From: Isoetes taiwanensis
Taxonomy: Eukaryota > Streptophyta > Lycopodiopsida > Isoetales > Isoetaceae
Direction: 5' to 3'
Assembly (NCBI GenBank): GCA_021234155.1
Contig: JAJEKV010000020.1
Coordinates: 7,610,563 to 7,674,562 of the forward strand
Length of the DNA stretch: 64,000 nucleotides
Part shown: positions 1-64,000 of the stretch, piece after piece
Numbering within the stretch: the stretch's first letter is position 1
Layout of the letters: every line of letters begins with the position of its first letter
Notes under the pieces: model-generated
What the model was told of the DNA's origin: nothing
The model's input: only the letters and a program-made list of their open reading frames with translations
Database searches by the model: none
Program-made: the position numbers and the translations under genes

Positions 1-722
1 TTTTTCAGTCATTTTTTCAGTTTCCTGGCATGTATCAATGGGTAAAAAAGGGCAGTCTATATTTTTTGAACTCATAATTATTAGGCTCAGAATTGTTTGT
101 CTACCAACAAATGAGCTATGTTATTGTGCAATAATACATTTTCTCAATGGTTGTGTCCATTTGAGCAACAACTCAACAACAAGTAGTCAAGAAAAAGAGA
201 CAAAAATACAATGTGCTAAGTTTTGCCTAAAGGTATTTGCCCAGTATTATCCCAAGATGCACTGAGGAGTTTAATAATCCTATCCCCGCTGTCAATGTAA
301 AGAGCACTTTTTTAATTCTTAAATTTCTTACAAAGATGCGCCACGTTACACACTATATATGCTATCTACTTCTTTTTCACTATATATGCTATCTACTTCT
401 TTTTCATTATAAATATCGTACTTCAAACCAATTGGAAGATCTAAGACACATTCTCCTACTCCATTATCAATCTCATAATCCAAATAGCCAGTCCAAAACC
501 ATCTTAAATCTCTTACACACATAAGCACCTACTGAAAAGAACAAACTAGCGGCGGCGACTGCCGCCGCGACAAATTCTTGTAAAGATTAAATTCTTTACC
601 TAAGCATGCATGTGTTAATGCATGTGTTAATTTCTTGAGTTCCAAGGGTTAAGTAGATCCAACGGTAGAGATTGATGGGATCTCCGCCACGAGAGGTTAA
701 GCGCCAAAGCCCGTCACAGAGG
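1..722. other. Unassigned flank, no gene seen
   Basis: I see no convincing coding region here. The stretch holds a short direct repeat around 343-400 (two copies of a CTATATATGCTATCTACTTC-type unit) and a GC-rich palindromic spot near 551-567 (GGCGGCGACTGCCGCC). Small open frames here have no family signature and overlap on both strands, which argues against coding. Confidence 0.5.
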
Positions 723-740
723 GCTTGCCCCTCTAGGGGC

Positions 741-960
741 TATTAACAGTAATGAATTAAGGGATTAATCTCCCTGAACAAACACAATCAGTTTGTGCTT
801 GTACACATCATCAATCCATGCCAAAGGGCATGATGATGTGTAAGTGTCCATTCATGAAGAGATGCAACTTCGTGCCTCTTCGCGACTATGTAAAGCCATG
901 ATCGGGCTCTTTGGATCAATCATCAATACATACAATTTTCCGCTTATTCGATTATTAACA
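741..960 (+). repeat. 5' LTR
   Basis: This is a 220-bp direct repeat of 3137-3359, beginning TATTAACAGTAATG and ending GATTATTAACA. It differs from the 3' copy by a few substitutions and small indels, for example TTCGTGCC versus TCATGCC and TATTCGATT versus TATTCCTGATT. It contains a short inverted repeat ACACATCATCA / TGATGATGTGT near 800-842 that could fold in the RNA. Confidence 0.92.
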
Positions 961-975
961 TGGTATGAGCCTCGT
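961..975 (+). other. Primer-binding site (tRNA-iMet type)
   Basis: TGGTATGAGCCTCG directly abuts the 5' LTR. It resembles the plant consensus TGGTATCAGAGCC with the CA dinucleotide missing, which would weaken priming. This fixes the element orientation as plus. Confidence 0.8.
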
Positions 976-1843
976 TAAAAGAATTTTGAAGAAATCCGTG
1001 GCTGCCTTGTAGAGCGCTTGACCCGGCCAAGCAACATTCGCCGAAAGATCCCGGACACTCGGAAGAAATTAAGGTTTATCAAAATCTTAAATTTTTTTTT
1101 CCTAAATCTTAAGCAAGCACATAAAGCGGTGAGATTATCTTTGCCATGACATTTGCTCATTGAAGCAAATTTATCATGGCTTCTATACAAAAGAATTGTG
1201 AATTGGCATCCCCCGCCAAATTCATGTTAAGGTCTCAACCATGAAGGCTATGAAGACAGAGACATTATCCGCAGCGACCATCAAATAATGCTCAGCTAGC
1301 TTATTCCAAAGTAAACAAGACACTTTGAACATGCATAAATTTACATGCAAATCTCCAAGAGATGCCACGTAAGGCAATTCGCAGAGATCCATGAAGTATT
1401 CAGACCCCAATTCCTTTATGCAAAGGAAATTGCAAAATGGGTAAAAATCTGAGTTCTCGGATTTTATGGAGGGCAATCAGAGTTGCTACTCCCTTGAACA
1501 ACAGCAGAATTCAATTTCATAGCATATCCGAGGAAACGTATTCAATAATAATCGACCAACCTACAAATAGAAGCCAAAATATCTTCCTGTTTCTTTGCAT
1601 CAGCCGGATTCAGCCATGCCGAAACTCTGGTTTTTGACCAGACCATTATCAGATACGGCGTTCACGGCAAACCCCAGACGTCGCCCAAGAAATTTTTGGC
1701 AACAATTTGCCACGTAAACAACTGAAACCAACAGGTGCGCCCTACCAGACGCACCCCTTCCGGCCCCTTCATCTTGCTTTCAACACCAATTTATCATCTC
1801 TGCTCCAACATCGATTCCATCAAGTCTGTTCTTCCAATTACAC

Positions 1844-2473
1844 TTGACGAGCCTGATCACCTCCTCAAGCCTTATATTTTTTAAAGCAGACATTTATTCT
1901 GATTTTGGAGCACTTTCAACAAGCAAGAAAATCCTTACGAATTTTCACTTGGTGCTGATAACTATGGACAAAGGGAAGAGACCCGCAGAAGAACAATCTT
2001 CGAACTCACAAGGCAGTTCCAAGTATTCACCTCCTCCAAAGCGAAAGGTGAAATACTCTCAGAATTTGTTTATGATAATGCCAGAATTATTTAAGACTTC
2101 CAATAAGAGAGTCAAAATCATGGATTGTGAACTAAATTCACATCATCCACATTTGGACCTCAACTCATACTGTTGCTCCAAGCATCAGCAAATGCTTCAG
2201 CAACCGGTGTACCATTTACACCATCCAGGGGGAGAGACCAAGGAACCTAGTTCCTTGAATGGTCCTCGGATTCATGAGAGTCCTCTTGAAATTATTGAGA
2301 TCACTTCGGATGATGACACTCCAAGTAATGAGAGTGCTCCATCCTCAATTTCTATCATAGAAATTTCTAGTGACTCATCTCTGCCGCACTTGAGTCTTAT
2401 GATGGTGATATATATCTCGACCTTGAAAGGTCTTCATCTCCTTATGAGCATTTTACGTATTGCTCTAGCATAA
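1844..2473 (+). CDS. Internal ORF of the non-autonomous LTR element, function unknown
   Basis: An open frame of 209 codons lies in the internal domain of the LTR element. A more credible start is the methionine near 1963 (MDKGKRPAEEQSSNSQ). The product is hydrophilic, with a lysine-rich PPPKRKVK patch resembling a nuclear localisation signal, a His/Gln/Pro-rich middle and Ser/acidic runs (EIIEITSDDDTPSN). I see no CCHC zinc knuckle, so I cannot call it gag with confidence. It may be a remnant gag or a chance frame. Confidence 0.35.
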   Translation: MTSLITSSSLIFFKADIYSDFGALSTSKKILTNFHLVLITMDKGKRPAEEQSSNSQGSSKYSPPPKRKVKYSQNLFMIMPELFKTSNKRVKIMDCELNSHHPHLDLNSYCCSKHQQMLQQPVYHLHHPGGETKEPSSLNGPRIHESPLEIIEITSDDDTPSNESAPSSISIIEISSDSSLPHLSLMMVIYISTLKGLHLLMSILRIALA

Positions 2474-3121
2474 GCACTCATAATTCGAAAATGAAGAGTT
2501 ATCTATGGCAACCGAAGATCTAATACTATCGACTCTTAAAAGCAGCCACAACTGGAGCTCAAGAGTCTTCGGAGTCATCATACTCCAGATAAGTTGTTCA
2601 AATTATGCAAAATAATAAAAACCATCCATAATAAGTTGGATGTATAAACCCACAAACTAGTGGTCATCTCCATGATGTTAAAGCCACCTCTAAGTGGTAC
2701 TCCATAGGGCACTATCTCTTCTAGGTTCTTGATGACCATGTTCACTCAAGACCTAACAACTCTCCAACCTGGATCTTGTTGAAAGTTTCCAAGATCAAAA
2801 GGGGGAGAAGTTAGGGAAAGCCATATGCACATGGCACACCCAATTTCTGTGTGAAGAGTAGTGGAGTTATTCTGGAAGTTTGATCTTGTAAACTTCCAAA
2901 GACTTGAAATGAAGTTCAAGTATTGCAGCTTACAAAGTTAAGGGTAAGTCCACAACCCTAGTGGTACCTAACTTGTAATTTGGGAATAAGCCCACATTTG
3001 ATGGCACCCATAGTAATGAAGACCACATTATGGTGGTAATGCTTATCATGAAGCTGCAAGTATGGAAAGGAGCAATGAAGCCTCCAAGATGAAGCCGCAT
3101 TTATATAAAGGTTTGTTCATG

Positions 3122-3136
3122 AAGATTAAGGGGGAG
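3122..3136 (+). other. Polypurine tract
   Basis: AAGATTAAGGGGGAG immediately precedes the 3' LTR. This is the expected position and composition for the plus-strand DNA primer of an LTR element. Confidence 0.75.
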
Positions 3137-3359
3137 TATTAACAGTAATGAATTAAGGGATTAATCTCCCTGAACAAACACAATCAGTTTGTGCTTGTAC
3201 ACATCATCAATCCATGCCAAAGGGCATGATGATGTGTAAGTGTCCATTCATGAAGAGATGCAACTCATGCCTCTTCACTGACTATGTAAAGCCATGATCC
3301 AGGCTCTTTGGATCAATCATCAATACATACAATTTTCCGCTTATTCCTGATTATTAACA
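3137..3359 (+). repeat. 3' LTR
   Basis: This 223-bp copy of the 5' LTR ends TGATTATTAACA and is followed directly by the GGGGC target duplication. Confidence 0.92.
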
Positions 3360-3384
3360 GGGGCAACCCAAAAATTAAGTGATA

Positions 3385-6300
3385 CCCTATATTTTGCATA
3401 TTTGACCTAAATTACCTAAATGCCACCATATTTTTAGGGCAACAGCCTCACCACAAGTGGCCACTTAGGGATGCCTCATATGTCACTGGCAGATTTCTGC
3501 CGGATGTCAAGCGTCTCACTTGCCGGATGTCAAACCGTTGAGACGGTCAGGTTGAGACGCTCAGGTGTAAACTGCTCCAGCAGTTCCGGGATGAACGGCT
3601 CAGACGTCAAACCGGCCCTCTCAAATAAACTACACTTACTAAAAAGATTTACACGTGAGGCGCCTCTTACTTCGAAGGTTAACTATCCACATGTCAAAAA
3701 ATCTGAGTGGTTATGGCTTCAGCGGTCCTTCAAAATTCGATGGCCGTTCCGGACGTTCGCCTAGGTTAGAGCAGAAGATGCTCCACAAAGGTATGGATCC
3801 ACGCCTTATATAAATCAGCGTTTTGTTAGCTTTTATTTATCGTAACTCTATTTCAGCCTTAAAAGTTCCCGGCATCACAGGATAATTTGAGTTGGATGTG
3901 GCTTAAGCCATTTGATCATGATCTAGAATAGACTGTTTCCAAAATTCTATGGCCGTTTTGGACGGTCGCCTAGGTTAGATCAGAAGATGCTCCACAAAGA
4001 TATGGATCGTCGTCTATAGTTAGGTCAGAAGATGCTCCACAAAGGCAAATTAGGGTTTTTATAGCTCCTATTTATCGTAGCTTTACCCAGCCTGCCATCA
4101 CAGAATAAGATCATATTCAAGGTTATAGTTCCTGCCATCACAGAATAATGACGTCCTGGCATTTGAGACGTGAGTTACTATGCCATGCCATTTGCATTTC
4201 GGGTTCTCACTTTGGTATGGACCAACATGTCTATTTGCCAGAGTGTGCTCTGTAAATCTGCAAGTTGATGTTTAGATGTGTTGCAGTCAGTTCTAGCTGC
4301 AAAGGTATGTGCAATGCATTCTTTAGTAAAAACCTCTGCATGACATGATTAAAAGTTTTATCTGATCTGGAGGTTAGGGTCTTAAATTTACATTTCAAGT
4401 GCAAGCTATGGAAATCTTCTTCTTTGTGTGTTTTTGGGCATGCCTACATGCCCTTTTTAAAAACAAATGCATAAAAATCGTAGTTAGCTTACTGATAACT
4501 TATACTTAAAAGCCAACCTGACAAATACGCAAGTCCAAAAAAAAAAACTTGGCAGGCGCTATTTATTCCCCCAACTGGCATATGCATTTATGTTGCTTCA
4601 TGTCTTTTTCTTGCCTCGAAATGTATTTCTTTACCAATACACTAGGTTATCCTAGGGTTCTTCAAGCACAAACATTCCAGTTGCGCGCCCTTTCAGCTTC
4701 ACTTTTTTCTTTTAAATCTTTGTACTGGAGTCATCCTGATTTTCCTGTAAACTTGAAGTATGGCCAGGTTGTTCATCACGGTTATGTGAATGTACCTCCA
4801 ATACATCTAACAAATTTGTTTTGTTACATTCCTGCAGGGGAGTGTATTAGCAGCAAAATTCATTAGCAATATGACTGTTCACTGTTCTTTCTTAAATGCT
4901 AGCATTATTCCAGGAGAAAGGGACTTATGGCGGTATGACCTAAAAACAATTCTTAATACCACGTATGCATTCCCACCAGGCTCCTATTTCACTATGGTGC
5001 TGCAGGCTTTTAAGCACTCCATGTATCCTCTGATTCATTTCATGGCTTGCAAATTGTGTATCAGAAACCATTATTTGACTTGCAAAGGCATAGAAAGTCA
5101 TTGTTTTTCGCTCAGTTTAAAAACTTTTTTGGAATTGTGACGAGCATATGCTGATATCATAGAGCTCCCATTTGCATCTGATCGACATGCAAAATGCATC
5201 CTCCATATTTCCCCAGGAGCCGGATCTGTTGTTGGTCTGTGTGGATCAACGAATTGGATCGTTGCTGCTCTTCCCACAGCTGCAATGAGATGACTTGGCG
5301 AACACAATTTGGTACTACTTCATGCCTCTATTTATAGGTTTCTTCATCGGTTTTGGATTTTGAGCTCATAACATGGATTCCTTTCTTGCAGTTGCACCAT
5401 CATACATTTGCATGTTTTGGGCAAACTGGAAATTGACAAGATGTATATTCACCTTGTCTTTATGTAAATACATAAATTGATTTCAAGTTTGTGATATGGG
5501 TTGCACCCGTGATGATTTTTTGTTTGATGTTATGGACATAAGGTTTTTCTATCTAGCTGAACTTGTATGGAAAGCTGGTGAGTGAAAATAAAATGGTCCT
5601 ATCAAACTAAAAATTGCAAATAATCTGCTTTGAGTCTCTTCTTCATTAGCAAAATAAACATAGACAAACGTAGTTTGATGTGAAAACTTCAGTTTTGCTA
5701 GTTTACTTCAAGAATCTGGTCATTTGCATGCCATAATTCATTTTGGTGAGAAGCCAAAATTTGATGTTGGCAAATTGAGAAGCCAAAATTTGATGTTGGC
5801 AAATCGAATTTCCAAATCCTTTTTTAGCAAATGCTAAACTTTAAAACTTGAAGTTTGATCTGAGACCTTAAGGTTTATATAGGAACCCATAATGTGACAA
5901 AACAATGAATACTAGTGCTGTTTTGTCTAGTGGTTTCCCTCCCTTTATGCCATGAAAATAGGACTTTTGAGCAGCAAATGGACCTCCTGCCCAATAAAGC
6001 TCCTAGGTAAAGCTCTTGTAAACCCATCTATCATGCTAATACTGCAGCAAGGTGGTCTGGAACCTTCTTGATAGGAGAGGAAATGATAGAAAGGGACCAT
6101 TTGACTAGGCATACAATTAATGGAAATCTATGGTAGGAGTTATTTACTGCCATTACCATTGATTATCCAATGTAAAAATTGTTAGGCATTTTTTCCCTCT
6201 TAAGATATTTGAGTCTTATACAAATTTGGAAATAAGACTGATTGTTGTTACTTTCTTGAGCATAGGAGGAAATGAATATGATGGTTCAACATGACGTTTT

Positions 6301-7223
6301 CCTTGATTGCTTTAGTGTGTGATTATGGTGCACATAGCTCAAACTCTAAAAAATCAACGTATTCTTTTTGAAATGCCAAAATTTGCCTTGTTTTCGACCA
6401 TAGCATATGTCGGTAGCATATTCGGCTATGTGTTTGAACCATCAAAGGCCTAAAAACACTATGTTTTCGGGGACAACGATCCCTTTGCCACCGCAGATCG
6501 ACGTTTTCAATTTCGTGTGTATGTTCGTGGTTCTAACATTAATGGCCAATATTTACTAGGTTTGCTCTTAGTCACATTACCTTTAACTGACCCTAGTCCA
6601 AAACATGGAAAAATCTCTAGTTAGCCGACCTTAACCTCAACATGGTTGTCAAAGTGGGTATAGAAACCTTGCCATCATAAGGGTCCCATCTTGGTGAACC
6701 CTCTCCATGACATAGATTTTATTTCACAATCAGGGCAAGCCCAGACCATCAATTAGTTCATGCTATAATTTTATCCTAAAAAGATAATTGTGAAAAGGCA
6801 TGAACCAATAAATTTTATTACTATGAGAAACTAACTCATCCAAAAAAAAGAAATTGATCGCCTACCTATATGAGTGTCTAAAAGTACTTTAGGAAACTTT
6901 GCACTTTGATGCGGCCTTTAAAGCATTATCCAAGCTATGTAACTCACCCTAAGAAAGGATATATATTCCCACAAACATTCGTCGAAATCAATACCAGTTA
7001 TAGATTGAAGCAAAAATAAGGCTAAGCCAATCCAATGAAAAGCAAAAGAAAGAAAAAAAAAAAAGGGAAATTCATCCATGGTAACCAAATGTCATCTGTT
7101 ATCTAGCAAGAGAACTATCTAAGCGCATGTAAAATCTATTATCATTAACCTAGAAAATTCTTTTGCAGGGCACAAGTGTCCATGATGGTATATCTATAGA
7201 CAATCACCCAAAGGATTTTTACA
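3385..7223. other. Intergenic region with short direct repeats, no gene recognised
   Basis: Around 3763-4050 a unit containing CAGAAGATGCTCCACAAAG occurs three times (about 3772, 3979 and 4026), each after an AGGTTAGA/AGGTCAGA motif. A 28-bp tandem duplication (GAGAAGCCAAAATTTGATG...) occupies about 5750-5805. A 50-codon open stretch at about 5140-5293 (AYADIIELPFASDRHAK... on plus) could be an exon, but I recognise no family and see no clear splice sites. The other open frames look random. Confidence 0.5.
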
Positions 7224-10200
7224 ATGTCTTTTTTTGGTCTGACACAATTGGGAGACCCCAATATATTTGCATCTAGTTCGAGGTACAAGCAACCTGTGCA
7301 AATACACGATGTAAATCCAAAAGCATTTCTTATTGAATTCAAACGCATTTCTAGTGAAAACGAGACACCATTGCTTAGTAGGAAGTTGTTGCCCCAACTA
7401 TTTCCACAAGTAATTCAACGCCAACTTCATCCAAAGGGAGTGTGAGCTACTCTTTTGAGGTGCTTCCAATTTCCCGAGGTGCCTTGTTTTCTCATCTTAG
7501 CATTTTGTATATATAGATTAGGCATAAGGTTAGTACTTATTAGTATTTAACATGCTTGTTTGCTCAACCCCCTTCTTTTTTTTTCTATATAGGTTTTTGA
7601 TGTCCGAGGAGGGCATATAACATTGGAGGAGTTTGAGGAAGGCCTCGAAAGATTTCAAAGTGAGTTCATTTAAAAATACCTTCTCTGTTACGTGAAATTT
7701 TGTACAACATTATCTCATAGGGATGTGTCTAATTTAAAATGTTCTATTGAAAATGCAATTGAAACGAACATATTATAGCTCTTACCATCAACACACAAAA
7801 ATGAGTAACCAATTATATGTTGCATTTCAACGCATTGATGTAATGAACGGGACCCTCAAATTACGCCTCTATTGCGTCTAATTTATCACATGGAATTGGC
7901 TTAGGTTATTCACGAGCCTTTTATTTCGGCCTGCATACGAGATTGAGATTCGGTAGCTCCGCTTTCAATCAATAGATTGAGAGATTCGAGAGACTCGCCA
8001 CCACTATCTCCGGCGGAGTTCGGGTTTATGTAAAAACCGGAGGAAAGGGTTCTAAACAAGGCATCGGCATCTCGCCATAGCCATTACATTTAACCGGAAG
8101 CATATGGCCAAAGTCGAACTAAGCGCAGATGCCATAGCCGGATCAGCAAACTCTTTCTGCAAGGTAGACCCTCCCGCCTAAGCCATGGCGGATCTGCCGG
8201 ACTTACGCGAGACCAACCCTAAGCCATAGCCCCGTTCGTTTTGCCCTAAAAGCCATAGCCATAGCCATAGCCATAGCTCATGACGCCATCGCTTTTGTTT
8301 GATCCAAATTTTTTTTTTTTACTGGCCGAAATTTGAGGGGTTGCCCGCCGCGGAAAATACCTTAGGTTGGTTTCGGGGGCAATTTGCTTTCGACGCGATT
8401 GCTGTGGCGGGCCACGCCGCTTTTGCAGCTCGTCGCCATGTTGGCGCTTTCTCGCGAATTACCCCTGAAATTTTGGGTATTTTCCTATACGTAATTGTTA
8501 CTAGTGATAAAGATATGGCCATCTTATGCCCCAAATGCATGCGTATATCTCATGAATTCTATAATTTGAGAACCCCCATGATGGATGCACATGCATATTC
8601 AAACAAGCAGGGTGCATTAAATACATGATGTTGAAATAACCCTCCAGATGAGTCTAGAATTGGCCACTCCTGCCATGGGTTAGCAAGGTTGGTGGACTAT
8701 TTAGAATTATATTTAGTGAAGAGAAAGCCCGCTCATTTAAAAATCTAGTGTGGATGGCTATGTTAAGAAGCTTGTGAGTATGAAGGGAGTTAAGAAATGA
8801 ATTATAAGTAGCAAGTCAGTCCTACATTGACTTGTGAGCCACATGAGCATTTGTTAGCATGTTTGTCTATAAAGCATAGAAGCATGTGGGCTTAGGGCTC
8901 ATGCCACAAAATGCAAGAATGCTAGTGTTGCTAGACGAGAGCTTTGCAAGATCAACATCATATGCTTAGTAAACTTCCAAGCATTTGTCTTGCTCTGAAG
9001 CAACCTTTGCGCATGCTCTCTCACATACATGGAAGTGGTTGCACCAGCATCTTATATGTAAGAGGTATGGAAAGGCAGAGTACTACGACTATGAAATTGT
9101 TGTCGTCCTTTTCTCTAGTAAGTTATTACTAAAGAAAAGTTCAGAAGTACAGGCTTAAATATGTTGCATAGTAATTTTGAACATTGTATTTAGTCAATAG
9201 ACCATTTGGTCTCCATGGGTGATACACTTTGATGATCAATTGAGTCTAATAAGATAAAACTAACGTTGAACATTGTACTTAGTCAACAGACCATTTGGTC
9301 TCCATGGGTGATAAACTTTGATGATTAAAATTAACGATGAGATGTTCTTTAATTCAATGGCCATACAATAACATGTCCCAGAATACACAACTAAATTAGT
9401 TAACCATTGCTATAAAAAGTACCATTATAATTTGTCACAAAATGTTTTGAGGTTGTAGCTCATTAAGTAACCATATCGTATTGTATCCATCAATGCACAA
9501 CTAGATTAGCTAGTTTTTTCTAAGCATAGGATTATGATATTGATACCATCCCTGTGGTTGGTTATTACGCATTTTATAGAAGCAACTAAGGAGGAAAGCC
9601 CAAGATTGCATGGCATGTGTCTCCAACAGGTAATCTATGTTTTAAATCCAGGCGACCAAGGTTTGAAGTAAGCTATCAACTAATGACTTGTTATTCTAGG
9701 TTCTACATTTCTTTACAATAAACATGACTACAGGCCACAAAAAATTGCACACCACAATTATAAACAACTTTCAATCCATTGTTGCAAAAAATATGCTGAC
9801 TTTATTGAAGAGGCAATTTCTTCCTCATCCGAGCTTGAATTTAAGAACTTTAAATTGATAAAGAAGGAGCTCAATTGTCTAATTTCATATCAAGTGAAAA
9901 TTGCTCAAAAACAGATTGATAAAGCTCAAAATTTAAAATTCACCGGTACCATTTTGAAAAATATAAGAATGTATGTCGAATTGAGAGGGAGCTTCTTCAA
10001 CTAAGCCTAAATATATAAGTGATTCAAATAGAAATAGAAAAGATCAAAAAGTCTATGTTTAGGTGAACATGAAATCATGCAAAAAAGATATGGTAAAACT
10101 CAAGATAACATTCTTTGCGTCCATGTACTTCTTTGAAAAAAATAAAAACGTTTTGTGCTAGAGATTGACACAACTTAAAGATGCACAATAAACTGAAGTA

Positions 10201-11475
10201 ACATTGAAATATAATAAAAATTAAAAAAGGGAGTCATTGAGCAAAAGAGACTTCTGGTTGAATCTATGCTTTCAATATAGCAACCCATGACTTCTAGGCG
10301 TCTTCAATATCTTCCAATTCAATTTGATAATTCTATTAGAAAGTGCATAGTTTTCTTGGGGTTTTACAAATTGGATTGTAATTAGCTTTTCGAGGTCTGA
10401 ATTGTGATCTTGTTCAACCATTAGAAACTCCATCAGTCTTATTCTCGCCCTCCCTTGAAGATCTTAGTCAGCGATGCCTGACATTCTAGGAATATCTATA
10501 GTATTTTTCAGTAGTTGCCAAGAATACCAAACTATTTGGAAATTTATTAGACATCACAGGTTTCAGAGGGTACTAAGCAGTTTCAGTACATACATGTTTA
10601 GACAATGCTTTTTTATACACTATATAGAATCTACACCCACATAAAAATAATGGAAATCTAGGGGAATTGCACATCAATTTATATTACACTTGAAGAAGCT
10701 ACAAAGAAGGGAAGAGATAAGGGTGCAAGTCATATTATCCACAACACCAAAAACAAAGAAGAAAAAAAAACTATTGGCCTACAAGAAAGTACAAAAAGCA
10801 AGGGATACCAATAAACTGAGTAGGGATGAATCCCAACATAGGGAAAAAGTTGATATTAAATATCAATGTGGAACTTTATAGGAAAACTAACGGTTTTGCC
10901 ATTTAGAGGCAGTGGGAAATGGTCTTACTTACCAATTTAAAGTAATATAATTATATACCAAAAGGTGATAATGATATATCTTAAGAGACATAATTAATTC
11001 CACAATTTTTTATTGTTATATATTATATTAGCACACTTAAATCCATTTTAATATTTCTAAGTGACACATCTTTTATTCTTTCTTTCTTTTTACTTTTCAC
11101 TTATAACATGACCTGTGATAATTTTCATTTGCAGACAAGTTTGATGAGTCAGTTCCAAAAGAAAATTCTTATTTAAAGGTAATACTATGCTATGTTTTGA
11201 ATTTGGTATGTTAAAGATATGAATTTGAGATACTAGTTTATCCATGCTATTAAGATCTAAACAAATTCTTGCAGTATGAAGGAGATAAAATAAAACATGT
11301 TCGAGTGAAATTTGCACCGTCCGATATTCAAAGAATGCCCATAACAGCAAACCAAAATTATGGCTGGGAAATGGAAACTAGACTAAAACCAAAAAATGAG
11401 TACTTCCCTTTAATGAAAACTGATGTAACAACAAATGAAGGGATCAACCTAGACAATTATTATTGCCCTTTATAA
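7224..11475 (+). CDS. Four-exon gene for a conserved-looking 175-residue protein of unknown function
   Basis: Exons are 7224-7439, 7593-7659, 11135-11178 and 11275-11475. All introns start GT and end AG, and all phases agree (0, 1, 0), giving one uninterrupted frame of 72+22+15+66 residues from ATG to TAA. The protein starts MSFFGLTQLGDPNIFASS and contains an acidic helix-like piece (ITLEEFEEGLERFQ) spanning exons 1-2. It ends in a basic/aromatic tail with KFAPSDIQRMPITANQNYGW and NYYCPL. No signal peptide or membrane segment is visible. Compact, Pro/Tyr-rich proteins with a YGW motif recall small axonemal (microtubule inner) proteins, but that is only a hunch. An upstream non-coding exon ending before 7170 is possible (TTTTGCAG at about 7169). 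Intron 2 is 3.5 kb and has absorbed foreign sequence. Confidence 0.7.
7660..11134 (+). other. 3.5 kb intron 2 with probable insertions
   Basis: This intron separates exons 2 and 3 of the gene at 7224. Between about 7840 and 8640 the base composition turns GC-richer, with GCCATA hexamer repeats near 8251-8278, which suggests an inserted element. Around 9177-9326 there is a direct repeat with a 90-bp period (GACCATTTGGTCTCCATGGG in both copies). No coding family is recognisable. Confidence 0.55.
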
Positions 11476-11802
11476 GAGAAAAATGCAATTCAAACTCAAT
11501 GTTTTATACAAAAATATAAATGAAACAGGCAAAAAATAATATTATGTTCTATAATTGTATCATTTGTTTCAAATGACTAGCCAAATAAATTTGTAAACAA
11601 TTATTGGGCATAGCTCATCAATAAAACATCTTCAAATGTCTTCCTCGCATGTGAAAATACAAATTACAAAACAAACATGGATATGAACATTCCTTATGCT
11701 CCATGCATATGTATTATACAAATCGCTTGCAGTTTGTTTTACAAATTGCACTAATATTACATTTGGTGCCATTGTATTATATAAATCACTTAGATGGTGT
11801 AT

Positions 11803-11815
11803 TTGTGTGTGTGTG

Positions 11816-11907
<92 letters not shown>
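11803..11907. repeat. (TG)n microsatellite
   Basis: About 105 bp of nearly pure TG dinucleotide, with one GTTG interruption near the 5' end. The Val/Cys and Thr/His open frames over it are artefacts of the repeat. Confidence 0.97.
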
Positions 11908-11908
<1 letters not shown>

Positions 11909-12075
11909 AATAAAACCATAGGAGTGAGCCTCAAACAAGAAGCCATGCACTAAACAAAGGTTTGTAGATTAGATAACATTGGCCTAATAGAAGATGTGAG
12001 CATTTTGTTTGAATACTAGATTTCTAAAAGTGTGGATTAAGAGACCACATAAGAGAAAACGGTTTAGGGAAAGAT

Positions 12076-12150
12076 AATTGAATTGAAATTTATTATCTAC
12101 GGGACCAGAAGGTCTATGGGACCAAATACAAGAAAGAGGGCACAATCTAC
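12076..12150 (-). mobile_element. LINE 3'-end remnant
   Basis: AATTGAATTGAAATTTATTATC followed by CCAGAAGGTCTATGGGACCA parallels 51,161-51,225 (AATTGAATTGAATTTTATCG, AAAAGGTCTATCAGACCAA). On the minus strand both end in repeated TTCAA units, as many plant L1-type LINE tails do. Only the tail is present here. Confidence 0.5.
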
Positions 12151-12957
12151 GGCAATAATTTAAGATTCTTTTCCTTCCTTAAAGGTTGATGAGCAAAATT
12201 TGCTTAGACTACTTTTCTGTAGCATCTGATATTTTTGCTTGGTGGCTGAAGTGTCTTGCATTGCAGGAGGTTGGACACTCCAAGTCCATCATGTGTGATT
12301 GAACTTCTATGGAAGGTTCCCCCTATTGGTAGATACCTTTGGGCAATAACCAAGCACATGATGGAAATTCGCAAGTGCATTTATGAGCTCTGTATAATAC
12401 ACTGCCACACGGTTGCTAACATGGAAGAGGTTCATAGTAAAGTTCCTCCTTTCATGAATTGTACAAATTGGCAGGAAGTGGTCTCTATTCTTCGTCTAGG
12501 CCTACAAATAATGGCTTCATAGCTTTGGGTGGTCAATGAAGATGTTAAAGAAAAGCAGTTGGTGCATTTCATGTAGAAAATCCTCCTTGGTGCAGAAGTG
12601 TTGCCTCCATAGAGAAGTGACCTCTAGTGATACCGATGAACTAGCAAAAAGCAGTTTGGATGAGTTAGTTTGGCTTATTTGCAGCTTTTAAAGTCTCCAA
12701 TTGCTATTTGAATAGTCAATAGGTTTTACTAACATAGTATCCATGTGCTCGGTATAACTAGCAAAAGAGAGCATTCCATTTTACTCAGATGGATCATCTC
12801 GGTGACTTTGAAAAAAAAGAAGGAATCTCTTTAATTTTAGGCGCATAATGTTTCCCATTCTGATGCAATACTAGTCTTGAGCCTTCTAGCTCTTTTTCTT
12901 GTATCGTTGCTCCCCCCTTAGGCTTCTATGTATGTGTTCTGGCATTATATTATATTA
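12151..12957. other. Intergenic, no gene recognised
   Basis: There is an 88-codon open frame at 12,256-12,522 without family signature. The final bases are AT-rich and form the left target side of the Helitron (A adjoining CTAG). Confidence 0.4.
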
Positions 12958-12984
12958 CTAGAAAATTGCCCACCGTTGGTGGGC
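12958..12984 (-). other. Helitron 3' terminus: hairpin plus CTAG
   Basis: On the minus strand GCCCACC-AAC-GGTGGGC (a perfect 7-bp stem at 12,968-12,984) is followed by AATTTTCTAG. This is the rolling-circle terminator hairpin and CTRR end expected for a Helitron. The downstream flanking base is T. Confidence 0.93.
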
Positions 12985-13576
12985 TTTATGTGTGATTATA
13001 CGAAGGCAATTCAAGCACTTTAATTTGTATGTAATTTGTGATTCTGATGTGATTGTGCTTGGTAGCAATCAGACAATCACCTCATTACGGGAATTGTTAC
13101 ATGTTGGAATCGATTTGTATGTGATTAAAGTAAGGCGGTTCAAGCATGAGAACATTAGTGGTTGTTTGAGTGTCTTCCCTATGTTGAAAGTCGCAAATTA
13201 CATTAGAATTCAAATTTAATTACAATGCAATTACAATTCAAATTTATAAATTTGTACGTGTATTATATCAAGAGTAGTTGAAGTAGGAAATTCTGATTGT
13301 ATTTTTTTTAGTATATGGTAAGACGTGATTGTGTAGCGTTTGTGGTTGATGTTAGCATTTGTATTTTGTTTATTAGATTCTTTGATTCGTTGGCATATTG
13401 TATGGGATGGACGTCTTGGATTGTAATTTTTTGTGGGTCTTGATTCATGTAGTTGTCATGTTGTACAGACAGTCGGAATATGTATGGAATCCATTTTGCT
13501 TTTGCTAAAATATGTTGGTATAATTTGCCTTCATTATCCTGGAAGTAGATATTGAATTAGTTTGTTATTGTGAAAT

Positions 13577-13601
13577 AAGTCGTATTTAATTAAAGTGGGA
13601 C
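13577..13601 (+). repeat. Left terminal inverted repeat
   Basis: The 25 bp are perfectly complementary to 25,772-25,796. They contain the internal palindrome TTTAATTAAA and end in GTGGGAC. GGGACTC-type motifs recur just inside the right end, resembling subterminal transposase-binding sites. Confidence 0.88.
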
Positions 13602-14841
13602 TCATTCCATTCCCATTTTTTTTCGGAACCCGGTTAATTTACATAAAAAGTAGCACCCCGACCCGAAAACTATCCTTAATTCGAATTTTTGAATAAAACT
13701 CAACCGAAGTCACGTAGCTTTTCCTGTGTTTGAAGTCGAGAACAAAAACAATGCAACTGAAACAAAGGAAATTCATTAAAGTTTGAAACTAAAGATCTAG
13801 TTGAAAATGAATTTTTTATTAATAAATTGAACAGATACAATGTATTTTACATCTGGACGCAGAGACCATGGCGGTCTTTGCCGTCACCAGATTACATCAT
13901 CTTGGTAGGTGGTCCACCTTAGGGGATTAACTTGTGGCTTCTTCATGCCGCCCAGAAGCCTGGGGGGGCAACCTGGAAGAGTGTGGAATGCCTCACGTGG
14001 AGGTGCTCTCGGAGCTACGGCCGACCCTGTCCCACCGACTTCTCCACTCCCCCCCCGCAGACCTTTCATCGAATATGCTCCATCCCCAACCTCCGATGGA
14101 TGTTATGCAATGCTTGCAAGATGCCTTGAGCTTCCTGGACTATCTCTTTGTTCTTCATTTTTTCTTTATCCCCGAGGGTGTAGCGAGCAACCTCACTGGC
14201 GCGAGCAACCTTTGTCCCAAAGGCCCGGCAAGAGCGTAGCGGACCGGGATTCGTGCGAAACAAGTATTTCTTCCGCTTTGAGCTGGATCTGTGTCACTGG
14301 AGCGGTCTCTCGTGATGCCTCGAAAGCGGGATCTGTGGCTGGTGTCGGATCGTGCCTAAACCACGGAGCAAGGAGAGTATGATTAACAATTACGGTGCCA
14401 TTAGTCAAAACGAAGAAAAGAATGTTGAAATCAAATTACAGCGGAGAACATTCATTCCATACAATCGCATCCAATGGCGTGGGAAGTAGTGTGTCTTTTC
14501 GACTCGTAGTCGAAAAGGCCCATAAAGAATCAAAAGTACAACCATTCTCATTAGAATATGGTTGCATCCAATCACACGGAAGCATACAAATGCTTTTTGT
14601 CAACGAGACAAGCATGCCTTTTCGACTTCGAAGTCGAGAAAGTCCCAGAAACCCAATGTACAAGCATTATCATAATAGATTGTACAAGCATTTCATCAAC
14701 ACGACAAGCATGCCTTTCACTCGTGAGTCGAAAGGCATCGTAAAAACTCAATATACAAGTATATTCATTACAAAATGGTCAATACATGTGTTCACGCTCG
14801 ATTATAATATTCACACAATTTGACTATCTCGCAAAGCAGGG
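13602..14841 (-). other. 3' non-coding part of the minus arm, with palindromes
   Basis: No supported coding sequence lies between the left TIR and the end of the FCP1-like frame. Three short palindromes lie here: CTTTTCGACT-CGT-AGTCGAAAAG at 14,495-14,517, TCGACTTCGAAGTCGA at about 14,622-14,637, and an imperfect one at 14,711-14,737. The open frames overlapping on both strands are likely shadows of this GC-rich sequence. Confidence 0.5.
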
Positions 14842-15570
14842 TCACTCTTCTTGTTCACCAAAGTATTTGTCGCCCATAGCTTTCATGATCGGCTTGCTCT
14901 CGGATCGGGTTCCGTGAGGCTCGGATAGTTCGTAAGCACATCGGCGACAAGAATGGCAAAGGGATTCCGCCAAGGCAGACGAGTCAGAAGGACAACCACC
15001 CTATCCGCCTCATATTCTTGTGTCGATATGGCTTAGCAATGATTGTATTTTTGCCGTTATGATAGCACTTGTAGGCGGAGTCGTCTATGATCAGCGTGTT
15101 GTGTTTGCCATAGTCCTGGAATTGCTCATAAACCCTGTCCAGCCTTTTCACCATTATAGGCTTCCCCTTTGTGATGGCTGGATCGAGGTCCTTCACATGC
15201 TCGACCCTTTCGTTTCCCCAAACGAACTTGAACTTCAAAACTGAAATGCCGAGAACACCAAGAACATTGACAATATTTTTCTTTGCCATACAAGACCATA
15301 TGCCCACTTCGAATCCCCGTTCCAGGCACCATTCAATAATTTCCTTAGCTCTAGGCCTCGGATACACTATTTTATTATGCTCGTTTTCATTGGGATCTGC
15401 GAGGTGTTAATCGGGACGTCTTTGTCGTGGTATACCGCAGCTAATACTCCATTGACGTCAAATATTACAAGCTTGGTGGGACGAATTTGGATCCCGGTTG
15501 AGTTTGGCTCGACCATATTTCGGTTCATCGGCATCCAAATGCGGGATCATTATCTTCTCCGGTCCTTTCG
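14842..15570 (-). pseudogene. FCP1/NIF-type HAD-domain protein, C-terminal part, frameshifted
   Basis: Read on minus, the segment gives GIQIRPTKLVIFDVNGVLA (HAD motif I), YPRPRAKEIIEWCLERGF then VGIWSCM (motif II), a lysine-containing middle, and NTLIIDDSAYK (motif IV). It finishes MKAMGDKYFGEQEE before TGA. That is the order of an FCP1/NLI-interacting-factor phosphatase domain. The nucleophile Asp is present, but the second acidic position is Asn (DVN instead of DxD). This variant recurs in plant 'LDxNGLL' HAD proteins and probably lowers or abolishes phosphatase activity. At least two frame changes are needed: one near 15,400 between motifs I and II, one near 14,995 before the C-terminus. 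It could equally be an exon chain with indel errors. Confidence 0.65.
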
Positions 15571-15819
15571 GGCGTTAGCATGTCACCGCCTGATTGTCTT
15601 TGGGAAGTGCATTCTCCTCCTCATTGAAGTGAACCGATGCTTTCCAATGACAATGATCCGAGTCGATTGACAATGAAATCCCTCGAAATGATGACATCCG
15701 CCAGAAAGGAACGAGTTTTTCTCGACTGCGAGTCGAGAATGAAAAAGAAAAGGTATTGAAAGGAAACGTTTTTCGTTTCGCGAGTTCGAGAAACACCGAT
15801 AGAGCAAAAGTAAACTCAC

Positions 15820-18800
15820 CTCAATCTCGGGTTTTCAATAATGTTTTCGCAGCATTCTCGTCCAAACCTTCGACATTATCGCCTCCGGCCGCTTTGTCTC
15901 CCCGCCATCGCCGCCTTTTATTGCTTCCATTTGTCTTCCTCCCCTTGAAATGCTCATGAAGCGCATCCGTGTATGACTGGAATGGTTTCAACCATGTCCT
16001 TATTTCCAACCACGGATATAGGTTTCATTCCAAACAAAGATAGCCCCCGAGAGAACAGCCATTCATGTACCACTCACATACAATTTGATCTTCCCACCAA
16101 GCTGGTTATGAAGTACTTGATAACTCTTGGCCGGATAGGAATTCTATGTATAGGACTGTCCGCACCATCTTTCGACCTTGTCCATCGATGGAACATCCTC
16201 CATAAACCCCCTTCCGGGGTTCCATCCGCCTTGAGATCATGAACTTGTCGAGATAATGATGCTCGCTAGACCACCACTTATCCAGTCGACCGTAGATCTT
16301 GAAATCAAAACCAAAACTATGTTGGCAAAAGCTTGGTGCCTTCGGCAAGCCAAGTCTGCACTCATGATCAAGTTCAGATATGGAGTGCATGATCTTGTTG
16401 GTGAAGTTAATATCACCGCCCATTGGGAGACAAAGATTGTTTGATTGCCCGCATGCAAAAGACAAGGAAACCGAAAGTATCTAGGTCGGTCATGTCCGCA
16501 CACGCCTTGTACCACCGCTCTATGTCAGCTTTGTCATAAAAAGGGTGGGTCTTGATCATATTGATGGCAAATAGTGCCACACGGGTCCAGGTGCCGCCTC
16601 CAGACCACCAAATCCCTTGTGTCCCAAAGTAACCGGGAATGGGGGGAGCTATCGTCGCCTTTAAATGGGACCACCCGAATCCAAGCTTCCTTTTTTAATT
16701 GCCATAGCACGCTCAGTGGAAAGGAAGGGTTTTGACGCTACTTCAGCTTGGTGTTGATGTAGGGTTGACATAGACGGGTTCAATTCCTTCATGTCTTCCT
16801 CATCAAGGGCAGCCTTTTCCTTGTAATAATCAAAATCATGGTATTCATTAGATGCAACGCTAGTAACTCCGTGATGCCTTCTTCGCACTGGCCGCTTTTA
16901 GGGGCGTGGCATAATCCTTTTGCGGCCCGCATTTTAGAACTCCCGGTCTTCCTTAGCAGGATTGTTCCCTCCAAGATTTTGCCTTGTAGGTCAAGCATTT
17001 CTTTGTCCGTGAGGCCCCTCAGATCCTCTTCATGAACCGCTTGTCAAACAACTTGGGGTCCGCCTTGGAAATTCTCCATTGCTGTCCTTCAGCCTTGCCT
17101 CTTGTCCATTGAGCCCATATGTCGGGTCCATTTCTCCTGCATCAGCCAAGGTGCTAAGAATGAGGTCATATTGGTGAGAGACTCCACCTTTCCTTTGTTT
17201 TCTTCTTCTTCTCCCTCTTCTTCCTCTCCCTCGTCATCTTCAAAGGTCTTCCCTCCAAGGGAGAACATTTCCACGCAATGTTTGCCTGCCTAGCGTGTAT
17301 GATCTGGTCGATAAAGAGACTGCATTCAGACAATGTACCAATGTCGAGCATGAAAGTATCTACAAACACCCTAATAAACATTAAATAGTAGCTCGGGTTT
17401 TCGACTCGCGAGTCGAAAGTCCCTTGAATGTCTAATTTTACTTCTCTGGTTTTTCACTTTCGAAGTCAGAGAAAGCTCTACATCCTTTGATTTTTTCAGT
17501 GTTACCACGGCTTTCGACTTCGAGTCGAGAAACCCCAGTGATAATCGGCAAACAAGGATGGCGGGGCTTTTTCGACTCGCGAGTCGAGAAGTCCCTTGAA
17601 TGTCTAATTTTCTTTATCGGCTAAGGGTTTTCGATTTCGCGAGTCGAGAAAGCTCTGTGATCCTTTGATTTTCAGGATTTATTCTGGCTTTCGACTCTGG
17701 AACGAGAAACCCCTGATAATGTCGGCAAATGTTAGATGGTAGGGCTTTCGACTTCGGTCGAGTGAATGGAAAGATTCGAGAGAGTTATTTACCTTAATGC
17801 TGGCACTCGCCGCTATTGTGTTCTCGGGCTAATACGCCGGGCCGATTCGTTGCCGGGCGCTCTCCGCCGAAAGAACTTCTGACTCTCGCTGGCATATATC
17901 TATCCTGATCTTTTGCGGCACCTCCTTCTCCGCCTCCCAATACTTGAGCCGCCTCACTGAATGCCGACCGCCTACAACCCTTAACTGGGACAGTTTTCCC
18001 CTTCAAGATCTTCCTCGTGACTTCCACAACAACTCATTGCCGATACGCTAAAAGGTATGACATCCGAGGCATTGATTCGCAATAGATGTCGCACCATCAG
18101 TTGTAATCTCCAAAGATGTGTGTGGATTAAATTCCCGTGGTTGAACAAGACGGCATCTCCCGGGCAAAACCTTCACAAATGCCTAATGTCCAAAGCAGCA
18201 GCTTGTGTGATATTCCCAACGGATAATCTTGAGCTAGACGCTCCATTTTTAAGGTGCCCTCTCTCGCGGAAATCCCCGATCGATCATCCGGATCGAGGTT
18301 TGGGGACTCGACCATATCTTCGTCTCCTTCCTCATCTGATTCCTCCCGTGTGGTGTCATCATCCCCATCTTTGTTTTTTGGTGGACTTTTTTGTGTATGA
18401 ACCACAACTTCATTCCCCACTGTAGAGTGTTGTAGAGTCTTGAAGACAAGAGAAGTGAAGCTCCCGTATTGAAATGTTTTCCCTCGACTCGAAATCTCCA
18501 TACCAAGCTCCCTCGGATGTTAGGGTTCCGGCCTCCTTCATCCCTTCCAGATCCTTCCACCCAAGGTTCTGACAATTTAAAGGCGCCGGCCTTTTTTCGG
18601 TGCCCTTAGCCTTGCTCATGGAAGAGTGAGAATAATTTGAAACTGCTAATTTTTTGGTGCGATAGAACTTACTTTCCGGCAGTCCCTCGACATGTAGTGT
18701 TAAATGCTTTGAATGGCGCAGTAGAGACGAGAGCACAACACCGATTTTCTTGTACTTGTCTCCGAGCTCTTCTTGTCCCTTTGGTGTAGAAACAGATCTT

Positions 18801-19190
18801 TCTCCTTCCCACTTGTCGATACCTCGACATACCACATCAAGAATGCTGCTGTTTCAAGAAGCTCTGTCTCCATCCCTCGATGATCGAAAGAATGGAGTTC
18901 GCCGGTGATCACCCGTGAGTCCGCGGTGAATCTTGCAAGATGAAAGGATGGATCGGTTAAGGTATTAGACAAAAGAAAACCTCGAGCTCACCGGGGTGTT
19001 TGTCTTCTTCTTCTTTGCCGCCGGTAGAAGCATCCCCTCCAAACTTCTTGGACGGAGTCATGTCGAGATGCCCTCTCATCCTCTTGACCCCTCTCAGAAT
19101 TAAGTCTCCTCCGCCGCGTTGTGAGTTTTAGGACCTGCATGTAAAAAAGATCGGGCGTGTTCTTTAATTTGAAGTTAAGGACATGCAATC
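15820..19190 (-). pseudogene. Upstream coding-like segments of the minus-arm gene, unrecognised
   Basis: Several minus-strand open stretches look like exons of one protein upstream of the HAD domain: about 16,106-16,560 (with MIKTHPFYDKADIERWYKAC), 16,661-17,035 (RGLTDKEMLDLQGKILEG), 17,089-17,274 (with a Glu/Asp run EDDEGEEEEGEEEE), 17,794-18,027, and 18,127-18,575 (acidic TREESDEEGDEDMVES). Frames change repeatedly and no family is recognisable. The acidic runs suggest a nuclear protein, but this is inference. Exact exon limits cannot be fixed by eye. Confidence 0.35.
17398..17765. repeat. Tandem duplication of a palindrome-bearing unit (~175 bp)
   Basis: Two copies (about 17,398-17,573 and 17,574-17,750) share GAAGTCCCTTGAATGTCTAA-like sequence, AGAAAGCTCT...CCTTTGATT and GAAACCCC...TGATAAT. 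Each carries three TCGACT...AGTCGA-type palindromes about 58 bp apart. The arm sequences vary while the dyad symmetry is mostly kept. Confidence 0.75.
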
Positions 19191-22130
19191 ATTTATGAAA
19201 AGAAGCGGGCTAAGCAGGCCAAAGACGGTCGGCTTTAGCCCACCAAACACTATTTCGAAATTTAATCACATCAAGGGACTAAGTGCTTTTAGAAATGTAG
19301 TTAATCTTCCTGCGGCATTGGGGACCTCGAGTTCGGAGGGGAGCATGTTGTTAGCGACTTCGGAATGGCGCCGCCTTGGTAAGCCGCTAACGGCGCCTTG
19401 CATATGTGTTTTTTCACGGCGGCCGCCCTATTGCAAGCAGTTGATTTGATCGATGACACGGACTAAGGTAGGAAGCGGAGAGGTACGCCGAACCAAGGGG
19501 AACTCTACAACTGCGGGCGCCATGGAGCGGGGATACGAGAATCCTTGATGATACAAGTATTAGATGCGAATACACTCTTGAAGAGACCGACGTAAGAAGC
19601 AAAGACTCTAGGTGAGGTGCGGGATCCGTGATCTGATGGGCCCAAGGAATTCTAGCGTGAAGAGGTGAGTTTGAGAGATGCCTATGTTATTTCGCTTGTA
19701 GAACATGCCGTATGTGTTTAAATAATGGAGCTGGCCGATAAGCTCGACGGATTCATTGTTTCTTTGTCGAGCATTTTTCAGCTTCGATGGATGATTTACT
19801 CTCGGGTTGAGAGATGCTCGCAAGGAAACAATGGATCGGGGTAAAGAACAGTTCCGTTTTAGGTGTGTTTTTTTTCATGGACTGTTTACTTGGAATGTTG
19901 TACATAGATCAGGCTAGGACTAAGGCCCGGGGAGATGCGGTTCAAATGCATCCTCTTGTAGTTAGTGGGAGGGGCCTCAAACTGTCAGAACCACTCCTCT
20001 TCACAATATTCGAGGAAGATGGTTCAAGGAGAGTGGCTCAGGCAGGGCTAGAGGCACTTGGGACTAAAAGCAGGAGAATAGAAAGTCACGATTACTTGTA
20101 GAGAATGCAAGCCTTGGCTTCCTCCTGGTAACTCCGCGGGTTAGCCTCCACTCCACGGAGCCCCTCCCCTTCGCAATATTCACGGACGAAGATGGTTCAA
20201 GGAGAGTGACCCGACGGTCGCACCGCTACCATATAATTGAGAATTGGTTTCTATACCCCGCAGTCGAGAATGCATCAGAGTGGCTGACCGCAAGTCGAAA
20301 GAATGCCTTGGCCATCCAGAACTCCGTTACAATACACGATACGTTAAGGCATTCCTACTGTCAGAAGCGCAGGAATGGTACCCTTCGCGGCGAAGCTCCG
20401 GTAGAGGTTGCCCTACACATAGAGAATTGGCTGTTAGAGGTCTCGACTAGCGAAAATGTTGCGGGTCGCAAGTCCAGAATGCCTTAGCCATCGAACTCCC
20501 GATGGTACACATGGAGTGCCGTTGGGTAAGGCATTCCCACTCAGCGAAATGAATGCATACAAAGAAGCTCTGTGGTTTCCACGGTGGGTTGCTAAGAGTT
20601 GGCCTGCGGAGCCGATCAAAACAACTTCCCGCCGCCAATGTCAGGAAGATAGAAGGAGAGTTGTTAAGACTGTCTGCAGGCCAGCTCTAGAGTGCACTAG
20701 AGCTGGCCGTTTTCGACTCACGCGCGAGTCGGCGGCCACACACCTATAGTTGATTGGTTCGCCGAGGCCTCCCCCAATCCAGAGCCCATCCCCTTCGCAA
20801 TATTCCGGCCGAAGATGGTTGAAGGGCGGTCTTTGATTGAATAAGCCATTGGGCCTACAGGAGAATTGGGTTGCTAAGAGTTGGCTCTGACGGTATGAAA
20901 ACCACTTCCCTTCGCAATGTCGAGGAAGATAGAAGGAGAGTGGTTAAGACTGTCTGCAGGCCAGCTAGAGAGTGCACTAGAGCACAGCGTTTTCGACTCC
21001 GACTCGAAAGCGGCCAGCAACCTCGGTGGTTAGTCGTAGAGGCTCCCCCCGGTCGGAGCCGGTCCTCTTCGCAATATTCGATGAGCATGGTTGAATGAGA
21101 GTGGCTCAGGCTGGGTGGAGGCACTGCGGCACAAGGGCCATGGCGGTATCACATTTCGACTCCGCAGTCGAGAAGGCTCGCAACCCAGGGTTCTAAAGAA
21201 TGTGAAGACATTGGGTATTTGTGCAATCGAATCGCGAGTCGAGAATCCCTCAACCTGCCAACAGTCCCGAGTGTACACTCCCTCTTCTCGCCCCGGAAGT
21301 CGAAGGATTCTCGATTTCGCGAGTCGAGAAAGAAGGCATACTTCTGGAATTTGTTGGCAAAAGTTGGAAGTATTCTCAACTCGCCACTCCTTCTGCATGT
21401 CTCTGCAGTGGATTTCTTTGTGAGTTAGAAATGGAGATTTACGTGAAGCAATTCCTATTCGAGTTCTTCTTTGGGAGAAAGACATTCCTAGTTATTTTTG
21501 TTAATGCTGCAATATCTTACTTCCTAACACCGGTCTCGATGATTTCTATCTGGGTTGCTTGCTACTACTCTAACCACTATTCTCACTTGTGCACGTACAA
21601 TGTATTCAATTCAACCACAAGCAAGAAAAAGATAACAAAAAAAAAAACAATACAAAGATTAATGAGATTAATGAGAAAACAGAGAGTGGAGAACAAAGAC
21701 AGAGAAGAACAGTGGAGAACGATCTGAAAAATGAGATTAAAAAGGGTATGATATTACAAAAACATACCGGAAGAAGATTTTGGATGAGGAGGAGGCTTCG
21801 AAGTTCGCTTCCATGTGGGTATAGTCGTTGGCAAAGCGTGAATAAGGATTTGTCGGGCCAGAATTGTATCGAGGGGATTAATAAGAGCCTCTAACAACGT
21901 AATATAAGTAAAAATGCACTAAAGGACTTGAAAACTAAAAAAGCGGCACTAAAAGGGCCTCACTTTCTTCTCAAAGCGAATCGCTCGAACAATGAATCTG
22001 CGAGAACCCGGTATTTGGAAGCGTCCCGATCCGTCGACCAAGTCTTTGTCATAAGATGGCCTTGGAATCGCTTCGGTTCGATCGATCGCTCGATCGGTAA
22101 AATGAGCGCCCTAAGGAAACGAGGGGAGGA
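19191..22130. repeat. Degenerate tandem repeat tract in the minus arm
   Basis: From about 19,980 to 21,130 a unit containing CCCTTCGCAATATTC, GAAGATGGTTCAAGGAGAGT and CAGGCAGG recurs. Two copies about 275 bp apart (20,640 and 20,915) also share TTAAGACTGTCTGCAGGCCA and a downstream TTTTCGACTC palindrome. More palindromes lie at about 20,709-20,725, 20,988-21,007, 21,153-21,170, 21,224-21,242 and 21,308-21,326. No protein family is visible. Confidence 0.6.
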
Positions 22131-22339
22131 AGAGTGATCGAGAAAGCGAGGGGAGGAAGAATGGTGGGGGGGGAGAGGAAGAGGGTTAATTAATTACGCT
22201 GCACCCTCGAACCTCGTAAAAGTGCAATAATAAAACCATTGTCACGTGTGGGCCATGCCCTCCATGGCGTGGCGATCTTGCGGATTCTTGACATGGCCCG
22301 CGGTTTCAACCTCGAAGAGGCGCCGCGTGGCCATGACAA

Positions 22340-22640
22340 AAATATGAAAGGGTAGGTTATATGTTTATATATGTTATCTTATGTATTTAATAAGGTTTCA
22401 ATGGTTGTATTTAATATGGTTTCAATGGTTGTATTTAATATGGTTTCAATGGTTACAATGTTTACATATGGTTTAGAATGAGTGTGGTTGTATGCTTTAA
22501 TATGGTTATATGATTTTAGTTAATATGGTTGTATGATTTTAGTTAATATGGTTGTATGATTTAATATGATTATATTTAATATGTTTGTATGGTTTTATAT
22601 GGTTCATATGGTCATATTTGTGGTGTTTGGGGCTATATGG
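22340..22640. repeat. AT-rich TATGGTT minisatellite between the two arms
   Basis: Imperfect repeats of ATTTAATATGGTT(TCAATGG/GTATG) run through this stretch. It sits between the divergent arms of the TIR element, where promoters for both would be expected. It has little coding potential. Confidence 0.7.
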
Positions 22641-22675
22641 TTTTAATGTGAGCTTTTTCATTCAGGGAGCATGTG

Positions 22676-23118
22676 AGATGAGTAAAATGGAGCCAGGGAA
22701 TTCCAAAGGAGGCCATTGCCCTAGGCTCCAATGGAGGAAGATGGGTTGCCTTTTGTTGCACCCTTGCAACCAGACGGTATTTGCAGAGGGCATAATAACT
22801 GCAGTTGATCCATTTGATAGTGTGAATGATGAGAGGCTGGGAGATGAACATCTTGGAGTTGGCATTGTGAAGCTTCTTATCGAAGTTGATACTATCATGT
22901 CCCAGGGAAGCTCTAGTGATTGCATTGTGTGCTCAGGGCTGCTGGAGTCCCAAGCTCAGTTGAGATGGCCAATTAGATTTATTACACACAAGAATGGTGA
23001 TACTCTAGAATGCCCTACTGAACTACACACCCCAAGGCCCACCCAAGGCCATGTGGAAGATTTGGTGGTCGATGAGCATCCTTTGATCACAAGGAAGAGG
23101 CGCTATGTCTTTTCATAA
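22676..23118 (+). pseudogene. DUF8039-like segment of the plus-arm gene
   Basis: The frame reads ...QWRKMGCLLLHPCNQTVFAEG then ITAVDPFDSVNDERLGDEHL, VGIVKLLIEVDTIM and LRWPIRFIT. The 'cV...G.V...DP...V...LG...V.V..V...WP' pattern resembles the small domain called DUF8039 in plant transposon proteins; this is a memory-based match. It probably begins after a CAG at about 22,672 (ATTCAGGGAGC) and passes into the DUF7869-like part after a frame change at about 23,115. Confidence 0.4.
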
Positions 23119-25600
23119 AAGGCGACCAAAAGGTGCCCAAGAGGCCTAGAAGTGACAAATATTTAGAAAGGATGGAAAGTATGGCACCAACCAAAAAAAC
23201 ACGGGAGGCAATTAGGGGACAAGAGTGTTGCAACCTAGATTGCCAGTGCATTACAATGTGGATGACCTCGTGCGAGATAAGGTCCCAATACATTGGACAG
23301 CTTCAAAAGATAGGATTAATTTCATTTACTCCTTGTGTAGGAATTCCAGCTATGATGAAAACAGCGGGCCCGGCTGCTATATCAATTGAGGGGAATGAAG
23401 GTATGTATGAGAGCATTGAGATGGATTCTTGGGGTGAGCAAGTCTTCATTTTACTGAATCTTTGGGGCGAGGTTAGAAAAGGGCACACTTTGTTCCAACA
23501 TGGTAATGCACTCACTTTGAAACCTAGAGCAAATACTCTAAAGGCCATTGCGGTCTTGAGAGCTTTGTGAGATACATGTCTCAATCTATGCCCCACAAGT
23601 CGAAGGTGAAGCGAGCACGGTGTGCAGTGGTGCAAAAAGTGTTGCCACAACACTATATCCAAAAGGAGTGCCTTAAGGAGGTCAACTCCATCCTAGAAAC
23701 TCTTGGAGGTAGGCCTCTTTCTCAATCACATTTCAGCAAGTTATGGAGCACTCACTTCTCGGACGTGAGTGTCCTACAACACATGCCATTCTCAAAGTGC
23801 AACACTTGCATTCAACTCAAGGATACACTTGCATCAACTGCAATAGAGAAAGAAAGAATGGCAATTAGGGAGCAATTTGCAGATCACCAAAGGGACCAAA
23901 TATCATGTAGGCGGTTGTATTGGCGGTGGAGAACATTTTTCGAGATGCGGTAGGACAAATTTTTGTGTATAATTCATGATAGGATGGACCAACACAAGAC
24001 TTTCTTGCCAAAGCTAGATCCTTTACCCAAAGCGTTGTCAAAAGCGCTTTTCGGATGAAAGTAAGTCCGGCGGGTGTATTAACACATGGTCATGGAGGCT
24101 GGAACATATGGTCATTTTGTGCTTGATCTATGGAGAGATGATCCAAACTTCCATGTGAGCTCTATTTTCAAGTGCCGAGAACACTAGAGAAAGGATCGAT
24201 AGAAGGGAGGAGGTATTCCCCTCAAGCACCCATTTTTGAGGCTTTGATGGATGATCAACCGCTTTGTTACCAAAGGCAGATAAAAAAGCTCACATCCAAG
24301 GTGTCTAGTGAATCAAGGAGGACTTGGGATGATTTCCCCTTACTTGAGAAATCACTGCCTGAGGAGCTATGTGTTCAGTTGGACAACTGTTGGAAAGAAA
24401 ACAAGAATAGATGGATGTTTGGGGCAATGTCATACTTGATAAAGAAGTGGGAGTATTCAAAGTTGTGAAAGTGGGATTCATGATGGTTGGGCATACGCAT
24501 GATGATATAGATGGATTCTTTGGAACTTTCTCCACCAAGCTCAAGAGAGAAAACGTGACCACTCTCCCTGAACTAATGGATGTGTTTGAGAGCTGCATTG
24601 ACCCCAACCCAATGGCTTTCTTGATGGATGAGGTTGCGATTGGAAATCATTTGTAGAAGGATACTTGCTAGATGGCAAGGACCAGTTGACAGGACACACA
24701 AAGCCACTTCAATTCAAGTTTTGGGTTAGGGATGGAATACCAATCATGCAATATAAGTGGAGACCAGGTGACAAGTTGTGGATGCCTGTACAAGGTATCG
24801 AGTTGTGGCAAAGGGTGCTTCTTTGGTGAAGTTCTCATTCCTAAAGGGCAGCCAAAACCACTACCTCCCTTCAAGGCAGGTCAAAGACTCTAGCCAACTG
24901 GTGAAGGGCATCAAGGATTACATAGCATGCTTGGGATGATGTTGAAATGGAAAGCACACCTCCACTCTTAAGAAAAATCAAATGGACTCCCTAATCAAGT
25001 CTTTGGGAGAAAGTTGTGACATGCTTAGAAACCCGAGCAGCCATGTGGGAGGGAGCTAAGAGATGGGTTCTTGCCGAGTCAAGATGGGAGGGTTCTCAAG
25101 GTGCAAGCACGTCTAAGAATGCTCACTTGGGTCCCAACAAGGGTTCCAAGTGGTTTGTGGGAAGTAAGGCCTCAAAGCCGAAGTGGAAGTGGTTTGATCT
25201 TCCTGAGTGGGATCCCTTTGAGGACATCAAGGAAGGATATTTTGTGCTAGTAAGGCGATGATGAGGACTGGTCCAATATGGTTAGGGGTGGCACTCTCTG
25301 ATGTGACCACCACTATGCCACGATGGAGAGGAGTTGCGTCCCGGATTCCAAATTCAATATTGGGAGCCCATTGGGAGGCACAAGAAGGGCAACTTGAAGG
25401 AGCAATACACCGACTGGCTTTGGGAGAAGAAGTGGAGGGCAATTATCTTTGACCCTCAAAGGAGGGAATTGGTGGAGTGTGTGGTATGGTCATATCCAAG
25501 TTCTCACATTGCAAAAGACAACACACACAAGATCCCAAGAAAGGAGATGGACAAGGCCATGAGCAACCTCCATGCTATATCATTGTATGAGGGTGCATAA
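23119..25600 (+). pseudogene. DUF7869-like putative transposase, multiply frameshifted
   Basis: Collinear pieces in changing frames match the DUF7869 layout: a Cys pair region (GQECCNLDCQ, about 23,218), CNTCIQLKDTLAS with a following H...RRLY (23,800-23,925), FLCIIHDRMDQHKTFLPKLD (23,955-24,015), GVLTHGHGGWN (about 24,075), CVQLDNCWKENKNRW (24,370-24,415), VGHTHDDIDGFFG (24,487-24,525) and a C-terminal region to 25,600. The three acidic blocks (HDRMDQ, LDNCWKENKN, HTHDDID) could be an RNase-H-like DDD active site; that is inference. At least four frame changes occur (about 23,115, 23,575, 24,055 and 24,465), so this copy is inactive unless they are assembly indels. Confidence 0.72.
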
Positions 25601-25771
25601 TATTGAGAAGTTTGAAAACTTTCTCAACTAGTGGTTTGTAAAATTTATGAGGAAAACAAGTAACCCAATTCTATGTGTGTCATGTGTAATTCTATTCAAG
25701 CAATCAATTCAGAAATTTCTTTTATGGTGTGTGAGTCCCATTTTCAGTCCGAGTCCCAAAATTCAAGATTT

Positions 25772-25796
25772 GTCCCACTTTAATTAAATACGACTT
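25772..25796 (-). repeat. Right terminal inverted repeat
   Basis: This begins GTCCCACTTTAATTAAATAC and is the exact reverse complement of the left end. Immediately inside (25,738-25,770) GAGTCCCA occurs twice, a subterminal repeat. Confidence 0.88.
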
Positions 25797-25800
25797 AAAT

Positions 25801-26640
25801 ATGTTTGTTGTATATGGTATTTGTTGTACCTGCGTTCTTATTTCATGCAATTCATTTGCATTATGTTTGTTTAGAACGAAAGCTTCTTTGTTATATTGTT
25901 CAGAATTGATTAGTATTCATTAATTTTTACCTTTTAGAAATTGATGTTTTGATGTTTACCTGGATTATGCCATGATGATTTCAAGCGATTAATGCTTCTT
26001 TATATACAATGTTGGGCGTAAATATCTTCTCGTTCTTTAATAGAGCACCTTGTGTTGCGGTATCTTCGATGCTAATTTTGACACCATTCATTGACGTGCA
26101 TCTAGATAAGGCAACATATAATTGACCATGTATGAAGACTGGAGAAGGTAAATAGATGCCAACAGATTTCAATGATTTTCCTTGTGACTTGGAAATTGTC
26201 ATTGAGAAAGCCAATCTTACAGGAAATTGTCTTCTGCTGAAAGGTATCTGGCTGTCTGAAGGTGTCAAGTTTATTTTTGGTATTAGGACACGCGTTCCTT
26301 TGAATGTTTCAGTAATAATTTCTGCGTATAGAATTCTGTTTGTTGCTTGAATTACTTGCAATCGAGTGCCATTACATAGTCCACTTGTTGGATGCATGTT
26401 TCTAAGCAGGATTATTATCGACCGTTCTTTAATATTCAGTTTGTGTGGTGGCATTCCTGTTGGTGTCAAATGATTCAAAAACTCAATTGGAAAATCCCTA
26501 ATATCATTTTGATCGTCAGTTTCTAGAGTGTCGACACTGATGTATGTATGTAGGTTCCCGTGCATTCTTGCTAGTACTTTCTCATTCAACTTCAATGTAT
26601 CTTCATTTTTTGGTGCAGGAATTGCTTTCTCTTGCAAGAC
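25801..26640 (-). pseudogene. Helitron helicase, C-terminal half (PIF1 type)
   Basis: From 26,637 to 25,981 an open frame reads KAIPAPKNEDTLKLNEKVL, then S-DTLE, FPIEFLNHLTPTGMPPH, LLRNM...GLCNGTRL, MTISKSQGKSL (motif V) and YVALSRCTS (motif VI), ending near IVYKEALIA. This is the RecD-like second half of a Pif1-family DNA helicase as in Helitron RepHel. It is cut off from its N-terminal half by a 2.2 kb insertion. Downstream (to 25,801) is Helitron 3' non-coding sequence that resumes at 13,572. Confidence 0.9.
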
Positions 26641-27209
26641 TGTTTTTGAGGGAGGCGCTCATGGAGGCGCTTAGGGTTTCAGCCCTGCTCTTTTGCTCAT
26701 AACTCGGGATTCCGGTGTCAGATTCGGGTGTTCTTGGGCTCTTGGAAAGCTTATCAAACGAGCTTTCCATCGGTGTATGATTTGTATGGTGTTTCCTCTG
26801 TTTTGTCGACGGAATCCACCTGACAGTCCCGGCCCTGTTTTGGCGGTGCTAGGGTTTGGCTGCAGTTTTCTTTTGGCCATAACTTCTGTATCTGGTGGCA
26901 GTTTTGGGTATGTTTGGGCTTGTTGGAAAGCTCTTTGAGCACTCCATCCAGTGGTGCTTAAACTTTTCAGAGATTGGCCTGTTGGGAAAGCCGGTTCAGC
27001 TCTAAAACTTTGGCCTCTGAAACTTTGCACACGAACGAACGGCTTCCAGATAAGTTTTCTGTATCATTTTGAATCAAGTCAATGACCAATTCTGTTAGCT
27101 TTTATATTCAGCAACAAATTAGGGAATACAGCAGAGGCTAGGGGCTGCATAGGCAAGGCAAATGCATTTGGGTAAAAAGTGGACGGAATAAGTTACGGGA
27201 CAGATAGGC

Positions 27210-27445
27210 TTAGCCTCCGCCGTACACCAGAATAGCGAGGGCTGGACCCACTAACTGGTAATCCGGACCACTATAAACTCCTGCCATAGAATAACAGCCA
27301 CCATGAAAAGACACAATGCATATGTATATAAGTGTGGTATTTGTAGTAAAAAAGGAGACTGGGATACGCTACGGACTGAGGGGTCTAACCCCCGCCGTAG
27401 GCTAGGATAGCGAGGGCACGACCCTCCAACTGGTTCCCGGATCAC
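27210..27445. repeat. Two diverged copies of a GC-rich unit, period ~181 bp
   Basis: CCGCCGTACACCAGAATAGC...CTAACTGGTAATCCGGACCA (27,217-27,273) and CCGCCGTAGGCTAGGATAGC...CCAACTGGTTCCCGGATCAC (27,391-27,445) clearly share origin. They may be part of a SINE- or LTR-like unit; I see no intact tRNA promoter boxes. Confidence 0.6.
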
Positions 27446-28387
27446 CAAAATGACTGAAGGAGAGCCTAAAGGCTTTAATAAATAATAGCTTACAAGTGCT
27501 ATTACATCAAGTGCTTGAGGATATGTTGCAGATTATGTGGACATCCATAGAATAATCAAAAAACCATGTTTGGGACTCTACAAGAAGTTTTGCCAACTGC
27601 AGAATGTCCAACAAAGTGGAACAGGGAATAGCACAATCAATTATGCTGCAGGCCTTCAAAAAACTCGAAGATGATGACGTTCATCTAATCAGGTTTTTTC
27701 ATTTGAATTGAATATCTAGTAACACACAAAACAAGGGAAGGGTGATACCATTATCTGCATAATCTGGATGATTGATCTTTTCATTCTTTTATCATCACTA
27801 AGTGATTGGTTGTTGTAAGCTATGAAATTGGACGGTTTCTTTGCACAATGCATCAGTTCTATCAACATAGTATATGCATGCTACGTATGAAATTAGGAAG
27901 TTTCGTTAGACGCTTTACACTGAACTATTAGGCAGTGACTACATAAGCTGGGGATTGTGTTAACATGGTGTAGTTAGAATAATTCAAGATGGTTTATAAA
28001 CACGGACCTTTGGACACGTGATGTTATGTTGACAGTAATTACTACATATTCATAGCTCCGGATTGGAGCTCTAATCAGTACTAATCAGTTTAGTTTAAGG
28101 TTTTTGCAGCCTAACAATAATGGCGTGGGAAAAATCCAAAATCCAGAATGACGGAAAACGGATCTGATAATAATACTGTGCATTAGTGAGCCCATTACTA
28201 TTAAGGTTTTTCCTCGAAAACCCTTCGGGGCGGGGTTTTTTAATCCTGATAGTAATCGGCGTCACTAATGTAGCCCAGGTCATAGACAGGGAAAGAGGGT
28301 TTGTAATATGAACCGCACAAAAGCGGCTCATAAACCCCACACAAATTGTTCAATTAAAAGCTGATTGATAACAACGCATCTGTGCAC

Positions 28388-28667
28388 GGCCGGGTTAAAG
28401 CATGTTAGGGTGTACCACTTATGGAACCTACCTAAAATATCTACTGGATACTCACATACGGCGATATTGCTTCATGCTCATGATAATGGATGATATGAAA
28501 AGTGCTCTAAGACATCATTCTATTACTCTCAACCATGAAGTAAAAATATTGACTATTAGCTTTGATTTAGGTACTTTTAATATCAATTAGGTATCTGCAG
28601 AAAAAGTACTCTAAAACTACCTTTTAGATACTTTTTTAGGCACACCCTAACATGCTCTCACCCGGCC
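28388..28667. mobile_element. 280-bp MITE-like inverted-repeat element
   Basis: A 26-bp terminal inverted repeat with two mismatches (GGCCGGGTTAAAGCATG... at 28,388-28,413; complement at 28,642-28,667) bounds an AT-rich core. Further inverted similarity (CCTAAAATATCT / AGATACTTTTTTAGG) extends inward. A non-autonomous DNA element is likely; the target duplication is not clear. Confidence 0.6.
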
Positions 28668-28824
28668 TTGAAGCCGATCCAAAGCGGGGTGCCGGTATTA
28701 ATAGGAAAAAGTGAAGCCTTCAGAAAAGGCTACAATAAACCAGCATGATGTGCTAGTAGCGCCCATCAGGGAGCTCGCCCGTGCTACATAAGTCCACGGG
28801 CCTCAGGACACAAGGGACAATAAT

Positions 28825-28825
28825 G

Positions 28826-28859
<34 letters not shown>
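28825..28859. repeat. (TATC)n microsatellite
   Basis: About eight TATC units lie exactly at the point where the Helitron helicase frame is lost. Confidence 0.95.
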
Positions 28860-29560
28860 ATATGTCGTCCATGTGTTTGGGGTCAATGTTTTGCCCAAAG
28901 ACTTCATCAATCAAATCAAATCTTGCAATGCATTCTTCAGCTAGGTGCACAATATTTTTGTCCAACGTTTGGTTTGTGTTCATCCGTAATCCATTGCCAA
29001 TGTCCAACAGGTAATTTGACCATTCTTTTTCTCCAGGTAGAGGACGCATATTTTCTGTTAGATTATAAGTTTTGAAATTCTTCCAAAGCATGTTACTTTT
29101 TACACATTTAGAAAGAACTTCTGTTTTGGAACCTCGTTTCACGACTGGTAGTTGTTGTCGAAAATCACCTCCAACAACCATGATGATTCCTCGGAATGGT
29201 CTTGGATCTTGTCGTATTTCCTTCAATATGGTGTCAACTGCTGTAAGTGCATCTGTGTGAGTCATACTAATTTCATCCCATAGTATGGCTTTTGTTGCTC
29301 TAATTATATCTGCTTGTCGGCTTGTTGCACGTAATGCTGATGTAGATTCAGGGGTCAATTCCAAAGGTAATTTGAAGGTAGAGTGTATAGTATGTGCTCC
29401 TTTTAACAACAAACTTGCTATGCCAGTCCATGCAACTGCCAAACGTCGACTTCATGCCCTCATAGTATGCTAATTATGGTGTTGAAGACAAACGTCTTTC
29501 CTGTGCCTCCTGGGCCATCTATATTTATGCATGTACTATTGTCATTGTTGTTTTCGACAA
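28849..29560 (-). pseudogene. Helitron helicase, N-terminal half (PIF1 type)
   Basis: On minus, DGPGGTGKTFVFNT (Walker A, about 29,525-29,480) is followed after a frame change near 29,445 by VAWTGIASLLLKGAHT, ILWDEISM (Walker B), GGDFRQQLPVV and LTENMR. These are the ordered Pif1 motifs I-III. The frame runs to DDILDR at 28,849, where the (TATC)n and 2.2 kb insertion begin. Confidence 0.92.
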
Positions 29561-30839
29561 CTAATAGTACAGTATCTATGATGCATTTCTGTTTTGTATT
29601 TTCCGTCATCTATCTCTTCATTGATATCAAATAGTATATTGTCATGCGTAGTATGGTGTTCGATTAGTTTTGGCTCTGGTAGTTGGTACACTTAGTAGGA
29701 AGTACCATTTCCGAGGATTATATCATTTATATATGTCAAACTTGCATTATGACCATCAACTTCTGGCATGTGGAGGTTGTAGTCTTCAGACATTTGTGAC
29801 TTAAACTTGTTCCACAACTCAAGGGGATTTGAGGTTGGGCCATAGATGCATATGAAAGCAAATGTTTGACGTAATTGAGTAGGCATTTGAAAGCTGGCTG
29901 CATCTTCTAGAGTTCTTTCCCATTCTGCGCCGTCGGCTAATAGACCAAGTTCATTAGCTGCTTGATGGAAATTGTCGCACTTCTTGTTATTAACAAATAG
30001 GATATCATTAAAGCTCGTCATTCCTGTTCTATGGAGTAATAGAAGTTGTAGATAGTATCTCTTTGTATCTCTTGGACTAACATTATACATCCTTGTAATC
30101 ACCTTTGTTCTTGTCTTTCTTTGTTTCCATGTTGTGTCTGTTTTATCAAATCTGTAATGTTGTGGTATTTCTGGATATGTGTACTTATGTGCTTGTATGT
30201 CAATTTTGTTCAACTCAAACCAAGCAGTTAGCATTGTTTATTTTCTTTTTGCAATCTCAATGGCTTGTTTTTCTTCTCCTACCTCATAGTATATCATTTG
30301 TTTGTTTGGAAGATGTACTGGTAGTCGATAAACAGTATGGGAGTTGTCGTGCATTTTGTATGAATTCAACCTCCAGATTGCTTCTGGTGCAGATATATAT
30401 CTTGCAACAATGTATGCTTGCACTTCATCCCAATTATATGTTGCCGTCAAATCTATGGTTGCTTGATTAGTGATTTTGATACATGCACGATCGTGCCCTT
30501 TATGGATGTATTTGTAAATGTGCTTTACACTATTGACACTGAAACATTGCTCAACATTTATATGTGCTCCATATTTTCGCGTGAGGTAAGGATTGTAAGG
30601 AACAATCATACTATTATCAACAACCATGTCTCCTTTTTTGTATTGTGCACCTTTTCTTCTCCTATATTCTGGATAACCATTAGGTTTAATCACAGTAGAA
30701 TCAATAAATTTTTTTGGAAATCCTTTGGCACATTCCATCAAGCCTGTTTTCTCATTTCGTGCTTGACACCGGGGTCCACATGGACCATGCACCATGTGTT
30801 TCATCACAATATCATGCAACTCATGATCGCTTATTGGAT
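29561..30839 (-). pseudogene. Helitron Rep protein, second exon (Tyr motif region)
   Basis: This exon starts at 30,839 after an 86-bp intron and reads NPISDHELHDIVMKHMVHGPC, then KFIDSTVIKPNGYPEYRRR, VVPYNPYL-like and HINVEQCF. It continues VKHIYKYIHKGHDRA, the catalytic Tyr region. The usual pattern is VKYLxKYxxKG; here the first Tyr is His and the second is kept. An in-frame TAA at about 30,237 precedes MLTAWFELNK, and a further frame loss lies at about 29,690. Confidence 0.88.
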
Positions 30840-30925
30840 CTGTGAAAAAAATGAATAAGTAGAAATTGCATCGCTTATTGAATAAGTTGAGTAAAATTAA
30901 TTATCAATAAGTAATAATAGCATAC
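30840..30925 (-). other. Spliceable 86-bp intron in the Helitron Rep gene
   Basis: The minus strand reads ATTCCAA|GTATGC...TTTTTTCACAG|ATCCAATA. Removing it joins EIP-N-PISDHEL in phase, restoring the conserved block before the HGPCG motif. Both splice sites are canonical. Confidence 0.8.
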
Positions 30926-32000
30926 TTGGAATCTCTGCACTTGTGATCTCGTCAATGTCATTGTTATTCTTTATTTTGTCTATTTGATCTAGTATAAGCA
31001 GCATATGACAATGTGATAGTCCTCTTTTTTGAAACTCAATAGTGTATGTGAAGGCGTTAGGCTTTTCAAATATATGATCCTCGAGGACATCATGGAAAAA
31101 TGATTTAAGTTTTGTTTGAAATACTTGTGAAACCAAGTCAGGTCGATCTTCAGGTGATTGCCCAAATTCCAAATTATCCTTGATTTTTGACCAATGTGTG
31201 TTGCATGTGAATGTAATGAATATTTCAGCTTTTCCAAATCTTCGTATGAGAGCAATAGAATCTTGGTAACTTTGGTTTAAAGCTCTTGCACTCCCACTAA
31301 ATGTTGATGGCAAAATGACCAACTTACCAGAATTCATTCCTTGATGCTCAGCTTCGTGGTTCACGTAGTCAATCAGGCCGTCATACATTTCAGATCGTAG
31401 TTTCTTTTGATTTGTCCGAATAAAGCATAAATTATTTGCTTCAACTCTTGCATATGCGTCAACGATGAACTGTTGTGTCAATTTACCAGCACTCAATAAC
31501 GGGTTGAAAGCGAACTTCACGTTGTTTCCTTGTTTGTTTTTCCGTGTTACTAGTCTATATGAATAATATTGAAGCATTGATACGTTTTCACGTCTTCTTG
31601 TATTAAATGTTCCAGGTTCTATTGCTTTCTTCATTCCAATGCTCCATCCATCATCTCCACAAGGTAATAGGATTGGATACGATAAGGCATCAATGGAATG
31701 ATGTGTGATTGGTACATTCTTCAAACCACCTCCTCTATAGTGTATACATATATCTCGATTGAATGGAGGCTCTCCATCAGGATTTACAAATATTATTGCA
31801 ACTTCATTTTCAAAGGCAGCATTATATCTATGTGGGTCCACATCTGTTCGATCTCTATTGAAGTACATTCGTATATCTGCAACGTCATTTGTTAATCGAG
31901 CATCATTTTCAGCTTCATGCATCATTTGAAGAGCTTCCGCAAATGGGTTGACAATTTTTAGTTCTTCATCTAATTTCTTTAACAGCTTTAAGTCGGATTT
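30926..32000 (-). pseudogene. Helitron Rep protein, HUH endonuclease exon
   Basis: An open frame of about 333 codons contains DIRMYFNRDRTDVDPHRYN, the Helitron_like_N region with LSYPILLPCGDDGW, FITFTCNTHW, and the HUH motif as GLSHCHMLLILD (two His coordinating the metal). A frameshift at about 31,995 separates it from the preceding segment; reading the other frame gives STKSDLKLLKKLDEELKIVN before QMMHEAENDA. The nicking domain itself looks conserved apart from the missing first Tyr in the next exon. Confidence 0.9.
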
Positions 32001-32931
32001 TGTGCTCGTTCTATAGTTGCATACTCTGTGTCAAGGATATATAATTGTGCATACTTTGGTTTCTCACCAGGATTGGAAAGTGCTGCACCCATTATATGAT
32101 ATACTTGTCCATGAATCTTGAAACAATATGGACCTCGAGTACTAAATTGCTCAACATTAGCTCCAAATGAAGCAAATGCCAATGCACTATTATAAGTCCT
32201 GATGTGTGTTTTGAACTCCTTCGAATTTGGATGATATCTAGTTAGCAAGTCATAGAATATTTTTGGCATTTCTTGTAGTGGTGGAAGATGTACCTTGCCT
32301 TTATGACAACATTTAGTACCATCATGTTTGAATTTAATAGCACCGCATGCGTTGCATTCGTGGTTTAATTCTCCAAAATGATGCAAATCCACGTTGATTC
32401 TGCTAGTATTCGTTCGGGCAAGTCTATAAGTTGAACGCTTTTCTCTACTTATTTGCTGCTCTTCTGCTTGTTGATGTAGTCTTCTAGATCTTTGGTTCGT
32501 TAGTTTCCATCTCTCGTATGGTAAGTCGATTCTTTGCTTTTTGTTGTGCACAAATATGTAACCTGGAGGCTCGAATTTCTTCAGTTTCAATTGCGTGTGC
32601 ATTTGCTCGTATATTTCTCTTTCGTATCCTTTTCCATTTTGTATTTTTGAACCCTTTCTTCTTGTTGTTGTAAGGTTTTCCTTCTTCCTTCTACTGTTAC
32701 ATCTTCTACATCATAATTTAGCATATTTCCTTGTATCCTTTTTGTGATTGTTGCATGTGATTTTCCATGTATGATCCTTTTCCGTAAAGCTTCTTCTGAC
32801 AATCTATGTTGTCTTTCAATGTCTGTCTCCTTTGCAAGGATTTCTTGTCTTCTAATATGATATCGTCTTCTTTTAATTGCAAGTCTTTCTTCTCGCTCTT
32901 GAGACGTTTCCTCGCGTTGTCTTCGTGGCAT
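31988..32931 (-). pseudogene. Helitron Rep protein, N-terminal region
   Basis: It starts at ATG 32,931 with an Arg/Glu-rich N-terminus (MPRRQREETSQEREERLA, then repeated ET..RQ..RL units) typical of Helitron Rep. A frame change near 32,620 leads into MHTQLKLKKFEPPGYIF and a cysteine cluster with CNACGAIKFKHDG and CCHKGKV, a probable zinc-binding element. It ends at a frameshift near 31,995. Confidence 0.85.
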
Positions 32932-35900
32932 TTTTATTTTACGAAGTGTTCTTTACCTAGATAACGCAAGTGTAAGTAGCTAATAAATTGATGACAATTA
33001 CCATGCCTTTTTTTAATTCCTATTGCAACAATTTCTAGCGATTCATAGACATTTATGTGACTATGTAAGCGTAATAATGAATCCTATTTTAAAATCACGT
33101 ATCCTTAAGATGGACTTCATTATAAAAGCAAACTATTTAGTAGAATGTACTTTATTCCATACCTTTTTAATCAATGGAAGGATCCCCTGGTCAAGTTTTG
33201 GTAATTTGAATATTGAAGTCCAGCTTTCAAGATAAAATATGAAAAATAATAGCTAATAATTAGCTAATAACCAAAGTTGAAGGACAATAAGCTTCAATGC
33301 ATAGGAATTATATTTTTCTGGCCGATACAATCATATACATTGGAAATCAAATCTGTCAGAAGATGCATGCAACAAAACTTGTTAATGGTGTAACTGCTGG
33401 GTATTCCATGTCATTTTATTAATCGAGAAGCAAACCATCAATAAAGAATGCAGAACAAAAGGCCATGGAAGCATAGACAATGCAAAGCAAAGGCTACATG
33501 CATGCTAAGAATATTGTAAAGCCAAGAGCGCATAGAGAATGTAGAGGCGCAAACTTGACTTATGATGATTGTTGTTTCCACATGTTAAAAGGTTGACAAA
33601 AAAAAGGTTGAGAAAAAATTGGATGTGCCCTAATCATATATGAATACTGGTTCCCTTGTACCATTGGCTTTTACTGCACAAAGTCCCTCTTAATACCGTC
33701 GATCACATATGAGTATGGAAAGAAATAAGATACTGCGAGAATGCAAAATGCCAAGCCCATGTGCATAAAATTTGTATGAACAGGCGACATCTCGATTGTT
33801 GTAAACATTAACAGAGTACTATACCAAAGCGAAATAAACTATATGTATTTAACTGTCACAAAGCCATATGATTCAAAGCAGATTTTTTTTTTTCAAATAG
33901 TAAATGTCAATGGAATAATATAAGAAGGCCATAAAAATTCTATATATTTAACATCAAAAATAAACTTTTCTATATTATATACAACAATCCTTACAAAATT
34001 TGAATTCTTCCAGTAATTTTTGCGTGAGCATTCTGCTAATTTTTGACGTTATGAAGCATCCTAGAATGGAAAATCTCTCCCTAAATATCTATGCAGATTA
34101 ATGACTGAGCATAGCATTATCTAGGCAAATTCTTTGTGTTCTTTTGCATTCTTTAACTTGCCCTTGTGATGGAAGACTCCGTATAAGCTATTTAGTTTTC
34201 AATGCGAATTTGTCCGTCTCTATCCCCATTTAGTTGATACCTTGACACCTGAAGCTAGAAGTAACCCAAAATGCTTGAAAATTGCAAAATTATAGATTAA
34301 TCAAGCATAAATCTTTCTGACAACAAATATCAATATGCATCAATAATGGATGTAATAGAAATTGACAGACTTGGTCAATTAAACAACAATGCAGCTTTGC
34401 GTGATCTAATCAGCTTTCAGCATTACAATGACCCCAAACTTACAAGTCATACATTCGTCCGCAACAATATGTTCCACGAACCCTGGCACTTAAAATTTTT
34501 ATGCCGACGTGGCGAGGCCTTTGGCATTTTTAAGGGTCGGCCAATATTGGCTGGCCGTAACAAAAAACATTTGTGCCGAATGCTCACGTTTCGCCACGTG
34601 GAGAAGCATTCCCCGTGAAACTCTGTTTGCCGATCTAACCAAGAGATTCATCAAGAGATTGATCTGGAATTCTGGCACCATGGGCTTCATTTTAACCAAT
34701 TTCTTCAATCAATTTGCTGTAAGTACTTTTCTGCTGGCTGCTGTAAGTACTTTCATGTTAGAACTGGCTGTACAAGGGCAGATATTAAGTTACAAACTAG
34801 AACATATCTAATCATAATCTGTAGCATCATGTTTTGTGGGCATCCAGTAAAATATTTAATGATATTATGAAGGCAACAAAACAGTAAGACATCGTATCAC
34901 ATGAAGGGCTTTAAGTCCTGGTAGTTTGCTGGAAGCAGAGTTCGTGTGCTTCTTATCAGACCAGGAATTCGACCTAGCAGTTTGGAGCTTATCGGGCATT
35001 AAGACTGTTAGGTTGTTGGCTAAGAAATGTAGTTCTGCATTAAGACTTCATGTTAGGTTGTTAGCTAACAAAATGTTAGGTTGTATGGATTTATCGATGT
35101 GCTACAACTGATGAAGCAAATAGAGGCTGACCACAAAGATCATGCTGACAGGTTAAATATGAGGCTGACTGTCTATCAATTGCTATAACATCCCAACTTT
35201 GAAGCCCTTGTCATTAATTGTCAGTATACTGCTTGAATCATAACATATTGTATCTCATATTGTATCTCATTATTTGGGGATCAATGTATGTAATGAATCC
35301 TGCTTGTAATGAATCCTGCTTGTATACTACTAAAACAACAGTAAAGTCAATGAGTTTAGCTGTCTCTTTCCAGCAGACTATGTTATTATTCCGTGCTTAG
35401 GAATTTTAGCTCTAGTTAACATTTTAGCTCTATGTTATGAGTCTCAAAATTTGAGGTGTCTTTCTGCTTCTCTTTCCTGTATGTTTCAAATTTGAATTAC
35501 TGTCTAGTTCATGGTCAAATTTGGCTTTATTTATTTCAGGAAAAGAACTATGAATTATGGGCCTTCAAGGTCATTATCATCTCAACACAAAACAAAAGAC
35601 TGTAACTTAGATCTTTATTTCCTGTCAATCAAGCCATTGCACTCTAGGAGTCAATTATTATCGAAGTGACTACAAAGGAAGAAAGCTTCCTTTCAAACTG
35701 CAGAATGACTATCTATCAATTGCTGTAAATAAGCAGCTCTGCTGACTGTACCATGCCAGGGGACATGATCTGGAACAGGTCCCTGTGCAAGAATGACATG
35801 ATCTGGAACAGGTCCCTGTGTAATTCGCATTTGTGTCAATAATTATACCTGCAGGGACAAATTTGCATTTGGTTTCTATCTTGTTACAAAAGCTTGGACC

Positions 35901-37264
35901 CAAATAATTGGACCTAATGTTATCATTTAGTTCAGTGTTGGGATGGACCATACGAATGTAGAGACTATTCAATAAGTATTCAAACACTGGCTTTTCATAA
36001 TCTTTATGCCAGAATCTTTATGCAGATTTACTTCTTTACGTTTTCTTGTGCATTACACTTCCTTGTTTTTGGCTTTAGGTATCACTACAACGTTGCAGAC
36101 AATAGACTTGCCCAACACTTCTTGCACAAACCTGTGGGCTTTGATAATGGATGCTGGAACAGGTTTTACTTCACAAGTTTATGAACTTTCTCAAGTGTTT
36201 CTGCACAAGGCAATTGCAAGATCAAGCAATGGGATCAAACAATGAGAGGAATGTCATGTTATAAGGCATTTATTATCTGAGTAAGTGAATGCTGTTGTCT
36301 CTATGTAGTGAGCGAAATTTGATGTTTTTCTATCACTGAAAGATATAGAATTTACTCTTTATCATTGCAGGAGAAATGGCCAAAGAACCTCTATATTGCA
36401 TCCATTAGCTATGGAATAACTGTTTTATAATGTGCAAGGCGTGCTGCATCCAGAATTGATTATGCAGTTTATGCATCGAGAAGCATATTATCTGTTGTTG
36501 AAATACGAGGCTGATTGTCTCCTAATCCACCACAAATAATAGTCTGGTTGTGACGTCCTTACAGTCGGATGAAAGTGTTGAATTGCATATCTGTCTTCGA
36601 TATGATGCCTTTTTTTGATGTATAATGGCATTCAAGCTCTGCCATGCTTTGACATCAATGTACAAGAGGAGTATTGTTAAAATCATGGGGAATAACGTTT
36701 TCACCACCAACTTGGTTATATTTTATTTATGTAGCCATTCTCTTCCCTAAGTTGCTGTGGTTGTTACTCACCTACAAAATGTGCTCGAACAGAGCAATTT
36801 TTTTCAAGCCATTCAAACAGCTTCTTTTGAATTGTCGCTCTTTGTTAACACTTCTTCTGCGAAAGGCAAGATTCAGGATAACTAAGGATAATTATCTTTC
36901 TCATATACAACCTTGTGTTTTGGATTAAGTTAACGATATTTCCACTGTTATGTCCTGAAGTTCAAATGAACCACAAGTATAATTGACTATTCCAACTTTC
37001 CTTCTTCTATGTCACCAGAATCAGTTCCAAGATTACATTCCCTGTCTTCTTTTGGAAGGAGAAACAAAAATGGCAAGGGAAGCAACGATGATGCATTGCA
37101 TAGCAGGATCAACATTGCCAATTCGCCAATTTGTCTTTGATTTGTCAATTCGCCACCATTTCTCTTTGATTTGATCGAATCCCTTTCTCTTTTCGGTTCA
37201 AGGTTTTCCTCTTCGTTGAGGTTTTCGTTTTTGTTAAGGATATTACGTGGCAAACTACGTGGTA
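32932..37264 (-). other. Helitron 5' region, no gene recognised
   Basis: This AT-rich stretch lies between the Rep start codon and the Helitron 5' end. Short open frames (for example 34,346-34,618 and 34,509-34,811) have no family signature. There are small local repeats: GACATGATCTGGAACAGGTC twice at about 35,763-35,822, and an inverted pair ACGTGGCGA / TCGCCACGT at about 34,508 and 34,592. Captured host gene fragments are common here in Helitrons, but I can identify none. Confidence 0.5.
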
Positions 37265-37273
37265 TTAAATCAT

Positions 37274-37437
37274 GGGAAAAACTACAATATACCCCTAACT
37301 TTTTGCAAAATTCACAACATACCCCTAACTTTTAGAAAATTCATGAAATGCCCCTAATGGCATTTTGTGAATTTTTAGAAAGTTAGGGGTATACTGTGAA
37401 TTTTACAAAAAGTTAAGGGTATTTTGTAGTTTTCCCC
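37274..37437. mobile_element. Mutator-type MITE, 164 bp, 9-bp TSD
   Basis: Almost the whole element is one long inverted repeat: GGGAAAAACTACAATATACC at the left and its near complement ending TAGTTTTCCCC at the right, with internal CCCCTAAC / GTTAGGGG arms. It is flanked by perfect 9-bp duplications TTAAATCAT (37,265-37,273 and 37,438-37,446). A 9-bp duplication with long TIRs points to mobilisation by a Mutator-like transposase. Confidence 0.88.
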
Positions 37438-37446
37438 TTAAATCAT

Positions 37447-37974
37447 TGAAGTGCCATTGTCCGTCGAATGATACCCTACAAAAAACCTAATCATTTTGCG
37501 TGACTTTAATGCCACGTAATTAATAGACATCAGTCGTAGTGGAATCTCACCCTGAATGAAAGAAATACTCGGAATAAATTCTAAAAGTTGTACTCAAAGA
37601 CACAGCAAACAAACAAATGTTCTTCTTTTACCTACAATATTATCTTACCAAATTTCCTTTTCCTGGTACCAGGTTGCAACCAAGCTAAATCCAATTCGGA
37701 TTATGGAGTGTATACAATCAAATCCGATGCCTATGTTACGCATCCCACCCTTTTGTTTGGCAACACACAGCCCAACATTTTTAGATTTTCGTCGCACCTT
37801 TTAGGAAAGATTATTTTAGACGTCACACCCTTTCCTTTGCAAACACACATATCCACGTGGCACAATCTAAGCCATCAATCAAGGCGGAGGAACAAACGGA
37901 CAAATCTGGGCCGTCCGGCGGCACGCAGGGACATTGGCGCGATCTCAGCCGTCGATCGGGCAGACAGACCGACA
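37447..37974. other. Helitron subterminal 5' sequence
   Basis: No coding signature. It includes GC-richer sequence (37,850-37,980) just inside the Helitron 5' terminus, part of which is included in the downstream tandem duplication. Confidence 0.5.
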
Positions 37975-38666
37975 CCACGGTTTTATTTTATAATATAGGA
38001 TATATTGTTTATTTGTGTATTCCTTGCATTTTTACTAGTATATTTCTCTTGTTGTCTTGTAGATTCAGATAACACGATGACAATATGCTATATAAAAATA
38101 GTGCATGAAATGAAAGTTGATTTAGAGATTCTGCTTTAGCCTGGCTAAACCTGCCCAGCACTTGAAAAGGCATTGGGAAGAATATTGCATCGCACGATTT
38201 GCCCGATGAACTATGCAATAGGACAAACAAATGCCTTATGTTTGCAGTGCTCACTCTAAACTTCTTCAGGAATATCTTGATGGACGCAGGGACATTGGCG
38301 CGATCTCAGCCGTCGATCGGGCGGACAGACCGACACCACGGTTTTATTTTATAATATAGAATATGTTGTTTATTTGTGTATTCCTTGCATTTTTACTAGT
38401 ATATTTCTCTTGTTGTCTTGTAGATTCAGACAACACGACAATATGCTATATAAAAATAGTGCATGAAATGAAAGTTGATTTAGAGATTCTGCTTTAGCTT
38501 GGCTAAACCTGCCCAGCACTTGAAAAGGCATTGGGAAGAATATTGCATCGCACGATTTGGCCGATGAACTATTGCATCGCACGATTTGGCCGATGAACTA
38601 TGCAATAGGACAAATGCCTTATGTTTGCAGTGCTCACTCTAAACTTCTTCAGGAATATCTTGATGG
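37923..38666. repeat. Tandem duplication across the Helitron 5' junction
   Basis: Copy 1 (37,923-38,283) and copy 2 (38,284-38,666) start with ACGCAGGGACATTGGCGCGA and end with AATATCTTGATGG. Each contains the last ~78 bp of the Helitron plus ~283 bp of flank, so duplication happened after Helitron insertion. Copy 2 carries a further ~29-bp internal duplication (GCATCGCACGATTTGGCCGA) near 38,545-38,600. Confidence 0.9.
37975..38000 (-). other. Helitron 5' terminus
   Basis: On minus the end reads TCCTATATTATAAAATAAAA, preceded by A in the flank. A TC start followed by an A/T-rich stretch is characteristic of plant Helitron 5' ends. Confidence 0.9.
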
Positions 38667-41600
38667 TTTCCTCAAACTCTATGAATGCACATGCCTTGGC
38701 TCAAGTTAAAAGAATGCACATGCCTTGGCTCAAGTTAAAACAACCTGGATTGCTCTTTCTTGACATCTTGCTATGTTATCTTGCCTCATTCTGGTGCCCC
38801 TGAGGATATAATTAAGGATTCTAAACCCTTCAACATTCACCCACACACTAAGATTGTAAGCCACTCCTAATGTTCATAACAACCTTCTAATCCCATTTTC
38901 CCCTTTCTTCCTTGTGATCTTCACGCCCTTGACCCTTCCATCCTGGATTCTTGTTCATTTGCATTTTGATTCTAGAGTTGGGGTAACTCGTCATAAATTT
39001 TTCTCTTGCATAAACAATGTCTAGATTGCCCACATTATATTGTGTCTCGGCACTTCAAAGGGCCACCTATGGATGTCTTTGCCTGGAAAATTCTACCATT
39101 TGCTTCTTGACGGGTCCTTAATTCAGAATTTTCTCTTTCCCTTGCCTTTATGCTTCTCTCTCTTTGACAACAATTAAGGCCACGCCCATTCGCTACTCTG
39201 TCCTACCAAATGCCCAGCTAACAAATTCTTTTTCTTGCAGCGTTGACGAAATTTGTGGATGCTTTAATTGTTTGTATGTGATTCTACCATATAGCCAGTA
39301 TCTAATGGTTGATTCAGGATCCCAGAACTCCTGGATGCCAGAAATACTGAACTCACTATCCTTGTCAAGGATGTCAAGCATTTGAGTTCAGTCCATTGTC
39401 CAAACTCTTCTCGCCATTGAAGTGGCTGCTCTTGAGGAATTCACCTATATACAATATGGATAGCCTATGAAATACCCATAGGCTATCTATATTTTATGGA
39501 TACCCAAAGCTATTAAATATCCCACAAGCCACCTGCATTTCAAGGATGCCCAAAGCTATAAGGACGCAGTGTTCTCTTTCAGTTTTGAGTATGCGAATGA
39601 ATGACTCGATGCCAACAAATCTAAATAGAAGTTCTTTTAGAAGTTGGCGGAGGTTTTGTGTGTATGTGCAGACGAAAAGCATGAAACTCCTCTCTTTGGT
39701 TTTTATACCATTCCTAATTTTATTTTGGGCGCCTTTTTTTAACTTGAACTGTGAGGCTTTTCTAGTAATAGCGTTGCTTGTTCATAACTCCATAATAATT
39801 CCTAATAACAAGTTTACCAGTACGCATTTATATGCTTCTTGCAGTGCTTTTATGACCTTATAAAGTGTTTTGTTGAGCTATAATGCGGAAACTGTGGTGG
39901 TTTTGACATCTGAAAAGACTTCATGAAGTGACTTTCTTATATGTATATCAATCATAATATCGATGTGATACAAGCCATATTCCTTGCTTTATTAGCAAAC
40001 ATTTAGAATTTCTCCTGTAGGTTCTCTTTTGAACTTCATTGAGGCATGTTAAGCCTACAAGAGAAATAATATTCATATGTACTAACGGACAAAACAAACT
40101 TTTGCTCCATTTGGTGCAGCCATTTAATGCTATGGTTAGGATGCAGCCTGCAGCCGACCCTTTATGTTATGAGTTCATGGAAGAAAAGTTGATATGCATA
40201 ATAATCACATCTTATGCATCAGGTCCAAAGAATGGCATGTTATCAATGTTATCTGACAAAAGAAAATGATGCCCTTTTGTAGATTCAAAGACTGGGAATA
40301 TTACAATTATTGTTTGCAGATGACGTGTTCTTTGAAATACATCGTCCATCATTGGAATCAACCCATTCTTCAAATTTCAACATCTTTGCCTATTCTCCCT
40401 AATACTGCTTAGGGCAATGCGTGATGTTGTTTCCACATGATTTATACAACATGAACATGAGCCTCTATGTATGTCTTCACATTGTAAATTATAGGTGCAA
40501 TAAATAGTTGTTCTTCTCTAGTTTTATCTTATAGAGATTTCTTTTGCATGCTCAGTGTTCTTGCCTAATAAACCATTGCTTAGCCCAACCCTATAGTTGC
40601 TAGGTAACGTAGCTTGATGGGTTAATGTGATATAGTATTTGACACAATGCTTCAGCTTTTAGTAGGAAGCATTGGTAGATCAATCGTGCATCACCCTTCT
40701 TCTTCTAAAAACAATGGATTGTTATCTAATGCTCCAAACGCATAGATTTAACATATTAAGGTAGGCACTTAACTCTTGTAGAAATAGCCATGTTTAATAA
40801 TGCTCTACTTTGAGATGTTTCCATTAATGTGAAAAGAATGCTTTAACCTCCTCCAGACTTATTGTTCTTTAACTTACTGTAGTATATCATCACTTGGCCA
40901 TCCTGTAAGCAACTGCTTCAACCTATTTGGTCTACCCATGTACTAAGCTTTGTTTAGTACGCTCTGTTCACTAAAATAGTTCATCATGTGAGTAACTAGT
41001 TCAGCCTTCTTTGGTCTATCCATCTACTAGGCTTTGTTTAGTACGCTCTGCTCACTAAAATAGTTCAATTGTTCAGAACATAATCTTTATCCCCAGTTTC
41101 ACACATTGGCACAACTAGGTGTGATAGCTACCTAGAAAGCTCTACTAGTTTACCACCCAATTCAACTCTTCAAAGATAAGTTTGCAAATAATACCATTGC
41201 AATTTGCCCCAGAAATTATATCACATAGCACATTCAACATAAACATGGGTCTAAAATTTTGCCGCAAATTCAAGAGTGTTGCAGAATTCTACATGGTTGT
41301 TAAATCATGTGTATTGGCCTTCGTCTAAAAAGCAAATATTTTGGAGAAATGACGCAAGTCATCACAATGCAGCACATGGCAGACAAACAGAATTACATTC
41401 ATTATTATTAAATCTTCAATTTCTCCCTTCAGCTCTTGCTTTCCCAGTATGCTTTTAAAAGCAGATACTATTAGGTGGATCAAAGGCTCTTTGCAACAGG
41501 GTCCCATCCTCTCAGACATGAGAAGTGCTGACAGGGGATTATGGTGCCCTGTAAATAGTTATGCACGTGTAATTTATTGGTCTTTGCCATTAGCAGCCAC

Positions 41601-42484
41601 ACTAACGGACAATTACCATGATCTTTGGACAAGTTTAGGCATTTAAATCGTGAAAATTCAAACAATGAGGCAGTTGTAAGATCCTAAAATGAAAATAGCA
41701 ACCTCAACGATGGGAAGAACTACAAAAATGAGAAAAGACCTTACACCAGGTGTCAAACTTATTGGCATTTGGCACCCACCTGATGTTAACTGAGTTCATG
41801 AAATTGATAAGTCAAAGAGACATGAGAAGCTAGAAACTCAAACAATCCAATCACTCTATAGATATTTAGATTTCTGCATTCCATAAACTTTTCTATACAA
41901 TCCAGAGGTGGTTTTCCAGAACACCTCAATCATTTCCACTAACAATAATCCGTTCTGATTTTAACCCTGTAAATGCAAAGCATGAAGTACCATTACAAAA
42001 CTTATGGACGATGAAGCAAAAAGTTTCCATTTTGGAGTACGTTTACCTGATCTTAGAAGAGAGTTCCATTGCAGAGCCTGATTGCTTTCGATCATTTATC
42101 ATTTCCAGTGATAATACAACTATGGCAGCCAAGCTTATATGTTAGCCCCTACTCCAAAGTGAAGAGCAGCTTCAAGCCATCATTCAGCTTCTGTACCAGT
42201 CGTTCCAAGACATGGAACACCACCTTATGATGCTAGCAATGGCAAAGCATATGCTATTCGGTGATGTCAGACCAAAAAGGACCAAGCGCAATAGATAATA
42301 CATTGAAAAGGAAGTGTATATCTTCTTCTACATTTATAAGCCCTGCAGTGGTTGGCTAATCTCGTAGCTTTTCTCTATGCCAAGGGATAGAGCAAAATCC
42401 TGACAGAAAAATTTGTACATTGTACAAAAGTGAAACATCGTATGGCAGATTGGCATGGATCAATTTGTCAAAAGCAAGGACCAT
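38667..42484. other. Intergenic region upstream of nothing recognisable
   Basis: No gene family is visible. Noted structures: a 31-bp tandem duplication (ATGCACATGCCTTGGCTCAA) at about 38,684-38,740, an 11-bp-stem hairpin GATAGCCTATG...CATAGGCTATC at 39,459-39,487, and an ~80-bp tandem duplication at about 40,918-41,073 (GGCTTTGTTTAGTACGCTCTG-like in both copies). The sequence is AT-rich and unremarkable otherwise. Confidence 0.5.
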
Positions 42485-44540
42485 TTAAGAGCCTGTTATT
42501 GTTGATGCCAAGACATTCATTTGGTCCTTGTCATCCTCCACCGAAAGCCCCAACCTTGTAGTATCTTTTCCAAATGCTGCTAGGAGCAAGGCTTCAGCAC
42601 GCCCTACAAACAATCAAGTTGCCCATTGAAACGAAATTATTCTTGAATCCATGCATGCCTATTAAATTAGTATATCTTTCAGCTTATCAAATTATGATTA
42701 CCTACCATGATCTTTCTTCCTCGTCAGCTGTGGAGACAAAGATGGAAACAATGATGTTGCAAGTGCACGGCTGTCGTCCTGACAAACATATTAATCAAGG
42801 TAAGCTTTGGAAATATTTACTATTAAATTCTACAAAACAATGTCTTGAAGCAGGGACTGCATAAATAAAATTTACTTCAATAAACTCAACGACATTTTAT
42901 CACAGGAAAAACTGTGTAAAACTGCCATAGAACTTTCTGTCACACATGTTTGAACATTTCTCTAATATAGATACCTCTCCAACTTAAGGTCATAGGTGGA
43001 GATTGCAACATCTACGACCTTAAATCATGCCATCTTCAGTGCCAACAACCCGCATCATTCTCTGGCAGTTCTACGGAAAAAAGCTTCATTGAAAAAAAAT
43101 GCACTCTCAAAATAAAAGAACAAAAGGATTCATCTCGTATTTCCACATCCTGGTCTCCATTGGAGTAACAAAAAGAGGATCTGCCACTAGCAAATTCAGT
43201 TTCTAAACATTATCCAGAACACTGGTTATGAAGGAATTTCCTCCAATGCTGTGTCTGGTTGTAAAAGCTTTACACAGGTGAACCATCATTACCTTAGTAA
43301 AGAGGTCCCCTTTTAATCGCATTGCAGATTTCCATGTATTTGAAGGCACGGGTATGACAGAAATTCCAGATCCCAACAAGCACCCAATCCATAAACCATA
43401 GTTGAACCCTGTACTCCACCATCCCTGCATAATAATTTAGTTAAAGAAATGACATCCATTTTTAATGTAATTAATATAATTAAGAACCTCATTTCTTGAT
43501 TGAGTACCTGTTTGCCATCCAAAGGTAAAGGCATGCCTTGTTCAACATAAGCGATGGTCCCTATTACCAACAACCAGAGGTTTGTATGAATGAACGAATG
43601 CTGTTTGCATGTTGCCATAAACACAGCATTTAGAAAAAACTAGAACTTTGAATTTGAACCCTCGGACTCTTAAACAGATTCCAAAACAGCCAATAATCTC
43701 AGGACAGTCCACCACATACTTTATTTCTTCTCCTTGTGTTCCTAATTAATGCCATCTATAAGTGGTACATTTCTAGAAGCATATCAGTTCTGCTCTCATT
43801 GAACAACATTATACCCACTTACCTGGTGGTGTGCCTAACTTTTTTAACAGAGTGGAGATCTTGCCAGCATCCAATCGCCTGCGTAGTCTACCAGAGATGT
43901 AGGTGTCCACTGATGGCGAGTCAATCACCTGGTGCGTATGAATAAGTAGATTCTTATAAGAACCACTAAACATGCACAATACCACATCAAAATGCGATAA
44001 TTACCTGAGCTTCTACTTTACTCCCTTCCATCGAAAGAATGGCTATTGCACCATGAACATCCGGGTCAATTCCAATCACAAAAGACCTAGTTAGACCCAA
44101 TGAACAGCTGTCCATATTACTGTCTGACGTCAAACTTCCAGGAGCTGATAAATCCGTCCAACTAGGGGCTTGCAATGAACAAAGCCATCCCTGTTTGGAT
44201 TGCCTAATTTTTTCAGTCGTACTCAATTTTGTCTTTGTTTTAGTCTTTGTTTCCACCTTTGTATTTGTCCTGGCTTTTATTTTTGTACTGGGTACTTGGA
44301 TTTTTGTTCTAACCTTCTCAAACAAGCCTATGCCAAGATTAAAAGCAAAGCTGTCAAGGCAAGCAGATGAACCAGGAAATGCATAAATAAAACTGGATTG
44401 AGTTGTAACTTACTGTTGGTACCTTCAGCAATCTTCGCCGGCTGAAGCTGGGTAAGAGTCTTAGAAAAAAAAGACATTCGCCTAGCTTGGAGGCATCCCA
44501 AAAGCCCTTTCATTGTCACATCCCATCCAACATTTGCCAT
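42485..44540 (-). CDS. MOC1: Organellar Holliday-junction resolvase, MOC1 type
   Basis: Seven exons on minus: 44,540-44,414; 44,327-44,005; 43,928-43,823; 43,560-43,508; 43,424-43,293; 42,778-42,706; 42,603-42,485. All introns are GT-AG, and the joined frame is 933 nt (310 residues) from ATG to TAA with no interruption. MOC1 (Monokaryotic chloroplast 1) is a RuvC-fold endonuclease that resolves four-way junctions during chloroplast nucleoid segregation. The acidic catalytic residues are all visible: [30 protein letters not shown] and KKDHGRAEALL. The conserved [14 protein letters not shown] block follows the second motif. The N-terminal ~90 residues are Lys/Thr/Ser-rich with little acid, compatible with an organellar transit peptide. 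The first ATG after the upstream stop-free stretch ([12 protein letters not shown]) was chosen because the longer open frame begins with GTG. Confidence 0.93.
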
Positions 44541-44815
44541 TTCATGAGCAGAACGTCTCTGAGAACACCCGGTTTTTACCACAGCGGAAATGATGTAATT
44601 TTTCAGGTTACATGTACTTTTATAACGTATATATATAGCTTTAGAAACATTCCTTCGTATATAGGAAAATGTCTAGATAGGCCATTACCATTACGGTGGA
44701 TTAGCTAGCCCATTGCATGCCGTAATGGACTGTCCTAGACCATTACTCCTTACATATTACGCCCCCAAAATATCAGTTTGCTATGATTTTTGTCGTAGGT
44801 GGGCCGGGAAAAGGG

Positions 44816-44905
44816 GGTGGTTTTTTTGGGTTGCCCCTAGGGGGGCAAACCCTTGTTTATGTGGGTTTGTGGCATATCCTAAGTATATGCTAGAATATAC
44901 TTAAA
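44816..44905 (+). repeat. Dispersed repeat, copy 1 near the kinase gene
   Basis: TTTTTTTGGGTTGCCCCTAG, then GGGGGCAA, TATGTGGGTTTGTGGCATAT and AAGTATATGCTAGAATATAC. About 80 bp match the copy at 48,287-48,375, and the GGGTTGCCCC core matches the site split by the LTR element at 723/3360. Confidence 0.75.
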
Positions 44906-46107
44906 ATATGTTGATGACTGCTCAAAACCCACTGTTACCTGTAAACTGGCGGGGCAGATGTTCGAACTGGATAACTGGTTGAAGGAAGAAGGAAGAAGGC
45001 ATATCGGCCATGGCAGGCTGCATAATGGCATCGTCGTTTATCGGCATCAAGCTTTCTCTCTACACCAGCGTCGAGTTTTGCCTTTGCCATTTCGGCACCA
45101 TTCATAGTGCCACCCCGAATATGCATTCTTGACCTATGTTTTGTAGATTGAATGCTTGACAACAGCATGGGAAGAGGGCAAAACAACAGGTTCTTTAATC
45201 TTTAAAACAATCAGCATTCTATCATTCCTGCATCTCACATCTGCTTCCATTTGCGAATATTACGTCCCATTTCTTAAACAGCAATCAATTCTATCCTTGA
45301 AGTATCTGGGACTTAATAAGCTGTTAGACCTGATAGAACCCAAAATATGGAAAATGTTAAGTAATTGGTTGATAGCTTCTGTTGTTTATAATCTGCTAAC
45401 TCCTGCAGGAACTACAAATAAGGAATTGCCTATAGTTTCTGGTTGAGTTTATCTGCATGTTAGCGGTACGTAACAAATGGAGGATAGCAGTTTCTTTTGT
45501 ACATTCTCATTTCCCTGTTTTCCAAAGTCAAGTGCAGATTCGACCACGGTTCTACAACAAACATCAAGTAAGTCTATATTTAAGAAGCATAACTTGATCT
45601 TTTGATATTGGTGCACCATGCTATGTATCCATCTTGCTCCCCTGTGACCATGAAAGTGGTAAATGCTTATTACTTTAATGTCTCAGCATGCTGGTTGTTA
45701 ATGCAAATGTTTTCTAGGTAGAGGATCCTCTATAGAATTTTCTTCTTTATTAAGCAGAGCAAAGAGGACAATTACATTAGTTAAGAATTAAGAAGCATTG
45801 AAAGTTGTGGGTTCATGGAAGACATTTCTAATTTGGCGGAAATAAGAGAAGAATTGTAGCATATTGCCCTATGAGAAGACTCTCGTTTTTCTGCAAGTTA
45901 TATATTCAGCTTTCACAAATTTTTAACTGCATGGGATTCTTCATCAAAAGCTTCTTCTGTAGCTTGAAAATATGTGAGAGGTTGATTTCTAGGTTTTGCC
46001 AGCAGGAAATTTTGAATTGGGTAATGCCATTTGACTAGAATGATGGTTGAGCTATATATTTGTGAGAGACTGTAACATTTCACATGGGTCCTTTCTAAAA
46101 ATTTCAG
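44906..46107. other. Region between MOC1 and the kinase, no gene recognised
   Basis: This holds the divergent 5' flanks of MOC1 (minus) and the kinase (plus). A 96-codon open frame at 45,156-45,446 has no family signature and is rich in hydrophobic residues by chance. Kinase promoter or upstream exons may lie here. Confidence 0.4.
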
Positions 46108-47998
46108 CATATGTTTGCAGCATCATCTTCGTCTTTTTTTCATCTTCATCGATTGCTTCACCAAAGCTCAGCTCAATTCCTTCACAAGCAAAAATGGTTA
46201 AAACGTTTACAATGTCTGAAATAACTCGGATGACAAAGATTTTTTCACGTGAAATTGGCCATGGAGGCTTTGAAACAGTCTATAAAGGCCAGCTCACTGA
46301 TGGCACCATTGTTGCTGTGAAGCATGCTAAAAAAAGGTATTTTTTTGGTTTTGAAGTTGGCTTTGATTGTAGGTTTTTTTGATATGTGGAGAAGTTAAGT
46401 TACTCTAGATTTTTTGGTCCATAAAATGGAACACATTTTCCTACTTTGTCTACGAATTCATGATGGGTGGCATAATTTCATGTTAAACCGCATGTATTTG
46501 ACAAAAAATGCAAACATCCCTATTTCCCTAAACCACCCCAAAATCATACTTGCCAATATTAAGAAATGCAATTACCCAGAATGAAAGTACACAGTCCCAG
46601 CATCCATGCACGCCGAGTTCAACTCAAGACTTCTGTATCCACAATCCAAGGCCTCTGCTAGTGGAAGGTTGACTTGAAGGTTCACTAATCAGTAGATCTT
46701 GTTTTATTTTATCTAAGGTTGCTTTAGATACCTGTACCTATTTGTTATTAGCAAGAACAATAAGTAAGCATGTAATAGTTTAGATATAAAGATGAAGTAT
46801 CCTTTCTGAACACGTCCATTAACCAAACCTTAAAAACTAGGCTTCCACTTTAATAAGTATTTCTTATGTTTAACAAAATGTTGATAAACTACAGGATACC
46901 ATGGCTCAAGGATTTGCCCAGTTCAAGTCAGAAGTTACAATGCTGTCTAAAGTGGAATACCTAAATTTGGTAAGCCTACTTGGTTACTTGGAGGATGAGC
47001 GGGAACACATACTTGTCGTTGAATATGTGCCTAATGGAAGCTTACATGAACATCTCCAAGGTTTGTGCCTTAGTTTGGCAGATTACATAGGAGCATTCTT
47101 AGAATTCTGAGGGATCGGTTGAAAAATTGTGCAGGACCAAATGGGCTCGACTTTTCAACAAGATTAGACATCATGATTGACGTGGCACATGCACTCACAT
47201 ATCTTCATTCCTATGCAAGTAGTTTCCCGTCTGAGATGGTTGTATTTGAAGTATTGATAATGTGAACTCAACTTGCCTTCTGTTAGTGACATATATTATT
47301 AGGCATTGAGTAATGATTGGCTGACTTGTGTGACTCTTTTATTGTTAAATTTGAAGGAATAGACACCAATTAGCTGTTCAGAGAGGAAAAGGACTCAAAC
47401 TAAAATTATATTAGATTTTGCAGATCAAACGGTTATTCATAGGGATATAAAATCAACCAATATTCTTTTGACAGACACCTTCAGAGCGAAGCTTGCAGAT
47501 TTTGGGTTCTCAAGGGCTGGGCCTTCTGATAATCTTGCTAGTCATGTCGTGATGGGTGTCAAAGGAACAATTGGCTATCTTGATCCAGAGTACTTTCGAA
47601 CTAAACAGCTATCACCAAAAAGTGATGTGTACTCATTTGGTATAGTTATGCTAGAGACAATCTCTGGAAGGCCACCAATGGAAAAGGTGGTTGGTTCAGT
47701 CCGGACGACTGTAAAATGGGTTAAGTAACAGTTGATCCTGCATCAAGTTAGTAGATTGGTCTTAATCATCATTATTGTTTTTGTTATTTTTCAGGCCTTT
47801 GACAAGTTTGAGGAAGGCAGAGCAATTGATGTTTTGGATTCAAGAATAGAGGCAAACCCAGCTATTGTAGCTGTTTTGGAAAAATTGGTAGACCTTGCAA
47901 TTCAATGTGCTGCTCCTACTAGAAAAGACAGGCCACCCATGAGTGATGTGGCGAAGACCCTTTGGAATATTAGAAGTGAGTTTCAAAACGTCCTTTAA
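46108..47998 (+). CDS. Calmodulin-binding receptor-like cytoplasmic kinase (CRCK-like)
   Basis: Exons are about 46,108 (or 46,121)-46,336, 46,895-47,060, 47,135-47,218, 47,424-47,719 and 47,795-47,998. The protein reads FTMSEITRMTKIFSREIGHG, then VAVKHAKK (catalytic Lys), VVEYVPNGSLHEHL (hinge), VIHRDIKSTNILL (catalytic loop), LADFGFSR (DFG) and KGTIGYLDPEY, ending QCAAPTRKDRPPMSD...LWNIR. This order and wording match plant CRCK kinases, which bind calmodulin and act in calcium/stress signalling. Junctions 2-5 are in phase. Junction 1/2 is not: exon 1 ends in seven A residues then G|GT, giving phase 2, while exon 2 needs phase 0. The third glycine of the nucleotide loop is Glu (GHGGFETV). It may be a pseudogene or a homopolymer error. 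Further 5' exons may exist. Confidence 0.82.
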
Positions 47999-48286
47999 CA
48001 CCAAGATAACCTGTTTCCTGCAAATAAAAATATTATTTTGTAACGCCCCCCTTCGTTCAATCTTGAATTACGTTCTTGGCAATGCGGGAGAAGATACAAC
48101 AACGTACGCTAACAAGATCATGACTAGTAACATTAAGACAAGTAGGGGCAGCCTTCCAAAAGGATAGATCCTCAAAGTGTTTATATATTTTTTTCAACAA
48201 ACCATTTGCGATCCATTTTGTATGTAGCTGGAAAACAAAAAATGACGGCCTATCTTTAAGATGGGAACATGCATTGTATGAAACTT

Positions 48287-48375
48287 GTTTTTGGGTTGCC
48301 CCTAGGGGGGCAATTGTCCATGTGGGTTCATGGCATATTCCAAGTATATGCTAGTATATGCTAGTATATGCCAAG
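48287..48375 (+). repeat. Dispersed repeat, copy 2 downstream of the kinase gene
   Basis: TTTTTGGGTTGCCCCTAGGG followed by CATGTGGGTTCATGGCATAT and AAGTATATGCTAGTATATGC. It is in the same orientation as 44,816-44,905, so the kinase lies between direct repeats 3.5 kb apart. Confidence 0.75.
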
Positions 48376-51300
48376 ATAAGACTCAATGGGATGAGATAAC
48401 ACTCGATGAGAGGTACACTGCTGCACTTCCTTATAATTCACAGTGGATTGGACTCGCTGTTTTGATGGATCAGTTGTAGTTCATCAATTCATGAAGCCTT
48501 TCTATTTGTGTAGTTGGCTAAGCTCCTTCAATTGCTTGTCAAAACAGTAACAGCCATGGTAAGTTTTAAATTGAGCAACGCCGACAGCCATTTTGCATCT
48601 GAATTAATGTTTATTTCTTGCCTTTTCTGTTCTTATCCATTCATGGTTTGATCTTTTCTCATTTCATCTTTTGATACTAGCATTATATGTCGAAACAGCC
48701 TTCTCTCGACCATGACCCCCTCCATAATCTACAAATCAACAGTTGGGATACATGACAAGGTCTAATATGGAATGTTGTGAAACAATGTCTACCTGCTCCC
48801 CTTTCCAAAACAATTTGCATTGATGCCAGAAATGTGAGGAGTTGCTCGTGAGGACATGATTTTTTAATTTTTTGAAGCTAAGACATCACGTATGATTGGT
48901 AGGGTCTGGCATCAAAGGGGCTAGAAAATACTGCTACATTATCATTCTTCTTACTGAAAAACTTAATTTTAATTGTTGTGGAGTCGATGTGCCCAGTCAG
49001 TGGCTAAGGAAGGAAATGGGAGGCCAGAGCTGTAAGGCTGAAGATGCAACTGCAATTTCTGTACAAATAGGAGCCCAGAGCCCAAAGGCTGAAGATGCAA
49101 TTTCTGTACAAAACTCAATACATGAAGAATTGATGATCGTGAGGAGCACAGGAACGTGATCGGTCATGTAAGGCACACAATTGGCATTGGGAAAACGGAA
49201 ACGGTGTGCCGTCTAAATTCAAATGCGATTTATCTTAGGCTTGCTATTGTGGTTAAGGGCATTGAAGTAAAGATCATTTCCAGTGACGATCTGGTGCCAA
49301 CGAAATATGATTTTGCTAATAACTTTATTGGGCCAGTCAATTCAAGTTCATAAATGCATGTATTGCAAAACTTCTTGCCAAGATTAAGTGCTTTGTTGCA
49401 AAAAACACCAAACACCAAACACCAATACGTTGCACTCAAACCCCAAAGTCCATGTGTCCACCTGGATCCTAGTCCAACAAGAGCTCAACATCTAACGAGG
49501 AGTTAATGATGCAAATGGGTACCATCATCTTCACAAAATCTCGTTTTAAAATAGCAATTTCGATCTAAGTACTCTATTGTCTCCAACTATGACTTAAGCC
49601 ACTTCACCCTCTGGCCATGGAGAGCAACCCTCCGTGCGCAGCACCTTGTTTTTTGTTATGGCATGAGGGGCTTGCATGGTCGGAAATAGCAGGGCTCCTA
49701 TTCACGGGAGCTGCTAAGAGCAGCCCGATGGAGGTGGCCGGACCAGCCCGATGGATGGAGGAGGCGATGGAGCCCGATGGATGGGGTATAGAGATTTGGC
49801 TGCCTCTGCCTTGCCAGAACCGGCATCTGATTAGGTTATCTTCCAAGCGACTTGGTGATGCAGGGGAAGCATGAGGTGTTGAATTCCTTGGTTTTGTTGC
49901 TGTCCGATTCGGCTTGTTGTGAACTGTAAGGGTTCAGCTTACTGAAGATTGGCTTGTTGGGTGTTCTTTGGAGTGGGGTTTTGGTCTGTTCTCTGTATTT
50001 CTTGGTGTTTTGAGTAGCAGCCAGTAACTCTCGGGGTTGGGATGGGACTTCCACTGTCGGAATCTTGCAGGTGCTTGCTTGCCAGGTGAAGAGATTTTTC
50101 TGTATATTCAAGACGGAATATGTGGGTGATTCCAGTTTTGTAGCATGTGGATTGATTGAGAGTTCCTCAGCTGTGTTATTCGATTCCTTGATTGTGGAAC
50201 GATTTCTTCCAGAATCTGTATTCTCTGTGATAGAGACGGTTGTAACGCATCAATCGTTTGTTGCATCCACGGATTTGCTTGGAAAGTATATCGGCTGTGC
50301 GGCTGCTGTTCCAATCGCTACTGTGTGGATGGAGACATGGTTGTTAGAGGGTCGAGGCGAAGTGGAGTTGACAGTTGGAGTAGTTGAAATGTTTTAGGAT
50401 GGGGGGGGTTTTGCAGGGATGGTCTGCTTCCTGCAGATGGGAAGCCATGTAATTGCGTTTTAGTTTGCTGTTTTGTGAGGCCACAATTGTGGTCTGTGAA
50501 TGTAAAAATTTGATGTCTTTTCTTGGTGCAAATATTTGTGTCATGTGGATCTACTGTTTATTTTGTTGTGTACGTATGTGAGGCATATGGGGAGCGTGTT
50601 GATATACAAGGGTGTGACGTGTAAAAGTTTGATCCAGCATATTCTGAGAATCATACCTTCATCTAATGGACACAAAAAAACATTAACACATATAGGCATT
50701 AACACAAACAGGCATAATACATGATACCACACTTGTAAGTTGCAATGTCCAGGGTTAGCAAGTGACTAAATGAGGACATTTAATTGGATCTCTCTGCTTA
50801 GGATGAGCCTTTCCTGCATTCCTAGGCTATCCACGTGTCCTTACAAGAAGCGAAGAAAGTGATGTTAAGAAGTTGGACAACACGCAGGAGTTACATTCGT
50901 GGATAGGATGTTGATACGAGCCTTGAAAATTGCTAGCTTTACTTTGCCTTTTACTTCTTCAAAGGTAGCCGTTTTATGTTATCCTTACTTCGGTCTTTGT
51001 CAGTTTTTCATCAATAGTCATATTCATTTATGGTTGGGTTGGAGGATATACTAGAATATTCTCGTGTTTTGTGGGTATTATCACGCTATATGGCCAGATA
51101 TATCCATTTTTTGCATGTTAGACAATAATGTATCGATTTCTGGCTTGCATTTTGTTTGTTAATTGAATTGAATTGAATTTTATCGTCCACCGAGACTAAA
51201 AGGTCTATCAGACCAATACAGGAAAGAGTCAACAGACCCATTACTGTCCAGACTAAACAAAATCCTGCCCCAAAGGATTTTTGAGGAAAAAACCTTCAAA

Positions 51301-53455
51301 GTCATGAGTAGCTTGCTGATAAATTGTACATTTTTGTACATATATACATGTCACTGTGCTGATGCATGCCACATTTGAGCTCTTACGTCGAGAACCTCCT
51401 TGATATAAAATGATAGTGCCATTACTGCAAGCGTATGTAAGAGCATGTGTAACGTCTGATTAATCGTAATCGAGTCAACATATCATGCTCAGATAGCTGC
51501 AAATGCTATATAAATCCAAAGTGTGTGGCATTCATCTGTAACAGCTCCCATTTGGCAACACTGACACATCCTGTTCTCATGCTCCTCACGGGCACATCTG
51601 CATGTTTCAATCTTGAGACAGTGTGTACTAGTGCAAATGGACGCAATTGTTCAACATCTCTTCATGGGCAGATAACATGTACTTCTAGAAACCAGGAGCA
51701 AGTGTGGGATTAATCTGGCTTTTGTAGTGTGTTGTCTTGACCATTTTCAAAGCAGTGCCATCCCAAAGCTTACCAAAAAAGCATGTATCGAGATATTACT
51801 TCGATCGAATGTCATTATTCTATGCCTACATCCATGTTCTTGCATATTCCATCTAGAAAAGTAATATGTGCATTTCTCCTTCCAAAAAGCTTTAAGACGT
51901 TGTGGACCCATTGCTGGTATAGACGAGGTTTGAAAGTTGGGTGTCTCCCGATGTTTACTCTGATGCTCCTTGTGCTATATGTGGGAGCCCGCAATATACA
52001 TCGAATGACTTTCTCCGTCAATGGCTCCCCTTCATATGGGCCCTCCGTCTAACTCGCATCTGGGATGGCCAAACAGACAAGCAGAGGACACAGAGGTGTC
52101 ATTCCAGCCCATCTTCTAGGTGTTCCTATATCAGCAAAAGCAAATATATAACATAAGCACTAACAATACATAATAACAACATTTCATAATCCATCCCGTC
52201 ACAATATATACAATACATCATCAACTCAAAGCATCAAATGGAGGCTCCTACTCGGGCTCAAACTCGGTGGGGGGGAGGGGGGGTCGACTGACGGCTGGGG
52301 GTCTTTAAATAAATCAGATCGAGTTATGACAATGAGTTGGGTTGGCAATAGACAATGGCTAAGGTTGACCACTCCATCCGCCCCTCTTGCACTGTAACTT
52401 GCGGGAGACACAATCTCACGGTACCATCCAATGAGACTACTCCAGGTTGCATCTCCCCAGTCCGATGAGATAGGAAGGATTGCATCTGTCCTTCATGGAG
52501 TGCAATGGCTCCATGGGAAGCTAGAGGCATGAGAAGCTAGAGGATCATGACAACACACATTCTTACTTGACTGAACTCTCCAAATCAAGAGCCAGGCCGA
52601 CACCTGCAATTCCTGAGAGTCAGTGCAACATCATTGACCCAGGAGAGCAGTGCAGATCTGAGGAAGCTGGATCGGCGATGCTCAACACCCAAATTGGCAA
52701 CTCTTTCAGACAATATAGGCATCAAGAATTCTTGGGGGGGGGGACCGTGATTTCATAGTTTTGCGTCACTAAAATCCCTTCAGCTTCTTACAAATCCTCT
52801 CGTCCGCTATGATATTGGATCCGCTCAAGAAAAGCGCTTTCTGCGCATTCCTTTCCAAGAAATCCAGCAGAGGATGGGATAGACATTTGCACTGGAGATA
52901 GAGGCAGAGGCTGGATGCAGGTGCCAGATCTGATCCTCCGCTCCCTCTGTTGCCTTCATGAGGATCCAACCCATTTGAGTCCCGGGATAATCAAATGGCC
53001 GAATCAAATGGTGTCGTGCTAATCAAATGGCCGAATCAAATGGTTCCAGGATTAAATGGCCGAATAGCTTATCTCTATCAGCTCCTTCTTCTACTTGTAT
53101 GACTCCCATGTTTAATCTATTCACGGCCTTTGTATCTCCTATTCTGCCCTATCCCCTGTTCGGCTATTGCAAAGACGTATGCTTTGCGTTGAATGCATTG
53201 ACCGCCGAGCCAAACACATGTAAAGCTCATGTTGGATTATTCTCCCGAGTTTAGATATCTAATACGCTTCAGCATATTGAGGCATCAGAGCTCAAATAAA
53301 AGGGTATGAATGTTAAAACATGTATGCGATTGGCTCTTTGTATATTAGTTAGAATCCTTGATTCCTTGATTTGCATTATACAAAATTGAGTAACCATGTT
53401 CAGATGATAAAGGGTATTTGAGTTTCCAAGGTCTCCAATCTAGAAGATTAGTAGG
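48376..53455. other. Mostly unassigned 5 kb
   Basis: I see no confident gene. Open frames at 48,896-49,159, 49,617-49,874 and 50,065-50,397 lack family signatures. A near-repeat (GCAGCCCGATGGA / GGAGCCCGATGGATGG) occurs near 49,720-49,785. A segment near 51,940-52,060 reads SDAPCAICGSPQYTSNDFL in plus, faintly like a LINE zinc-binding motif, but is too short to call. A poly(G) run sits at 52,267-52,284 and another at 52,735-52,743. Confidence 0.45.
51159..51300 (-). mobile_element. LINE 3'-end remnant
   Basis: AATTGAATTGAATTGAATTT followed by AAAAGGTCTATCAGACCAA is, on minus, a LINE tail ending in repeated TTCAA. It resembles 12,076-12,150 and may be the 3' end of a minus-strand LINE such as LINE B. 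Confidence 0.5.
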
Positions 53456-54460
53456 ATGGTCAATCTTAGAAACCAAAGTAATGAAGCCACTAGAAATGGA
53501 AGGATGCAAATGCTCAGCTTTTTAAAATCCATGCATAAGAGATGTTATGTCTTCCTTGAAGATGTCCCAGAAGTGAATATAAAACTCAGCAAAACCATCC
53601 GGTCCAGGGGATTTACCAAAGCTGAAACTATGAAGAATCTTAAGAATTTCATCCTCTGTAGGAAGAAAGGTAATAGAGGAATCCATATTCTCAATAGGAC
53701 TAAGAAGGATAGAGTCAATCAAGGACTTAAAGGCATTAGCATCCATGAGATCATTAGAAGGAATAGACTTACAATAAAAAATATCTAGTTATTAGCAATA
53801 TCAATCTGATTGTTATGAGAAGAACCAAAATCATCCTGAACCACAGATATAGTATTTCTAAGGAGCCTACTTTTTTCTACTATGAAGAAAAACTTTGTGC
53901 TCCCATAATCCATATATTTAATCTTACACCTTCTAGCAGCACTTTTAGCATCCAACTCGTTCCTAATATGCCTTTCTAGACTCGCTTCACCCAACTACAG
54001 ATTTGAGTTATAAGAATAACACTTTATTGAAGTCCCTTATAATCCAGTCATCAATAGCTTGTAAAGAAAGCCAATTATTAATCTCAATTCAAATAGATTC
54101 CCTGTCCTTGGGGTTAGTAGCAGCATAGATATTGATGATCCCAAAGGAATATCTAGAAATGGAAAGAGTAACAGACTGCCACATTTTGGAAGGGATGTTG
54201 TAGAAGTGATGACGCTTTATGTCATTCTTTCAGATAATGGCTAAACCCCCACTAGCTCCACAAAAATCAATCCATATAAAGGAAGATCCAGGATAGATCC
54301 AGTCACCTAATAGCACTCTCAAAAGAAGGAAGCTTCGATTCTTGAAGAAGGATAACGTCAGCATTATAATGTTTAATCTGTGCTATAGCATGTCTCCTTT
54401 TTAAAGGGACCCTTAATTAACCTTACATTCCAATTGAGGATCTTCATCCACGAGGAATAT

Positions 54461-54491
<31 letters not shown>

Positions 54492-54865
54492 TACTTCTAG
54501 TGTTCTCAGCAGGGGTATTATCATAGCCACTATGTTTGAAGTTGCTATCATGACTGTTTTTTTTTTAATTTTCCTTTTGGCATTCAGACATAGAATAGCA
54601 GTATCAATCAAAGGGCTGCCATGTAAAAGCTCTTCCTTATCCATGTTTTCTTTATCATACCCAAAGTCCTTACTATCACTTGAGTCAGTAGAGCCCCCAG
54701 GAATAAATTGAAATATATTATTAATTTTAGAATTATTCATGGAAGTAACATTGACTTGCCTAGTATCCTTTTCATTTTGAGGAACTCTTGATAAAGGCAT
54801 GTCTAAACCCAATATTCATATCCCCGCATTGGAGTTTCTGCAACATATTCGGTCTCTTGAGTATT
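53456..54865 (-). pseudogene. LINE B (L1 type): ORF1 tail, endonuclease and RT start
   Basis: On minus, an ORF1-like tail (54,812-54,444) runs into a (GATA)n tract and then MKILNWNVR at 54,448, the typical ORF2 start. After frame changes come IAQIKHYNADVILLQESKLP and WIDFCGASGGLAIIW (APE-type endonuclease, about 54,400-54,230). The pre-RT segment (53,994-53,785, with KYMDYGSTKFFF) and the RT N-terminus (FGKSPGPDGFAEFYIHFW) follow, fading near 53,456. Several frameshifts show it is dead. LINE A is inserted at its upstream edge. Confidence 0.8.
54462..54491. repeat. (GATA)n microsatellite
   Basis: Seven or more GATA units lie within LINE B, between its ORF1 tail and the ORF2 start. Confidence 0.95.
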
Positions 54866-56825
54866 CTCATTTTTTTTTTGAAGAACGTGTTTTACTTCAT
54901 ATTATACACTCAAAATATTACAAAGTACTTCCAGAAGTAAGAAATGTCCCTGAAGCATCAATCACTTTTAGATGATCACTCCATATTGGAATTTTAATAC
55001 GATCAGGCCAATTGGAGATCTGAAAGCAATTATACAACTTCTTACGAATTTCTTGAAGCACCACCTGAGAAGAAATACGCTTATTATAAAAGACCTTTCT
55101 TCGCCTTCGCTTCCATACACTCCATATTAGCCAAGACTTTGCCATGTGAAAGGCAATCCTTTTAGAAGTAGTCCACTGATTTGGATAAATACCCAAAAGA
55201 AAGTGCTGACTATCCAAAGATACTCTAAAAAGAGAATGCAGCCAGGACCTAAGACTACTCAGCTCTACACACAAATATAAACAGTGCTCCAATGTTTCAA
55301 TGCACCGCTCACACATTGGGCAAAGTGGGCTTACTCCCGGCAAAGTATTCTCATTTTGATTCAAAAAAGGCTCCAACTCTTCCACAGTATCTTGTTGCAT
55401 TTCCATTAGCTGAAAGGTTTCTAAACATGGATTACTTTTGCAAACCCCTTCTTGCAGAGAGGCCATCTGACCTGCAAATTTGTCTGAAATATTGGGCAAA
55501 AAGGCAGAAGTCTGGTTGCGTAGAACAGCTGGGATACTTTTACAGGAAGGAGTAGAAGATAGGATGAAAGCAATAGATGTGCTCAAGTCCAAATCATTAT
55601 CTTGTTCATTATTAAGGTTAGACAATACCTGATTTGTGTTTGAACATTTAAACTGTCGTTGTAAATCTCCGATAGCTTGATTTTCATGAGTTAGTTGCAA
55701 AGTCACCTGATTCGTTAGAAAAGTGTTTTTGGAAGGGTAACATGCCTCTGAATTAAGATTGACATTTAGAGAGATTCCCTTCTTAACTTCATTTGAGTGA
55801 ATTTCTTCATTTGCATGAGGAACACCATATGGAACCGGCCTCTGAGTAACAGGATCAATGTCATGCAAGACTCCAAAGCAGTCGGGATCGGTAGAAAGAT
55901 GGTCCCAGATAGGAACTTCATGAGAAATAGGATCCATAGAGCTCTTTTCTTGAAGCAGATTAGCAAAGTTCCAAAAACGAATTGAATTCTTGGGATTTTT
56001 TTTTTATAGAAGTGGAGATTTTGCAGCAAAGAAGAATGATTGGGGGAGGGGGGGGGGGGATCAGCAAAGACATGGAGAAAAGCCAAATGCTTAGGGCTAA
56101 AAGAGGGGATGGAATCCATAAGGAAAAATGCAGGAGGAAACAACACAAACACATGCAGAAATCAATAAATTCAGAGGAGTACTAGAAGGGAAAAATGAAA
56201 AGCAGAGGAGATCGAAATATTTGAAAAGACTCTAAATTATCAATCAGAAATCAAAGTGCAACCTCAATTGTCATCTTGAATAAAAGAAGCAGCAGAAAAT
56301 AGGAGACCCGATATCGAGCTATGGTGAAATTCCTTCCAATTGAGAAGAATCTTGCTTGAAATAGACCTCAACAAAAAACTTGAATTATGGCCAATCACAA
56401 TAAACCCGAAATATACCTGAATGAGCAACTTTTTTAGATCCCACAAATCTTCCAACCAGGAGTCAATGATTTCAATTTCAAATTCCACTGTGCTGGGAAC
56501 AAAGGGTAAATAAATTATCCAGAAATACTTGCTGGATGATCAGAGAGCTCTAGAGATCTGTCGGAGAACCCTTCAAAAAACCACAGGAGATTCTTGCTTT
56601 TTCCCTGATAATTGCAAAAATTTTGGTATCCATATGAAGATTGGAATTCAGGAGACTAGAAATTGCTGGCCCTCTACAGGGACAGCAAGGAACTGGATCA
56701 AACAGTGAAATTTTGTGAACTTTGAGCTGTTTTAAGCCAAGAGGTAACTCCGAAAAGGATAAAAGAAACAAGAAAATAGGCGCTCTCATCTTTTCCTTTC
56801 CACTTCCCAATTATTAGTTTGGTTT
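54866..56825 (-). mobile_element. LINE A, internally deleted, with poly(A) tail
   Basis: A run of ten or more A on minus (54,866-54,877) marks the 3' end. The 339-codon frame at 55,937-54,918 begins MDPISHEVPIWDHLSTDPDC, an ORF1-like N-terminus. Around residue 200 it passes without a stop into a zf-RVT-like end, SPLCPMCERCIETLEHCLYLC and W-LIWSVWKRRRRKVFYN. The endonuclease and RT are absent. Upstream (56,820-55,940) looks like a LINE 5' untranslated region. The 5' limit is approximate, set where gypsy sequence stops. Confidence 0.7.
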
Positions 56826-56829
56826 GCTT

Positions 56830-59015
56830 CACTCTAATCTTTAGCCAAACCTTATCTCCTATCTGGAGATCTAAGCTTGTCGGTGAGGCTTTTTTGTCGA
56901 CTCGTAACTGTTAGGAGGTAATCCATCACTTCTTCCACTCCCGATGCCCAGTGGAGGAGGAAAGGGCTGTACTAACTCCTGTATATCTGTGAGAAGTTCC
57001 CGAGGGACTTCTACCTTTCACACGAGATTGTGCCAAGTATCTAGCGTGAGGCACTGTTAGCCATAATTTATCATAAGGGACATTCTTTGAAGACTCATAT
57101 TTGATACTATTGTATGCAAACTCAACTAGATGAATATAATCACCCCATTTAGACTTCTTATTCCATTTATAATTTCCATAACATATCTTCCAAAATCCTA
57201 TTTGTACACTGGATCTGTCTCATCTGAGGATGATAGACTGTGCTCGTCCAAAGCTTCATCTCAATAGTGTTGAAGAAATCCTTCTAAAAAGCGCTTAAAA
57301 ACTTCGGGTTGCAATATGATATTATTGTTCTAGGCATACCATATAGCCTAATATTTTTCTTGTGAACAATATGGAGTTATCCAAACGCCGTGTATGTTGT
57401 TATGTGTGGCTGGAAATGTGCCATTTTAGACAACTTGTCCACTACCAACATTAAGGCATCATGGCCTTTAGGTATTTTGGGAAATCCCATGATGATCCAT
57501 AGAAACGACCTTTCACTTAGCATCAAAGACTTCTGAGGGCTCTAACAAACTTAGAATTCGAAGTTGTTTAGCCTTCATCTGCCAACACAACTAACATTGT
57601 CAAATGTAATTGTCGATGTCCTTCTTCATGCCCGACCAAAAGTAACTACTTTTTACCTTGAGGTAAGCTTTAATTAGACATGTGTGGCCAGCTATTGGGC
57701 TATTATGCATATCATGGAGGATTAATTTTTCTATTCCCGATACTTCTAGAATGCAAAGATTTTCTTATAATATAAAAAATTGGCTTTCTTTTAATACTTC
57801 TTATGCGTTTCTCTTTTCTTGTCAGTCCTTGCTTCTTTGTAAAGACTAACCCATACATCTTTGAACTCTTTGCTTGTGGCTAGAGCTTCTTCTATGTTCT
57901 TGCCAAACTTGCTAGTCAAGATCGAAATGGCCCTACAGTGCACTCTCGTTTCAAAGGCCATCAAGAAAGTGTGTCGGCGGCCACACTTAATTTACCTGGC
58001 GCGTAAACAATCTCGAAGTCATACTCTCTAAGAAATCCCATCCAATACCTTTGCTTTAAATTGAAGGATGATTGCATAAAGATGTATTGGAGGTTTTGGT
58101 GGTCCGTATCCAACCGAAATCGTCCACCTTGCAAAGAATGCTTCCATATGTCCAAAGCTCTTACGACTGCTAGAAGTTTATGATCATAGATTGGATAACG
58201 TTACTTGGCGTTGTTCATAATCTTGGAGTCGTATGCCAATACTCTTCCTTCTTGTATGAGGAGTCTTGCAGTTGCAGCTTGCTTGCATCCATTGCCACGA
58301 GCTTGTCCTTGTTCGGGTCTGGTAGTGTAAGCGTTGGCTTTGTAGTCAAAGCTTCTTTGAGCTTCTCAAAAGAAGCTAGAACATTCTTTGCCAATGTGCA
58401 ACCCAATCTTTTACTTTTTTATGCTTTGTGAGATCCGATAAAGGTGTTGTCCACTTAGCAAAAGCTTTTCAAAATTTCTATCGTAACCCGCAAGATCTAA
58501 GAAGCTGCTCACTTCAGAGATGTTCTTCATTGTTGGCCAATTAACTATAGCTTTAGTCTTTGCTCGATCAGTGGAGATTATCTCCGCTGTGAATTCAAGA
58601 GCTTAGCATAGAGTCGATATCATCTCAGCTTTTCTGATACTCTGCTCAAATGGCCCAGATGCTCTTCCATGGACTTGTTGTAGATTAGAATGTCATCAAA
58701 GAAGATGATGACAAACTCGTCCAAAAAGCCTCTGAAGACGTCATTCATCAGATGCATAAATGTTGCGGGGGCGTTTGATAGACTAGAAGGCATCATTTTA
58801 AATTCATTGTTGCCATACTGCATCCTAAAGGCAGTCTTGTAAATGTCTGCCTCTTTCATTCTGATTTGATGATATCCAGATCTTAGATGAATCTTGAAGA
58901 AGATTTTGCTCCTAGAGGTGGTCCATTAAGTTGTTTGCTCTTGGTACTACTTGTTCTTTATCGTTTGCTCGCTAAATTGACGATAGTCGATGCACATTCT
59001 TAGACTTCCATCTTT
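56830..59015 (-). pseudogene. Ty3/gypsy pol fragment (RT, RNase H, integrase)
   Basis: On minus, in changing frames: KKDGSLRMCIDYRQ (about 59,010), FRMQYGNNEFKMMPSSLSNA, FFDDILIY (RT active site, about 58,690; the usual YVDD is FFDD), DPNKDKLVAMDASKLQL and GGRFRLDTDHQNLQYI (RNase H). These are followed by HDMHNSPIAGHTCLIKAYL with later QLCWQMKAKQ (H2C2 zinc finger of integrase, about 57,720-57,580), then VVDKLSKMAHFQP and STVYHPQ of the integrase core. Multiple stops and frameshifts; the 5' part of pol, gag and LTRs are missing. Confidence 0.88.
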
Positions 59016-62000
59016 TTTCTTGTGCTCGTGGTTAGGGGCGGCAACATTGAGCTTAACATAAAATCTACTGATGCTTCCAATCTTATCCAATCTCTGTTGT
59101 AGTTCCATCCAAACTTATGATGGTGAGCTAAGGCCATGAGGGCCACCTCTTGATTAAAGAAATTCCTTATCATAGTTGTACATACTGTCAAACCACCAAG
59201 AGCAACTCCACACCATTGCTTCCATATGCACCAAAGTGCTATATTGATAAGTGAGACTTGAATAATATCTCTACTCGTATTTGCTAGAATGGCTGGCCAT
59301 GGTAACTGATGTATTTCCAGCCCAATGATTGGACTAACCCATCCCCAGAAGCCACCTATATATGGACAAAAGAATAGGTGATCCATTGTCTCAGAAGCAC
59401 CACAACCCAATGGACAATGGTCATGGTGCACGATTCCCCTATTCATTAGCCATGTCATACTACTTATCCCTTCATGAAGGGAAGCCCAACGAAAGAATTG
59501 TATCTTCCTAGAGCATACAGAAGTCCAAGAATTGGTCAGTAGCACCTTGGTCTCATCCTGGTATAGCCCCAACTTATCGGCAGCCTTTATTGAGGATGGT
59601 GACATCAGTAAACCCTAAATTGTTCTAACTTTATAGCCTCTTTCACCCCGCACTGCCACTTTTCTGCATCTCCTACAGTCCCTGAGAGCATACTAACATT
59701 TGCTATAATCACTCTAAAAATTCTCCTATCTCCTTCCCCAACACCTTGCAACATAACTTTAAACCTAGTCCAGGAAATCCAACGGTCATTTTCCCATAAA
59801 TGTTCAACTCTCTAGTTATCCCTGCTTCACGCCATCGCATAAAGAGTCGTGGATGAACCAATGCCAATGGAAGTAGATCTCTATCCCATATATATGTATC
59901 CCAAAATAAACTCAAACCACTAGCCTCCAGTGGGTTTTCTGTTAAACTGAAAAGATCTTGTACTTCCTGCCAGGTTCCCAATATCTTGTGGGTTCCTGCC
60001 AGGTTCTCAGGGAAGTGCCTGAGCCCATTTTAAACTTGTAGAAATAAGATGCATTCTCATCCCTAGGAATAGATAGTCTACCTTTTATCTTACCTTGCTT
60101 AAGCCAATAACGTATAAGCTCCAAGACGGGGGATGTTTCTTGATTGAATGGCCCTCCATACAAATTTTGCTGCTAAAGCTCTCCCTTGGGTCAATGAGTC
60201 TTTAGAAGCTAACCCACCTTCCTTCCTATCCCGACACATTTATGACCATGCAAGTTGAGTTATTTAGCCCCATATAAACCTACGTATGATGACTAAAATC
60301 TGATCATATATATACTTTTGGGCCACTATTGACGAAGAATAGTAAATGTGAGTGGCATCAAGGATAGCATTTGCAACTGTCACCCATCCCATGGTTGAGA
60401 GAGATTTACAGGACCAGAGATTAACCTTTTTACGGATCCTTTCCACTATCGGTGCCCATAGCCCCTTCAAATTCTCTGCTAAATGTAATGGCATTCTCAA
60501 AAGTTGAACAGTCTCTAAGGAAGCTACTACTTGACAGTTCCAAGCCTTAATCCCTGTATCTACTTCACAGTCAAATGGCCAAATAATTGCACATTTAGCA
60601 TGGTTTAATCCAATCCCTGATATTGAGTAGAAGGAATTCAAAATGTCTCGATATGCTAAGAAACTTCCATCATCGTACCTCAAGAAGATAAACGTATCAT
60701 CTGCATACTGCATAATCAACAACTTCTGATTTGAAAGCGGAAGAAGCAACCCGTTAAGCATTCCCATAGCCATCATTTCCTTCATCATACAAGTTAAGAG
60801 GTTTGCCATAATTAGGAATAGATATGGAGCAAGAGGCACCCTTGTCTAATACGCTTCCTTAGCTCGAAAAGTCCAGATGGCTGATCATCTACTAAAACAG
60901 ACGCAGATGCCATCTTATTCAGGCCCATAACTAAATTGATAAAGTCTACTTCAAACCCCATATGAGCCATTACCTCTCTTAGCCCACACCACCTAAGTGT
61001 GTCATAAGCTCTACGGAAATCAAGCTTGAGCATAACACATTTATGATGAGAAGACTTACCCCAATAGAGCCCCTCTCTAGCTCAAAATAATTGTCCAGGA
61101 TGTTCCTTCCGGGTAAGAATGCTGATTGTTCACAACCAATTACTCGAGCCAAGATGGCTTAATATGGATAGCTATAACCTTCATGATTACTTTATATAAA
61201 AAATTCGTGAGTGGTGTCGGTCTCCATTCATTAAGGACCTGAGGTCTACTCACCTTTGGCACCAATGATATAAATCCAGTTGCCAAGGCTGGGTGAAGGT
61301 ATTTTACAGCCCAAACCTTTTGACTGTTTTAAAGAAGAAGATCCCAAAATATCCCAAAATTCCATATAGAACTCTGGTGGGAAGCCATCTAAACCTGGAG
61401 ATTTTCCAGAGGCTAGAGAACATAGGGCCTTATAGATTTCTATATCTCCTGGTACCTGAAGGAGTGATCTATTGCCACTACTGTTTATTGACGGAACTCT
61501 GCTAAGAGAGGGTAACCATAAAGAGCATTGAGTAGAGTAGTCATTCGGAAGAGGATCTTCCTTAAAGAACCCCTCATAGCTATGTCTAAAGAATGATTTG
61601 ATTTCAACCTCCTCTTCAAGAACTTGTTGCTGATCATCTATAACCGAGGTAATACTATTATCTGCCAACCTAGCCCCTGCCATTCTAAACAAACATTTGG
61701 AGCTTTCATGTCCGCATACCATTTTGTTTTAGATCTCACCACTGCCCATTGAGCTTCCTCCTCCTCCACTACTTTGACTCTAATAGTCAGTTCATCCTCA
61801 AGTGTTTGATGGGAACTATTGAACGAACCTGACATTAAATCATGCTTAACCTTCCGAATTTGATCATAGAGGTCAACCTTAAATCTGCGGAACTCTCTGG
61901 CCCATTCTCTACCCCATTTTTTTTATCCATTCCTTCACTACAACAAATTTTTGGACCCATGCTTTCATACTAGGGAGCTCATCCTCCCTTGATTGTGCCC

Positions 62001-62465
62001 AAACAAACTTTCTAAAGGGATTACAAAACGCATCCTTACCAAGGAGACCCGTATTGAATTTAAAGGGGATGTTGCCTCCACCTCTAACAGTAGGAAGATT
62101 TTCAAACTCTATCTTTTGTGGCACATGGTCTGACTGAGAGAAGGACAAGTCTCCTTCCACAAAGCACATGTCCATAAAAGAAGCCGATTTATTGGCCAGA
62201 TAGAATCTATCCAGGAGACAATAGACTCGATCAGCACCACTTTGATTGTTTGACTATGAATATGGTGTATTTGATGGTGGAAGCAGGACAAATCCACAAT
62301 TATTAAAGAAAGAATCCCATGCCACCCGTTCTTCCCCTAAAAGATTCCTGTGTAATCCAATCTTTTGATCCCAGACATCTGTCATATTGAGGTCACCTCC
62401 CTAGAACCCTATTGTCTACTAGTTGATGGAGCAACCATTTTTTAATGTCTCTCCAGAGCATCGCT
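59016..62465 (-). pseudogene. LINE C (L1 type) ORF2: endonuclease, RT, zinc-binding domain
   Basis: On minus from 62,465: endonuclease tail (GDLNMTDVWDQKIGLHRN, then DRVYCLLDRFYL and SQSDHVP), RT N-terminus (CSLASGKSPGLDGFPPEFYM), KLDFRRAYDTLRW, IMQYADDTFIFLR (RT active site YADD, about 60,715), and zf-RVT (CPLGCGASETMDHLFFCPYI, about 59,420-59,350). Frame changes at about 61,240, 60,835 and 60,150 and the loss of its 5' end where copia sequence starts make it non-functional. The 3' end abuts the gypsy fragment at a short A-rich stretch (AAGAAAAAAGATGG). Confidence 0.9.
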
Positions 62466-63955
62466 CTCTCTGTCGGCACTATTTTGCAAGAACAAGGGAA
62501 TAAAAAGGCAACTCACACGCAGATATTCACCTCAGCAGAATGGTAACAGAACGAAAAAATAGGACAATTTTGAATGCTGTAAGAAGCATGTTAAAATATC
62601 CTCTCTTACCAAATTTTCTTTGGGATGAGGCTGTAAGGACATCAGTATTTGTACAAAATATTCTACCTTCTAGTAGCATTAATGGTGCTATACCTGAGAT
62701 GTTGTGGTCTGGGAAAATCCCATCTTATGACAGGCTGAAATCATATGGTTGTTTGGCCTTTGCACATATTCCAGACGAGCTAAGGAGTAGGTTGGAGGAC
62801 AAGGCACTAATTGCATATTTAGTAGGGTATGATGAGCAATCTAAAGCTTACAGATTATTTGAATTTGGCAAAAGAAGAATTATTATTAGTAGAGATGTCT
62901 TATTTGATAAAAATCAGTTCTACAAAGTCATACCTAATGTTAATGACACTGGCTCTAAGGTTGAGTGTAAACTTGCAGAAACAAGACAAGAAGTTGAAGA
63001 AACAAAAGATACTAACACTTGGGATAGTGCAGATGATGATGATAATGATAATATACATGTGCATGGGCAACAAGAGCATAGACACAATGAACAAGATTAG
63101 CCGACAACAGTAAACAGACAAATTGTTGTAGAAGAGCAATTAAGGAGGAAAAGAAGAACGGAAGGAGAAAGATTACAAGCAGAATCTGAAGTAGACCCAA
63201 CTATTCATGGACGAGATGAGCATGGAAGGAATAAGAGAATTCAAGAAAAAAAGGTGAGATAAATGTTTTATTTGAAGTCTTGATGCATTTAGATTCTAAA
63301 GTTCCTAAAAACTATAATGAGGCTATGATGGCACCTGATAAAATGTGTTCGTTTCAAGCCATGCAAGAAGAGATGAGCTCTTTTAAGAGAACAGACACAT
63401 TTGAGATAGTAGATACACCAAAAGAGAAAAATGTTGCGGGTAACAAATGGATATTTAAGTTGAAGACAAGATCTGATGGCAAAACACCTAAGTACAAGGC
63501 TCGTTTGGTTGCACAAGGATTTTCTCAAAAGAAAGGGCAGGACTATGAAGATGCATTCTCTCCACTTGTCAAAATAAACAGTTTGAGAATGCTTTTGGCC
63601 ATAGCAAATGCATGTGATCTGGAGATACATCATATGGATATCAATACATCATTGTTAAATGCTAAGTTGGAAGAAGAAATTTTTATGAAACAACCTCCAG
63701 GCTTTGAAGAAGGAACAAACAAGGTATGGAAATTAAAAAGGGTCATTTATGGACTTAAAAATCACCTAGAATTTGGTATAAATGCATGGATAATTATCTA
63801 AGGGAACAAGGATTTATCAAACTTAACAATGATGGAAATCTGTACAAGTTACAGCTTGGAAACGAGTGGTGCATAATAACACTCTATGTCGATGACAACA
63901 TAATGATATCTAAGGGAGTTAAGGTGTTGCAACATTGCAAGAACATTCTGAATTC
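62466..63955 (+). pseudogene. Ty1/copia pol fragment (integrase C-terminus and RT)
   Basis: It starts abruptly in the integrase core (YFARTRE..., then SPQQNG-like and ERKNRTILNAVRSML), continues through DRLKSYGCLAFAHIPDE and IISRDVLFDK, then after a TAG at 63,098 and a TGA near 63,258 enters RT. RT reads NKWIFKLKTRSDGKTPKYKA, RLVAQGFSQKKGQDYEDAFSP and MKQPPGF, with one frameshift at about 63,765 before LYVDDNIM (active site). The frame is lost at about 63,955 near the window end. Both LTRs and gag are absent, so this is a truncated copy or a continuation outside the window. Confidence 0.9.
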
Positions 63956-64000
63956 CCCCCAATTACGGGCAGGACCCGTGAGGTTACTGATAGCAAGTCT
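63956..64000. other. Window end, junction beyond the copia fragment
   Basis: Copia similarity stops after HCKNILNS. The last 45 bases (TACGGGCAGGACCC...) belong to something else that I cannot identify from this length. Confidence 0.4.

Follow-up and report, generated by a model that had tools for sequence, protein, structure and literature searches.

The window, a 64,000-nucleotide stretch of the Isoetes taiwanensis genome, contains a 12.2-kb transposon that is bounded by TIRs and carries two divergent coding arms, which confirms what an earlier sequence-only reading of this DNA had described. We consider it probable, at roughly two chances in three, that the element descends from a giant, autonomous transposon of the cut-and-paste type, has since degenerated, and is most likely Sola-1-like, with an accessory protein (protein B) encoded in addition to a presumed transposase (protein A). 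The degeneration of the copy in the window is such that no stop-free frame of 200 amino acids remains.

Boundaries and insertion site

The element extends from position 13577 to position 25796 and has AAGTC at its ends. The features that define its boundaries and surroundings are as follows.

13573 to 13576, no strand: left target-site duplication AAAT
13577 to 13601, plus strand: left 25-bp TIR, AAGTCGTATTTAATTAAAGTGGGAC, from TIR pairing and genome-wide repeats
25772 to 25796, minus strand: right 25-bp TIR, from the same evidence
25797 to 25800, no strand: right target-site duplication AAAT, from the duplication in the window and in other copies
25735 to 25777, minus strand: right-end TGGGAC repeats, three in number, lying 25, 44, and 62 bp inward and proposed as sites where the transposase binds; found in 11/11 copies
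14716 to 21242, no strand: palindrome TCGACTCGCGAGTCGA, five dispersed occurrences (starts at 14716, 17401, 17572, 21156, and 21227; ≤3 mismatches)
25981 to 32710, minus strand: Helitron coding region (Rep/helicase), host sequence beside the insertion (PF14214, 1.6e-54; PF05970, 6.2e-41; PF21530, 3.8e-15)

Both TIRs were perfect over the 25 bp claimed for them (26 bp if one flanking base is counted). The target duplication had been read as either AAAT or TA. AAAT was retained, and TA was excluded because the duplications at other long copies were 4 bp long and varied in sequence (TAGG, ACTA, AATT, and AAGT). The duplication was 4 bp in 10 of the 11 long copies, 5 bp (TGTAC) in the remaining one, and 4 bp in all three short copies examined. 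When the joined flanks were used as a query, 34 of 69 matches crossed an empty site (40 of 141 candidates were scored).

The proposed nesting in a Helitron was correct in that the element was inserted next to a Helitron gene with Helitron_like_N (1.6e-54) and PIF1 (6.2e-41) domains, about 180 bp past the edge of that gene. The sequence-only reading had Helitron sequence resuming on both sides; Helitron coding sequence adjoined the element on the right and was absent on the left, and the left and right flanks belong to one repeated sequence. All five palindromes in the window were within the element, compared with 0.02 expected in the window, and the palindrome occurred 56 times over 11 element copies.

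Copy number and co-occurrence of the two arms

The TIR is not a single-copy sequence. With ≤3 mismatches it was found at 1887 forward and 1931 reverse places in the genome, whereas the reversed-pattern control was found at none in either orientation. Among the first 100 places listed there were 34 TIR pairs, 12 of which were 10.9 to 12.8 kb apart and 12 of which were 3.4 to 5.8 kb apart. Ten further long copies were fetched from the 14 pairs of 10.9 to 14.8 kb among the places listed, and both arms were found in every one, bounded by short duplications, so that the description of two divergent coding arms in a single element holds beyond the window.

Matches to the exons of protein B (tblastn with the L066 exons) were present in 11/11 long copies examined, always on the strand opposite to gene A, and arm B was found at no fewer than 101 places in the genome. 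The pairing of the arms was evaluated with 150 scored A places and 101 of 102 B entries, the second piece of one place being left out. Among these listed matches, 24 of 25 A-B neighbors within 50 kb were divergent, and 17 neighbors (16 divergent) were within 16 kb, versus 0.29 expected.

Gene A

The right arm of the element contains gene A.

22678 to 25597, plus strand: gene A, DUF7869 protein of ~960 amino acids, presumed transposase, outlined from its frames and the better-kept copy L067
24142 to 24653, plus strand: DUF7869 core (PF25273, 2.6e-10 and 1e-18 on two frame pieces)

In the window copy, gene A is disrupted by frameshifts and stops. The core contains the motifs QLDN (Asp codon at 24382 to 24384) and GHTHDDID (Asp codon at 24501 to 24503), and both of these Asp residues were unchanged in seven aligned relatives. 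Across the seven aligned DUF7869 proteins, Asp460/463, Asp594, Asp633/636, and Glu676 were invariant. The relatives included L076 and L062, which are 32% (over 640 amino acids) and 24% (over 566 amino acids) identical to L067, respectively. L076 came from a scan of prokaryote genomes and lies on a 4.3-kb contig that is filed under a cyanobacterial MAG and is possibly contamination. Scans of viral contigs yielded no relative.

DUF7869 is listed in Pfam as a domain of unknown function, and a literature search found no paper that names it. AlphaFold models of the DUF7869 region of the L062 type were of low confidence (pLDDT, 31.6 and 38.6), and a Foldseek search with the second model returned noise (best E, 0.67), so that neither revealed an RNase H fold. 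The earlier proposal that the DUF7869 protein is likely to be the transposase was supported. Protein A, with its conserved acidic triad, is probably a transposase in which the triad would be catalytic, and the element suggests that DUF7869 is the core of a Sola-type transposase.

Gene B

The left arm contains a spliced gene that is broken in the window copy.

14895 to 18978, minus strand: gene B, located with the L066 exons (tblastn), the ends of which have a donor-like GT
About 18978 to 17799, minus strand: exon 2 (tblastn of L066 exons)
About 17182 to 15830, minus strand: exon 3 (tblastn of L066 exons)
About 15676 to 14895, minus strand: last exon, with the FCP1 part (tblastn of L066 exons)
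14984 to 15367, minus strand: C-terminal FCP1/NIF-like domain of protein B (PF03031, 2.9e-7; motifs)
17799 to 18225, minus strand: weak ParB-like stretch, with a DGQHS motif in the L066 exon (tblastn; phrog_1033)

The left arm had been interpreted as encoding an FCP1-like accessory factor. That the protein is encoded by the element was sustained by its presence in all of the long copies examined and by the dN/dS of its FCP1 part, but it is more than an FCP1 protein, because the FCP1 part is only the last exon of the longer, spliced protein B. The NIF domain scored 30.7 bits in the window and 34.4 bits in L066, above the Pfam cutoff of 21.8, and in L066 it was nearly full length (PF03031, 2.1e-8 over positions 1 to 151 of 160).

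In FCP1/SCP phosphatases, motif I has the form DxDx. In the window copy, VGIWSCM and TLIIDDS are readable and motif I is not. Among 10 alignable stretches, motif I was FDVNGVL in seven, FGVNGVL in two, and out of frame in one; in L066 it was FDINGVL. Hence, Asn replaces the second Asp of motif I in 9/9 readable copies and in L066, and DxDx is absent. The first Asp, the nucleophile of FCP1, was kept in seven of the nine readable copies and replaced by Gly in two, and IIDDS was kept in six, with GD in place of DD in the other three (rows with less than half of the motif letters were left out of these tables). The Gly and GD variants may reflect either decay or absent constraint. It is likely from these motifs that the domain is a pseudophosphatase that would have lost phosphatase activity, and binding of a phospho-ligand without hydrolysis is proposed because of the Asn in motif I.

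Exon 3 of gene B had a sole Pfam match, which belongs to another family and is far under the cutoff, and searches of PDB sequences with three pieces of protein B gave nothing credible (best E, 0.14).

Selection on the two arms

Low dN/dS demonstrated purifying selection on both arms. Pooled dN/dS was 0.31 for gene A, 0.30 for B exon 2, 0.21 for B exon 3, and 0.36 for the FCP1 part, values that are biased toward low dN because the alignments were picked by protein similarity and ≥75% DNA identity; the same columns in shifted frames gave 0.75 to 1.4. These estimates were made on tblastn alignments, from which stretches with <75% DNA identity and comparisons with <60 kept codons were dropped. For B exon 2, two individual comparisons were as high as 0.72 and 0.78. 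The ParB-like piece, available from one copy, gave 0.44, which was not distinct from its shifted frames (0.48 and 0.71). A frame-by-frame scan for synonymous change in an 11-copy alignment, which did not depend on this selection of alignments, flagged only 2 of 121 windows (B exon 2 and gene A contributed one each) and was too noisy for mapping of exons; the tblastn alignments were used instead.

Superfamily assignment

CACTA/EnSpm elements have CACTA-type termini and a 3-bp duplication, and MULEs have duplications of 9 to 11 bp; the AAGTC ends and 4-bp duplications of the element led to rejection of both. Tc1/mariner, which duplicates TA, was rejected from the sequences of the duplications, and KDZ and hAT, with duplications of 7 to 8 bp and 5 to 8 bp, respectively (PMC12730594), were rejected from their length. 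The ends and duplications are thus unlike those of CACTA, MULE, and Tc1-mariner elements, as the sequence-only reading had supposed.

Sola elements have a DDD transposase, 4-bp duplications, TIRs of 11 to 1124 bp, and sizes that are mostly 2 to 9 kb and in some cases >15 kb (PMC10741241); the duplications are often AT-rich, and some Sola2 elements carry the accessory protein Fanzor1 (PMC10741241, PMC3627910). Sola1-1_Ec32 is described as a 21.5-kb Ectocarpus Sola-1 element with a ParB-methyltransferase gene on the opposite strand (PMC12477816). The duplication, size, and TIR length of the element are within this range, it has an accessory gene on the opposite strand (11 copies; 24 of 25 listed neighbor pairs), and its candidate DDD residues are the Asp positions found invariant in the alignment. 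Consequently, the earlier view that the element belongs to no recognized superfamily is doubtful, because its features fit Sola and its two-gene plan has a parallel in Ectocarpus Sola-1. We infer Sola membership from these features rather than from sequence comparison with Sola.

Proposed mechanism and alternative explanations

Under the Sola-1-like explanation, protein A, apparently encoded by a single exon, would bind the TIRs and the TGGGAC repeats, cut both ends of the element with its Asp-triad active site, and insert the element into 4-bp, mostly AT-rich targets. Gene B would be transcribed in the opposite direction from a common central region, yielding a spliced accessory protein specific to the element. 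Its FCP1/NIF domain would probably bind a phospho-ligand, such as the RNA polymerase II tail, without hydrolysis, and protein B could aid expression of the element or counter its silencing, an accessory role that we infer.

That nesting joined two unrelated elements into the 12-kb unit is extremely improbable. The arms do diverge unequally from the window copy, with 89.9 to 94.7% identity in the main right-arm pieces and 80.8 to 89.3% in those of the left arm (dS, 0.12 versus 0.19 to 0.25), but a single TIR pair and a short duplication enclose both arms at 11/11 differing sites, and the composite was rejected on these common boundaries. The FCP1-like gene might instead be captured host cargo that takes no part in transposition, as in Pack-type passengers. 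Plants have FCP1/NIF proteins among their own host genes, and the 17.5-kb stretch around the DUF7869 gene L062 contained no homologue of protein B (best E, 0.70). Captured cargo is nonetheless a poor fit to the number of B places, the B matches in every long copy, the low dN/dS of its exons, and its fixed divergent pairing with gene A, and we regard it as quite improbable. Somewhat less doubtful, but still unlikely, is that DUF7869 defines a superfamily other than Sola, or other than any described, and resembles Sola-1 (in duplication length, giant size, and the opposite-strand accessory gene) by convergence; in its favor, the papers searched do not name DUF7869, Pfam assigns it no function, and the TIR and duplications fit no CACTA, MULE, or Tc1 pattern. 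Yet the duplication length, the type of triad, and the divergent methyltransferase of other DUF7869 families coincide with published descriptions of Sola and Sola-1.

Those other families bear on the origin of protein B, which could, at somewhat under even odds, derive from a ParB-DNA methyltransferase accessory protein like that of algal Sola-1, having diverged strongly and acquired an FCP1-like tail. Such an origin is compatible with the Sola-1-like explanation and refines it. Elsewhere in the genome, a divergent N6_N4_Mtase gene accompanied DUF7869 genes of other families in 22 of 24 neighbors within 16 kb (0.43 expected; matches listed), and gene B has the same relative place and strand. 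A methyltransferase fragment of these other families, L077, matched N6_N4_Mtase at 7.7e-19. The DGQHS motif, the weak match of L066 to the ParB-like phrog_1033 (E, 0.049), and an SPPF motif in L066 and four of seven readable copies point the same way. Against this origin, B exon 3 had no significant similarity to L077 (404 of 500 shuffles scored as well; hhalign probability, 0.2%), the glycine-rich methyltransferase motif was not recognizable in protein B, PDB sequences gave no match, and phage searches gave a best E of 3 for the ParB-like part and none for exon 3. A more specific and doubtful proposal is that the prokaryote-type ParB-methyltransferase accessory of giant Sola-1 elements was repurposed, in this land-plant transposon, as a DNA-binding protein that perhaps acts at the element palindromes. 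Its pseudophosphatase tail would then contact RNA polymerase II at the phosphorylated tail of the enzyme, and the element would thereby be kept expressed or unsilenced.

Relationship to known systems

The element provides a high-copy case of a transposon-encoded FCP1-like protein under low dN/dS, a combination that was not found in a literature search. Algal transposons have been reported in which a transposase-like gene and a DNA methyltransferase gene are divergently paired; the same arrangement is found again here in a vascular plant (at least 22 pairs), and self-modification or anti-silencing by transposons thus becomes testable in land plants.

Protein B is similar to FCP1/SCP (NIF) phosphatases in its nearly full NIF domain and the mostly kept first Asp of motif I and IIDDS, and differs from them in being element-encoded, with a long N-terminal part and Asn in motif I. 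The L062-type DUF7869 genes, around which element boundaries were looked for and not found, share with gene A a homologous presumed transposase and its acidic triad; as a group they lie beside a genuine N6_N4_Mtase gene. Compared by description, the element is like the Sola superfamily in its 4-bp duplication, size, and TIR range, with a candidate DDD-type triad, and like Sola1-1_Ec32 in its giant size and in having, besides the presumed transposase gene, a large accessory gene that runs on the other strand. Sola1-1_Ec32 is larger (21.5 versus 12.2 kb), comes from a brown alga rather than a lycophyte, and has a ParB-methyltransferase as its accessory, whereas protein B ends in an FCP1/NIF-like domain and has no demonstrable methyltransferase identity. 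With a layout like that of the giant Sola-1 of a brown alga, the element is best regarded as an unusual variant of an already described kind of transposon.

Ends, copies and insertion site of the element

The 12.2-kb unit is bounded by perfect 25-bp inverted repeats, with AAAT on both flanks. The features within the window are as follows.

13577..25796, two-arm DNA transposon: gene A (+, DUF7869 protein, presumed transposase) and gene B (-, spliced, FCP1/NIF-like C-terminal domain)
14716, 17401, 17572, 21156 and 21227, palindrome
32710 to 25981, minus strand, Helitron gene adjoining the right flank of the element
13357..13580, 224-base stretch at the insertion's left end
54918..56003, minus strand, open frame of 361 aa
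59000..59614, minus strand, open frame of 204 aa

In the 1.658-Gb assembly (1110 contigs), the terminal repeat was found with ≤3 mismatches at 1887 forward and 1931 reverse places, compared to 0 for a reversed-pattern control. Neighbors among the first 100 listed places gave 34 left/right pairs, with sizes of 3.4 to 5.8 kb (12 pairs), 10.9 to 12.8 kb (12 pairs), 14.6 to 14.8 kb (2 pairs), and >23 kb (8 pairs). Ten of the 14 pairs sized 10.9 to 14.8 kb were fetched, along with 3 of the 12 shorter ones. Target duplications flanked the window copy and all 10 fetched long copies (AAAT, GTAT, TAAA, ATAT, ACTA, AATT, TTTA, TAGG, AAGT, ATTA, and one TGTAC, which reads as 5 bp) as well as the three short elements (ACAG, AATT, and TTAT). 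Aligned pieces of the long copies were ∼77 to 95% identical to the window copy and spanned both arms. With perfect inverted repeats, duplications, a terminal repeat that recurs, and both arms present in copies, the sequence-only reading of a two-arm DNA transposon holds. A literature search that joined Isoetes taiwanensis with transposable elements, DNA transposons, and transposases found nothing.

The main right-arm pieces of the long copies were 89.9 to 94.7% identical to the window copy and the main left-arm pieces 80.8 to 89.3%. The left arm was also more diverged among copies (dS, 0.19 to 0.25, versus 0.12 for the right arm), and the lower right-arm divergence suggests recombination or gene conversion among copies. 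The right end was near-identical across 110 bp in 11 of 11 long copies and carried three TGGGAC repeats, at distances of 25, 44, and 62 bp from the terminus.

The short elements (L051 to L053, ∼4 kb) look like non-autonomous relatives of the 12-kb element. Terminal stretches of 65 to 241 bp are common to both but swapped in orientation, so that the left end of the short elements matches the right end of the 12-kb element; their interior is unrelated except for matches of 25 to 31 bp. A palindrome, TCGACTCGCGAGTCGA, which in many cases extends to CTTTCTCGACTCGCGAGTCGAGAAAG, is dispersed across seemingly non-coding parts of the family. The 11 long copies hold 56 of them, L066, a better-kept left-arm copy, holds 9, and the three short derivatives hold 13; L062, L064, L065, and L067 have none.

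The empty site was searched for with both flanks joined by one AAAT (40 scored of 141 first-look candidates), and a match was counted as crossing the junction when it reached at least ∼20 bases into each flank. Crossing was seen in 34 of 69 genome matches, which shows precise insertion into repeated sequence. From its position, this repeat is likely the 3′ region of the Helitron itself. The 224-base stretch at the insertion's left end recurs at 100% (as rounded) at C1019:7591342, which lies 32.6 kb upstream of the left flank in the window, possibly as a segmental duplication. Elsewhere in the window, the 361-aa frame had no Pfam match at an E value of 0.001; by eye, we take this frame and the 204-aa frame to resemble C-terminal LINE remnants.

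Pairing of genes A and B and apparent selection on both

Genes A and B travel together. Among 150 scored places for gene A (of 7928 first-look candidates) and 101 for gene B (of 3307), there were 25 neighbors within 50 kb, 24 of them divergent, and 17 within 16 kb (16 divergent) versus 0.29 expected; one pair within 16 kb is the source copy of both queries.

dN/dS pooled over the copies, with values for shifted frames over the same columns in parentheses
Gene A: 0.31 (0.86 to 0.88)
Gene B, exon 3: 0.21 (1.0 to 1.4)
Gene B, exon 2: 0.30 (1.07 to 1.23)
Gene B, FCP1 part: 0.36 (0.75 to 1.33)
Gene B, ParB-like piece (one copy only, short): 0.44 (0.48 to 0.71)

Both genes appear to matter to the element. 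Two single comparisons of gene B exon 2 reached 0.72 and 0.78, and the ParB-like piece lies so near its shifted-frame range that it gives no clear signal of selection. A scan without protein-guided alignment flagged only 2 of 121 windows, both within genes A and B.

The DUF7869 protein

The frames of gene A are broken in the window copy, in which DUF7869 still matches two pieces (1e-18 and 2.6e-10). A related copy, L067, has a single 830-aa frame, one stop, and then 155 aa in the same frame, which indicates a gene of ∼960 aa from the likely start, apparently in one exon. L067 is 24% identical across 566 aa to L062, a 987-aa frame from the genome's best-scoring DUF7869 group, and 32% identical across 640 aa (E, 3e-95) to a 963-aa open frame in L076.

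Seven aligned proteins, some partial, all keep Asp460, Asp463, Asp513, Asp594, Asp633, Asp636, Glu676, and Asp679 (L067 numbering), with boxes HDKMD or IDGMD, Q[LM]DN, and GHTHD. Within family copies, the first box was readable in 9 of 11 (8 IIHDKMDQ; IIHDRMDQ in the window), the second was intact in 2 of 5 rows, with LDN after a stop in one further row, and the third was HDDID in 5 of 6 rows. The order of the boxes is that expected of a DDE/D active site, but two AlphaFold models of the DUF7869 region were of poor quality, and a fold search gave no informative match. No paper was found in a literature search on DUF7869.

L076 is a 4.3-kb contig submitted as a cyanobacterial metagenome-assembled genome; its intact, transposase-like DUF7869 frame (372 to 3260) may represent either eukaryotic contamination or transfer.

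The FCP1-like protein

Gene B in L066 comprises a stop-containing candidate exon 1, exon 2 (322 to 1524, one in-frame stop), exon 3 (a 532-aa frame), and a last exon ending in DQEE; GT sites resembling splice donors stand at exon ends. A DGQHS motif in exon 2 comes with a weak ParB-like match (E, 0.049); a Pfam search of exon 3 found nothing credible. The last exon matches the NIF/FCP1 domain (2.1e-8, positions 1 to 151 of 160).

The usual FCP1 motif I is DxD. Ten alignable stretches read FDVNGVL (seven), FGVNGVL (two), or out of frame (one), and L066 has FDINGVL; the second motif-I Asp is thus Asn in all readable copies, and two of them have Gly in place of the first. Motif IV was TLIIDDS in five of nine stretches, TPIIDDS in one, and IIGDS in three. 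The protein is probably phosphatase-dead. This accessory protein, seemingly kept under selection, is the unusual part of the element; literature searches found no paper joining a CTD phosphatase with a transposon, transposase, terminal inverted repeat, and accessory protein, and none joining transposon, transposase, and terminal inverted repeats with ParB, methyltransferase, and phosphatase.

Comparison with Sola elements

The DUF7869 profile (PF25273) had 9902 first-look candidates in the genome, of which 150 were scored; in 14 control genomes it matched nothing. For the DNA N4/N6 methyltransferase family (PF01555), best known from prokaryotes, there were 1443 first-look candidates, and all 150 scored were matches. 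Among these 150 + 150 scored places, 24 pairs of the two families lay within 16 kb (22 divergent, 2 not) versus 0.43 expected, and 17 of the 22 divergent pairs were spaced 4.9 to 6.2 kb. L077, from one of the divergent pairs, proved to be a genuine fragment of N6_N4_Mtase (7.7e-19) that contains DAFSGSGTT. No support for protein B of the window family as a ParB-methyltransferase came from the comparison with L077, in which 404 of 500 shuffles scored equally well and the hhalign probability was 0.2%.

PMC10741241 describes Sola elements as having DDD transposases and 4-bp duplications, and PMC3627910 describes AT-rich 4-bp duplications for Sola2. Together with the DUF7869/methyltransferase pairing, these features make Sola-1-like the best placement. 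The element, earlier described as having no recognized superfamily, probably belongs to a known one, placed by its duplications, putative DDD-type triad, and the divergent methyltransferase genes of other DUF7869 families rather than by a sequence match. The published parallel is Sola1-1_Ec32 of Ectocarpus, a 21.5-kb element with a ParB-methyltransferase gene on the opposite strand, as described in PMC12477816.
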